From Linanthus parryae (Eukaryota > Streptophyta > Magnoliopsida > Ericales > Polemoniaceae), in the NCBI GenBank assembly GCA_023055425.1, contig JALGPY010000006.1, forward strand, positions 69,534,127 to 69,598,126: a stretch of 64,000 bases of DNA, written 5' to 3'. The notes beneath the pieces are model-generated. The model ran no database searches. It worked only from the letters and a program-made list of their open reading frames with translations, and was not told the DNA's origin. Of the stretch, positions 1 through 64,000 are shown piece by piece. The position numbers were made by a program, and so were the translations under genes. Positions within the stretch are counted from its first letter, which is position 1. Each line of letters begins with the position of its first letter.

Positions 1-8
1 GTAAGTGG

Positions 9-832
9 GTGCGTCTCACACCTGAGTCGATTAGTCAGGCCTTGAAATTCCAAGAATTGGACCCCAAAACGGGATGTGCTTACCATGGCATGATTAGGAG
101 AGCTGACGTGGTGCCTATGGTAAATTCATTTTGTTTTCCGGGAGAGGGGCAGATCCATGGGATAAGTCAAAGGCTGAGTTTCCTTGTTGGATGGTGTCTA
201 AGAGAGCCCTACTCCCATGTGCTAGGTGGGTTTACGAGTTGCTTGAGAATTGGGTCTTGGGCATTACGCCTAACCCCAAATTCTCATTCCGCCTGTGTTG
301 TGTGGCCATGTGCGTATGGTTAGGGAAGAGGATTGATATTCCTCGTATGATTTGGCTTAACATCATGGCACGCAAACCTGAGGGAAACAGAATGGCCCCA
401 GGTCACACATGTTTGTTGACCAAATTGGCCATACAGGCAGGGGTAGTGGTTAGTGATTTGGATATCCTGCAATCGGCTGACCGCGAGTGGTCGAAATATC
501 TGAAACCCCCGAAGGTGTCTAGGTATAAGAAGGGCAAGGAGAAGGAGGGCGAGTCATCTAATGCCAACGATCTCTTGCAGAGCATGCATCAGCTTATGAT
601 AGAGTCTAAGGCGGTGAATGAGCGACAGTTCGCTCATGACCGTAGCAGCCGGAAGAAATTGGGGGATTCAGTTAAGACTATTGGGAAGTGGGTAGCTCAG
701 TTGGCTCGGTCAAGCAATGTGACCTTAGACCCTGACCCCAAGAGTGAGGAGTTGTGGTATGAGTATAGTGACTATGATGTGCCTGGTCCAGCAGAGGAGG
801 ATTCTGAGGACCAGGGGTCCGAGTCAGAGTAG
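9..832 (+). pseudogene. E0 ORF3 remnant (putative plant transposon protein family, PF20167-like)
   Basis: This is the C-terminal part of the third ORF found between pol and the 3' LTR. It starts in one frame with RLTPESISQAL, close to RITPESIRESL in Athila-1 ORF3. It shifts frame at about 140-160 and runs on in a second frame to TAG at 830-832. The tail holds the WVYELLENWVLG...RLCCVAMCVWLGKRIDIPRMI stretch typical of the family core. A basic linker (RYKKGKEKEGE), a helical segment and a strongly acidic C-terminus (EEDSEDQGSESE) follow. No membrane segment or signal peptide is visible, so an envelope role is not supported. The N-terminus lies outside the window. Function is unknown; the family assignment is from pattern recognition. 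Confidence 0.7.
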
Positions 833-3010
833 ATTCACCGCCCCTCACATTAGAAATGCTGAGTCCTCTTATTGAACTCTAAATTCGTTGAGGACAACGA
901 AGCATTCTAGTGTGGGGGGAGTTTTAGTCTTAGCTAGCCAGTCCGTGTCTGCATTACCCTCTTTGCATATAGATTGTTAGAGCGTATTGTGTCGTACTTG
1001 TGTGGTCCGTGTCGTGTTTAAATATTGTGATGTTATTAGTTGTATATATGGGTTTGATGTTTCATCTTGCACGTTTTCTTACTTGATTCCACCTACCCTA
1101 TCGAGTCAATCGTATGTGGAGTCTTCATTCGAGTCGGCCTTGCATATAGAGTAGGAATTAAATATGAGAAAATGGAAAATAAAAATAAAAAAAAAAAAAA
1201 AAAAAAACTGACAATTTTGAGAAAGGGCAAAGGAAAAGAATTCGAACGTGGAGAGAGCTCAATGATGGTGCGTGAGTGATTATGTAGAATTGCGCGTAGG
1301 TGTGTGGAAACCGAGAAAGCTAACCCGAAATTGAGAATCCCTTAGAATGCATAGAGAGAGTTCGTAACTCGGGTGACGAAGCCATTTTAAACTTAACTGA
1401 ATATTTTGAATCTGAAAGTGTGTGCTGTTTTTGAGACATTCAAGTAGTTAGCCGATAGTGCATGACCACCGTCTTAGGTAGTCGACAACCCCTCCTCGTA
1501 GTGGAAACGGAACAGTCGTGCGAGTGAGTTTTATGGGGGCCTCACGTCCCGTCTCACAGCCTAGGTCCACTTAGTTAGCCCCATTGATCGGTTTACCCCT
1601 TTATTCGTCCCCTTTACGCCTAGGAGCCATTCATTGTGACTTCAATCACTTGTTAGTTTGGCCTTTCCTATGAGTTTTGACAGAGGGAGTGAGTGAGGGA
1701 GGTTCGATGAGGGAGTGTACTTCATTACAGATCTTGTGGATATCATATTCTATCGTTCTACGAGGGGATGTGAGGGTGAGTGTGAGATGGCTAGCGCACT
1801 TCGGTGTGGCGGTGAGTCGTGTCCATACATCACGATCACGAGGAGGCGAAGCCATGTGCGTGACATTCTTTTCGCACTACTGGGATGGGTTGATTGATTT
1901 ACTTTGGAGGGCGTGCCATGAATTTACTTTCATCTTTCGGTGTTGCAGAGGATAGGATGGGTAGTGGCACGCGTTTACATTACATTTTCGGCTACTTTGA
2001 GAGATTGGGCTTCATTGAGTGTGGGGGTGGTGGATACTTCACGGAGTTCAGCGTCTACATCAGTTTCCATCTCAACCAGATTTTACGAGATTCTAGACTA
2101 CTCGGATTTACGTTTTTCGTGATATTTTGTATTTATTGTATTTTGATAGTTAAAAAAAAGAAAAAAAAAATGAATGAAAAATGAAAAAAAAAGAGAAATA
2201 AAAAAAAGTCGTGCTTGTTCTATATTTAGTTTTGTTCATTTATTTGAGTAAGTTCGTCGAATAAAAATCCGGGTAGTTGCTTAGATCACTTGTGCTTCTT
2301 CACGATTGTGGCCGCGAGAACGGCGTTACACCGGTGATGAGGGAATCGAGGGCCAGATTTGTGAGATTTGGGCTTGGTATTCATTCATCGTGGTGAGGGA
2401 GTGTGAGAATGGGAGTATTGGTGAGAATTTTCACGACAAGTAGGACCGCTCTTCTAAAAAGCCTATCCTACCGTCCCTAAGCTTTCAACCGAATAAACCC
2501 GTTGAGATTTAAAGCTCGGATGGTGTACTAGGATAGGCTAGGATGTCTCTACCGTTTTCACACGCACGAAAGGTTAGTCACTTTTAGAGAGAGACGTTAA
2601 ACTCTCTATGCACTCTAAGGGGATTTCAAGTTGAGAAACGTAAGTCTCACTCGGTTTGGGCATATTTACGTTGCGTGTTTTGCGATTTGAGAGTTCTGAG
2701 AGCTTGTTGACACCGTTCGAATGATTTTAGATTGCCCGATCTCACCCAAAAAGATAAAAAGTTTATTTTTTATGTATGTTAATGTTCATGTAGGATCGAG
2801 TTGTAATATTGCATTGCATCATCTTGTTGCATCGATGAGTTGTATTTTGTTATTGAGTCGGCTAGTTGAGATTTGTATGCAACGGTGTTTCTAGTAAGTA
2901 TGCAAGTCACGGTTCGTATCACTTGTGGGGATGATGTTTTGTTGGGAGATGTTTGTGGTCAGATTTTGATTTGTTGCTCGGGACGCGCAATAGGTGAGTG
3001 TGGGGGTATT
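833..3010 (+). other. E0 3' untranslated region with purine tracts and A-rich microsatellites
   Basis: No gene is supported here. A polypurine-tract-like motif TAGTGTGGGGGG (908-919) follows the ORF3 stop, as after ORF3 in Athila-1 and Athila-2. Long A runs lie at about 1169-1207 and 2150-2215. The block TTTTGAGAAAGGGCAA after the first A run also occurs in Athila-1 near 36788, showing common descent. Short ORFs here are low-complexity or lie on both strands and are not credible genes. Confidence 0.6.
2974..3010 (+). promoter_or_regulatory. E0 pre-LTR hairpin and polypurine tract
   Basis: TTGCTCG-GGA-CGCGCAA (2974-2990) can form a stem-loop with one mismatch. It is followed by the purine tract GAGTGTGGGGGTATT (2996-3010) directly before the LTR start TGATAAC. 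The purine tract is the expected plus-strand DNA primer. The hairpin matches in sequence and position the perfect CTGCTCG-GGA-CGAGCAG hairpin of Athila-1 and Athila-2. Confidence 0.75.
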
Positions 3011-4615
3011 TGATAACCCCGCATTAGGAGTTATATTCTTATAGGATTCACCATCGTTTTGCATGTGCGTCGATGCATTTATGTAAGAAATTAAACAAAT
3101 CTTAGACGTTTTGAGCATACTTGAGTTTTTGGCCTTTATTTCGTAATCCGGGCGTTTTCCGTGTAATTTAGACTTTATTTGTCGCATTTGATCTTCAGCG
3201 GATTTGCTCGCGTTGTGGATTTCAGGAACCGGGAGTTTGGAGCGAATATGTTGGAGCGGAAACGAACTTCGGAACATGGGAATGGCTCAAGGAGATGCTC
3301 GAGAATGAAGACGAAAGAGAAAGAATCATGACAAGAGCTGAAATGTGCTGGCCCCAGGGGTGTTCGTGCGAACACAGTTCTTGTTCGCACGAACAAAAAC
3401 ACTTAGAAAAAATTTCGGCTGGACAAAAAGGGTGAAAAGAAGACTGCTAAATTGTACGACCAGGATTTCTGTTCGTGTGAACAGAGAGCAAAGCTTTGTT
3501 TGTTCAAACAAACGAATGTTCGTGCGAACAGAGGGTCAGAACGCAACTTTTGGGGCTGTTTCACATATTTTTGAAAGATGGAGCATTGAAGACTTATTCC
3601 AACCTAGGAGTTCGTGCAAGAGAGGATAGTTACGCATCTTTGGAGCATTGGAGAGCACGAGAAGGTGGGAGATGAAGCTTGGAGTGCGAAGATCATCAAT
3701 CTTTGAAGATTTTAGCGTTTGATATCATCTTCTTCATCTTTCTTCTACGATAATGGATATTTTGATGTTGTTAAACTACTTCATGTCTAGCTAAACTCTC
3801 TAAGCTAGGAAATTGATGGAGAACTAGGGTTTGTTTAATATTTTCCGGATTTGAGGACTTGACTCACTCTTTGTGCTTAATTCTAATGATGTTTTGGTTA
3901 TCTCTCTTGTTCTTGAGCTTTATTCTTTAGCATAATTGGATTGATCAACCGTAGTAGGCTAGTTGTCGGAATTGTTGCATGATAGTGAACTATTCTAGAC
4001 GTGTTGAAGAACATAGAGAGTGATCTTGTAGTTCTTTGAGACTGAGAAGAAATTAGAACTTGATTATCCATTGGAGGGTCGTTTCGGTTGGTGTCGTTAG
4101 GACTTAGTGAAAACGGTGGGACGACGGGACCCGGTGAGCGAGCCTATTGAGCCAACTAGAATGTAACGTTAGAAAACGGTGGATCGAAAGGACCCGAAGT
4201 CAACCGATTAAGCAAATTCGTGTGAGATCGAGAGAAGATCATGATGAGTGTTACCCGGTGTAGCCAGAACATCCGTAGAGTGTCTCAAGCATAATCCGGA
4301 AATTGTTAACAACCTTAGGGATCATTAATTGCCTAGTTCTTCTCCATAAACTTATTCCATCACAATCATTCATTTAAATTGAAAAATCATACAAAAACAG
4401 TTAGCTTCGTTTTTATTTGATTTAAGTCGCTTGTTTGTGGGAGACGAACTTCCAAAATAAAACACTTTTTACCGGTTACATAGGTATCGTTTAATTAATC
4501 TTTAATTAGCTGATAATCATATAATTCCCTTGGGTTCGATACTCGGATTCATAAAATACTCCCATTACTACTTGACCGTATACTTGAATCTAAACGCTTT
4601 AGTAATTCGCCGTCA
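3011..4615 (+). repeat. E0 3' LTR
   Basis: The LTR starts with TG directly after the purine tract and ends GTCA at about 4615, by alignment with the Athila-1 LTR end. Length is about 1.6 kb, close to the 1.67-1.76 kb of the Athila LTRs below. The end could instead be the CA at 4618. It carries its own palindrome set at 3361-3530. No clear TATA box was recognised. Confidence 0.7.
3361..3530 (+). repeat. E0 paired palindromes, consensus TGTTCG-TG-CGAACA
   Basis: 14-bp near-palindromes start at 3361 (TGTTCGTGCGAACA), 3382 (TGTTCGCACGAACA), 3470 (TGTTCGTGTGAACA), 3497 (TGTTTGTTCAAACA) and 3517 (TGTTCGTGCGAACA). The first two start 21 bp apart and the last two 20 bp apart. Arms are 6 bp with a 2-bp centre. 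The sequence differs from the Athila-1/2 palindrome but the build and spacing are the same. Confidence 0.85.
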
Positions 4616-5133
4616 ACATAAAAGTTCTATCCTATAATACCAAGTATTGTTTCAATGGCCGTAGCCATAAGTAATTGGAGGATCGATTGGCGCCTTCGTC
4701 CGGAGCCATAAATAATACAACTCTTTACATAGCCCTAAATCTATTAGAAGTATTTTTTTTAAGGCATAAACGGCGAAATTTGGCGCGGCCACGATGTATT
4801 TTGACGTTAATACTATGCGGCAAGAAAAACCATCGCCGTAAATGATCTCTCATCGTATTAAAAACTCAAAAACTGCGAGACTATTGTCGTTTATTACAGA
4901 ACATGTACAAAAAATGTAAAAATAATCACAGTATTTGAAGAGCTATGTGCAACAATAAAATTGTCGTTAAAAGAAATTAGTTTTCCTGTTCTTGGTTGAC
5001 ATCAAATACAGCATATTTATCTCGCTCTTTATGGTCCTATGTATGACGGCAACAATAAATCCATATAAATATGTAAAGGGAAGGTTCAGAAAAGGGTTGC
5101 ACGAATTGAAATGGCCATGGTTCCAGTTTGTGA

Positions 5134-6543
5134 TGTTGGAATAGGTGCCCTAGAGGCAATCTAGTTTAGTATGAAGAATAAATCGACTAGAACATTTATT
5201 GTATTATTTATTGGATATTTAATATAATGAAGTCCTTAAATTTGCAATTGTGTTGTTTATCTTAAATATCCCTAGTCCATTATAATGATTAATGGGACAA
5301 TCATCTATAGACTAGTATGGGGTTGGATTGATATAGAGATATCATGATCCAACATGCATGCATTAGGAGTAATGGCATACTGGATTGACCCATCTCCGAG
5401 AATGCTACATACATGTTATGTAAAGTCACAATTGCTTCTCGAGGTGTCAACGGTATTGTCATCCTTAGACTTGAAGTCACTAGTTGTTCTAGCTGTGGAA
5501 TATTGTGTTTTGGTAGCGTCAAACGCTAATCCGTGACTGGGTAGTCATAAAGGCGCGTATTGGACACAATAGGAAGCAATCTTAGATATCGCAGTGATGT
5601 AGATAGAATTTGTCCCTCCGACATAACGGGAGCAAATATCCTAGGCCACTCGAGGGATAGTGCTTATAGAATGTCTGTCCAGACTTAAATAAATCAATAT
5701 GGGATATTGATGTTATTTGCACGAATAAGGCTATTCCCAGGATCGAGGAACTATGGATTGGATTTACGAGTGTGACTTGTATGTCTCGTGTCCAATCCGG
5801 ATATTGAGACAATGGGATGAGACAATACTTGCACAAGGTTTGTCACGATGACTATTCTATTTGTTGGCTAGAATGGATGTCTTGCTAGAGGTCGCTACAT
5901 ATTAGTAAATAGTTACTACCAACTAAATAGAACCTATGGGGTCACACGCCATATATGGTGAACTAGAATTGGGAAATAATTAATTAATATGATTAATTAA
6001 TTAGAAGGATCAAATCGCAACAACTTGCTAACTTAGTAAGACTAATATGCAAGTTGGACTAATCTGAACTTGAGTAGGATTAGGATAGGGCCTTTATGTA
6101 GTAACAAGGATTTGTTTGACTATATAAAGGATGCTCCTAGCTTCCTTCCCTACAACTTATTCTCATAACATACTTTGAGTTGGAGAGACGGAAGGAGAGA
6201 TCAAGAGAAACAAGAGGGCCGAACCCACTTGTCCGTCCACCCCTACCCGTCGGCCAAGAGAGGAGGCCGAAACCTCCTCTTGTCTCCGTTGCGTGATTTC
6301 TTCGTCCTCTTCCACTCCTCCTAGCTAGAACAAGGCGTTTGGAAGATCTAGATCTCACCTATAGGCGTGGATCAACCGTAGAGACGTGATAATTTTCTCG
6401 TTAGAAGTCATCAAGGAGACCTCGAAGGTACTTAACACTGTTCTCTTACCATCATCATGATTTTTTCTTCCTGTGATCCTTGGAGGGTCTTGATTGGATG
6501 AATTTTTATCTTTCCCCTGCGCTTCCATAATCAAAAACCTACA
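5134..6543 (+). repeat. Copia solo LTR (same lineage as copia A/B)
   Basis: A 1410-bp block starts TGTTGGAATAGGTGCCCTAGAGGCAA and ends ACCTACA. Start, end and many internal stretches match the copia A LTR at 23283-24701, including TGGGGTTGGATTGATAT and CACTCGAGGG. No primer site or internal sequence follows, so it is a solo LTR left by LTR-LTR recombination. The flanks are TGTGA (5129-5133) and TATGA (6544-6548), a 5-bp duplication with one mismatch. Small ORFs inside it are not genes. Confidence 0.8.
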
Positions 6544-6880
6544 TATGATGTCATGCCCTTAGCAACGCTCCTTCCTATGGAAGACACTCCTGTCTTCACT
6601 GATGTTATTTTGGCCCTGCGTGCTCCTGATGTTTAGACCATGTTTTCAGTTTTTTAATTTTGGTTAGTTGTTTGGCCTGTTTTTTTAATTTTGTTAATGT
6701 AAAATTCCCTATGAGGCACTACTCAAAAGGGTTTATATATATGAAACAGGCTCTTTTTAATTTCAAAATCCCTTTTGTTTATTGCAGTTCCTTTAACATC
6801 CGTTTCTTTTATATTTTAATTGTTCTTTATGTTTTAACGGGCTCGGAAGTAGGCAATTATCACAACAATCATACAAAACT

Positions 6881-7010
6881 GAACATAGATTACCAATTTC
6901 GAGTAGAATTGAAGCATAGATTACCAATTTCAACTAGAATTGAAACATAGATTACCAATTTCAAGCAATTTCAACTAGAATTGAACTACATAATACCAAT
7001 TTCATTCAAT
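6881..7010 (+). repeat. Tandem repeat, unit about 31 bp
   Basis: The unit GAAACATAGATTACCAATTT plus CAACTAGAATT recurs at about 6881, 6911 and 6942, then decays into partial copies up to about 7010. It is non-coding. Confidence 0.7.
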
Positions 7011-7087
7011 TTCAACATAAATGATATTACTAAACAATAGATTACCAATAAAATTGAACAGTAATAAATAGTTTTCTGTTCATTAAT

Positions 7088-7175
7088 GAAGCTCCCAAAA
7101 GAGGGTTACACGAAGCCCTAATTATGGAACAACTGTTGTTCCAGAATTAGGTTGTAACCCTCTTTTATGAGCTTC
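7088..7175. repeat. 88-bp foldback (near-perfect hairpin)
   Basis: The arm 7088-7110 (GAAGCTCCCAAAAGAGGGTT...) pairs with 7153-7175. The inner part CCTAATTATGGAACAAC also pairs with GTTGTTCCAGAATTAGG, so almost the whole block is self-complementary. It could be a tiny foldback transposon or a hairpin RNA precursor; the sequence alone does not decide. Confidence 0.7.
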
Positions 7176-7327
7176 AATAATCAACATAAACCAACCATCT
7201 CCATAAACGATTGAGATGGTTGATTTCAGAATGAAAATATATCAAAATGAAACATGTTTCAAAATGAACATATAGATAAGGGTTTACCATTGAGCTTACA
7301 TGATTTCGACAGAAGCTCAGCTTTCTC

Positions 7328-7530
7328 GTGGCTTCTGGGTGGACTGCTCCACCATTGTCTCTCCATTGTCTCTTCTCTTCTCTATCTGTTCTCCATTCTC
7401 TCTTTGTTCTCTTCTCTTCTCTTCTCTTGTGGCTTCTAGGTGGACCGCTCCACCATTGTCTCTCCTTAGACTTCTGTTCTCTTCTCTTCTTTTCTCACTC
7501 TATTATCTCTTCTCAAACGATGTGAAAATG
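7328..7530 (+). repeat. Tandem duplication, unit 101 bp, in a pyrimidine-rich tract
   Basis: GTGGCTTCTGGGTGGACTGC begins at 7328 and returns at 7429 as GTGGCTTCTAGGTGGACCGC. Both copies are followed by a TCTCTTCT-rich stretch. ORFs through this region are low-complexity and not supported as genes. Confidence 0.7.
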
Positions 7531-8005
7531 AAAGAATCAAAAAAATTTCATACACCAGAGACCTGGCTAGGAATTCTTTCTCTTCTGGCGTGGGCTATCC
7601 AAATTTTCGCTCCAAAATTTGGCGGAAAAATCAAAGAAATTGGACACCTGTTAAGTTGAACATATACGATAAGATATCTCGTCGTATAAGACCTTAACTA
7701 ACAACGTTAACCACCTCTCCCCGTTTATGTCAAAGATTATTTACCGGGAAAATGAAATGATGTCGTTACTAATTATTTCTTTCCTTCTATAATATTAACG
7801 GAGAATTATTTCTCGTCGTTTTAGTTACAATTCTCAATGTTTATGCTAAATTATATACGGGTCCATTAATTTGTCGCGGTATAAGACAATTTTTAGCGTG
7901 AATAGAAAAAAAATCACCGTTTGTGATACAATAAATGACAAAATTTACTCTTGCAGCGCGAATTTCAGTATATGTTTGCCATTTTTGTGTTCATTTCTAG
8001 TAGTG

Positions 8006-10088
8006 TCTTTACCATAATAAAATCAGATTTCACAAGTTATTTCAAGAGTTATCACAAATGTTTAATGACTATCCAAACAACTTTGGAGTATAAATCATGT
8101 TTTTCATCCTTTTTCAATCAACAAAATATTATCACACAAATACTCACATTTTGATAAGTAAGAGTCGCACATATGTACTTACCACTGAGATGAATCACAA
8201 CCAAAAGCAAGATTGTAAGTCTAGCACTCCAACGAAAATCACTCCCTCCTACGAGGTTGATGTCTATAATCACACGTATAACGTACTCGTTACAACCAAT
8301 TTACACATCCATAATCCAATGAAACCCTACATGCCACATAGTCCTATATGTAACAAATCACATATAATTATGTTAACTCATGAAAATAAATACAGCATAA
8401 TACTTAGAAATTCAAAAACTCAAACTTTCTAAAAAATTTGAAGCTACAATTCTGTAGCTCTGACTTTAGAGCCTCATTTACCATATCAAAACACTTCACA
8501 AAATTACGAAACTAATTTAGAATATAGATAAATGTGTCTAGTTTCTAAAACATCAAGAACATTATCAATAGCTATTATAGAAATAAATAGAGAAAATAAA
8601 TAAATAGTGTTGTGCAGAGAAAAGTCTGAAAGCAAATCTCAACTTTGAAGGACCATTACTACGTTTTGGAGAGTAAAAATAATGCTCATCTTTTCCAGAC
8701 TTAATCCTCAATGTGTCTAGCTACAACAAAATAAAGATGAGGTGCCAAAATTTTATTAAAATGATTTTTTTAATAAAAATGCCAAGACTAAATCCAGAAA
8801 CAGAGTTTTAGAAAATATACAAGTTCAAAGGACCATATCTCCTTAAGTAGGAATGCTATGAAGATGATATTTTTATCAAAATGATCCCCTCTAAGTCTAG
8901 TTTCATAAAATATAATATTTGAAAATTCTATGGAGACAAAATATGAAGATAGACCACGTTTTTGATAAACTGGTCAGATTGTAAAGACATGTAATTTCCA
9001 CATAGAACACTCAAAGAATGATCAAATAAATTCTATTACATATGGCACTTGAGATACTTAATTTCTCACTTAGATAAAACTATTTTAAACATGCAATAGA
9101 GATTAGACCTTTGAAATTGAAAAATCAAGTGAGGCATTTGAGAACTTCATACTAAATAATTGTTATACAGGACAAAAAAACACACATGCAAGAAAAGATC
9201 AAGTAATTCTTTATCACGATGATTAAACTAACATCAAAATGCACAAATAAAAAGAGAGAAAAGATTCTTAAAAGACCATAAAGACCTTAAAATCATGAAG
9301 AATGTGAAGTAAACGGCTCCCCCATGCATAACATGACATTGGACTTGAGTTTTTCATGAAATTGAAGGTAAAAACTGAAGTTTTTGAGGTGTTTTTTATG
9401 AGGTCAACACTCAAATCTGGGAATGGATATTTTGGAGAGAGAATGGAGCTATTGCGTGTTCTTCAATGGATGAGAAGATGGAAATAAATGAGAGTGAAAG
9501 AGATATAGTGAGGGAGTTGATGGAGATGTTGATGAACATGATGGTTTATGTATTATAGGGTGTCATACTCACATAGAAAGTGACATTGTTTTAGTTTAGT
9601 TATAAAGAGAATACAACTTAATGGTGTAGACTTCGATAGTTAGAGATGAAAAATAGGGTTTGATAGACCATAGAAGGAACCATTTATGATTACTTCGTGA
9701 TCCCTCTGTCTACATCGATCATGCTGGTGGCTGTGGACATGGCTCAGCTAAACTTAACGGTTAATTGGACTTGAAAGAAAGTTGACTACTTTATTGATGT
9801 TGTTTTTGGCTCTGGATATACCATAATCAAATGAAATGAGTTGAAAACCATTAATTACGCGTGACTTAATATCGTTGTCAGTTCAAAAAAACTTGTTTAC
9901 TATTGATAGTTTACTTGTCTAAGAATATCTTGAATACGCGTGGTTTATAAATGTTATAAAGTTCAGAGTTTCTTGCTACACAATTAATTATAATTTTTTT
10001 CAAATTTTTCCCAACTCTATTATTTATAATTCTTTCAAATCACTTGATTTGTTAAAACTTATGCTCGTGTGCCACTCATTGCTCTACA
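8006..10088. other. AT-rich intergenic stretch, nothing recognised
   Basis: No domain, terminal repeat, primer site or credible gene was recognised. The longest ORF (8097-8432) has a random-looking composition. Confidence 0.5.
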
Positions 10089-11348
10089 TGTTGAAGGGGT
10101 GTACAGTAGGTAGAAATGTAGGATCAATACTCTCGAACGGGGGGGGGGGGGGGTGGAATAGAGTATGCAGTCTTTTACTAAACTTTGCAAGAGTAGTGGC
10201 TTCAAAAGATTTGTAGAGAGATTCAAGGCCTTGAAATGAGTTTCAAGTCCTTGGAATGAAAACAATTTAGTACAAAGAGAATAAGCCTATTTCAAGGCCT
10301 TGAAATGAGTTTCAAACCCTTGAAATGAAACTATTTAAATACTGCAAATGAACTAAGTATGCAACTGTAAAGTAATTGCAAGAGACTCAAGATATATAGA
10401 GTTCAGTCAACTTGGACCTACGTCTCTACCTCAGGGAGCTTCTCCCTGTATGATTTTCAACTAAATTCTTATTAATCAACAGCTAAGCCCTAGACCTCAA
10501 GCACAGAGAGATACCTTACTCTGTTACAGCTTGTGGTTCTTGCTAACTTATTTATTACATGCTCTAGCTATCTAATTAACTAAGAATTCTCTATTGTTCA
10601 CCTTGAAAAATCCTTGAGAATGTAAACAAGAGTAGTATATGAAAAATATACAAATAAAGTTCAGAACAGAAGAACACATGAGATGAAACTGTTGTGAGAG
10701 TGCAATGTTCTTCTGAGAGTTGGATTGAGATTTTGATCAGCTTCTTTGATGCTTGACAATCCTTGAATATGTAAGAGTGTCTCTAGCTTTTTTGCCTGTT
10801 GATTTGTTTATCAAATGCTTCAAACTGAGCTCCTTATATACAACTCACTTGATCTGCAAATCTTCAAGATTTTCAGAAACAACCTTACCTATTTTGTAGG
10901 CAACAACTTTGATTTCTCTAACAGTCTTCTTCCAACGGATAGTTGCTCAGTATCTTCAGGGATACTGATCTGATATTGTCAATAAAAATGTTGAGAAGCT
11001 ATTAGTATCAATAGATTGATTGCAGAATCAAATCAATCTGAGAAATTCCTTTCCTGCAAAACTCAGGTTAGGAAGTAAGTCCTGCAGAACAGGAAATAAA
11101 CATTCCCTGCAAAACTGAGTCAAACAGATAGATTAGATGGTGTTAAACATCTCAAAATACATTGTATTTCATCATCATGTAATAATAAATAAAGCAAAGG
11201 GGTTTAGGAGTTCAAACAGAAACAGAAACTCCCCCTAAGATCATGCTTAAGTCTCGGCCAGTTTCAAGGCTTTGAAAGCTGTTTCAAGGCCTTGAAATAG
11301 ACTAGCTATTTCAAGTCTTTGAAACATTGAAACTGCTCTGAGCTTACA
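10089..11348 (-). repeat. Copia C 3' LTR
   Basis: On the plus strand this 1260-bp LTR starts TGTTGAAGGGG and ends GAGCTTACA. It aligns with 21427-22932, which is longer mainly because of a MITE. A TATA-like TATATAAGG lies on the minus strand near 10843. It contains a 15-G run at 10139-10153, reduced to six G in the other LTR. Palindrome pairs start at 10222/10242, 10291/10311 and 11263/11283, with a further copy at 11310. Confidence 0.8.
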
Positions 11349-11366
11349 ATATCTCCCTTGATGAAG
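11349..11366 (-). promoter_or_regulatory. Copia C polypurine tract
   Basis: The minus strand reads CTTCATCAAGGGAGATAT directly before the LTR start TGTAAGCTC. This is the usual copia plus-strand primer site. The next stretch up to 11775 is the 3' UTR; it holds one palindrome pair (11666 and 11686) and no gene. Confidence 0.7.
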
Positions 11367-11775
11367 ACAAAACCATGGTCTTCCAATCTGTTTGATAGTG
11401 TACTTCTGTAACAAATAATCATTAGAACATAGCATAAGTAATCATATAAAATAAACACATGATGTCCATAAGATCCAAATTATTAAACTGAAATCCAGCA
11501 AAGTGTGCAGATAACCCTAACTGACCAAAACTAGGTCATCTAAAAAAATAACAGGTAAAACAATTAATTTTTTCCCCTTTCTTACTTTCATAAAAAAAAG
11601 AATGAGAATATGTTAGATCATAGTTTTGGAAAAACAGAAATTAAAAGATTTTGGAAGTGAAGAATTTCAAGGCTTTGGAAAAGAGTTCAAGGCCTTGAAA
11701 AGAAAAAGAAATAGTTGGCAAGAATTAGGGAGTAGGATCCTCATCCCATTGCTTCTCTGAATATTCTTCTTGACT

Positions 11776-13477
11776 TCATTCCTCATCATCTTGATCTTTT
11801 TCTTGTTGATCTACATCATCAACTTTGTCACCTTCTCCCTCAAACAAATCAGCATCAGTCACAATATCTGGTACAGTAGAATTCCTAGGTTTCTTTTTCT
11901 TGAGATATATGAGCAGTGAACCTGAGTCTGGACTATCTTCTTCTTGATCTTCATCCACTTGTTCAACCTCCGCCTGTTTGCTTTTTCCTTTGACCTGAGT
12001 AGTCTTATCTGGAGTTGAATGCTCACTGGATCCTTTGCTAATTCAGCCTTTTTGGTACTCTTCTCAGCTTGAGACACTTCCTCAGCCATATCAAACAATG
12101 TAATGCTCCTGAACATGGTTTGAACCATGTATTTCACTTGTCTGAGATCTTTTTCAAACCCATGCTGATTCTACTTTACCTCATCAATCTCCATCTGAAG
12201 TTATTTCAACAATTTAAGGGTCAAGGGGTTATCTTAGGACTAAGAGGTTTGGCTGGAAGTGGGAGTTAAGGTTTTGGGTTTATGAAAATTCTTGGAACCC
12301 AATTCTTCTCCTATCAACTCAGAGTAGAGCTTCCAAACTTTTAGAAATTGTTTTCACCACACCAATTTTCTCAAAAGCCTTCTCATTGAGCATACCAAAC
12401 CTAGTAGTCACTGATTCCTCCCTTTCAGTTGGAATTTCAAAGTGTTGAAAGAATGCGGTGAGCAAGTTGGCATGGCAAAGGGTGTATAATCTGGTTGGTT
12501 TGGCTATAAAGCATGTTCTCCATCACCAACTTTGGAAGATCAGTTTCATGCCCATGCATAACCAAGTACATATAGTATAACACCATGTCAGTTACCAGTT
12601 CCTTTGAGTGTTCCCTGGGTACCACACATCTATTAAAGATAGTGAACAAAACATTGGCTTCAACAGTTAGCACAAAGTGTGTTAACTGCTTAGATGTGGT
12701 AGGGGTATTAGGTAGAAAGAATTCTTCCTTTGCTAGTTTCGCAGCTTCACTCTTAGGAGGGTAGTTACTGGTTTCATATCTCTTAGGACAACCTAGAACA
12801 TTAGCAAACTCAGAATGATCTAGTTCCATAACAATGCCAGCAACCTTAGTAAGAATCACTAGATTTGCAGACTTCTAGACTTGTTTCAGGTTTAGGTAAA
12901 AGAATCTGGTGATTCTAGGGTAAGCTAACTCTGGAGGATTTAGAATAAACCAAAGAGAGATTTTCTTCAACATTTTGATGCATTCCAGATTCATACCATG
13001 TAGCTTAGGCATACTAATCAGACTACAGAAACCAAATGGTCTAGAGGCAAAACCATCAAGCCACTGACCTCTAGCAACATTAGTAACAAACCATGTACTA
13101 TCATGAGCTGATTTCTTACCAGTGGTTTTCTATTTTGAGTAGATCTGTAGTGCCTTTTCGATGTTCTCATCTGCTTCATTTTCTGGTTCATCCTCTATAA
13201 CTTTCTCCTTTCCCTTGCTCTTGTCTGTTTTGTCAGCTTTCTTCTTTGGACTACCAATCTGAATACCCTTCTGTTTCTGAGGTGCTGTCTCCACTGCCTT
13301 CTTCTTCTGCTTGCTGGACACTGGGGTTTCATCCTTCTTGTCCTTCTTTTTGGGAGGAGGAGGAGGTATATCTTCTGCAGTAGGGGTTTTTGAACTGGAG
13401 TCCCCACTAATGGTTTGAACCTCTTCTACAGTGGCCTTTCTTTTATTCTCTGTTGTAGCTTTTGATCCGCCAGCCAT
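11776..13477 (-). pseudogene. Copia C ORF3 (putative plant transposon protein family, PF20167-like), broken
   Basis: The gene begins at ATG 13477 (MAGGSKATTENKRK) with a Lys/Pro-rich low-complexity N-terminus (PPPPPKKKDKKDE) and runs openly to a stop near 13130. Homology resumes in pieces. YPRITRFFYLNL and the VAGIVMELDHSEFANVLGCP block fit the family core, and FNRCVVPREHSKELVTDMVL fits the arm around the conserved WhxFVNxxL region. A last piece at 11958-11779 has an acidic tail (DVDQQEKDQDDEE). Several stops and shifts separate the pieces. Its place between pol and the 3' LTR matches ORF3 of the Athila elements. No transmembrane segment is seen, so 'env-like' would be a label of position only. 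Two palindrome pairs (13676-13790) lie just upstream. Confidence 0.65.
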
Positions 13478-13675
13478 TTTGATTATGTCTCAGGCTCTTC
13501 TGGTGCTCATTAGGGTTTGGAGAAGAAGAGGGAGGTAGGATAGATACGGAGGAGAGAAATATGGAAGGAGATAAATAGAAGAGAAAGAAGGGGCAACATT
13601 GAGCAATTATCGACAAAGATAACACCCAACATTGAAAGATCCAAAATTATTGACTAAGCAACATGCAGTATTACT

Positions 13676-13790
13676 TTCAAGGCTTCGAAAAGGATTTGAA
13701 GGCCTTGAAAATCTATATAATGTAAGGCAAAAATACTCAATGTTTAGAAAGGATTTTCAAGTATTTGAAAAATCAGTTCAAACCTTTGAA
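13676..13790 (-). repeat. Copia C palindrome pairs between pol and ORF3
   Basis: TTCAAGGCTTCGAA (13676) and TTGAAGGCCTTGAA (13696) are 20 bp apart. TTCAAGTATTTGAA (13756) and TTCAAACCTTTGAA (13777) are 21 bp apart. The two pairs start 80 bp apart. They sit upstream of ORF3, the position held by the internal arrays in Athila-1 and Athila-2. Confidence 0.8.
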
Positions 13791-13821
13791 ACACGTAATA
13801 CTTACCTGATTCTCCCCCTAG

Positions 13822-15300
13822 ACCAAAGCTTCCTTATTTAGCATGCCCAATTCCAATCTTAAGGATGAAAATCTTTCATCTGGAAATGGTTTAGTGAAGA
13901 TATCTGCAAATTTCATGTTAGTTGAAACAAATTAAAGAACAATATGACCTTTCTATGCATGATCTCTGATGAAGTGATGTATAACATCAATGTGCTTTGT
14001 TCTTGAATGTTGAACTAGATTCTTTATAATTGATATTGCACTTGTGTTGTCACACTTGATAGGTATATCTCCGAAATCAAATAAAATATCTTTCATTTGT
14101 TGTGCTATCCAAAGTACTTGGGAAAAACAAGCTCCAGCTGCTATGTATTCAGCTTCAACTGTTGATAATGCGGCTGAATTTCACTTCTTAGAATGCCAGC
14201 TGATTAAAGATGATCCAAGAAATTGGCAGCATCCTGATGTACTCTTTCTATCAACTTTATATCCTGCAAAATCAGCATCTGAATATCCACACAAAGAGAT
14301 TTTAGAATGTTTAGGATACCGAAGCCCTAAGTCTTTGGTACCATTGAGATATCTAAAAATTCCTTTAACTGCAGTCAAGTGTGATTCTTTAGGATCAGCT
14401 TGAAATATAGCATACATGAACACACTGAACATGATATCTGGTCTACTAGCTGTGAGATAGAGTAGTGATCCAATCATACCTCTATACTCCTTCACATTCA
14501 CACTCTTACAAGATTCATCCTTGTCTACAGACAGTGTAGAACTCATGAAAGTCATAATCTCTTTGGATTGAGACATATTGTACTTTCTTAGCAAGTCTTT
14601 TGTGTACTTGCTTTGATGTAAAAAAATTCCCTTCTTCATTTGATGAATTTGAAGTCCAAGGAAGAAGTTCAATTCTCCCATCAAGCTCATTTCAAATTTC
14701 CTGCACATAAGACTTGAGAATTCCTTGCATAGAAGATCATTAGTAGCTCCAAACAGAATATCATCAACATAAATTTGAACTATAAGAATATATTTCTCAT
14801 GAGTCCTTATGAAAAGGGTTTTGTCTTCCAATCCTCTTTTGAAATTATTTTCAATCAAAAATTTTGACCATCTTTCATACCAAGGTCTTGGAGCTTGCTT
14901 TAAACCATAAAGAGCTTTTTCAAGTTTGTAAACATGATCTGGAAACATGTCATTTTCAAAACCTGGTGGTTGAGCAACATAAACTTCTTCTTGCAGATAA
15001 GCATTTATAAAAACACACTTCACATCCATTTGAAATAGTTTCATGTTTTTGTGAGATGCAAATGCAAGTAGAATTCTAATTGCTTCTAACCTGGCAACAG
15101 GAGCAAAAATTTCTTCATAGTCAATACATTCTTCTTGATTGTAGCCTTGAGCTATCAATCTAGCTTTGTTCCTGATTACCTTTCCATTGTCATCTAACTT
15201 GTTTCTGAAAACCCATCTGGTGCCAATGACAGACTGATTTCTTGGTGGAGGAACTAGATTCCAGACCTTTTCCTTTCAAAGTCATTGAGTTCACTTTGCA
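13822..15300 (-). pseudogene. Copia C body C1: reverse transcriptase and RNase H
   Basis: A 325-codon open stretch (15158-14181) encodes most of the RT. It includes [31 protein letters not shown], the catalytic [10 protein letters not shown] and the RNase H start [19 protein letters not shown]. RNase H continues in a broken frame to about 13822 (EAEYI and KHIDVIHHFI region). The N-terminal part above 15158 is also out of frame. RT copies element RNA into DNA and RNase H removes the RNA strand, both in cytoplasmic particles. Catalytic residues in the open part look intact, but the polyprotein as a whole is not. Confidence 0.85.
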
Positions 15301-17241
15301 TAGCTATAATCTAGTCTGCTTCTTGTAATGCTTCCTTCACAGTTTTAGGTCTGCAAGAGAAATAAAAGCAATAAAAGCACACATATTTTTCAACTGTGAT
15401 ATGGTCTGTGTACTAGTGGTTGAATCAGGAATAATGTTATCAGAAGAATGAGATGAGAGATATTTGAATCTCTTTCTTGGTGTTCATGTTTCAGGCTCTC
15501 CAGTTTGCTTATCATGTATCTGATAACTTGAAGTAGTAACTTGTTCTCCTGTTTTCTTTGAAGATTCTATTTCAAGGCTTTGAATCTGTGTTTCAAGGCC
15601 TTGAAAATGCTGTCTTGATCCAGTGACATTTCCTTGGATTCTTTTGAGAATTACTCATCAGTGTTTGAATCATGCTTATTCAGATTGAGATCTACAAAAC
15701 CATCACTCAAAGAACCATCACAGCTTTCATAAAAAATAACATGAATGCTCTCTTCAACAAGCTTGGTTCTCTGATTATAGGCTTTGCTTGTCTATGAATA
15801 ACCAAGAAATATACCTTCATCACTTCTTGCATCAATTTTACCAAGATTGTCCTTACCATTATTGTACACAAAACATGTACAGCCAAAAGGTTTGAAGTAA
15901 GAAATTTTTGGATTTTTTCCTTTGAACAACTCATAGTGGGTATTTTTCAGAATAGGTCAGATCTAGCATTTGTTAAGAATGTAGTTTGCTGTATTTACAA
16001 CTTCTGCCCAATATTATTTTGGCAACTTATTTTCCAGAAGCATTGTCCTTTACATGTCTTCAAGAGTCCTGTTCTTTCTTTCAACAACTTCATTCTATTG
16101 AGGAGTTATAGGAGCAGAAAATTTGTGAGAGATGCCATGCTTAGAACAGAGTATATCAAACTCAAGTTCTCTACAAAGTTTTGAAAATTCAAAGAGAGCT
16201 TCAGATTTTTCTTTCAGAGACATTACCCAAGTATATCTAGAGAAGTCATCAACAATAACAAGAATGTACTTCTTACCCTTTGGAGTTGGAGTTCTCATAG
16301 GACCACAGAGATCCATATGCAGCAATTCAATGGGTCTAGTAGTACTTACAAAATTCTTTGACTTGAATGAGCTTCTAGTTTGCTTTCCTCGTGCACATGC
16401 CTTGCATACTTCTTCATCCTTTTACTTGATGGAGGGAAATCCTCTTACTAAGTTCTTGGAGACTAACTTGTTCAAGGTATGCAAACTAATATGTCCCAAT
16501 TTTCTGTGCCAAAGCTTTGAATCTTCTTTCTAGGCCTTGAGACAGTTCAAGTTTTCACCTGCAACTTTGTTAGTCTGAAAGGTATAAACATTGTTTGATC
16601 TAGAGGCTGTGAGGATGCACTTGCCAGATTTCTCATTCTGCACCACACACTTCTCTTTATCAAATATTACTTTGTTACCATTATCACAAAGCTGAGATAA
16701 ACTAAGCAAGTTAATTTCAAACCATCAACTAGATATACATTAGAAATTGAATTTTCAGGATTTGTACCAACTTTACCAATACCAAGAATGTTGCATTTTC
16801 CTTTTTCACCAAGTGTAATTATACATTTTGATTGCTCTTTTAGTTCTGAGAATAGAGATCTCTTTCCACTCATGTGTCTTGAGCAACCACTGTCCATAAA
16901 CCACTTCTGCTCTTTGGTCTTGGTGACACCCTGCAAACACCAAACACCATTCACTGTCTAACCCCTTTAGGAACCCAAATCTGTCTAACATGTCCTTTGA
17001 GTTGGAAGAGAAAAGTGTTCCTCATTATGTGAAGGTCTCTTCTTCTAAAAGGACAAGTCATTTTAACATGACCAATCTTATTGCAGTAATGGCATTTTGG
17101 AGATGTTTTGCTTCCAGCTTTCACAAATCTTATATTGTTTTTATTTGGATTGTATCCAATACCAATTTCGTGAACAGAATTCAAGCTACCTCCAAGAATC
17201 AAGTTCATGTTGTGTTCTGAGCATGCAAGTTTAGTTTTCAC
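15301..17241 (-). pseudogene. Copia C body C1: zinc knuckle, protease and integrase
   Basis: From the 5' side, CHYCNKIGHVKMTC (a CX2CX4HX4C knuckle, within 17241-16951) is followed by the protease site WFMDSGCSRHMSG (16954-16667). A SKLWHRKLGHI pre-integrase segment lies near 16500. Integrase follows with LLHMDLCGPMRTPTPKGKK and the VIVDDFSRYTWVMS catalytic-core region (16325-16095), then broken pieces to about 15707. The IN-RT linker carries a palindrome pair at 15571/15592, read in frame as FKALK. Stops and shifts break the polyprotein. The copia order PR-IN-RT is clear. Confidence 0.8.
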
Positions 17242-17308
17242 TAATTCTTATTCTTGAAGTTTCTCAGTAAAAGTAGTATTTTGTTTATCCAGTTCGTGAT
17301 GTCTTAGA

Positions 17309-18719
17309 TTACAAGGCTATTACTCGAGAGAGAGAGTTCTCAGTGACTACTTCCTTGACTTGTGTTGTCAAGGCTTTGAAACTGGTTTTCAAGGCCTTGA
17401 AATCACTGTCAGTTTTCTTCTGAGAGATTTCAAGATTCTGATTTAGGCAAACAAGTTTAAAATTTTCTTTTGCTTGCTCATGAAATTTTTCTTTCAAAAC
17501 TCTAATTTCTTTCAGATAGTCCTCTTCATTTAAAAGCAATGTTCTAAGATAATCAGAGATGGCTTCTGTTGGTTTTGAAATCAAACAATTCACCATTACC
17601 TCAATGTTCTTTTCAGAACTTTCATCATGCTTGGCCATAAACATAGGTTGACATGTTCTTCTTCAGATCCAGAGTCACTTGCGGTATTTGAATCACTCCA
17701 TGAGGCTTTCATAGCTTTCATTCTATTATCATGATCTTTCTTCTGAAATTTCTTTCTTTTCTTGTGTGGATAATCTCTGATCAAGTGTCTTGCATCACCA
17801 CATGGAAAGCAATTCATGACTTTAGGCTTATTATTTTGTGAAGAAGACTTACCTTTGTAGTCCTTGCTACTGGAGGATCTGTGTCTTTCTCTGTTGAAGT
17901 CCTTGTTTCCAAAGTTTTTCTTCATCTTAAGAATTATGGTCAAGGATTTGGAAATCAAAGAAATTAGATCTTCATCATCATCCTCAGTTTCAAGGCTTTG
18001 AATTGTCTCATTCTCTTTAGCCTAGAGAGGCAAGTTCTTTACACCTTCTGGTAGCTCTCCATCAGATTCATTCATGGATATTTCATGTGTGAGGAGCTTC
18101 CCTTGTAGGTCATCAAGTTGGAGTGATGAGAGATCTTGAGCTTCCTCAATAACAATAGTCTTTGGTTCCCATTTTTCATTTGGAAGACTTCTCAGAATCT
18201 TCCTCACCTTTTCTTCATTGGAAATATGTTTTCCCAGTAGGTTGATGACAATGTCTGTGAACCTTTTGAACATGTCTCTGATTGACTTATCTCCATTCAT
18301 CTTGAAAAGCTCATATTTCCTGAGATATATATTGATCTTGGTTTGCTTCACTTGACTGGTTCCTTCAAAGGTCACCACAAGCTTATCCCATATCTCTTTG
18401 GCAGTCTTGCAGCTTGAAATCCCGTTAAATTCATCTGCACTCGAAGGACAATATAAGAGATTCATAACTTTATAGTTATTTGAGAATTGCTCTAATTCAG
18501 ATGATGAAAGAGAGTCTTCTGATTTGGGAGCTCTAATTCCATCCTTCTCTCTGTAGAAAGTATGAGGACCATTTTGGATGATAGTCCAGAGTTCCATATC
18601 TTGATCAATAACGAACATTTTCGTCAAAGCTTTTCAGTGGACAAATTGTCTCCACAGAATAGAGGAGGTCTGTTAGCAGCTCTTCCGTGTGAGAAACCAC
18701 CATCACCTACAGTACTCAT
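17309..18719 (-). pseudogene. Copia C body C1: gag
   Basis: The likely start is ATG 18719, encoding a gag N-terminus with GFSHGRAANRPPLFCGDN. A frameshift near 18650 leads into the main open stretch (18627-18022) with DMELWTIIQNGPHTF and AKEIWDKLVVTFEGTSQVK, the usual copia gag core. Next come a first zinc knuckle whose last cysteine is Tyr (CFPCGDARHLIRDY, within 17958-17596) and a helical segment (17644-17309). This last part contains SDFKALKTSFKALTTQ, produced by a palindrome pair at 17367/17388. Gag forms the virus-like particle. The frame is interrupted at least twice, so it is not functional as it stands. Confidence 0.8.
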
Positions 18720-20440
18720 AATCACAACATGGTTAAATCTATGCAGTGATACAAGAATAATATCACCTTTCTAAGTATGATCTCTGATGAAATGATGTAC
18801 AACATCTATGTGCTTGTTTTTGGAATGCTGAACTAAATTTTTTGTAATTAAAATAGCACTGGTGTTGTCACATTTGATAGGTATTTCTTTGAAATCGAAT
18901 CCAAGATCCCTCATTTGATGAGCAAGCACTTGTGAACAACATGCTCGAGTTGCTATATATTCAGCTTCAGCTATTGATAATGCCACATAGTTCTGTTTCT
19001 TTTAATGCCAGCTAATTAGGGACGAACCACGGAATTGGAAACACCATGAAGTGCTCTTTCTGTCAACTTTATATCCTACAAATAAGCATCTGAATATCCA
19101 CAAAAAGAGAAGTTAGACTGATTTGGAGTTAAATGTTGAAGAAAGTATTCATGTCATTCTTTGGTACCATTGAGAAGCATCTGAATATCCTACAAATAAG
19201 TCTTTGGTACCATTCAGGTATCTGAATATTCTTTTAACAGGAGTTAAATGTGACTCTTTGGGATGAAATTGAAATCTTGCACACATACAGACACTTAACA
19301 TAATGTCGGGTCTACTAGCAGCGAGATACAGAAAAGATCCAATCATACCTTTACACTCTTTCTGATTTACACTCTTACCAGCTTGATCCTTATCTAAGGA
19401 TAGTGTAGAACTCATTGGAGTCTTTGTCACTTTGGAATGAGACATATTGTACTTTTTAATTAAGTCATTAGTATACTTGTTTTGATGAAGAAAGATTCCT
19501 TTCTTCATCTGGTGCACATGCAGTCCAAGGAAGAAGTTCAATTCTCCCATTAAGCTCATCTCAAATTCCCTGCTCATAAGACTTCAGAAATCCTTGCAAA
19601 GAGATTCATTATTAGCTCCAAAATGAATATCATCAACATATATTTTAACTACTAAAATGTTTTTCTCATGAGTCTTGATGAAAAGGGTTTAGTCAACTAA
19701 TCCTCTTTTGAAACCATTTTCAAGTAGAAACTTTGAAAGTCTTTCATACCAAGCCCTTGGAGCTTGTTTTAAACCATATAGAGCTTTTTCAATTTTATAA
19801 ACATGATTTGGAAACTCACCGCTTTCAAATCCAGGAGGTAGAGACACATAAATTTCTTCTTGCAAGTAACCATTTAAAAAAGCACACTTGACATACATTC
19901 GAAAAAGTTGAATGTTCATGTAAGATGAAAATGCAAGTAACATCCTAATTGCTTCTAACCTTGAAATAGGAGCAAAAGTATCCACATAATCAATACCTTC
20001 TTCTTGGTTGTAGCCGTGAGCTACTAGTCTAACTTTGTTTCTGATTACCTTCCCATTTTCATCTAACATGCTTCTGAAGACCCACCTTGTGCCAATGACA
20101 GACTGATCTTTTGGTGGAGGAATTAGATTCCACACCTTGTTTCTCTCAAATTCATTGAGTTCACTTGGTATTGCAATGATCCATTCTGCTTCTTGTAATG
20201 CTTCTTTCACATTTTTGAGTTCTACAAGAGAAACAAAGGTATTAAAAGCACACAAGTTTTTCAATTGAGATCTTGTCTGTGTACCAGTGGATGGATCAGA
20301 TATAATGTTTTCAACTGGATGAGATGAAAAATAGTTGAATTTCTTTCTTCGAGTCCAAGGCTCAGGTTCTCCAGATAACTTCTAAATCCTTTGAGATCTT
20401 GAGGAAGTAGCTTGATCGCTTTATTCTTTTGTTGCTCATT

Positions 20441-20475
20441 TTCAAGGCTTTGATAACCATTTTCAAGGCCTTGAA
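20441..20475 (-). repeat. In-frame palindrome pair in the C2 IN-RT linker
   Basis: TTCAAGGCTTTGAT (20441) and TTCAAGGCCTTGAA (20462) lie 21 bp apart and are read on the minus strand as IFKALKMVIKALK. The same pair sits at the equivalent place of body C1 (15571/15592). Confidence 0.8.
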
Positions 20476-21282
20476 AATTTGTCCTGTTTTCCTACAAGCT
20501 TTCCTTGAAACCATGTAAAGTTTATGCTTCATCTTCTGACTCATGCTTGTTCAAATTCAAGTCTGCAAAACTTTCACTCAAAGAAACATCATAGCTTTCA
20601 TAAAGAATGACATGAATACTTTATTCAACAAGCTTAGTTATTTTATTTTAAACTCTATAAGCTTTGCTAGTCAGAGAATAACCAAGAAAGATACCTTCAT
20701 CACTTCTTGCAAAAAATTACCAAGATTGTCCTTACCATTATTGTGAACAAAACATGTGCAGCCAAAAGGTTTGAAATATGAAATGTTTGGCTTTCTTCCT
20801 TTGAAAAGCTCATAGGGGGTCTTCTTCAAGATTGACCTAATCAGGAACCTGTTAAGTATGTAGTTGGCTGTGTTCGCAGCTTCAGCCCAGAATGACTTTC
20901 GTAACTTGTTCTCTAGAAGCATTTTCCTTGACATATCTTTAAGAGTCATGTTCTTTCTTTCAACAACACCATTCTGTTGAGGAGTTTTTGGAGCAGAAAA
21001 GTTGTGAGAAATACCATGCTTAGCACAAAATAACTCAAACTCAAGCTGATCAAATTCTCTACCATGATCACTTTTGATTGAAGCAATTGGTAGGTTTTTC
21101 AAAGTTTGAAGCTCCTTACAAAGCTTTGAAAATTTAGTCAGAGCTTCAAATTTATCTCTAAGAAACATAACCCAAGTAAATCTAGAATAATCATCAACAA
21201 TAACTAACATATACTTCTTACCCTTTGGAGTTGGAATCCTCATAGGAACACAAAGATCCATGTGAAGTAATTCAATGGACAA

Positions 21283-21313
21283 GGGAGGTCTATTAGCAGC
21301 TAATAGACCTCCC
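21283..21313. repeat. 31-bp perfect palindrome at a deletion junction
   Basis: GGGAGGTCTATTAGC, a single A, then GCTAATAGACCTCCC form an exact inverted repeat with 15-bp arms. The arm sequence appears again just downstream (from about 21325), so the gag-deletion joint in C2 was sealed with an inverted copy of nearby DNA. Confidence 0.85.
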
Positions 21314-21414
21314 ACAGAACAAGGGAGGTCTATTAGCAGCTCTTCCATGTGAGAAACCACCATCTCCTATAATACTCATAATCACAAGATTGTTAGATCT
21401 ACATAGTGATACAG

Positions 21415-21426
21415 GCTCTGATACCA
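21415..21426 (-). promoter_or_regulatory. Copia C primer binding site (initiator tRNA-Met)
   Basis: The minus strand reads TGGTATCAGAGC directly after the 5' LTR. This is the standard Ty1/copia primer site for minus-strand DNA synthesis. Confidence 0.9.
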
Positions 21427-22932
21427 ATTGAAGGACGGTACAGTAGGAATAATTACAAGATCAATACTCTAGAAGGGGGGTTGAATAGATTATGGTAATT
21501 TTTGCAACTTTTGCTAAAAGATTGGTTTAAAAGAAGTTTGTGAAGTGCAACAAGTATTAAAAGGCCTTGAAATAAGTTTCAAGTCCTTGGAATGAAAACA
21601 GAACGTAAATAGAAAGCTGATAGTTTTCAAGGCCTTGAAATGAGGTTCAAGACCTTGAACTGAAAACCTGTTTTGAATAGTTTATAGGATAAGTAAAATG
21701 CAGCAATGTAAATGTAAGAGACACAGTGATTTATAGAGTTCAGTCCACTTGGACCTACCACTCTGTCTCTGCTCTTTCTACCCAAATTGACTTTTTGACT
21801 CGTATCTGGGTTACTTTGACCGGGTGATTTGGATAGTAAAATAATACGATATTTTGATAATTTATTCACCGTATGATAGATAAAATTTTATTCTACAACA
21901 CCATGAAAAAATTATCGAAAAATTGCATCGATTTGCTATTCAAATCAATTGGTCAAAGTGACCAAGTGAATAATGGCAAAAGTCAAAGTGGGTAGAAAGA
22001 GCAGAGACAGAGTGGTACATATCTACCTCAGGGACTTGACCCCTGCAGGATTTTCAAATCAATTCTTATTAATCAAAAGCTAAGCCCTAGATCTAAAGCA
22101 CAGAGAGATGCCTTACTCTGTTACAGCTTGTGTTTCTCACTAACCTATCTAGTACCAGCTCTAGCTAACTAGTAATTCAGAATTCTCTATTGTTCACCTT
22201 TAACAATTCACAAGAATAAGAAATGAAATTAATATATAAATGATATACAATTGAAGATTAGAAGAGAAGAACACTGAGAGCTAAGTCTTCACTGAGAATG
22301 CAGTGTTCTTGATATGATTGGATTGAGTGATGTAGATCTACTTCTTGGTTGCTTGTCAATCCTCTATGGAGTTTGAATGTCTCTGTATATTATGCTCTTT
22401 TGTGTCTAGAAATTCTTCATCCACAAAGATCCTTTTATGCAGCTTGTTTGAACTGAAGATATGCAAGATCTTCATTAACAAACTTTCCTAAAATTTAGCT
22501 GCAAGTCTTTGACTCTTCTAACAGCTCTCCCAACGGCTAGTTGCTCAGTATCTTCAAAGATACTGTCTTGATCTTGTTTGTTAGATGGTTGGGAAGCTTT
22601 AGATGCAGCATATCAATGTGAATAATGACTTCGATAGATTGATTTCCATCCTACATTGAAATAGATTAGGAAACAATCCTACAAAATAGGAAATTATATA
22701 TCCCTGCAAAAACTAAGTCAAACAAATATTTGAATCATTTTTACAATAATAGAATGATTTGTCTTTCCCCATCAAGTAACATATAATAAATCATAAGAGA
22801 TCAGGAGTAAGAATAGAATCAAAAACTCCCCCTAAATGCATGCCAAAATCTGCAGTTCTGATTTCAAACCCTTGAACCAGTTTCAAGGCCTTGACAAGCT
22901 CTTTCAATCCTTTGAAACAGGCTGAACTTACA
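21427..22932 (-). repeat. Copia C 5' LTR, with a MITE inside
   Basis: This 1506-bp block aligns with the 1260-bp left LTR apart from a 258-bp MITE at 21758-22015. On the plus strand it ends GAACTTACA. Palindromes start at 21558/21578 and 21626/21646, and as a triplet at 22863, 22882 and 22903. The last base pairs next to the primer site are degraded. Confidence 0.8.
21758..22015. mobile_element. MITE, 258 bp, with long terminal inverted repeats
   Basis: It begins CCACTCTGTCTCTGCTCTTT and ends with the reverse complement AAAGAGCAGAGACAGAGTGG. Terminal inverted repeats extend past 25 bp and include TGACTTTTG-like inner parts. It is absent from the equivalent place in the left LTR (near 10420). 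The flanks read TA on both sides (21756-21757 and 22016-22017), so a TA duplication is likely; the superfamily is not certain. Confidence 0.75.
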
Positions 22933-23282
22933 CAATGTTATTTTATTTATTTCATTAGTGATCCTAGCCTATTGACACAGTTTGGATGTGAGATAGGATT
23001 CTCTAAACTAGGGTTTGTTTATGGATTGAAATCATGCTTAATTTTTACTTTTCTTTTCAATTATTCACATGCTATGATGCTTAATTCCTAGTGTTAAAGG
23101 GGTCATGACGCGAAACACTACTTTTCCATAAGAGCGTGTGACAAGGAACTTATTTAGTTTTTTTGAGATGTGATTGAAAATTGTGAATCACCGAGATCGA
23201 AAGGAGAAGTGAATAGGATTGGCTAGTAATGGTAGATTCAGTAAGATTGTTCATCTCTTTCGTGAAAAGGTGAATCGACATG
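22933..23282. other. Short spacer between copia C and copia A
   Basis: No gene. Phrases such as ACTAGGGTTTGTTTATGGATT and CACCGAGATCGAAAGG resemble the transcribed half of Athila-type LTRs. This may be a scrap of another LTR, but I cannot place its ends. Confidence 0.35.
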
Positions 23283-24701
23283 TGTTGGAGAATGCCCTAG
23301 AGGCAATCAATTTCTTGTGGCATTTATGTGGATTTACCATTCATTATGTTATCGATATGGAGATATCTTGTCATGAATGAAGTCCTTAGAATATAAATGT
23401 TATATTTTTAAATATCCCTAGTCGATTATATTTATTAAGATAACAATCAACTATATACTAGTATGGGGTTGGATTGATATGGAGATATCATGATCCAACA
23501 CATGTGTATGCATTAGGAGTATTGTCATACCGGATTGACCCAATTACGAGAAGGCTACATACAAGTTATGTAAAGTCACAAGCGCTTCTCGTAGTGACAA
23601 CGGTATTGTCATCCTTAGACTTCATGTCACTAGATCCTCAAGTTGTGGAGTATTTTGTTTTGACATCGTCAAACGCTACACCGTAACTGGGTAGTAATAG
23701 AGGCGTTAATCGGACACAATTGGAAGGAAGCTTAGAGATGGTAGTGAAGTAGATAGGATTTGTCCCTCCCACATAACGGGAGAAAATATCCGTGGCCACT
23801 CGAGGGGTAGTGCTTATAGAATGTATGGTCAGACTCAGATAAATCAATATGGGATATTGATGTTATCTGCATGGATAAGACTATTCCCAGGATTGAAAAA
23901 TTATGGATTGGATATACGAGTGTGACTTGTATGTCTCGTGTCCAATCCGAATATAGAGACAAAAGGATGAGACAATACTTGCACAAGGTTTGTCGGATTA
24001 CTGACTATTTATATTAGTGGGATGACATGGATGTGTTGCCACACACCGCTCCATGTTAGTAATCGTTACTACCAACTATGTAGAAACCTATGGGGTCACA
24101 CTCCCAATGGATTAAACTGGACATGGGAATTAATTAATATGATTAATTAAATAGAATGATTAATACGCAACTAATTGCAAACTTAATAGGACTAATTTGC
24201 AAGTTATACTAATTCGTGTATGGACAGGATTAGAAGAGGGGCTAATATGTAGTTAACAAGGAGTTGTTAGACTATATAAAGGACACTCCTAGCTTATTTT
24301 CTCACTGATGCTCATAACACACATTGAGTGAGAGAGAACAAAGCAAGGAGAGAGATTAGACAACGAGGGCCGAACCCCTCCTCATCCTCCCCTCTACCCG
24401 TCGGCCTCAAGAGAGATGTGGCGCCCGTGTTTTGCTCCGATTTGCGTGATTATTCTTCTTCTTCCTTCTTCATCCCTAGCTAGCACAAAGGTGTGGAGGA
24501 TCCGAAAACATTCCAAGGAGTGGACTAGCCGTGGAGACGCGAACATTATTTTGCGTTTGAAGTCATCCTAGGAGACAAATAAGGTAAGTGTTACTAAATC
24601 CTTTACTATCGTTATGATGTCTCTTCCTGTGATCCTTGGAGGGTCTTGTGCGGATCTTAATTATTATTTTTCTACTGCGTAATCCGTTACAAAATCCTAC
24701 A
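23283..24701 (+). repeat. Copia A 5' LTR
   Basis: This 1419-bp LTR begins TGTTGGAGAATGCCCTAGAG and ends AATCCTACA. It matches the solo LTR at 5134-6543 and, more distantly, the copia B LTRs. ORFs inside it are not conserved among the copies. Confidence 0.85.
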
Positions 24702-24702
24702 G

Positions 24703-24714
24703 TTGTATCAGAGC
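24703..24714 (+). promoter_or_regulatory. Copia A primer binding site (initiator tRNA-Met)
   Basis: TTGTATCAGAGC lies one base after the LTR, one change away from the standard TGGTATCAGAGC. Confidence 0.85.
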
Positions 24715-26559
24715 AACATGTTAACTTAGTTTATGTGTTACAATTATGTCAAGTTACACTTTAATTATTTTTATCTCGTAAAACGGACAAATCAAGCATA
24801 ATTGATGGAATTTGAATATGATTTAACCAAACAAGACCTTATTTTACATAAGATGTCGAAATTAGTGAATTGGGATCACATAGGATGTGAAATGTTTGAT
24901 CTAAAGAACTACGGTTTGATCACAAGTTGGAAAAAGGAGTTTTTCCAATTTGGAAACAACTAAACTTTGGCAACAAGGGAAAGAGTTGTTTTTCAAACAA
25001 CCCCTCGGATTTCGACCACCCTTGGGACCGCCCCCTCTTCTTTTCCGCCCAAGCAAGCCTCGGTTTAGGGGTTTGGCCATAGTGATGGTGGGCCCTCTTG
25101 GACCGTTCTAACCGTAGTATGTCCAAAATAAACTAAAATTGACCAAGCGCGTTTAAATTGAATTTTACGTTTTATGTGCTATTCCAATGGTGACTGGATA
25201 CGGCCTTAGATGTAGATGTTATGAATGTTTATTTTTTGTGATTTGTTTTTACGACCTGTGAGCCGGTAAAATTAACGTAATAATTAATTAGGTTTTACGG
25301 CCTGCGAGCCGGTCTTCTTCTCAACTTGCGAGATCTTTCTATTTAGTATAGATGCTAGCTAGTATTAGATAGAGTAGATTATAGTCAAGACGTGGAGAAG
25401 AAGAAGCCTAATGAGTTAAAGAATCACAAGATGGAGCATTCCACAAGGCTAAGGAGCATGGAGCATTCCACAAGCTATGGAGCATGGACCAAAAAGATGG
25501 AGGCACATGGAGATGAGCTTGCTATTCTTAGGGTTCATAGATATTCTCATTGGCCTGGGATTATCTTAGTCTAGGAGGCCATATCCATATCACGGTTTTA
25601 ATTTTTGTAGTTGTTTATTTATTTTCTTATTATTTATTGTTGGTGTATGGATGATACAAGCAAAATTGATAATAAGATAATTAACAACCGGATCTTTTAT
25701 TTTGGGATTGCCCAACCCAAATAAGTAGATCAGTTGATATGGATCAACAAAATAATTAAAATTGAAAGGAAAATCCCTCAAATTTAAATATTGCGTTTTG
25801 CCTTCTCGTTACTTAAACACTCATCATGATCAAGCTTTGCATAGCTCATGCGTGCCAAAGTAGGGAGACTTGGTCCATCATGATGTGATGCGATGGCACA
25901 AGCAAGTAATTTGCAACTGTTGGAGTAAGACGTTGGACGCAACTAAGTGATTTTAATGGGATTAAATGCCTAAATGCAACCAATTGGGATTATCTATGAG
26001 TAGATAAATAAGGATTTATTTGTCCAATTTAACCAAGAGTTGCATGGGGATGAAATTGGAATGATTCATACCTAAATAACTAATTTTTGCGTGACTTGCC
26101 AAAGCAAGCTAAAAAAGAAGTGAAATATGGATCTTGGCACACTAACAAAAATATAATGATATTTTCCGCATTAATATGAAGGGTTAATAATCCAAGAAAA
26201 ATAGTGGGAAGTATATTTGAAAATTTAAGTCCTTGTAGAATAAAGTACAACGTCAAAAAAAATTTGCATAATCCTTTTTTGTTGAATACCCACGGCATTT
26301 AACAAACAAAAACGCAACTTTATGTCTTTGAGAAGGACAAGCTATCTGGAATCTATTTTCTAGACTGGTATAAGATTGAGAATTGTTCTCAAACAAAACA
26401 AATACAAAATTTTGTACATAGAGCATAAAGTTCTCCTTCCACATACTGCCAATAAAACTAAAACCTAATGGGAAGGAACATCAAAGAATGGTTCTTTTTA
26501 TGTCACTTGCCTCGTGTTAGCTTCCATGAACTCGGAGCTTTGTAAGCAAGAGGAGAGAC
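24715..26559 (+). pseudogene. Copia A leader and decayed gag region
   Basis: No long frame survives. The motif TTTACGGCCTGCGAGCC occurs twice (near 25250 and 25293) and again in copia B (near 57945 and 57990), inverted. From about 25790 the sequence matches the reverse complement of the copia B gag region. The 60-codon ORF at 25392-25574 comes from a local duplication around ATGGAGCATTCCACAAG and is not a credible gene. Confidence 0.55.
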
Positions 26560-26850
26560 ATGGTGATAGCCTGAAAATGGGATTAGTCTGGGACATCTTT
26601 TTACCATTGGTTCTAATCCTGTGAGAGTTGAGTTTGCCAGCTTATTTTCCATCTGATACGAGGCAGAGACTTATAGGACATGATTGTAAGATTTGAGTAA
26701 TTTCATGTATAATTTTGTTTGTTGGATATGATCGCGGGTACATGTTATGATGTGCAGGTAACAGGTGCCGAGAAATGCATGAGATTGACTTGGATTTGGA
26801 GGCAGCGTATCAGGAAAGCTGAGCAGAAAAGTGCAGAAAATTCTAAGTTG

Positions 26851-27148
26851 TGCGTTCAAACGCAGGGGAGCTGCGTTCAAACGCACCACATGGCAGCAGG
26901 AAGAAAAACGGCAGAAAAGAGGCTAAGTTGTGCGTTCAGACGCACAGACCTGCGTTCAAACGCAGGACTCGACTCAGGAATGTGAAAGACCAAGTTGTGC
27001 GTTCAAACGCAGGTGAGCTGCGTTCAAACGCACAAGTCCGAGAGGCCAGGAGACAGAAGAGAAAATTGGTTAAGGCCTGCGTTCAAACGCAGGAGATGTG
27101 CGTTCAGACGCACTGCGTTTGAACGCAGGGGAGTTGCGTTCGAACGCA
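26851..27148 (+). repeat. Athila-1 5' LTR palindrome array, 10 copies in 5 pairs
   Basis: Copies of TGCGTTCAAACGCA or close variants start at 26851/26872, 26931/26951, 26998/27019, 27078/27099 and 27114/27135. Spacings inside the pairs are 21, 20, 21, 21 and 21 bp. Pair starts are 80, 67, 80 and 36 bp apart. Three first members follow AAGTTG. Peptides read across the array (CVQTQ and RSNAG repeats) are a by-product. Confidence 0.95.
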
Positions 27149-27231
27149 AGTGTGGTTTCCAGAAGCTTCCAGGACGGGGGTTTTGAGGGTAGAACAGGAA
27201 TTTCGTGCATCAGTTTTGGAGACTGTGGCAG

Positions 27232-27240
27232 TATAAAAGG
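27232..27240 (+). promoter_or_regulatory. Athila-1 LTR TATA box
   Basis: TATAAAAGG begins 84 bp after the last base of the palindrome array (83 bp between). This is the likely LTR promoter. The 3' LTR has the same box at 38556, again 83 bp after its array. Confidence 0.8.
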
Positions 27241-28239
27241 AGGTGTCCCAGCACAGAATTAGGGTTACACTCACACATCCACAATCATCATCACAGCAGC
27301 CAGTTTCAGAGCCGTCAAGATTGGAGCAGAGCAGGAATGGAGCAGTTTTTCAGTATTCAGCCATAAACTTGTTTGATCTTTTCTCTCTTATGAAACAGTG
27401 TTTTTCAATAATGCAATCTAGCTAAACCTTTTTCCTATGTTCTTGGTGAACCAAGGGTTTATGAATTCAGCAGACTGGGTTGTTTGATTTTCAGATGCAT
27501 GACTAGTTGAAGTCTTAATACAAGATGGATTGTTTATTATCTTGTCTTTGATTTTATTTACATACATGAATGTCTTGATCACCCAGGAGTGTTATAGACA
27601 GGATCTGGTGCGCGAGAGTGGCCAGTGAGAGTTAGGAAGAGAAGACAGGATTTAGTACTCTGCCATGATGGACCGAGAGGTGAAAAGAATCAGGGGACTA
27701 GCCCAGAAGCATTAGACCAACTGCTAGACGTTTAGGGGGAGACCGAGAGGAGAACCTGTAACCCTAGCAGACTTAGAACGAACCTGCAGATTTAGGTGGA
27801 CCGAGAGGACCCGAAAATCTGCAGGAGAGTGACAGGTGCATGAGACCGAGAGGAGATTGTACTATTGGTATGCTGGCATAAACAAAACTACTGTGTGTTT
27901 CTGAAATCAAATACACCAGGCAAGCTGGAGAGTAACCCTAGGGGATCCTGGGACCTAGATTCTTAGAATTATCGACTTTTACAACGACCACAATTCCTGA
28001 AAATTACCTAAAAGAAAAATAAAATAAGCTTTTCTAAATATTGTTTTATTTACTGCATTAGTGAGTAGAATCACATCCCAACCTTCCTCCTTTTTACAGG
28101 CTTTGTGTCTAATTCTTTTTCTAATAAGTAAAACTTAAACTGTTCTCGAGGGTTCGACAACCAGAGTCACAAATACATACTCTATATTACTTGATCGTAC
28201 ACTTGCGAAAAAGCAGATAGGTTTACGCTGTCAAGTTTT

Positions 28240-28257
28240 TGGCGCCGTTGCCGGGGA
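28240..28257 (+). promoter_or_regulatory. Athila-1 primer binding site (tRNA-Asp)
   Basis: TGGCGCCGTTGCCGGGGA lies six bases after the LTR. It complements the 3' end of plant tRNA-Asp and is the typical Athila primer site. Confidence 0.95.
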
Positions 28258-28378
28258 ACGGTTACAGTTTTTCTTAAAAAGACATTAGAATAAGTCTCAA
28301 AGCTTTTTCTTTTCCTTTTACGTTTATTTTCCTTTGACTTATTGCTCTTGAATTCTGATTTTCAGGTTATTCTAGTAT

Positions 28379-29614
28379 ATGTCCAGATTGCCTAGAAAAC
28401 TGGTATCACCACTTGAAGATCCCGAAAAACTTTTCAGAGAGCAAAGTCGCAGACACCGAGCCGCGATGTCTGAGCACGGAGAAGACGCGCCAACCGAAAC
28501 AGGAACACCCACAGGACAGCAGCAACGTACTCCAGCACAGATGGCTCTTTACATTGAAGAGCTGATAGCAGCAGGCTTTGCTGCCAGGAACAATCAGAGG
28601 ACTTACAACAGGTCTGGAAGGGCGATAGTCGAAAATTTTGAAGTCCCAACCGGAGGAAATCAACCAGCTATCGTAGTGCCACCCATTACAGCAGAGCACT
28701 TCGATCTGAAATCATCCACCATTCAGACCGCCAAGACTCATTGTCCTTTCAATGGGAAAGCAGATGAAGATCCAAACGACTTCCTTGGAAAGTTCGAAGA
28801 CTACTGCAACAAGATTAAGTATAGAGGAGTCGAAGCGGATACGCTAAAGCTAATTTTATTCCCATACTGCTTGTTCGGAACAGCAAAAGACTGGCTGGAG
28901 GCAAGACCTCCGAGGTCTATCACTACCTGGGAAGGGTGTGTTACAGATTTTTTGGCAAAATTCTACCCCGCATCCCGTGTTATCAAGCTGCAGAGTGAGA
29001 TCTTATCTTTCAAACAGAAGATGGCGGAAACGGTGGTAGACGCATGGGACAGGCTGATGAGACTCGTTAAAAAATGCCCCAATCACGGCTTCGGGGACGC
29101 AAAAATTTTGCAGGTATTCTACCATGCTCTTGACAGGGAGAATGCTGACAGGATTGATAGGGAAGCTGGGGGTAACATTCTATACCATGTGGATAAGGAT
29201 GGAGCATATGAACTGATGAAACAATTAGCCAAACAGGATACTCGCCTGTTTGATGACCGCAGGCTCACAGCGATAGCAGAACTAGTGGCTGATGACAGGA
29301 TTGACAATCTCACGAAAGTGGTACATGACTTAGTTAAAAAGGTGTATACAGAGAAGAAGCCCGTGGCATCAGTAGACGAACCTGACCTTGACGCAGCAAT
29401 TCTGGAGCTTCAGACCGAAGATGCCAATTATGTTCAGCAGCAGTGGGATCTGAAACGCTACAGACCAGGCACACGCGATCATCCAGGGTTTCGTTACGGA
29501 AACCCCAATGCAGCAGTCTATGCACCAGGATTCCAGCACAGGCCACAGGCACAACAGACAGCCCCAGCACAGCACGCACCAGCAGCACCACCACAGCTAA
29601 ATTTATCACAGTAA
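28379..29614 (+). pseudogene. Athila-1 gag, ended by a premature stop
   Basis: The reading frame starts at ATG 28379 (MSRLPRKLVSPLEDPEKLF), the same place as in Athila-2. The capsid-type gag core spans roughly residues 120-260 (CPFNGKADEDPNDFLGKFED, LFGTAKDWLEARPPRSITTW, AWDRLMRLVKKCPNHGFGDA). A Gln/Ala/Pro-rich segment follows. In Athila-2 the frame continues straight into protease. Here a C-to-T type change makes TAA at 29612-29614, after LNLSQ. The frame beyond is unchanged, so this is a single nonsense mutation separating gag from pol. Gag builds the cytoplasmic particle. Confidence 0.9.
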
Positions 29615-32600
29615 CATTTTGAGTCCTATATGGAGAAATTTAATAAGCAATGGGAAACTAGATTTGCGCAGATGGAGTCATTAACTGCCGATGTAAGCCA
29701 AATGAAAATTGCTATCCGCAACTTGGAGGTACAGAATGGTCAGCTTGCACAGAACCAGGTAGAACGAGCCCCAGGGAATTTACCGTCAAATACAGTGAAC
29801 AATCCACGCGCTGAAATCAATGCTATCACAACTCGGAGTGGAATTGCACTGCAGGATCCACCGTATCCCAGTCATGCACGTGCAGAGAAGTCAAAGATCA
29901 TTGAACACGAAGTGTTTGACAGGGAAAACAGTTCAACCGCTAACCCTCAGAAAAGGGGTTCGGTCGAGCAGGAAGCAGAGCAGACTAATGAGGGTAGTCC
30001 AGAAACAGTGCCAATCTCTAAGGAGGTACCTTACCCTCTGAAGACACGTAAGAGAGATGACAGCAAAGACTACGCCAGATTTCTGGAGGTATTCAAGCAA
30101 TTACAGATAAACATACCTTTTGCCGAAGCACTTGCCAAATTGCCTACTTACGCGAAATTTCTCAAAGACATATTGTATGGGAGAAGGCGAATGAGTGACT
30201 TCGAAACAGTGAATCTGACGGCAGAAGCGAGCAGTTGTGTGAAAAATGGTCTACCACTGAAAAAGAAAGACCCTGGCAGTTTTGTTATTCCAGTAACTCT
30301 GGGCAGTGCATACACAGGAAAAGCCTTATGCGACTTGGGTGCCAGCATCAACCTGATGCCACTGACCATCTTCAAAAGTCTGGGAGTCGGTGAACCACGT
30401 CCAACAAGAATTATGCTTCAAATGGCTGACAGATCTGTGAAACCTGCCTATGGAGTAATTGAAGATATCCTGGTAAAAGTTGGAGAGCTTATTTTTCCAG
30501 CAGATTTTTTGATACTGGATATGGAGGCCGGAGAGGTCCCGCTAATCTTGGGCAGACCCTTCCTAGCAACTGGTGAAGCCATTATTAACTGCAAAAGTGG
30601 AGAGCTGTCCATGCAAATCAATGAAGAAAAAGTGAAATTCAACGTCTTCAAATCTCTCCAGCTTCCTGACCATTATGGGCATGAAAACTGTTTTGCGGTA
30701 GAAGTAATTGATGATCTGGAGAGTGAGGAGATGGAAAATTTATGGGAGGAATTTGAGGACATGTATCCAGAGGAAACAGAGGAGCAACAGACTGAGCAGA
30801 TCATGGGAACAGAGAGCTGGGTCACTCTATATAAGGATGAAGGAGGCGAGCAGAAAATTACACTGGTCCCATCACTCCAGGAACCACCAGTCCTGGAATT
30901 AAAACAGTTGCCAGACCACCTCAGGTACGCTTTTATTGGTGAAAATAATACTCTGCCGGTAATTGTTTCGTCTCTTTTATCTCAGGAACAGGAACAAAAG
31001 CTGCTGGAGGTACTTCGAGAGCATAAAGAAGCCATCGGATGGACAATTGCGGACCTAAAGGGAATCAGTCCTGATTACTGCAAGCACAAAATAAGAATTG
31101 AAGAAGGAAAGAAGCCAGTCATCCAGCCTCAACGGAGACTAAACCCAATTATGAAATATGTGGTACGTAAGGAGGTCATGAAGTGGTTAGAAGCAGGAAT
31201 TATATACCCCATATCAGACAGCACCTGGGTCAGTCCTGTCCTGTGTGCACCAAAGAAAGGGGGTATTACAGTAGTACAAAATGCTGATCAGGTGCAGATC
31301 GCCCAGCGCACTGTCACTGGCTGGCGAATCTGTATGGACTATCGGAAGCTGAACGATGCAACACTGAAAGACCACTTTCCGATGCCATTCATGGACCAGA
31401 TGTTGGACAGACTGGCTCACCATGCTTATTACTGCTTCCTTGACGGGTACTCTGGCTACAACCAGATCTATATAAATCTAGAAGATCAAGAAAAGACGAC
31501 GTTCACCTGCCCATACGGAACGTTTGCCTTTAGAAGAATGCCATTTGGATTATGCAATGCTCCAGCAACATTCCAAAGATGTATGATGGCCATTTTCTCT
31601 GACATGATAGAGAAAAATTTGGAAGTTTTCATGGACAATTTTTCGTTATTTGGGGACAGCTTTGAAGACTGCTTATACCATCTGGCCAGAGTTCAGACTC
31701 GCTGCAGAAAAACTAACTTGGTACTCAACTGGGAAAAATGCCACTTCATGGTTACAGAAGGAATAGTGTTGGGACACAGGATTTCCAGCAAAGGAATGGA
31801 AGTAGACAGGGCAAAGATAGAGGTGATCAAGCAGCTACCATACCCAACCACAGTGAAGGCAATTAAGAGTTTTTTGGGTCATGCAGGATTTTACAGAAGG
31901 TTTATCAAAGATTTCTCAAAAATTACAAAGCCACTATGTAATTTGTTGGGAAAGGATGTGCCCTTCATATTTGACGAAGCCTGCAAAGAAGCCTTTGACG
32001 TGCTTAAAGACAGGCTGACAACTGCGCCCATTATCACAACGCCAGATTGGACCCTCCCATTCGAGCTGATGTGCGACGCCAGTGATTACGCAGTGGGCGC
32101 AGTACAGGGACAGCGAAAAGATAAAGTGTGCAGTGTCATTTACTATGCCAGCAGGGTCCTGAATGAGGCACAGATCAATTACGGGACTACAGAGAAGGAG
32201 CTGTTGGCAGTCGTTTTTGCGCTGAATAAGTTCAGATCCTACCTGGTAGGTTCAAAAGTCATCATATTCACAGATCACAGTGCACTGAAATACTTACTGG
32301 AGAAGAAGGATGCAAAGCCAAGGTTGCTGCGTTGGATTCTGCTGATGCAGGAATTTGATGTCGAAATCAGGGATAAAAAGGGAGTTGAAAATGTGGTAGT
32401 TGATCATCTATCTCGCCTGGAAAACCCTACAGAAGAATTGGTACCAATTCAAGAAAATTTTCCGGATGAACATATTATGAAGATCAAGACCAACAGACGG
32501 CCCTGGTATTATGCCATAGCCAATTATTTGGTCAATGGAGCACTCCCTGAAGACATCACTCCTTGGCAGAAAAAGAAGTTTATTTCAGAATGCAGGCAAT

Positions 32601-33792
32601 ATTTCTGGGACGATCCTTATCTATTCAAGCAAGGGGCAGATAATATTCTCCGTCGTTGCATTCCATGTCACGAGATTTTGGAGGTAATTCAGCACTGCCA
32701 CTCAGCACAATGTGGGGGGCACTTCAGCGGACCGAGAACAGCCCACAAAGTGCTGCAGTCAAGATTTTTTCTGGCCAACAGTCTTCAAGGATTGCCATGA
32801 TTATGCGCAGAGTTGTGATCGCTTCCAACGGACAGGAAATATTTCCCAGCGAAATGAAATGCCCATGAAACTTTGGCAGGAAGTCGAGCCTTTCGACGTT
32901 TGGGGTATTGATTTTATGGGTACATTCCCTTCGTCTCTGGGAAATCTCTGCATCTTACTGGCAGTAGACTACGTGTCAAAATGGGTGGAAGCAATAGCCT
33001 GTCAGAAGAACGATGCGGCAGTCGTGGAAAGATTACTCAAACGTAATATCTTTACCAGATTCGGAACGCCAAGGGCCATGGTCAGTGATGAGGGTTCTCA
33101 TTTTATCAATAAGGTCTTCGCCAAGGTTCTAAAGCAGTACGGGGTGTTTATCCATAAGGTATCACTGCCTTATCACCCTCAGGCAAACGGGCAAGCAGAG
33201 GTGTCCAACAGGGAGATAAAGAGCATACTGGAAAAAAACTGTGAATCCTGGACGCAAGGACTGGTCATTAAAGCTGGATGACGCGCTCTGGCCGTACAGA
33301 ACTGCTTACAAAACCCCGCTGGGAATGTCCCCATACCAGCTGGTGTTTGGAAAAGCCTGTCACTTACCAGTAGAATTGGAGCACAAAGCATACTGGGCAA
33401 TCAAGCAGCTGAATATGGATCACAGTTTAGCAGGAAACAAAAGGAAGATGGCACTCTTCGAACTCGAGGAATTCCGTAAAACTGCTTTTGAGAGTGCCAA
33501 AATTTATAAAGAAAAAACAAAGAAGTGGCATGACAATCGCATTCTACCAAAGAAGATAGAAATCGGGCAGAAGGTTCTCCTTTACAACTCAAGGATGAAA
33601 TTCTATCCAGGGAAGCTGCGCTCAAGATGGTCTGGACCATTTATTGTGAAAGACATTACATCATGGGGAGTGGTGGAGTTGGAGACCCCAAGGGACAATA
33701 CAGTTTTCAAGGTGAATGGGAACAGAGTCAAGCCATACAGAGATCCTCAGGAGATCATAGAGGTAGAGGCAATCTACCTCGACCTTCCTTGA
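29615..33792 (+). pseudogene. Athila-1 pol: protease, reverse transcriptase, RNase H, integrase (broken)
   Basis: The main open stretch is 29630-32800 (1056 codons). Protease has CDLGASINLMP with DLGA near residue 235. RT has STWVSPVLCAPKKGG, PFGLCNAPATFQRCMM and the active site at residues 667-670, which reads FMDN instead of FMDD as in Athila-2. RNase H begins with [12 protein letters not shown], followed by [13 protein letters not shown]. Integrase starts with the zinc-binding part ([11 protein letters not shown]). Near 32770 an extra T shifts the frame. Integrase goes on at 32712-33281 ([33 protein letters not shown]), where one zinc cysteine is Phe (CDRFQRTG). An extra A near 33235 shifts it again, and the last part (33241-33792) ends at TGA. 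The enzyme set cannot work as it stands. Confidence 0.92.
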
Positions 33793-33842
33793 TCACAACG
33801 GAGGTAACAAAGTCGGGCTGTCGACTATAAATCACAAGCGCT

Positions 33843-33857
33843 GGTTGGGAGGCAACC
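33843..33857 (+). repeat. Post-integrase inverted repeat
   Basis: GGTTG-GGAGG-CAACC can fold into a small stem-loop about 50 bp after the pol stop. Athila-2 keeps the region on the other strand near 49983-49998, with a slightly changed arm. A similar GGGAGGCAACCC stretch is, as I recall, common after integrase in plant gypsy elements. Confidence 0.6.
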
Positions 33858-33967
33858 CAACATAGATTAGTTGTTTTTATATATTTTTTTAAAAAATGTT
33901 CATAATTCGAGAGAAAGGTGAGAAAGAGGGGTTTAATATGAATTCAGTGTTTCAGGAATCAGACGCG

Positions 33968-34494
33968 TGCGTTCAAACGCAGACAGCTTGCGTTCAAACG
34001 CAGAACCACCAACCGACCGAAGAAACACTGAAAATGGCTAACACTTTTGCATTCAAACGCAGACCACCTGAGTTCAAACGCAGATCACACAATGAATATT
34101 TCCAGCTAACAAGTTGTGCGTTCAGACGCACGAGTAGCGTTCAAACGCAAGAAGAAAAGATGGACTGGAAAAACCTAATGACGTGCGTTTAAACGCAGAG
34201 GGAGCGTTTGAACGCAAGAACCAATCAACAGAGAATTTCTAGAGAGAAGGCATGCGTTTAAACGCAGTTCACCTGCGTTCAAACGCAACTCAGCAGAAGA
34301 ATTGCATAAACAAGCAGTGCTTTAAACGCAAGTCATGTGCGTTCAAACGCAGTTCACCAAACCTAGAATATTTATAGATCTTCAAGTTGTGCGTTCAAAC
34401 GCACAAGCTGCGTTCAAATGCAGATCAAGAAAAATTCAAATTTCCAGAAAAAGTGAAGCGGTGCGTTCAAACGCAGAAGCTGCGTTCAAACGCA
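33968..34494 (+). repeat. Athila-1 internal palindrome array, 16 copies in 8 pairs
   Basis: Pairs start at 33968/33989, 34048/34069, 34117/34136, 34184/34203, 34253/34274, 34318/34338, 34390/34409 and 34462/34481. Spacings inside the pairs are 21, 21, 19, 19, 21, 20, 19 and 19 bp. Pair starts are 80, 69, 67, 69, 65, 72 and 72 bp apart. The consensus is TGCGTTCAAACGCA. Variants include TGCGTTTAAACGCA, decayed TGCATTCAAACGCA and TGCGTTCAAATGCA, and one copy with a 1-bp deletion (34318). The array fills the space between pol and the promoter-like region of ORF3. Confidence 0.95.
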
Positions 34495-34577
34495 CATTCA
34501 AGCGGGATCAGAAAATTTTGAAAAATTTGAAAAAATTTGAATTTAAGGGGCCATTCTGCAATTTCTGAAAGTTTGCC

Positions 34578-34586
34578 TATATATAC
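34578..34586 (+). promoter_or_regulatory. Candidate internal promoter for Athila-1 ORF3 (TATA box)
   Basis: TATATATAC (within CCTATATATACTG) begins 84 bp after the last palindrome base (83 bp between), as in the LTR. It lies about 310 bp before the ORF3 ATG. It is conserved in Athila-2 at 49206-49214. Promoter activity is an inference. Confidence 0.6.
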
Positions 34587-34733
34587 TGTACGGATGACAG
34601 TGACTCATTTTCACCCAAGTCAACCAGTTTTCAACTCTCTCTCTAGAAATTCTCTCTGCCCTAGCAGCCGCCAGAAGCAGTCAGCCGCCAGCAATCTCCG
34701 ACTACCACCGCAGGAACACCAGAAAGTCAGGAA

Positions 34734-34747
34734 CAGTGTGGGGGTGG
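34734..34747 (+). promoter_or_regulatory. Internal purine tract upstream of ORF3
   Basis: CAGTGTGGGGGTGG resembles the true 3' purine tract (TTTAGTGTGGGGGTATTT at 37863-37880). Athila-2 has its counterpart near 49048-49060. It may act as an additional plus-strand primer site. Confidence 0.5.
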
Positions 34748-34890
34748 TCAAACTCATCCGATCCAAACACCTACAGATCCGCTTCAGAGAGCAATTTCCA
34801 GATCTGTACCCGTAAGATTCACTCCGGGTAGCCAGGTTCTATCTTTTCCTTCTCTTTGAAGATTTCCATTTTTTCTGTTTGAATCTTGAA

Positions 34891-36566
34891 ATGGATGAGG
34901 ATAGCTCGTATATGAGGCCTGTTTGGGCGATCGCACCCTTGAACATTATAGATTGCAGACTGCTTAGGGCTGACCATTTCTGCGACCATAGGTTTGTCAA
35001 TATGGAGGCTCACCGTTTCTTTCTGCAAGACAAAAAGATTCGGTATGACATACCCGCTGAGAGAACTTTTCCCCGTGATAGAGTGGCGATGGGGGATGAC
35101 ATGTTCAACTATACTGGGCAGGATCATTTTGGGGATTTGTTTACTGGTTTTACCAATCTGCAAGTCAAATCTGTGCTGGCTAAGGAGATTTTCAGTAATC
35201 TCCAGCAGTGCATGAACAGTGAAGCCCAGTCAATTGACTGGATTTACTGCAGAAAGAGATGGATTCGGATCACCCCAGAGAGTATTCGAGAGAGTCTGGG
35301 TCTGGAATTAGTGTTGGATGACTGTCAGTTTCAGGAACTGAGGCGTCATCCCTCTGAACAGCTTAGCGAACAGATCCTAACCACCTTGTGTGCGGGTGTA
35401 CCAGGCGCTGCTTGGTACTATCCTGACCGGAGTCCTTCCTACCGGAAACTCCCTGCTACATATGTGATTCGAGAGGCGAGATGGTGGACTGAGTGGGTAA
35501 ACAACAGGATTGTGGGTATTAAACACTTACCCGTATAGATTATAATATTGCCCTTTTGGTGTACTGTCTGATGGCCAGAGAGCCTGTGAGCCTCCCGGAG
35601 ATTATTTGTGAGTTTTTTCGGGAACGAAGAGAGTCCCACAGCAAGAAGGGTTTTGGTCTTCTGGGGATGTTGACTAAAATGGCACAGGATTATCGGGTGG
35701 TCATTCCTGGTGACCTGCGGGATATCCGACCAGTGCAGGTACGCAAGTACCGAAACATGAGATGTGCTTTGCATGAGGCTCTGCATGGGCCTCCAGAATA
35801 TGTCCAAGTGGACGATGATGATGATGATGGTGCTCCGCCTCAGGGTGGGGGTGATGGCATGCCACCGCCACCTCCACCCGGTGTTGGGGGTTTTCCAGCC
35901 TTACCAGGTCCCCTTCGACTGCCACGATCTGCCAGTTCCAGTGAACACAGGCAGACCGAGCCCGACTTAGGGCAGTCCAGCAGAGGGGCCAGGCGCAGTT
36001 CTTTTGGGCGCCTGGAGAGGACTGAGCATGAGGAATGGGTCAGAAAGAAAATTAAGGCCCAAGAAAAAGTGCAGAACTACCTGGTAAGGACGGTCAAGAA
36101 AATGGCCAGGGGTCTTGGAAAGTTGTTCAAGACCCAGAAGCATATTTACCACGCTAACACAGCCGCACTGAGAGCTCATGAGGCGGCACTCGCTGAAATT
36201 CAGAGCAACATGCGTGGTAAGAGATTTAACTTCCCGGACCGCTATTCAAGTGATAATTGTCCGAGTTGGACAATGGAGGATAGTAGGCCATATGACAGCT
36301 TCTCTGGCCATGACCCCACACCGAGTCCGGAACACGGAGAAAATGTTGGTGACCCCGGCAGACCCGGTACCCAGTACCCACCTAGGCAGCATGTAGACCC
36401 AGGGGCCAGCAGTGCCCATCCCGGTGCCAGCCACGCTGGTACCGCTGCCGCAGCACGGCATGCTGCGAGGAAACGCCCCAGAGGGCGAACCCCTGAACCA
36501 TCTCCAGAGCCGACTGACCAGTCTACTCCGGAGAACACAGATTCTAGTTACAGGCCAGATCAGTAG
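34891..36566 (+). pseudogene. Athila-1 ORF3 (putative plant transposon protein family), one frameshift
   Basis: The ATG at 34891 (MDEDSSYMRP) is chosen because the open frame upstream of it lacks an ATG; Athila-2 starts at the same place. The family core spans roughly residues 65-240: FTNLQVKSVLAKEIFSNLQ, RWIRITPESIRESLGLEL, ARWWTEWVNNRIVGIKH. A missing T near 35530 shifts the frame, and the rest (YCLMAREPVSLPEIICEFF and beyond) continues in the second frame at 35556-36566. Then come an acidic D-run, a proline run, a long basic helical segment (EWVRKKIKAQEKVQNYLVRT) and a basic C-terminus ARKRPRGRTP that looks like a nuclear localisation signal. No signal peptide or membrane helix was seen. 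Function is not established. Confidence 0.85.
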
Positions 36567-37211
36567 TGTCGCGAGGACGCGCCACCTCTAGTGTGGGGGT
36601 GGGGAATCGTGTCCTCCTGCATAGCCATGTCAGCATATTTTTGTCAATTTTATTTTTAATTTTGTTTTCATTTTTGAGTCAGCACGTTTATTATGTTGAG
36701 TCTACCCACCAACTTTTCTGACCTTGCATGATAAAAAAATATAAATAAATAAATAAATAAAAATAATAATAATATAAATATTTAAAAACTTTTGAGAAAG
36801 GGCAACTTAGGACCTAGAAACTGAAGAGAATCCAATGAAAGAGCTCATGAGAGTAGGAGGCACCGTAGTAGGGATACTTCAAATTTTATTATTTTATGCG
36901 CAAATCTCACGACAGGATGTCCCGGGTATTCAGGAATTGTGAAAGTAGATAACAGGCATACTTTTGGCTTCTCTAGTGTGCTAGGTGGATTTGGTCTTTA
37001 GATAGTTGATTATTTCGTTTCCCGTGGAAACTTGTGGACTCTTTGAATCTGGGGTGGACATTCGTGTAGAGTCGGTTTTATGCGGTACATGTCTTCGGCC
37101 TAAGCGAAGCTGGGGAATGTACACCACCATCCCTTAAGGTGGTTCCAAGAGAAAATCCTAAAAAGCCCGCACTCTTAAAGCTCTACTGCACAGTTGTAAA
37201 AACAGAGGAGG

Positions 37212-37256
<45 letters not shown>

Positions 37257-37843
37257 AAAAAAAAATTATTTGTTTGTGCTTCAAGGAGAAACAACATAAT
37301 GTGCTTCCGTTCACACGGAAAATTTGGATTCAATCCAATTTAGAGCTTAAGAGGGAAACTAAAGTCAAGCCGTATTACACAGGAGCTGTGTCTCCCAGCA
37401 ATGGGACAATTTGCAAATCAAAAGCAATAGCGGCTAAGAGGGTCTGAAAACCTCAAATGACTTGGCGAAGAAAAATTATCTAGTGACTTAAGATGCCTGG
37501 ACCCTCTAAGTCAAAAGACGTGCTTTATCTTGGTTGGTTTGGTGGATGTTTGGGGACACCTTAGTGAGTTTGTGCACAGGATCAGTTTATACCATTTCTT
37601 GCTACGTGTTGTGGAATTTCAAAATGAGCTTGTGAGGATTTGATGATTTCAGTTTATGATAGAGAGGTTGCCCAATCTCAGAATTTTTTTTTTTTGTTGT
37701 GTCTTGAGTCAGTTTGTGTATATTCTGTGTCTGAGTCAGTAATCTATTGAGTCTTTTGGTCAGTAGCATGAATCTGTGATAAAGGGGGGAAGTATGCAAT
37801 TAAAGTATGCAAAAGAAGGGTCTGCAAGGCAGTATGCAAGGGT
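36567..37843 (+). other. Athila-1 3' UTR with purine tract, AT microsatellites and poly-A run
   Basis: TAGTGTGGGGGT (36589-36600) follows the ORF3 stop by about 20 bp. AT-rich repeats (36727-36785) and a run of about 39 A (37214-37252) lie inside. At the equivalent place Athila-2 has an (ATT)n run on the plus strand. No gene is supported. Confidence 0.7.
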
Positions 37844-37880
37844 CTGCTCGGGACGAGCAGAGTTTAGTGTGGGGGTATTT
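37844..37880 (+). promoter_or_regulatory. Athila-1 pre-LTR hairpin and polypurine tract
   Basis: CTGCTCG-GGA-CGAGCAG (37844-37860) is a perfect 7-bp stem with a 3-base loop. The purine tract TTTAGTGTGGGGGTATTT (37863-37880) adjoins the LTR start. The hairpin recurs in Athila-2 and, with one stem mismatch, in E0. Confidence 0.85.
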
Positions 37881-38828
37881 TGATAGCCTGAAAATGGGAT
37901 TAGTCTGGGACATCTTTTTACCATTGGTTCTAACCCTGTGAGAGTTGAGTTTGCCCATTTTCAGCTTATTTTCCACCTGATACGAGGCAGAGACTTATAG
38001 GACATGATTGTAAGATTTGAGTAATTTCATGTATAATTTTGTTTGTTGGATATGATCGCGGGTACATGTTATGATGTGCAGGTAACAGGTGCTGAGAAAT
38101 GCATGAGATTGACTTGGATTTGGAGGCAGCGTATCAGGAAAGCTGAGCAGAAAAGTGCAGAAAATTCTAAGTTGTGCGTTCAAACGCAGGGGAGCTGCGT
38201 TCAAACGCACCACATGGCAGCAGGAAGAAAAACGGCAGAAAAGAGGCTAAGTTGTGCGTTCAGACGCACAGACCTGCGTTCAAACGCAAGACTCGACTCA
38301 GGAGTGTGAAAGACCAAGTTGTGCGTTCAAACGCAGGTGAGCTGCGTTCAAACGCACAAGTCCGAGACGCCAGGAGACAGAAGAGAAAATTGGTTAAGGC
38401 CTGCGTTCAAACGCAGGAGATGTGCGTTCAGACGCACTGCGTTTGAACGCAGGGGAGTTGCGTTCGAACGCAAGTGTGGTTTCCAGAAGCTTCCAGGACG
38501 GGGTTTTTGAGGGTAGAACAGGAATTTCGTGCATCAGTTTTGGAGCCTGTGGCAATATAAAAGGAGGTGTCCCAGCACAGAATTAGGGTTACACTCACAC
38601 ATCCACAATCATCATCACAGCAGCCAGTTTCAGAGCCGTCAGGACTGGAGCAGAGCAGGATTGGAGCAGTTTTTCAGTATTCAGCCATAAACTTGTTTGA
38701 TCTTTTCTCTCTTATGAAACAGTGTTTTTCAATAATGCAATCTAGCTAAACCTTTTTCCTAGGTTCTTGGTGAACCTAGGGTTTATGAATTCAGCAGACT
38801 GGGTTGTTTGATTTTCAGATGCATGACT
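37881..38828 (+). repeat. Athila-1 3' LTR, left piece
   Basis: It matches the first 940 bp of the 5' LTR, including the palindrome array (38175-38472) and TATA box (38556). It stops at GCATGACT, where copia B begins. Confidence 0.95.
38175..38472 (+). repeat. Athila-1 3' LTR palindrome array, 10 copies in 5 pairs
   Basis: Same arrangement as 26851-27148: first pair at 38175/38196, last copy starting at 38459. The array ends 83 bp before the TATA box at 38556. Confidence 0.95.
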
Positions 38829-40260
38829 TGTTGGGTTTTGACGTAGGTAACGCAGCGGAATAACAAAATTAATCCTACTCAAAGCCCACCAAGGATCACA
38901 GGAAGAGACATCATAACATGATTAAGGTCATAGAAGATGTGTACCTTTTGATTTGTGAGATCACACGAAGAATGATGTCCTCGTCTCTACGGTTGATCCA
39001 CGTCTAGAGGTGAGATCTAGATTCTTCCTTCTCCACAAGTGCTAGCTTGAACCCGGAGGAAGAGGGATGAAGATCAAAGCAACAAAGCAACAAAGCACAA
39101 AGGAGGGGGCGGCCTCCTTTTGCCGTCGGGTAGAGGGGGCGGACGGGGGCTAGGGTTTCGGCCCTAGCTCTTTGTCTTGCTCTCTCTTTTGCTCTCTCCC
39201 ACTTTTGTGTTATGACTAACTCATGTATTGGGAAGGAAGCTAGAGCCTCCTTTATATACTCCAACAACTCCTTGTTGTTTCCATAAAAGAGTTTCCTAAA
39301 TCTAGATGAACTAGAATTATTCCCTTCCTTGCAAATTTGTCCTACTAAGTTTGCAAGGTGTTGCACAATGATCCTTATATTAATTAATCAATATTAATTA
39401 ATCCCAAATCTAGCTCTACTCTATTTGACGTGTGACCCCATAGGTTTCTATATAGTTGGTAGTAACTATTACTAACATGGAGCGGTGTCTAGCAACACAT
39501 CCATGCCACCCAACCAATAGAAATAGTCAGTGATCCCGACAAACCTTTGTGCCCAATATATCGTATTGCATTATCCCTTTGTCTCCATATCCGGATTGGA
39601 CACGAGACATAAATAGTCACACTCGTATATCCAATCCATATTTCCTCGATCCTGGGAATATGCTTATACTTGCAGATAACATTAATATCTCTATATTAAT
39701 TTATCTGAGTCTGGCCAGACATTCAATAAGCCTCATCCCTCGAGTGGCCGTGGATATTTATCCCCATTATGTGGGAGGGACAAATCCTATCTACATCACT
39801 ACGATCTCTAAGCTTGCTTCCTATCATGCCCGATAGCCACCTTTATGATTACCCAGTTACGGTGTAACGTTTGATAACATCAAAGCACAATATTCCACAA
39901 CTAGAGTATCTAGTGACTTCAAGTCTAAGGATTGCAATATTATTAGCACTACGAGAAGAGATTGTGACTTCAACATAATCTAATGTATCCTTCTCGTCGT
40001 GGGTCATCCAGTATGCCATTACTCCTAATGCATACCCATGTGTTGGATCGTGATATCTCCATATCAATCCAACCCCATACTAGTCTATAGATGATTGTCC
40101 CATTAATCATTATAATTGACTAGGGATATTTAAGAATAAAACACCTTATATTCTAAGGACTTCATTCATGTTAACATATCTCCATATCGATAACATAATG
40201 AATCGTAAATCCATATATTTGTCACAATTAATTGATTGCCTCTAGGGCACAATTCCAACA
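38829..40260 (-). repeat. Copia B 3' LTR
   Basis: 1432 bp, TGTTGGGTTTTGACG...CAATTCCAACA on the plus strand. The 120-codon minus-strand ORF inside (39366-39004) recurs in the other LTR only because the LTRs are copies. Confidence 0.95.
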
Positions 40261-40278
40261 GTCTCCCACTTGCACTAG
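40261..40278 (-). promoter_or_regulatory. Copia B polypurine tract
   Basis: The minus strand reads CTAGTGCAAGTGGGAGAC directly before the LTR, a typical copia plus-strand primer site. Confidence 0.75.
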
Positions 40279-43200
40279 AGTCAATCTCCTGATCATATGC
40301 CTATTGATCTAGCGCGGTCCTCCACGCTTACACTGCGTAGGGGCGAGACATATGCTGGCACCTTGCAAATATTCACATCTCCTCCATCAACAATTTGATT
40401 GAGATTGAATATTCTGAATAAATGCATCTTATGCATTAATTTACTCAGTCCTCTATGTTAGAATCAGTGACTGAATCTTGCCTGGAACCTTTCCAGCTCA
40501 CAGTCACTCCCTCTAGCACAAAACAAAAAACTCGACTATAATCTGAAATCTTCTTTGTCAGATGGAAGTTCTCATCACTGTAACCCCTTACAGTGAACTT
40601 TTCCTATCCTCCATTAATCAAGAGTTCATCCTTTATTCCTTCTCAAGTACTTAAGGATAATCTTGATAATTATCAAGTGACACCTCACTTGGATTTGATT
40701 GGTATCTTTGTGTCATGTTTTATGACACGTCTGGCCTAGTACATCTCATGGCGTATCTCGTGAATCTAATTCATACGGTCTATTCCCAATCTAATTGGTA
40801 AGACAATTAGCCTTCCAAAGACTAATTCCATGTGACATGGGTAAGAATCAATATTTTTTTCACGTTGAACCATTTCAACACCTTGTCAATATATGTACCA
40901 TGACTCAGGCTGAACAATTACTTTAATCTATCTCCATAGACTTTATAGATTGTCTCGCCTAAGTTAATTATTGGAAATCAATTTCTCTAGCCAATCTTTA
41001 ATAGATTGCAGAGTAGAGACATTATTCCCAATGATTAGTATGTCTCTACATACAAGACCAGAAATTTAACTATGCTCCCACTAACCTTCTTGTAGACACA
41101 AGTATCATCTTCAATTTTTGATGGAACCAAACTCCTTTGATTGCATCATAAATTCGAAGAATCCAATCTCCAAGAAGCTTGACTCAATCTATAAACAGAT
41201 TGCTACAAGCAAGATGCGAATGGATTTAAGCATCACAACTGGGGAAAGATTTCGTCATAGTCTATACTATGAATTCTCATGAAACCCTTTCAAACCAGTT
41301 GTCCCTTAAAAGTAATCATATTACCATCCATGTTGGTTTCCTCATAACCTACTTGCACCCTATGGTTCCTACCCATTCAGGTGGTTCCACCAAAGTCCAT
41401 ACTTTTTTGGTATACATGGATTCCATATCGTATCTCATGGCTCCAAGCCATTTCTGAGAGTATGGCCACACGTGGACATCTCATAGGTTGTAGGCTCATC
41501 TCGATGAGCAATATATCACTGGTTATGAGAAATCCTTATTTATCTAGTCTCTCGATATATCCTACCTGTCCTACGAGGTTCTTGTGTTATCTGAGTAGGT
41601 TGTTCCACAACACCTTGTGATCCTGCTCATGTTCCATCAAACGGATCAATGTTCTATTGTGGTTCTTGAACTTTTCAAGTTCTACTGTCCTCCCACTTTT
41701 TCTTTTAGAGACAATCTCTACCTAGAAACACTGTGGTTCGAGAAACAAACAGTTTGTTCTCGATTAGGTTGTAGAAATAATATCCTTTTCAGGATATCCC
41801 ACAAAACATTTATCCGACTTGGGTCCAAGTTTATTTGTAAACTCTTTTACATAAACATCATAACCCCAAATATTTATGAATGACATACTAGGACACTTCC
41901 TAGTCCATATCTCATATGGTGTTTTTCATAATCCGTTTTTGATGGAATAAGGTTAAGGGCGAAATTTGCTGTAATTAGACCATAGCCCCTAAAAGTAAAC
42001 TGGAAGTTCTGTTTGACTCATCATGGTCCGAACCGTGTCCTACAAGGTTCGAACTCTCCTTTTAGACACGCCAAAACCCATGTGGCGTGCTAGGTGGAGC
42101 GAGTTTTGGATCATATCCAATACTCCCATAGATTCTTGTCAAACTCTTGGCTCAAGTATTTTCTTCTATGATCCAATCATAGAGTCTAAATACTTTTGCC
42201 AAGTTGGTTCTCTACTTCATTCCTGAATACTTTGAACAATTCAAAGGATTCTGATTTGTTTCTTCATAAGATACACAAATCCATATTTCTCTGATCCTAT
42301 CAGTAAATATGATGAAGTACTAAAACCATCTTTAGTATTTGTGCTTAGCGGCCTTCATACATCAATATGTATGATTCCCAAAAGATCATATCCTTGCCTA
42401 ATAAGTCTTACATGTCTCATATGATTCAATAATCAAATGAGTCCCAGAAATCCATCCTAATGGAGTTCTAGATATGTATCTCTTATTTATGGGTCTAAAC
42501 GATAATGCTAAAGATAAGTGAAGTTCATATCATTATATGCAAACCTCTAGGTATTAATGTTATAGATGAAATTATCATGATCATGGATATAGAATCCACT
42601 TAGACAAAATTGCATTACAATAATGCATACCATAATAAATGGAACAACATTTGTCCTTTTATTATGATAAGGAGCTTTCTTGTTCAAACAAGAAACTATG
42701 ATAATGGTCCTACTCATAGCAGGGACATTATCCCTTTTGTCTAATTCATGAACAATTTCTGAAAGGTAGAAATAATTCCCTACGGCTTTTCAGCAACCCT
42801 TTGCTTCATAGCCCCACGTGTAGGATTATTTCTTCCTTATCCAATTGTCTTCGTCTCTTGAGATCCTCCACATTTCTATAAATGTGAGATCCTCATCTAG
42901 TATCATATACTCTTGATGATGAGATAGACACATTGAATTTTATAATAAAATACCCAAGTCGGAATTCATAATTCCTTTATTATTTACTTCCATGTACTTT
43001 GGGTAGTCTCTCTTCCTCTACACCACCTATGGGACTTCGAGGCAACTTGGTTTTAGCAACAGGCTTGCCTTATACTCATGGGTTCGGCGCAAACCATTTG
43101 CCCTTACCCATGCTGTTAACTATTAACTGTTTTTGCCCATGCCCATTATGAGTGTTTTGTTTAGTGATTTTTCAATCATCTTTAAAACAAAACTGTAATT

Positions 43201-44126
43201 GCATCCAATGCAATTCTTGGTCCACTTGGGAGAATAACTATATATCCTTTATCTATCTTATAGATAACTCCCAATAACTAAGCTTTCAATCCTATTGAGA
43301 TAGTTTAGTTTGCGCTTCACCTCTAGCTTCAGCATCCACACATTTCTAACTTGTGTCGTCGCGTCATATCTCGATGAACTAAGTCGCCTTGCTTTGGCAA
43401 GCCCGAACTTATTCCATCTTGACCATGACGAGTGCTAAGCAAGAGATTGCAAAGTGGAGCAACTCCTCAAGCCTTTCATGACAAGCTCGTATGATCATAT
43501 CATATGCCTCCAAATTTCTCATCTTGCTTCCAAAGCTTAGAGTCCATGGGAGCTTGACATGAGACAAGTTACATCCAAAGAACCATTCTTTGATGTTCCT
43601 TCCATAAGGCTTTAGTGTGTTTTGGTAGTTGGTGGGAAGAGAAATTTATGCTCTACAATGTACAACATATTTCCTTTATTTGAGAACAATTCTCAATTTT
43701 ATACCAATGTAGAAAATCGATTCCAGACATCTTGTCCATCTCATGGACATAAAGTCGCGTTTGTTTGTTTAATGCGATGGGTATTCAAGGATTATGCAAA
43801 GCATTGTGACGTACAACTATATTCAACAAGGATTTAAATTATTAAATATAGCTCTCACTATTTTTCTCGGATTAATAGCCCTCACCATTAATGCGGAAAA
43901 TATTTTATATATTTTCTAGTGGGTCCAAGATCCCTTTTTCACTTCTTCTTGAGCTTGCTTTGGCAAGTCACCCAAGAATTGGTTATTTAGGTAGGAACCA
44001 TTCCAATTGCATCCCATGCAACTCTTGGTCCAATTAGGTGAATAACTCTCTATTCTTTATCCTTTAGATAACACCTAATTGTCATGCCTCTAAGCTCATC
44101 AATCCAATTGACTCTTGCCTAGTTGC
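40279..44126 (-). pseudogene. Copia B decayed gag-pol (RNase H to gag)
   Basis: On the minus strand the order is gag part (about 44126-43000), pre-integrase and integrase (about 42560-41850, with a GIIHIDV start near 42380), RT (from about 41440, with MESMYTKKVW and a TKSFPQL region near 41240) and RNase H toward 40300. Stops and indels occur throughout and no frame exceeds about 100 codons. Copia A carries the same region at 61006-64000 in the opposite orientation, which confirms the assignment. It is an ancient pol body within an element whose LTRs are still nearly alike, so the source copy was probably already dead and moved with enzymes from elsewhere. Confidence 0.75.
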
Positions 44127-45884
44127 TGACAGCGTAACTCTATCTGCTTTTTCGCAAGTGTACGATCAAGTAATATAGAGTATGTAATTGTGACTCTGGT
44201 TGTCGAACCCTCGAGAACAGTTTAAGTTGTTGCTTATTAGACTTAGAATTAGACACAAAGTTTGTAAAAAGGAGGAAGGTTTGGGGTTTGATTCTACTCA
44301 CTAAATTGCAGTAAATAAAACAATATTTTAGAAAAGCTTATTTTATTTTTCTTTTAAATATTTTGCAGAAATCGCGGTAGTTGTAAAAATCGATAATTCT
44401 AAGAATCTAGGTTCCAGGATCCCCTAAGGTTACTCTCCAGCTTTCATGGTATATTTGATTTCAGAAACACACTGTGATTTTGTTTCTGCCAGCATACCAA
44501 CAGTACAATCTCCTCTCGGTCTCATGCACCGGTCACTCCCCTGCAGATTTTCGGGTCCTCTCGGTCCACCTAAATCTGCAGGTTCGTTCTAAGTCTGCTA
44601 GTGTTACAGGTTCTCCTCTCGGTCTCCCCCTAAACGTCTAACAGTTGGTCTAATGCTTCTGGGCTAGTCCCCTGATTCTTTTCACCTCTCGGTCCATCAA
44701 GGCAGAGTACTAAATCCTTTCTTTTCTTCCTAACTCTCACTGGTCACTCTCGCGCACCAGATCCTGTCTTTAACACTCCTGGGTGATCAAGCCATTCATG
44801 TATGTAAATAAAATCAAAGACAGAAAAATAAACAATCTATTAAGGCTTAGCTAGCCATGCATCTGAAAATCAAACAACCAAGTCTGCTGAATTCATAAAC
44901 CCTAGGTTCACCGAGAACCTAGGCAAAAGGTCTAGCTAGCTTGCATTATTGAAAAACAACGTTTCATAAAAGAGAGAAAAGATCAAACTAGTTATTGGCT
45001 GAATACTGAAAAACTGCTCCAATCCTGACTTGCTCCAATCCTGACGGCTCTGAAACTGGCTGCTGTGATGATGATGATAGATGTGTGAGTATGTATGCGT
45101 AACCCTAATTCAGTGCTGGGACACCTCCTTTTATACTGCCAGAGTCTCCAAAACTGATGCACGAAATCCCTGTTTTACCCTTAAAAAGACCCGTCCTTGA
45201 AGCTTCTGGAAACCTTCCGTGCGTTCGAACGCAACTCTCCTGCGTTCAAACGCAGTGCGTCTAAACGCACACATCCTGCGTTTGAACGCAGGCCTTAACC
45301 ATTTTTCCTTCCTCTGGCTTCTGACTTCTTGGACACGCGCGTTTGAACGCAGCTCGCCTGCGTCTGAACGCACGTCTTGGTCTTTTTTTCTTCTGATTGT
45401 TGAGTCCTGCGTTTGAACGCAGGCTGTGCGTTTGAACGCATGACTTAGCTTTTCTGCACTTCTGACTTTGAACCCTGCGTTTGAACGCAGACCGCCTGCG
45501 TCTAAACGCATGACTTAGCCTACTTTCCGCCATTTTCCTGCTGCTCCTATCTTGTGCGTCTGAACGCAGGTACCCTGCGTTTGAACGCACAACTTAGCCT
45601 TTTTTCTCTTTTTTTTCTGCTCAGCTTTCCTGACACGCTGCCTCCCATCCAAGTTAATCTCATGCATTTCTCGGCACCTGTTACCTGCACATCATAACAT
45701 GTATCCGCGATCATATCCAACAAACAAAAGTATGCATAAAATTACTCAAATCTTGCAGTCATGTTCTATAAATCTCTACCTCGTATCAGGTGGAAAATAA
45801 GCTGAAAATGGGCAAACTCAACTCTCACAGGGTCAAAACCAATAGTAAAAAGATGTCCCAGACTAATCAATTTTCAAGCTGTCA
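44127..45884 (-). repeat. Athila-2 3' LTR
   Basis: 1758 bp, plus strand TGACAGCGTAACTC...CAAGCTGTCA. It differs from the 5' LTR at about 28 sites plus several indels by eye, many of them inside the CpG-bearing palindromes. Confidence 0.95.
45220..45589 (-). repeat. Athila-2 3' LTR palindrome array, 12 copies in 6 pairs
   Basis: Pairs start at 45220/45241, 45256/45277, 45338/45359, 45408/45427, 45476/45497 and 45555/45576. Spacings are 21, 21, 21, 19, 21 and 21 bp. The minus-strand TATAAAAGG starting at 45135 lies 84 bp beyond the array. Confidence 0.95.
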
Positions 45885-45921
45885 AAATACCCCCACACTA
45901 AACTCTGCTCGTCCCGAGCAG
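45885..45921 (-). promoter_or_regulatory. Athila-2 polypurine tract and pre-LTR hairpin
   Basis: The minus strand reads the hairpin CTGCTCG-GGA-CGAGCAG (45921-45905), then TAGTGTGGGGGTATTT (45900-45885) directly before the LTR. Confidence 0.85.
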
Positions 45922-46521
45922 ACCCTTGCATACTGCCTTGCAGACCCATCTTTTGCATACTTTAATTGCATACTTCCCTTTTTCCACAGATTCATGACAC
46001 AGACCAAAAGACTCAATAGATGACTGACTCAGATACAGAATCTACACAAACTGACTCAAGACACAGCAAGAAATTTTTTTTTTCTTCTGAAATTGGGCAA
46101 CCTCTCTATCATAAACTGAAATCATCAAATCCTCACAAGCTCATTTTGAAATTCCACAACACGCAGCAAGAAATGATATAAACTGATCCTGTGCACAAAC
46201 TCACTAAGGTATCCCCAAACATCCACCAAACCAACCAAGATAAAGCACGTCTTTTGACTTAGAGGGTTCAGGCATCTTAAGTCAACAGATAATTTTTCTT
46301 CGCCAAGTCATTTGAGGTTTTCAGACCCTCTTAGCCGTTATTGCGTTTGATTTGCAAATTGTCCCATTGCTGGGAGACACAACTCCTGTGTAATACGGCT
46401 TGACTTTAATTTCCCTCTTAAGCTCTAAATTGGATTGAATCCAAATTTTCCATGTGAATGGAAGCACATTATGTTATTTCTCCTTTAAGCACAAATAATT
46501 ATTATATATTTTTTTTTTCAG

Positions 46522-46557
<36 letters not shown>

Positions 46558-47225
46558 TTATATATCCTCCTCTGTTTTTACAACTGTGCAGTAGAGCTTT
46601 AAGAGTGCGGGCTTTTTAGGATTTTCTCTTGGAACCACCTTAAGGGATGGTGGTGTACATTCTCCAACTTCACTTAGGCCAAAGACTTGTACCGCATAAA
46701 ACCGACCCTACACGAAGGTCCACCCCAGATTCCAAGAGTCCACCAGTTTCCACGGGAAACAGAATATTCAATTATCTAAGGACCAAATCCGCCTAGCACA
46801 CTAGAGAAGTCAAAAGTATGCCTGTTATCTACTTTCCACATTCCTGAATACCCGGGATATCCTGTCGTGAGAATTGCGCACAAAATACTAAAATATTAAG
46901 TATCCCTACTACGGTGCTTCCTACTCTCATGAGCTCTTTCACTGGATTCTCTTCAGTTTCCAGGTCCTAAGTTGCCCTTTCTCAAAAAAATTTAGAAATA
47001 TTTTTTTTTCGTTTTTTTTTTTATTTTATTTTATTTTATTTTTTTATTTTATTTTTTTTTTCATGCAAGGTCAGAAAGGTTGGTGGGTAGACTCAACATA
47101 AAAAACGTGCTGACTCAAGAATGAAAATAAAATTAAAAATAAAATGGACAAAAATATGCTGACACGGCTATGCAGGAGGACACGATTCCCCACCCCCACA
47201 CTAGAGGTGGCGCGTCCTCGCGACT
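45922..47225 (-). other. Athila-2 3' UTR
   Basis: No gene. It contains an (ATT)n microsatellite at about 46522-46556, T-rich tracts at 46990-47060, and the purine tract after ORF3 (plus-strand ACCCCCACACTA at 47192-47203). Confidence 0.7.
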
Positions 47226-48902
47226 CTACTGATCTGGCCTGTAACTAGAATCTGTGTTCTCCGGAGTAGACTGGTCAGTCGGCTCTGGAGATGGTGAAGG
47301 GGTTCGCCCCCTGGCGCGTTTCCTCGCAGCATGGCGTGCTGCGGCAGCGGTACCAGCGTGGCTGGCACCGGGATGGGCACTGCTGGCCCCTGGGTCTGCA
47401 TGCTCTCTCCTAGGTGGGTACTGGGTACCGGGTCTGCCAGGGTCACCGACACTGTCTGCATGCTCAGGGCTCGGTGTGGGGTCATGGCCAGAGAAGCTAT
47501 CATATGGCCGGCTATCCTCCATTGTCCAGCTGGGACAGTTATCACTCGAATAGCGGTCCGGAAAGTTAAATCTCTTACCACGCATGTTGCTCTGAATTTC
47601 AGCGAGTGCCGCCTCATGAGCTCTCAATGCGGCTGTGTTAGCGTGGTAAATATGCTTCTGGGTCTTGAACAACTTTCCAAGACCCCTGGCCATTTTCTTG
47701 ACCGTCCTTACCAGGTAGTTCTGTACTTTTTCTTGGGCCTTAATTTTCTTTCTGACCCATTCCTCATGCTCAGTCCTCTCCAGGCGCCCAAAAGAACTGC
47801 GCCTGGCCCCTCTGCTGGACTGCCCTAAGTCAGGGTCGGCCTGCCTGTGTTCACTGGAACTGGCAGATCGTGGCAGTCGGAAGGGACCTGGTAAGGCTGG
47901 AAAACTCCCATCACCGGGAGGAGGTGGTGGTGGCATCCCAACACCCCCACCCTGAGGTGGAGCATCATCATCATCATCGTCCACTTGGACAAATTCTGGA
48001 GGCCCGTGCACGGCCTCATGCAACGCACATCTCATGTTTCGGTACTTGCGTACCTGCACTGGTCGAATATCTCTCAGCTCGCCAGGGATAACTACCAGAT
48101 AATCCTGCGCCATTTTTGTTAACATCCCCAGGAGACCCAAACCCTTCTTGCTGTGGGTCTCTCTTCGTTCCCAGAAAAACTCACAAATGATCTCCGGGAG
48201 GCTCACAGGCTCTCGGGCCATCAGACAGTACATCAACAGGGCAATATTATAATCAATGCGGGTAAAGTGTTTAATACCCACAACTCTGTTGTTCACCCAC
48301 TCGGTCCACCATCTCGCCTCTCGAATCAGGTAGGTCGCAGGGAGTTTCCGGTAGGAAGGACTCCGTTCAGGATAGTACCAAGCAGCGCCTGGTACACCAG
48401 CACACAGGGTGGTCAAGATCTGCTCACTAAGCTGTTCAGATGGATGACGCCTCAGTTCCTGAAACTGACAGTCATCCAACACTAATTCCAGACCCAGACT
48501 CTCTCGGATACTCTCTGGGGTGATTCGAATCCATCTCTTTCTGCAGTAAATCCAGTCAATTGACTGGGCTTCACTGTTCATGCACTGCTGGAGATTGCTG
48601 TAAATCTCCTTAGCCAGCACAGAACTGACTTGCAGATTGGTAAAACCAGTAAACAAATCCCCAAAATGATCCTGCCCAGTATAGTTGAACAGTTCATCCC
48701 CCATTGCTACTCTATCACGGGGAAAGGTCCTCTCAGCAGGTATGTCATACCGAATCTTTTTGTCTTGCAGATAGAAACGGTGAGCCTCCATGTTAACAAA
48801 CCTATGGTCGCAGAAATGGTCAACCCTAAGCAATCTGCAGTCTATGATGTTCAAGGGTGCAATTGCCCTATCAGGCCTCATGTAAGGGCTATCCTCATCC
48901 AT
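47226..48902 (-). CDS. Athila-2 ORF3, intact (putative plant transposon protein family, PF20167-like)
   Basis: This is the only long uninterrupted non-gag-pol gene in the window: 558 codons from ATG 48902 (MDEDSPYMRP) to a stop at 47226-47228. Residues about 65-245 match the family core (RWIRITPESIRESLGLEL, ARWWTEWVNNRVVGIKHF, YCLMAREPVSLPEIICEFF). Then follow an acidic D-run and a PPPPPP run (about residues 300-330), a basic helical region (EWVRKKIKAQEKVQNYLVRT, LGKLFKTQKHIYHANTAAL), and a basic nuclear-signal-like ARKRARGRTP near the C-terminus. There is no signal peptide, membrane helix or furin-like site, so 'env-like' is not supported. It sits behind its own TATA box and a nine-pair palindrome array. 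A nuclear DNA- or chromatin-binding role is my inference. Confidence 0.85.
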   Translation of the reverse strand: MDEDSPYMRPDRAIAPLNIIDCRLLRVDHFCDHRFVNMEAHRFYLQDKKIRYDIPAERTFPRDRVAMGDELFNYTGQDHFGDLFTGFTNLQVSSVLAKEIYSNLQQCMNSEAQSIDWIYCRKRWIRITPESIRESLGLELVLDDCQFQELRRHPSEQLSEQILTTLCAGVPGAAWYYPERSPSYRKLPATYLIREARWWTEWVNNRVVGIKHFTRIDYNIALLMYCLMAREPVSLPEIICEFFWERRETHSKKGLGLLGMLTKMAQDYLVVIPGELRDIRPVQVRKYRNMRCALHEAVHGPPEFVQVDDDDDDAPPQGGGVGMPPPPPPGDGSFPALPGPFRLPRSASSSEHRQADPDLGQSSRGARRSSFGRLERTEHEEWVRKKIKAQEKVQNYLVRTVKKMARGLGKLFKTQKHIYHANTAALRAHEAALAEIQSNMRGKRFNFPDRYSSDNCPSWTMEDSRPYDSFSGHDPTPSPEHADSVGDPGRPGTQYPPRREHADPGASSAHPGASHAGTAAAARHAARKRARGRTPSPSPEPTDQSTPENTDSSYRPDQ

Positions 48903-49298
48903 TTCAAGATTCAAACAGAAAAATGAAAATATTCAAAGAGAAGGAAAAGATAGAACCTGGCTACCCGGAGTGAATCTTACGGGTACAGATATGAAAATTA
49001 CTCTCTGAAGTGGATTTGAAGTTGTTTGGATCTGATGAGTTGGACCACCCCCACACTGTTCCTGACTTTCCGGTGGTCCTGCAGTGGTCGTCGGAGATTG
49101 CTGGCGGCTGACTGCTTCTGGCGGCTGCTAGGGCAGAGAGAATTTCTAGAGATAGAGTTGAAAACTGGATGACTTGGGTGAAAATGAGTCACTGTCATCC
49201 GTACAGTATATATAGGCAAATTTTCAGAAATTGCAGAATGGCCCCTAAATTTCAAATTTTTTCAAATTTTTCCGAAATTTTTTGATCCCGCTCGAATG
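48903..49298 (-). promoter_or_regulatory. Athila-2 ORF3 leader with candidate TATA box
   Basis: TATATATAC reads on the minus strand from 49214 to 49206, with 84 bp between it and the nearest palindrome. The leader toward the ATG at 48902 includes a purine tract counterpart near 49048-49060 and no open frame of note. Confidence 0.6.
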
Positions 49299-49871
49299 TG
49301 CGTTTGAACGCAGCTTGTGCGTTTGAACGCACAGCTTTTATTTTTCTGGAAATTTTGAAATTCTCATGATTTGCGTTTGAACGCACCCTGTGCGTTTGAA
49401 CGCAATGCTTGAAGGTCCATGAAATTTCTGGGTTTGTTGAGTTGCGTTTGAACGCACATGAGTTGCGTTTGAACGCAATGCTTGTCCTCTGCAATGTCTC
49501 TGATGAGCTGCGTTTGAACGCACATACTCTGCGTTTAAACGCACGCCTTGTCTCTAGAAATTCTCTGCTGATTGGGTCTTGCGTTTGAACGCAGGTTATG
49601 CGTCTAAACGCACGTCCTTAGATTTTTCCACCTCATCTTTGTCTTCTTCTTGCGTTTGAACGCACCCTGTGCGTTTGAACGCACCATTTGGTGGCTGGAA
49701 ATTTTCACTGTGTGATCTGCGTTTGAACGCAGCTCCTCTGCGTTTGAACGCATAAGTGTTAGCCGTTTCCAGTGTTTCTTCTGTCGGTTGGTGGGTCTGC
49801 GTTTGAACGCAGGGTGTCTGCGTTTGAACGCACTTGTGCGTTTGAACGCATGTCTCCTGCGTTTGAACGCA
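49299..49871 (-). repeat. Athila-2 internal palindrome array, 18 copies in 9 pairs
   Basis: Pairs start at 49299/49318, 49372/49391, 49443/49464, 49509/49530, 49580/49599, 49651/49670, 49718/49739, 49798/49819 and 49837/49858. Spacings are 19, 19, 21, 21, 19, 19, 21, 21 and 21 bp. Pair starts are 73, 71, 66, 71, 71, 67, 80 and 39 bp apart. On the sense (minus) strand nearly all have the CA centre. Confidence 0.95.
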
Positions 49872-50044
49872 CACCTCTGATTCCTGAAACACTGAGTTCA
49901 ACATTAAATCCCTCTTTCTCACTTTTCTCTCAAATTATGAACATTGTAAAAATTATATAAAAACAACTAATCTATGTTGGTTTGCCTCCCAACCAGCGCT
50001 TGTGATTTACAGTCGACAGCCCGACTTTGTTACCTCTGTTGTGA

Positions 50045-53000
50045 TCACGGAAGGTCGAGGTAGATTGCCTCTACCTCCATGATTTCCTGAGGTTCTCTGT
50101 ATGGCTTGACTCTGTTCCCATTCACCTTGAAAACTGTATTATCCCTCGGGTTCTCCAGCTCCACCACTCCCCATGATGTAATGTCCTTCACAATAAATGG
50201 TCCAGACCATCTTGAGCGCAGCTTCCCTGGGTAGAATTTCATCCTTGAGTTGTAGAGGAGAACCTTCTGCCCGATTTCTATCTTCTTTGGTAGAATGCGG
50301 TTGTCATGCCACTTCTTTGTTTTTTCTTTATAAATTTTGGCACTCTCATATGCAGTTTTACGGAATTCCTCCAGTTCAAGGAGTGCCATCTTCCGTTTGC
50401 TTCCCGATAAACTGTGATCCATATTTAGCTGCTTGATTGCCCAGTATGCTTTGTGCTCCAATTCTACTGGTAAGTGACATGCTTTTCCAAACACCAGCTG
50501 GTACGAGGACATTCCCAGTGGGGTTTTATAAGCAGTTCTGTATGCCCAGAGTGCATCATCCAGCTTTAACGACCAGTCCTTGCGTCCAGGATTCACAGTT
50601 TTTTCCAGTGTGCTATTTATCTCTCTGTTGGACACCTCTGCTTGCCCGTTTGCCTGAGGGTGATAAGGCAGTGATACCTTATGGATAGACACCCCGTACT
50701 GCTTTAGAACCTTGGCAAAGACTTTATTGATAAAATGAGAACCTCCATCACTGACCATGGCCCTCGGTGTTCCGAATCAAGTAAAGATGTTACGTTTGAG
50801 GAATCTTTCCACGACTGCCGCATCGTTCTTCTGACAGGCTATTGCTTCCACCCATTTTGACACGTAATCCACTGCCAGTAAGATGTAGAGATTTCCCAGA
50901 GACGAAGGGAATGGACCCATAAAATCGATACCCCATACATCAAAAGGCTCGACTTCTTGCCAAAGTGTCATGGGCATTTCATTCCGCTGGGAAATATTTC
51001 CTGTCCGTTGGCAGCGATCGCAACTCTGCGCATAATCGTGGCAATCCTTGAAAACTGTTGGCCAGAAAAATCCTGACTGCAGTACTTTGTGGGCTGTTCT
51101 CGGTCCACTGAAGTGTCCCCCACATTGTGCTGAGTGGCAGTGCTGAATTACCTCCAAAATCTCGTGACATGGAATGCATCGACGGAGAATATTGTCTGCC
51201 CCTTGCTTGAACAGATAGGGATCGTCCCAGAAATATTGCCTGCAGTCTGAAATAAATTTCTTTTTCTGCCAAGGGGTGATGTCTTCAGGGAGTTCTCCAT
51301 TGACCAAATAATTGGCTATGGCATAGTACCAGGGCCGTCTATTGGTCTTGATCTTCATAATATGTTCATCCGGAAAATTTTCTTGAATGGGCACCAGTTC
51401 CTCTGTAGGGTTTTCCAGGCGAGATAGATGATCAGCTACCACATTTTCAACTCCCTTTTTATCCCTGATTTCGACAAATTCCTGCATCAGCAGAATCCAA
51501 CGCAGCAGCCTTGGATTTGCGTCCTTCTTCTCCAGTAAGTATTTCAGCGCACTGTGATCTGTGAATATGATGACTTTTGAACCTACCAGGTACGATCTGA
51601 ATTTATCCAGGGCAAAGACGACTGCCAGCAGCTCCTTCTCTGTAGTCCCATAATTAATCTGTGCCTCATTCAGGACCCTGCTGGCATAGTAGATGACACT
51701 GCACACCTTGTCCTTCAGCTGTCCCAGTACCGCGCCCACTGCATAATCACTAGCGTCGCACATCAGCTCGAACGGGAGGGTCCAGTCTGGTGTTGTGATA
51801 ATGGGTGCAGTTGTCAGCCTCTCTTTAAGCACGTCAAATGCTTCTTTGCAGGCTTCATCAAATACGAAGGGCACATCTTTTCCCAACAAATTACATAGTC
51901 GCTTTGTAATTTTTGAGAAATATTTAATAAACCTTCTGTAAAAACCTGCGTGGCCCAAAAAACTCTTAATTGCCCTCACTATGGTTGGATACGGCAGCTG
52001 CTTGATCACCTCTATTTTTGCCCTTTCTACTTCCAGTCCTTTGCTGGAAATCCTGTGTCCCAGCACTATTCCTTCAGTAACCATGAAGTGGCATTTTTCC
52101 TAGTTGAGTACCAGGTTTGTTTTTCTGCAGCGGATCAGCACTCTGGCCAGATGGTATAAGCAATCTTCAAAGCTGTCTCCGAATAACGAAAAATCGTCCA
52201 TGAAGACTTCCAAATTTTTCTCTATCATATCAGAGAAAATAGCCATCATACATCTTTGGAATGTCGCTGGAGCGTTGCACAATCCAAATGGCATTCGTCT
52301 AAAGGCGAACGTTCCGTACGGGCAGGTGAACGTCGTCTTTTCTTGGTCTTCTGGATTTATGTAGATCTGGTTGTAGCCAGAGTACCCGTCAAGAAAGCAG
52401 TAATAGCATGGTGCGCTAGTCTGTCTAACATCTGTTCCATGAATGGCAGCGGAAAATGGTCTTTCAGTGTGGCATCGTTCAGCTTCCGATAGTCCATACG
52501 GATTCGCCAGCCAGTGACAGTGCGCTGGGCGATCTGCTCCTGATCAGCATTCTGTACTACTGTAATTCCCCCTTTCTTTGGTACACACTGGACAGGACTG
52601 ACCCAGGTGCTGTCTGATATGGGATATATAATTCCTGCTTCTAGCCACTTCATGACCTCCTTACGTACCACATCTTTCATGATTGGGTTTAGCCTCCTTT
52701 GAGGCTGGATAACTGGCTTCTTTCCTTCTTCGATTCTTATTTTGTGCATGCAATAATCAGGACTGATTCCCTTTAGGTCTGCAATTGTCCATCCGATGGC
52801 TTCTTTATGCTCTCGGAGTACCTCCAACAGCTTTTGTTCCTGTTCCTGAGATAAAAGAGAAGAAACAATTACCGGCAGAGTATTATTTTCACCAATAAAA
52901 GCATACCTGAGGTGGTCTGGCAACTGTTTTAATTCCAGAACTGGTGGTTCCTGGAGTGACGGGACCAGTGTCATTTTCTGCTCGCCTCCTTCATCCCTGT

Positions 53001-53070
53001 ATAGCGTGACCCAGCTTTCAGTTCCCATGATATTCTCATCCTGCTGCTCCTCTGTTTCCTCTGGATACAT
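50045..53070 (-). pseudogene. Athila-2 pol: reverse transcriptase, RNase H, integrase (broken)
   Basis: RT opens in the stretch 53070-52357. A missing T near 52410 shifts the frame. RT resumes at 52294 with PFGLCNAPATFQRCMM and an intact catalytic FMDD. A stop (TGG to TAG) falls at 52100. The long stretch 52084-50777 holds the rest of RT, RNase H ([28 protein letters not shown]) and integrase with its full zinc-binding part ([20 protein letters not shown]) and [12 protein letters not shown] stop at 50777 (RNIFT end) interrupts the core. The last part (50758-50045) carries [13 protein letters not shown] and the C-terminal domain. Compared with Athila-1 the catalytic residues are better kept, but the reading frame is not. 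Confidence 0.92.
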
Positions 53071-53109
53071 GTCCTCAAATTCCTCCCATAAATCTTCTAT
53101 CTCATCATT

Positions 53110-55449
53110 CTACAGATTGTCAATTACTTCTACTGCAAAACAGTTTTCATGCCCATAATGGTCAGGAAGCTGGAGAGATTTGAAAACGTTGAATTTCACT
53201 TTTTCTTCGTTGATTTGCATGGACAACTCTCCACTTTTGCAGTTAATAATGGCTTCACCAGTCGCCAGGAAAGGTCTGCCCAGGATTAGCGGGACCTCTC
53301 CGGCCTCCATATCCAGTATCACAAAATCTGCTGGAAAAATAAGCTCTCCCACTTTCACCAGGATATCTTCAATTACTCCATAGGCAGGTTTCACAGATCT
53401 GTCAGCCATTTGAAGCATAATTCTTGTTGGACGTGGTTCTCCGACTCCCAGACTTTTGAAGATGGTCAGTGGCATCAGGTTGATGCTGGCGCCCAAGTCA
53501 CATAGGGCTTTTCCTGTGTATGCACTGCCCAGGGTTACTGGAATAACAAAGCTGCCAGGGTCTTTCTTTTTCAGTGGTAGACCATTTTTTACACAACTGC
53601 TCGCTTCTGCCGTCAGATTCACTGTTTCGAAGTCACTCATTCGCCTTCTCCCGTACAATATGTCTTTAAGAAATTTCGCATAAGTAGGCATTTTGGCAAG
53701 TGCTTCGGAAAAAGGTATGTTTATCTGTAATTGCTTGAATACCTCCAGAAATCTGGCGTAGTCTTTGCTGTCATCTCTCTTGCGTGTCTTCAGAGGGTAA
53801 GGAACCTCCTTAGAAATTGGCACTGTTTCTGGATTACCCTCATTAGTCTGCGCTGCTTCCTGCTCGACCGAACCCCTTTTCTGAGGGTTAGCGGTTGAAC
53901 TGTCTTCCCGGTCAATCACTTCCTGTTCAATAATTTTTGACTTTTCAGCGCGTGCATGACTGGGATACGGTGGATCCTGCAGTGCAATTCCACTCCGAGT
54001 TGTGATAGCATTGATTTGAGCGCGTGGGTTGTTCACTGTGTTTGATGGTAAATTCCCTGGGGCTCGTTCTGCCTGGTTCTGTGCAAGCTGACCATTCTGT
54101 ACCTCCAAGTTGCGGATAGCAATCTTCATCTGGCTTACATCAGCAGTTAATGACTCCATCTGCGCAAATCTAGTTTCCCACTGCTTATTGAATTTCTCCA
54201 TATAGGACTCAAAATGTTGTTGTGACAAATTTAGCTGTGGTGCTGCTTGTGCAGGCTGAGCTGGAGCTGTCTGTTGTGCCTGTGGCCTGTGCTGGAATCC
54301 TGGTGCATATACTGCTGCATTGGGATTTCCGTAGCGAAACCCTGGATGATCACGTGTGCCTGGTCTGTAGCGACTAGGATCCCACTGCTGCTGAACATAG
54401 TTGGCATCTTCGGTCTGAAGCTCCAGAATTGCTGCGTCAAAGTCAGGTTCATCTACTGATGCCACAGGCTTCTTCTCTGTATACACCTTTTTGACTAAGT
54501 CATGTACCACTTTCGTGAGATTGTCAATCCTGTCATCAACCACTGGTTCTGCTACCGCTGTGAGCCTGCGGTCATCAAACAGGCGAGTATCCTGTTTGGC
54601 TAACTGTTTCATCAGTTCGTATGCTCCATCCTTATCCACATGGTATAAAAAGTTACCCCCAGCTTCCCTATCAATCCTGTCAGCATTCTCCCTGTCAAGA
54701 GCATGGTAGAATACCTGCAGAATTTTTGCGTCCCCGAAGCCGTGATTGGGGCATTTTTTAACGAGTCTCATCAACCTGTCCCATGCGTCTACCACTGTCT
54801 CCCCCATCTGCTGTTTGAAAGATAAAATCTCACTCTGTAGCTTGATAACGCGGGATGCGGGGTAGAATTTTGCCAAAAAATCAGCAACACACCCATCCCA
54901 GGTAGTGATAGACCTCGGTGGTCTTGCCTCCAGCCAATCTTTTGCTGTTCCGAACAAGCAGTATGGGAATAAAATCAGCTTTAGCGTGTCCGCTTCGACT
55001 CCTCTATACTTAATCTTGTTGCAGTAATCTTCAAATTTTCCAAGGAAGTCGTTTGGATCTTCATCTGCCTTCCCATTAAAAGGACAATGAGTTTGGGCGG
55101 TCTGAATGGTGGATGATTTCAGATCGAAGTGCTCTGCTGTAATGGGTCGCACTACGATAGCTGGTTGATGTCCTCCGGTTGGGACTTCAAAGTTTTCAAC
55201 TAACGCCCTTCCAGACCTGTTATAAGTCCTCTGATTGTTCCTGGCAGCAAAACCTGCTGCTATCAGCTCTTCAATGTAAAGAGCCATCTGTGCTGGAGTA
55301 CGTTGCTGCTGTCCTGTGGGTGTTCCTATTTCGGTTGTGGTGTCTTCTTCGTGCTCAGACATCGCGGCTCGGTGTCTGCGACTTTGCTCTCTGAAAAGTT
55401 TTTCGGAATCTTCAAGTGGTGATACCAGTTTGCTAGGCAATCTGGGCAT
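53110..55449 (-). pseudogene. Athila-2 gag-protease open stretch
   Basis: 779 codons from ATG 55449 (MPRLPSKLVSPLEDSEKLF). The gag core is near residues 120-260 (CPFNGKADEDPNDFLGKFED, LFGTAKDWLEARPPRSITTW). A Gln-rich linker and then protease with CDLGASINLMP near residue 650 follow. Gag and pol are in one frame here, so the family normally makes a single polyprotein. A stop (GAG to TAG type) at 53110-53112 ends it before RT, with the same frame open beyond. Gag plus protease may still be made. Confidence 0.9.
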
Positions 55450-55570
55450 AAACTAGAATAGCCTGAAAATCAGAATTCAAGAGCAATAAGTCGAAAGAAA
55501 GTAAATGTAAAAAGAAAAGGAAAAACTTTGAGACTTATTATAATGTCTTTTTAACAAAAACTGTAACCGT

Positions 55571-55588
55571 TCCCCGGCAACGGCGCCA
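55571..55588 (-). promoter_or_regulatory. Athila-2 primer binding site (tRNA-Asp)
   Basis: The minus strand reads TGGCGCCGTTGCCGGGGA, identical to Athila-1, six bases after the 5' LTR. Confidence 0.95.
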
Positions 55589-55594
55589 AAAACT

Positions 55595-57348
55595 TGACAG
55601 CGTAAATCTATCTGCTTTTTCGCAAGTGTACGATCAAGTAATATAGAGTATGTAATTGTGACTCTGGTTGTCGAACCCTCGAGAACAGTTTAAGTTGTTC
55701 CTTATTAGACTTAGAATTAGACACAAAGTTTGTAAAAAGGAGGAAGGTTTGGGGTTTGATTCTACTCACTAAATTGCAGTAAATAAAACAATATTTTAGA
55801 AAAGCTTATTTTTTTTTAAATATTTTGCAGAAATCGCGGTAGTTGTAAAAATTGATAATTCTAAGAATCTAGGTTCCAGGATCCCCTAAGGTTACTCTCC
55901 AGCTTTCATGGTATATTTGATTTCACAAACACACGGTGATTTTGTTTCTGCCAGCATACCAACAGTACAATCTCCTCTCGGTCTCATGCACCGGTCACTC
56001 CCCTGCAGATTTTCGGGTCCTCTCGGTCCACCTAAATCTGCAGGTTCGTTCTAAGTCTGCTAGTGTTACAGGTTCTCCTCTCGGTCTCCCCCTAAACGTC
56101 TAACAGTTGGTCTAATGCTTCTGGGCTAGTCCCCTGATTCTTTTCACCTCTCGGTCCATCAAGGCAGAGTACTAAATCCTGTCTTTTCTTCCTAACTCTC
56201 ACTGGTCACTCTCGCGCACCAGATCCTGTCTTTAACACTCCTGGGTGATCAAGCCATTCATGTATGTAAATAAAATCAAAGACAGAATAATAAACAATCC
56301 ATCCTGTATTAAGGCTTAGCCATGCATCTGAAAATCAAATAACCAAGTCTGCTGAATTCATAAACCCTAGGTTCACCGAGAACCTAGGCAAAAGGTCTAG
56401 CTAGCTTGAATTATTGAAAAACAACGTTTCATAAAAGAGAGAAAAGATCAAACTAGTTATTGGCTGAATACTGAAAAACTGCTCCAATCCTGACTTGCTC
56501 CAATCCTGACGGCTCTGAAACTGGCTGCTGTGATGATGATGATAGATGTGTGAGTATGTATGCGTAACCCTAATTCAGTGCTGGGACACCTCCTTTTATA
56601 CTGCCACAGTCTCCAAAACTGATGCACGAAATTCCTGTTTTACCCTCAAAAAGACCCGTCCTGGAAGCTTCTGGAAACCTTCCGTGCGTTCGAACGCAAC
56701 TCTCCTGCGTTCAAACGCAGTGCGTTTGAACGCACACATCCTGTTTTTGAACGCAGGCCTTAACCATTTTTCCTTCCTCTGGCTTCTGACTTCTTGGACA
56801 CGTGCGTTTGAACGCAGCTCGCCTGCGTCTGAACGCACGTCTTGGTCTTTTCTTCTTCTGATTGTTGAGTCCTGCGTTTGAACGCAGGCTGTGCGTTTGA
56901 ATGCATGACTTAGCTTTTCTGCACTTCTGACTTTGAACCCTGCGTTTGAACGCAGACCGCCTGCGTCTGAACGCATGACTTAGCCTACTTTCCGCCATTT
57001 TCCTGCTGCTCTTATCTTGTGCGTCTGAACGCAGGTACCCTGCGTTTGAACGCACAACTTAGCCTTTTTTCTCTTTTTTTCTGCTCAGCTTTCCTGACAC
57101 GCTGCCTCCCATCCAAGTTAATCTCATGCATTTCTCGGCACCTGTTACCTGCACATCATAACATGTACCCGCGATCATATCCAACAAACAAACGTATGCA
57201 TAAAATTACTCAAATCTTGCAGTCATGTTCTATAAATCTCTACCTCGTATCAGGTGGAAAATAAGCTGAAAATGGGCAAACTCAACTCTCACAGGGTCAA
57301 AACCAATAGTAAAAAGATGTCCCAGACTAATCAATTTTCAAGCTTTCA
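55595..57348 (-). repeat. Athila-2 5' LTR
   Basis: 1754 bp. The outer end reads TTTCA (57344-57348), while the other LTR has TGTCA, one terminal difference. TATAAAAGG lies on the minus strand from 56600. Confidence 0.95.
56685..57054 (-). repeat. Athila-2 5' LTR palindrome array
   Basis: Twelve sites matching those of the 3' LTR one for one, with the first site starting at 56685 and the last at 57041. One site near 56742 has decayed (CTGTTTTTGAACGCA). The TATA box lies 84 bp beyond the array. Confidence 0.95.
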
Positions 57349-57353
57349 GTTGC

Positions 57354-58821
57354 GTCCAACCTCTTGTTTTCAACATACACGCATTACTAGCTTGCGTCGT
57401 CCGCAACACACCATGGAAAATTAAAATCGCCTTGCTTTGGCAAGCCCGAGTTTTAATAGGCCATGATCATGAAGGGTGTTTTGGCAAGAGAAGGCAAAAC
57501 GCAATATTTAATTGAGGGATTTCTTTTAAGTTGTTTGGTTGATCTTATCAACATGGTCTACTTATTTGGATTGGGCCATCCACAATAAAAGACCAACCTT
57601 GTTTATTATTATCTTGTTATCGTTTTGCTTGTAGCGCCATACACACAAAATAAATAACAAGGCATGAATAATAAACATCCACAAAAGAAAATAACGTGGC
57701 ATGGATATGGCCCCTAGACTAAGATATTACCAAGCCAATGATAATATCTATATGCCCTAAAGTGACAAGCTCATCTCCATGTGCTCCACCATAGCTGCGC
57801 GCCTAGGGATGTCTTTTGGCTCCTTTGGTTCCCCGGTCTTCTTCTCCATGTTCTTGGCTATCAACTAAATATTTCTAATTCTAGCCTAGCATCTAGAATA
57901 AATAAATAACAAAAGCCTCACATGTCGAGGAGAAAAAGACGACTCGCAGGCCGTAAAACTTAATTAATTATTACATTAATTTGATCAGCTCGCAGGCCGT
58001 AAACCAAACCACAAAACAATAAACATCCACGATCCTAGGCCATATCCACCCACCATGCAATAAAGCACATAATACAGTTAAAACCAATTTTTAACGCGCT
58101 TGTTTAATTTTAATGAAATTGGGTAACTAGGGTTTCACAACGGTCCAAAGGATTTACCAAAGAATGGCCGAAATCAACCAAGGAACCGCCACACTAGGCC
58201 CGGGCCGGCCGGCCCCTAGCCCACACGGCTAGGCCGTGTGCTAGGGTGTGCCGGCCCCTCTTGTGCCGTGTGTTACTTGGGCGGCAAGGAGAGAGAGGGG
58301 CGGTCCCTACATGGGCCACACCTCCTCATGGAATTGTTTCCATAAACAATTCATGGAATTATTTCCAAAAACAATATATGGAATTGTTTCCATAAACAAT
58401 TCCTTCCTTGTTGGGTTGTTTCCAAAACACCCTTATGGTATTGTTTCCAAAATAATTCTTTCCTTGGTTCCCAAGTTTAGTTGTTTCCATAAACAACTTC
58501 TTACTTGTTTCCCAAGTTTAGTTGTTTCCAAAAGAACTTCTTCCTTGTTGCCCAAGTTTAATTATTTCCATACTTGGAAAACCCCTTTTCCAAGCATGTG
58601 CCCATGAACCCTAATTTTTTCAAGAACCCAATTATTAACATCCTATGTGATTAAACTCACCAATTCTAACATCCAATGTTAAATTGGGTCTTGTTTGTTT
58701 GAATCAAATTCAATATTGCATCAACTATGCCAATTTTTCAGTTTTCGCGTAATAAACAATAATACGGTGTATGAACTGAAATCGTAAACACATAATATCA
58801 TGTTATGCTCTACGACCTGTG
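57354..58821 (-). pseudogene. Copia B leader and decayed gag start
   Basis: This is the part of copia B between its primer site and the Athila-2 insertion. It matches 24715-26000 of copia A in reverse, including AAACGCAATATTTAATTGAGGGATTT-like and GCAGGCCGTAAA stretches. No long frame survives. The plus-strand ORF at 58248-58607 runs through repeats and is not a gene. Confidence 0.6.
58331..58562 (-). repeat. Copia B leader inverted-repeat cluster
   Basis: GAATTGTTT-CCAT-AAACAATTC occurs at 58331-58352 and 58381-58402, with a decayed copy at about 58356 between them (spacing about 25 bp). Further GTTGTTTCCATAAACAAC-like copies reach about 58562. Arms are 7-9 bp with a 4-bp centre, unlike the 14-bp palindromes of the ORF3-bearing elements. 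Confidence 0.7.
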
Positions 58822-58833
58822 GCTCTGATACCA
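58822..58833 (-). promoter_or_regulatory. Copia B primer binding site (initiator tRNA-Met)
   Basis: The minus strand reads TGGTATCAGAGC, one base after the 5' LTR. Confidence 0.95.
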
Positions 58834-58834
58834 C

Positions 58835-60266
58835 TGTTGGGTTTTGACGTAGGTAACGCAGCGGAATAACAAAATTAATCCTACTCAAAGCCCACCAAGG
58901 ATCACAGGAAGAGACATCATAACATGATTAAGGTCATAGAAGATGTGTACCTTTTGATTTGTGAGATCACACGAAGAATGATGTCCTCGTCTCTACGGTT
59001 GATCCACTTCTAGAGGTGAGATCTAGATTCTTCCTTCTCCACAAGTGCTAGCTTGAACCCGGAGGAAGAGGGATGAAGATCAAAGCAACAAAGCAACAAA
59101 GCACAAAGGTGGGGGCGACCTCCTTTTGCCGTCGGGTAGAGGGGGCGGACGGGGGCTAGGGTTTCGGCCCTAGCTCTTTGTCTTGCTCTCTCTTTTGCTC
59201 TCTCCCACTTTTGTGTTATGACTAACTCATGTAGTGGGAAGGAAGCTAGAGCCTCCTTTATATACTCCAACAACTCCTTGTTGTTTCCATAAAAGAGTTT
59301 CCTAATTCTAGATGATCTAGAATTATTCCCTTCCTTGCAAATTAGTCCTACTAAGTTTGCAAGGTGTTGCACAATGATCCTTCTATTAATTAATTAATAT
59401 TAATTAATCCCAAATCTAGCTCTACTCTATTTGACGTGTGACCCCATAGGTTTCTATATAGTTGGTAGTAACTATTACTAACATGGAGCGGTGTCTAGCA
59501 ACACATCCATGCCACCCAACCAATAGAAATAGTGAGTGATCCCGACAAACCTTTGTGCCCAATATATCATATTGCATTATCCCTTTGTCTCTATATCCGG
59601 ATTGGACACGAGACATAAATAGTCACACTCGTATATCCAATCCATAGTTCCTCGATCCTGGGAATATGCTTATACTTGCAGATAACATTAATATTTCTAT
59701 ATTAATTTATCTGAGTCTGGCCAGACATTCAATAAGCCTCATCCCTCGAGTGGTCGTGGATATTTACCCCCATTATGTGGGAGGGACAAATCCTATCTAC
59801 ATCACTACGATCTCTAAGCTTGCTTCCTATCATGCCCGATAGCCACCTTTATGATTACCCAGTTACGGTGTAACGTTTGATAACATCAAAGCACAATATT
59901 CCACAACTAGAGTATCTAGTGACTTCAAGTCTAAGGATTGCAATATTATTAGCACTACGAGAAGAGATTGTGACTTCAACATAATCTAATGTATCCTTCT
60001 CGTCGTGGGTCATCCAGTATGCCATTACTCCTAATGCATACCCATGTGTTGGATCGTGATATCTCCATATCAATCCAACCCCATACTAGTCTATAGATGA
60101 TTGTCCCATTAATCATTATAATTGACTAGGGATATTTAAGAATATAACACCTTATATTCTAAGGACTTCATTCATGTTAGCATATCTCCATATCGATAAC
60201 ATAATGAATCGTAAATCCATATATTTGTCACAATTAATTGATTGCCTCTAGGGCACAATTCCAACA
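58835..60266 (-). repeat. Copia B 5' LTR
   Basis: 1432 bp, equal in length to the other LTR, with about 18 single-base differences by eye. It ends ATTCCAACA next to the TGACT duplication. Confidence 0.95.
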
Positions 60267-61000
60267 TGACTAGTTGAAGTCTTAATACAGGATGGATTGT
60301 TTATTATCTTGTCTTTGATTTTATTTATATACATGAATGGCTTGATCACCCAGGAGTGTTATAGACAGGATCTGGTGCGCGAGAGTGGCCAGTGAGAGTT
60401 AGGAAGAGAAGACAGGATTTAGTACTCTGCCTTGATGGACTGAGAGGTGAAAAGAATCAGGGGACTAGCCCAGAAGCATTAGACCAACTGCTAGACGTTT
60501 AGGGGGAGACCGAGAGGAGAACCTGTAACCCTAGCACACTTAGAACGAACCTGCAGATTTAGGTTGACCGAGAGGACCCGAAAATCTGCAGGAGAGTGAC
60601 AGGTGCATGAGACCGAGAGGAGATTGTACTATTGGTATGCTGGCATAAACAAAACTACTGTGTGTTTCTGAAATCAAATACACCAGGCAAGCTGGAGAGT
60701 AACCCTAGGGGATCCTGGGACCTAGATTCTTAGAATTATCGACTTTTACAACGACCACAATTCCTGAAAATTACTTAAAAGAAAAATAAAATAAGCTTTT
60801 CTAAATATTGTTTTATTTACTGCATTAGTGAGTAGAATCACATCCCAACCTTCCTCCTTTTTACAGGCTTTGTGTCTAATTCTTTTTCTAATAAGTAAAA
60901 CTTAAACTGTTCTCGAGGGTTCGACAACCAGAGTCACAAATACATACTCTATATTACTTGATCGTACACTTGCGAAAAAGCAGATAGGTTTACGCTGTCA
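60267..61000 (+). repeat. Athila-1 3' LTR, right piece
   Basis: It continues the LTR from TGACTAGTTGAAGTC to ACGCTGTCA and matches 27502-28233 of the 5' LTR. The CATGG duplication follows at 61001-61005. Confidence 0.95.
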
Positions 61001-61005
61001 CATGG

Positions 61006-64000
61006 ACATGATGATATGATCATACCTTATAAGAAGCTCTTTCGAAGAGCGAGCTAGACATGAAAGGTTTGAAGTGTAGCTCCACGTTGTACTCTCTTGC
61101 TTTGCACTCGTCATGATCAAGAGAGTTCGGGCTTTCCGAAGTAAGACGACTTGATTCATCGAGATATGACGCGACAACACAACCTAGTAATGTGTGATTG
61201 CTGAAGCAAGAGGTCAAGAGCAACTAAGCTGCCTCAATGGGATTGAAAGCTTAGAGACTTGGAGTTATCTATGAGATCGATAAAGAATAAGTAGTTATTC
61301 GCCCAATTGGACCAAGAATTACATTGGATGCAATTACAGTTTTGTTCAAAGGTGATTTACTCAATATGATTGAGTATCGCTAAACAAAGCACTCATAAAG
61401 GACTAAGGCAAAACATGTTAATGGTTAACGACATGGGTAAGGGCAAAATGTTTGTGCCAACCCCATGGATAAAAAGCAAGCTTGTTGCTGAAATCAAGTT
61501 GCCTTAAAGTCCCAAAGGTGGTGTAGAGGAAGAGAGGCTTCCCAAAGTACCTGGAAGAAAATAATTATGAATTCCACTTTAGGTATTTTTGGTATAGAAG
61601 TCATTGTGTCTATCTCGACGTAATGAGTATATGATACTAGATGAGGATCTCACGTTTATAGAAATATGGAGGATCTCAAGAGATGTAGACAATTGGATAA
61701 GGAAGAAATAAAACTACACGTGGGGCAATGAAGCTAGGGGTTGCTAAATTATCCGTAGGGAATTATCTCTAACTTTCTGAAATTGTTCATGAATTAGATA
61801 AAAATGATTATGTCCATGCTTTGATTAGGAGCATTATCATAGTTTCTTGTTTCGACAAGAAAAATATTTTATTAAAATAATGGACAAATGTTGTTCCATT
61901 TATTTTGATTAAACGCATTATTGTAATGCACTGTTGTCTAATGGATTATATATCCTTGATCATGATAAGTTCATCTATAACATTAATACCAAGAGGTTTG
62001 CATATACTGATATGAACCTCACTTAACTTTGGCATTGTTGTTTAGGGCACTTGAATGAGAGATACATATCTAGGCTCCATATGGATGAATTTATGGACTC
62101 GTTTTATTGTGAATCATATGAGAAATGTAAGACTTGTTTAATGGACAAAATATGGTCTTTGGAATCATGCATATTGATGTATGTAGACCGCTAAGCACAA
62201 ATACTAAAGGTAGTTTTCAGTACTTCATCAAAGTTAATGATGGCTTCAGTGAATTTGGATTTGTGTATCTTATGAATAAACAAATCAGAATCATTTGAAG
62301 AGTTCAAGGAATTCAAGAATGAAGTAGTGAGCGAGCTTGGAAAAAGTATTATGGCTCCACGATTGGACCGTGGAGGAGAATACTTAAGCCTAGAGTCTGA
62401 CAAGCATCTATGGGAGTGTTGGATATGATCCAAACTCGCTCAACCTAGAACACCAAATGGGTATGGCATGTTTAAGAGGAGAGATCAAACCTTGTTGGGA
62501 CACGCTTCGGTCCAAGATGCGTCAAAAAGAACTTTTGGTTTTCTTTACAGGCCATCTTCTAATTACAGCAAATTTCGCCCTTAACCTTGTTCCATCTAAT
62601 TCAATAATGAAAGCACCATATGAGATATGGACTAGGAAGTGTCCTAGTAAGTCATTCATAAAGAATTTGGGTTATGAAGTTTATGTAAATAGTTTACAGA
62701 TAAACTTGGACCCAAGTCGGATAAATGTACTATGTGGAATATCATGAGGAAACAAATGATATAATCTCTACAATCAAATTGAGAACAAATTGTTTGTTGC
62801 TAGAACCGTTGTGTTTCTAGATAGAGATTGTCTCTAAAAGAAACAGTGGGAGGACAGTAGAACTTGAAGGAGTTCAAGAGCCACAATAGAACATTGATCC
62901 TTTTGATGGAACATGAGCAGGATCACAAGGTGTTGTGGAGCAACCTACTCCGGTAACACAAGAACCTCGTAGTTTAAATGTGTCAAAGGGCTTGAGAAAT
63001 ATGGATTTCTCATAACCTGTTGTTGTGTTTCTCATGGAGATGAGCCTACAACCTATGAGGAGGCCACGAGTGGGCCATACTCTGAAAATGGCTTGGAGCC
63101 ATGGGATACAAAATGGAATCCATGTATACCAACAAAGTATGGAATTTGATGGAACCACCTGAGAGGATAAGACCCATAGGGTGAAAGTGGGTTTGAGGAA
63201 ACCAACATGGATGGTAATTTTATTACGTTTAAGGAACAGTTGGTGGACAAAAGTTTCATGCAAATTCATAGTATAGACTATGACGAAACGCTTTCCCCAG
63301 TTGCGATGCTTAAATCCATTCGCATCTCGATTGTAGTTTACACAATTAGGCAAATGGATATGAAACCTCCTTAAGGATGTGTACAAAGGATTTTATTAAT
63401 CCAGAGTTTGCTTAATAGGTTTGTAATTTACAACGGTCCATTTATGAATTAAAGTAAGCTTTTGGAGTTCGAATCTTCGATTAATGATGTAATCAAATGG
63501 TTTGATTCCATCAAGAATGAAGATGAGGCTTGTGTTTACAAGAAGGTTAGTGGGAGCACAGTTATATTTATGGTCTTGTATGTAAATACATACTAATCAT
63601 CGAGAATGATGTCCCTACTCGGCAATCTTGTAGAGATTGGCTAGGGAAATAATTTTTAATGAAATACTTAAGCAAGACAATCTATAAATTCTATGAGATA
63701 GATCAAGATAGTTGTTCGGCTTCAGTCATGGTACATATATTGACAAGGTGTTGAAATGGTTCAACGTGCAAGAATATGGATTCTTACCCATGTCACATGG
63801 AATTAGTCTTTGGAAGACTAATTGTATTTCAAATTAGATTGAGAAAGGACCGTATGAATAAGATTCACGAGATATGCCATGTTATGTACTAGAACAGACA
63901 TGTCATATGGTATGACATAAAGATATTAGTCAAATCCGCTTGAGTGTCACTGGGTAATTAAGAATATCATTAAAGTACTTGAGAAGAACTTAGGATGAAT
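61006..64000 (+). pseudogene. Copia A decayed gag-pol, right part
   Basis: The gag end runs from 61006. A pre-integrase zinc-binding part lies at about 62041-62155 (YEKCKTCLMDKI). Integrase starts near 62157 with GIMHIDVCRPLSTNTKG and VNDGFSEFGFVYLM, and reaches about 62750 with APYEIWTRKCPS. RT begins near 63090 (MESMYTNKVWNLMEPPE) and the catalytic region near 63570 reads LYVNTY instead of YVDD. Many stops and shifts are present, so it is an old dead copy. It runs off the window; RNase H, purine tract and 3' LTR should follow. Confidence 0.8.

Follow-up and report, generated by a model that had tools for sequence, protein, structure and literature searches.

Two Athila-type retrotransposons in the window (the whole stretch of 64,000 nucleotides analysed here) carry arrays of paired 14-bp palindromes, with a TATA-like box 82-85 bp downstream of each array that we examined, both in the LTR and between pol and the third gene, ORF3. 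The presence of the same paired palindromes upstream of the candidate promoters of the element and of its third gene suggests a shared control switch, maybe one that the element runs itself. Judging from the sequence, these arrays probably work as operators (enhancers) of two promoters, with a dimeric regulator, possibly the ORF3 protein, bound to them: the LTR promoter would produce genomic RNA and the internal promoter ORF3 mRNA, a symmetric protein dimer would occupy each palindrome, each pair would separate two dimers by about two helical turns, and the sites common to both promoters would let one factor switch both. Here we infer TATA-box use, protein binding and activation.

The candidate ligand of the TGCGTTCAAACGCA palindrome would be a nuclear protein, encoded by ORF3 or by the host. 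If the arrays are operators, a host factor would have close to an even chance of being the binder and the ORF3 protein somewhat less than an even chance, neither excluding the other. The preferred element-encoded binder would be the ORF3 protein, giving a feedback loop that perhaps counters silencing. If the same operators do serve the LTR and ORF3 promoters, ORF3 is more likely to be a regulator; the function of the third gene of Athila-type elements is a long-standing question.

Nested elements in the window

Athila-2 lies within element Y, which itself lies within the 3' LTR of Athila-1, each with a 5-bp target duplication (Table 1). Athila-1 extends beyond 38.5 kb, its 3' LTR being split at 38829 by element Y. 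The Athila-1 primer binding site is presumably of the tRNA-Asp type. Element Y has a copia-type primer site at 58822, and none of the 40 commonest palindromes checked recurs within it. Both Athila elements show the gypsy domain order of gag, protease, RT, RNase H and integrase (PF03732, PF13650, PF00078, PF17917, PF00665) and, between pol and the 3' LTR, a sense PF20167 ORF, as does a sunflower Athila. The Athila lineage name given in the first-pass annotation is likely correct and is kept for both. A second RNase H (aRH) is described as a mark of the Tat clade in the part of the literature consulted (PMC6317226).

Table 1 Features of the nested elements and of the copia-type region, in window positions.
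Feature	Position	Strand	Evidence or remark
Degenerate Ty1/copia element(s), paired palindrome TTTCAAGGCCTTGAAA	10221..22917	-	spacing 19-21
Copia PF20167 ORF	12437..12859	-	E 6.3e-9, below Pfam cut-off
Athila-1 target duplication CATGG	26559-26563 and 61001-61005		junctions
Athila-1 5' LTR (TGATAG...TGTCA)	26564..28233	+	self-BLAST, junctions
Athila-1 LTR array, TGCGTT-YR-AACGCA	26851..27148	+	10 sites, 5 pairs
Athila-1 LTR TATA box TATAAAAG	27232..27239	+	83 bp past last site
Athila-1 primer binding site TGGCGCCGTTGCCGGGGA	28240..28257	+	
Athila-1 gag ORF	28379..29614	+	Retrotrans_gag
Athila-1 pol	29630..33281	+	protease, RT, RNase H, integrase core; two overlapping ORFs
Athila-1 internal array, pol/ORF3 interval	33968..34494	+	15 sites and one deleted site
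Athila-1 internal TATA box TATATATAC	34578..34586	+	83 bp past last site
Athila-1 ORF3 (PF20167)	34891..36566	+	two open pieces, break at about 35538-35556
Athila-1 3' LTR, first part	37881..38828	+	remainder 60267-61000; self-BLAST, junctions
Athila-1 3' LTR array	38175-38472	+	TATA 83 bp further on
Element Y, within Athila-1 3' LTR	38829..60266	-	TSD TGACT; self-BLAST, junctions
Athila-2, within element Y	44127..57348	-	TSD GTTGC; self-BLAST, junctions
Athila-2 3' LTR array	45220..45589	-	12 sites; TATA 84 bp on
Athila-2 ORF3	47226..48902	-	open throughout; PF20167, E 4.9e-16
Athila-2 internal array	49299..49871	-	18 sites; TATA 84 bp on
Athila-2 5' LTR array	56685..57054	-	12 sites; TATA 84 bp on

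Palindrome sites and their pairing

Our counts reproduce those of the first-pass annotation. The 26 sites reported for one LTR and the internal region of Athila-1 comprise ten in the LTR (pair spacings 21, 20, 21, 21 and 21), 15 internal ones found with up to three arm mismatches allowed, and a sixteenth internal site at about 34318 with a 1-bp deletion that is visible in the alignment. The 30 sites of Athila-2, 12 in the 5' LTR and 18 internal, form 15 pairs whose spacing is always 19 or 21. With up to two arm mismatches, the interval 26561-61000 contains 77 sites and 38 pairs at 19-21 bp; 60 dinucleotide shuffles of it gave on average 0.77 sites (never more than 3) and zero pairs. The host genome (1.5 Gb) holds 26,642 exact sites, versus 3 for the reversed control pattern.

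A palindrome longer than 14 bp was rejected: the flanking bases are complementary at just 21 of 55 sites. Adjacent pairs sometimes abut, with 15 or 18 bp between sites, and the two-turn spacing is therefore confined to within pairs. The two Athila-1 arrays show no helical phase as wholes (R 0.05-0.36 at periods of 10, 10.5 and 11). The earlier picture of an array of protein-dimer sites holds in part: these whole arrays do not lie on one helical face, but the arms are conserved and the linkers and spacers are not, and such an array appears to be the best reading of the palindromes.

Conservation of the palindrome arms

Between Athila-1 and Athila-2, sites differ at 7/140 positions in the LTR and 13/230 in the internal array, as against 54/167 and 71/308 in the non-site parts (an alternative LTR alignment gives 5/140 and 41/157; we adopted the former counts). 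The coding dS between the two elements is 0.16-0.30. Across 22 copies the mean pairwise difference is 0.021 in arms, 0.200 in linkers, 0.095 in spacers and 0.040 in flanks. These copies are the window's two internal arrays and 20 fetched ones, hand-picked from 77 ORF3 matches and taken from the upstream 1 kb. By these comparisons the site arms are conserved, and the linkers and spacers change at roughly the neutral rate. Between 5' and 3' LTRs, after insertion, the sites are not spared (7/308 vs 5/360; contrast p = 0.001).

The extra conservation of the arms over the intervening linkers and spacers answers the first-pass concern about plain tandem copies, and the contrast between arms and spacers rules out plain tandem repeats as the whole story. 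Functionless repeats homogenised by template switching and unequal exchange would fit the 66-72 bp unit periods of the arrays, the varying number of sites per copy (11 to 18 in the 22 internal arrays) and the exchange of intact 5- or 7-bp linker modules among pairs. However, linker exchange cannot account for the constancy of the arms alone, and neither the distance to the TATA box nor the retention of the motif in the LTR of locus L005, a mere 69% identical, is explained; we regard this account as very unlikely. Since linkers swap between pairs as such modules, the 19/21 spacing is partly inherited. Hairpin-mediated inversion of linkers was rejected: reverse-complement linkers occur in 0 of 9 pair slots.

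Alternatively, the pairs could be RNA hairpins that give rise to small RNAs, are targeted by host silencing or act as an RNA signal, with the linker of 5-7 bases as the loop. All four stretches tested fold better than every one of their own 200 shuffles (z -4.2 to -6.5), the entire Athila-1 LTR array has a folding z of -7.7, and the most frequent substitution in the arms, A9 to G, preserves a G-U pair; maize Sirevirus palindromes are described as small-RNA hotspots in the portion of PMC5311732 consulted. A diverged cluster in locus L007 has both arms changed, which fits a dimer site equally well. Set against this, no arm-position pair is changed on both sides among 55 sites, linker length is family-specific (5-7 in the Athila family vs mostly 4 in the copia family) with a centre spacing of about 20 in both, and the near-constant spacing to two TATA boxes is left unexplained. 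We consider hairpins improbable.

Distance to the TATA boxes

A TATAWAW motif, whose background frequency in the loci examined is 0.0008 per base, occurs 83-85 bp past the last site in 10 of the 11 clusters of at least four sites (window and loci L005-L007). The eleventh (L007, 495-603) has TATTTAAAG at 84 bp in its place; its palindrome is altered yet perfect, TGCGTATATACGCA, without CA centres, and its host LTR is 64% identical. The 22 internal arrays end 83 bp (17), 84 bp (4) or 82 bp (1) from the TATA box. The box in the Athila-1 5' LTR is the sole sense-strand TATAWAW of that LTR, and the internal non-coding stretch has three in Athila-1 and two in Athila-2, one in each lying past the array. 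From the internal TATA box onward, the first 63 bases have 2 differing positions. Homology between the LTR and internal 83-bp stretches was undetected (local score 9, attained by 99/500 shuffles).

The first-pass annotation had missed that the arrays keep an almost fixed distance to two TATA boxes.

A replication or integration signal beside an internal polypurine tract, rather than a transcription signal, was also considered. A purine-rich tract at 33909-33931 lies ahead of the internal array, and an extra polypurine tract is reported from the linkers of Athila4 and Calypso (PMC2829016, in part). The LTR array, however, starts some 290 bp inside the LTR, away from the main tract, and the TATA distance is constant in both arrays, leaving this idea barely credible.

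With regard to the operator reading, ORF3 mRNA could instead come from spliced RNA: in Athila-1 a stretch rich in pyrimidines and bearing an AG terminates at 34861, although Athila-2 lacks the AG, and splice acceptors have been predicted for the Athila env (PMC2829016, in part).

ORF3 and its PF20167 domain

ORF3 is conserved, with a dN/dS of 0.10-0.13. Stop-free copies made up 55 of the 77 genomic copies scored, the window's own (L038) included; these were the best 77 of 6,478 candidates, and another scored set was the best 150 of 13,206 first-look candidates, so that stop-free counts are biased upward. Searches with hmmscan at E values up to 5 returned PF20167 only, with no known DNA-binding domain and no DUF1985. 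The protein has basic clusters and lacks a clear membrane span; the predicted structure had a mean pLDDT of 33 and was unusable. Searches for homologous proteins and viral contigs returned no relative, probably because those collections contain few plants or none. The PF20167 ORF of an active sunflower Athila is predicted to encode a nuclear-localised protein (PMC11728184, in part), and an envelope role has been called hard to reconcile with the plant cell wall (PMC2829016, in part).

Comparison with known systems

In the accounts of foamy viruses drawn on here, an LTR promoter and an internal promoter in one retroelement are both activated by the self-encoded Tas. The foamy virus internal promoter lies inside env, whereas the candidate Athila one lies upstream of ORF3. 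Both candidate Athila promoters have shared sites and TATA boxes and might respond to one activator in the foamy virus manner; foamy viruses are animal retroviruses, and we claim no homology to them.

The VANC proteins of VANDAL elements contain a DUF1985 domain, whereas ORF3 yielded PF20167 only by hmmscan. As far as the consulted parts of PMC5735166 and PMC10398659 describe them, VANCs are likewise a family of proteins encoded by transposable elements, associated with short motifs in fast-changing non-coding tandem arrays that differ among relatives; VANDALs, however, are DNA transposons and their motif, YAGTATTAY, is non-palindromic.

The first-pass statement that no such system had been described in LTR retrotransposons was too strong: the layout has a precedent because Sirevirus palindromic motifs resemble the Athila arrays. 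Sireviruses (Ty1/copia) carry 8-32 palindromes per element, with motifs that differ between elements, and their authors proposed regulation and an internal promoter (Bousios 2010, PMC2829016, in part). Their clusters precede the TATA box of the LTR and, within the linker, the env-like gene, a placement that recurs in Athila-1 and Athila-2. In contrast, 12 of 13 have a CGG-CCG core in Ty1/copia elements, whereas Athila-1 and Athila-2 are gypsy elements with a TGCGTT-AACGCA core, their RT, RNase H and gag being gypsy-type and integrase following RNase H. The consulted part of the Sirevirus account does not mention pair spacing, a fixed TATA distance or an identified internal TATA box. Gene23 of Grande, as cited in parts of PMC7264820 and PMC11963269, is similarly an accessory gene of a plant Ty3/gypsy element that encodes a nuclear protein from its own promoter; it differs in being antisense, and a palindrome array goes unmentioned there.

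Paired palindromes in a second, copia-type family

Palindromes are also associated with PF20167 in a Ty1/copia family. Of 30 PF20167 loci taken from other parts of the genome, 26 have a pair upstream, mostly at 20 bp; four lack an upstream pair and one of the 30 lacks any such palindrome. The loci belong mostly to one copia family and are not 30 independent cases, because 25 fall in one cluster at 70% identity. With at most three mismatches, 75 site distances are 19-22 bp and nine are 26-27 bp, and still larger ones are scattered. Near-20-bp pairing recurs in this unrelated family, in favour of the first-pass dimer-site reading, but part of the 19/21 rule is inherited and the steps in the diverged cluster of L007 are of 18 bp.

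Plant LTRs are known to have taken up sites of host factors. The same two-promoter arrays might accordingly be bound by a host transcription factor as a dimer, with the role of ORF3 lying elsewhere; such borrowing and the lack of a recognised DNA-binding domain in ORF3 favour this. Yet the PF20167-bearing copia element of the same genome has a wholly different palindrome, which is what one would expect if every element had a factor of its own, although a pair of host factors could account for it as well. We judge this account unlikely, if still a serious contender.

Returning to the operators with an element-encoded binder, we propose tentatively that PF20167 ORF3 proteins of Athila-type and copia-type elements act as sequence-specific transactivators or anti-silencers, not envelopes, recognising family-specific palindromes arranged in dimer pairs with a spacing of about 20 bp, with feedback on the LTR and internal promoters in Athila. 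The two families would make a natural pair for protein-site co-evolution, comparable to VANDAL and VANC. One observation that counts against the operator reading is that LTR sites in the copia element of the window are placed downstream, not upstream, of a TATA-like sequence at about 10840.

Paired palindromes in two nested Athila elements

The palindromes lie in a nest of LTR elements that is three levels deep, with a 5-bp target duplication at every level, in a host genome of 1.51 Gb. In both Athila-1 and Athila-2 the gag and pol domains are of gypsy type, and a third, env-like ORF (ORF3) matches Pfam PF20167, ‘putative plant transposon protein’.

LTR elements of the window, the last three forming the nest at 26564-61000
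Element	Position	Strand	Target duplication	Relation
Degenerate copia element	10221-22917	minus		
Athila-1	26564-61000	+	CATGG	
Element Y	38829-60266	minus	TGACT	splits Athila-1 3' LTR at 38829
Athila-2	44127-57348	minus	GTTGC	splits element Y

Palindromes of the type TGCGTT-YR-AACGCA are present in both Athila elements as the first-pass annotation described, in pairs whose members start 19, 20 or 21 bp apart. They form an array in each LTR (10 sites per Athila-1 LTR, 12 per Athila-2 LTR) and an internal array between pol and ORF3 (15 sites and one deleted site in Athila-1, 18 in Athila-2). As a control, 60 dinucleotide shuffles of positions 26561-61000 gave a mean of 0.77 sites and no pairs, against 77 sites and 38 pairs in the real sequence; the host genome as a whole contains 26,642 exact matches to the pattern and three to its reversal. 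The centre is YR in 55/55 sites and in all 379 sites of 22 internal arrays, namely the two of the window and 20 copies fetched from the host genome. Among the 40 commonest palindromes listed, none recurs inside element Y.

It had also been proposed that a spacing near two DNA turns places both sites of a pair on one face of the helix. Such spacing is indeed seen within pairs: across the 22 internal arrays it is 19 bp in 70 cases and 21 bp in 116, and never 20 bp. However, the linkers between paired sites are exchanged as modules: ACTCATG recurs in three separate pair slots, and the spacing of one pair is 19 bp or 21 bp depending on the copy. The regularity is thus partly inherited, through two linker classes, and is no proof of a helical requirement. 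Adjacent pairs are sometimes 15 or 18 bp apart, and no helical phase across the whole array was found in the two Athila-1 arrays. The palindromes of the copia element, an independent case described below, are the better argument for a spacing of about two turns. In the fetched copies (L039-L058), no columns of the internal array vary more than the linkers of paired sites (0.20), and the swapping of these modules between pairs looks like template switching at identical 14-mers.

A TATA-like box at near-constant distance

The arrays terminate shortly upstream of a TATA-like box. The window and three other stretches of the genome (L005-L007) contain 11 clusters of at least four sites, and in 10 of these TATAWAW, whose background frequency in the genome loci examined is 0.0008 per base, follows at 83-85 bp (83 or 84 bp in the six window clusters, 83-85 bp in the four outside). 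The LTR in L005 is just 69% identical to that of Athila-1, yet has the same motif, with the TATA at 85 bp. The eleventh cluster (L007, 495-603) lies in an LTR 64% identical to the Athila-1 LTR, and its palindrome is altered in both arms to TGCGTATATACGCA, present in four perfect copies at steps of 18, 18 and 59 bp; here TATTTAAAG stands at 84 bp, the sole TATWWAW within 250 bp.

In each 5' LTR of Athila-1 and Athila-2, TATAWAW occurs only once on the sense strand. The internal non-coding stretch of Athila-1 contains three and that of Athila-2 two, with a single one in each element located after the array. The offset in the 22 internal arrays is 83 bp in 17, 84 in four and 82 in one. From array to TATA, Athila-1 and Athila-2 differ at 6/83 positions internally and 7/83 in the LTR; from the internal TATA onward they differ at 2/63. 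No similarity was detected between the 83-bp LTR stretch and the 83-bp internal stretch, and the equal distance is therefore not simply that of a copied promoter.

An antisense TATATAAAA-like sequence occurs at 33875-33883 and at the corresponding position in Athila-2, L007 and 19 of the 20 fetched copies. It lies 82-84 bp past the first internal-array site in 21/22 arrays and L007, mirroring the sense distance; a bidirectional promoter is possible, as is a chance match in an AT-rich region.

Selection on the sites

Between Athila-1 and Athila-2, site positions differ at 7/140 (LTR) and 13/230 (internal), against 54/167 and 71/308 for the remaining array positions. Since synonymous divergence in coding sequence is 0.16 to 0.30, linker and spacer changes accumulate at roughly the neutral rate. 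Among the 22 internal arrays, the mean pairwise difference is lowest in the arms (0.021), followed by flanks (0.040), centres (0.051), other spacers (0.095) and linkers (0.200). Comparison of 5' with 3' LTRs gives 7/308 site and 5/360 non-site differences (contrast p = 0.001): sites lose protection after insertion.

Changes within the 379 sites (33968-34494 of the window and 21 other arrays, in element orientation) are asymmetric between strands: A9->G occurs 20 times and the mirror change T6->C three times; of the centres, 326 are CA and one is TG. This could come from inheritance or from an RNA-level effect.

Possible binding protein

Arms that are kept while the rest drifts, together with one TATA distance for both arrays, point to a DNA-binding dimer that would act on transcription. 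In the simplest account, the arrays would be operator modules for the LTR promoter and for a candidate internal ORF3 promoter, bound by either the ORF3 protein or a host protein. A real rival is that the paired palindromes act as RNA hairpins; the pairs fold well, but hairpins leave the TATA distance unexplained. Possibly ORF3 is instead translated from a spliced mRNA, although the acceptor-like AG at 34861 in Athila-1 is absent from Athila-2.

In favour of ORF3 as the putative dimer are the link between PF20167 and another palindrome in an element of unrelated type, and the parallels to VANC (PMC5735166) and foamy virus Tas; against it, the protein has no recognised DNA-binding domain. ORF3 evolves under purifying selection, with dN/dS of 0.10 in one open part and 0.13 in the other; of its 77 best genomic matches, counting the window's own, 55 are free of stops. 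The Athila-2 protein lacks a strong hydrophobic span (maximum mean hydropathy 1.23) but has two basic clusters, one close to its end; its structure model is poor (pLDDT 33), and the long helix predicted at 382-445 is a hint only. Previous reports include a PF20167 ORF with a predicted nuclear signal in an active sunflower Athila (PMC11728184) and many ESTs for Arabidopsis Athila env sequences (PMC2410132).

Relation to Sirevirus motifs

Bousios et al. 2010 described palindromic motifs in 13 Sireviruses, located in LTRs ahead of the TATA box and, in nine elements with an env-like gene, mostly ahead of that gene as well; they read this as favouring an internal promoter, which they could not conclusively identify (PMC2829016). 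The present arrays extend that layout to a Ty3/gypsy element. Our analysis adds the pair geometry, the near-constant distance from array to TATA box at a candidate internal promoter, a test for selection on the sites and a protein family common to two elements. The freely available literature searched showed no description of this arrangement.

A second palindrome family in copia elements

The degenerate Ty1/copia sequence at 10.2-22.9 kb (RVT_2, copia gag) carries a different palindrome, TTTCAAGGCCTTGAAA, at 29 sites with 12 pairs at 19-21 bp; 60 shuffles of the stretch gave a mean of 0.12 sites and no pair. Its env-like ORF has a PF20167 match that falls short of the curated cut-off (E 6.3e-9). 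When the host genome was searched for PF20167 and 150 of 13,206 candidates were scored, 30 loci emerged, 25 of them one family. Relative to the domain region, these loci have 95 copia palindrome sites upstream, 5 inside and 85 downstream; in 26/30 loci an upstream pair is spaced 19-22 bp, and 67 of the 75 distances of 19-22 bp are exactly 20 bp. The four loci lacking an upstream pair are L011, L020, L027 and L028, and L027 has no copia palindrome site anywhere. The LTR sites of the window copia element lie downstream of a TATA-like sequence (read by eye), so only in Athila is a promoter-proximal arrangement shown.

Across 10221-22917 and the 30 loci (L008-L037), this copia family flanks the PF20167 ORF with TTTCAAGGCCTTGAAA clusters on both sides in 20-bp steps; a subfamily (L030, L035) has TTTCAAAGCTTTGAAA at 21-22 bp. 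Other copia pairs lie within pol-gag coding stretches or between them, at 15570-15606, 20440-20476 and 17366-17402, the last encoding a repeated FKAL stretch.
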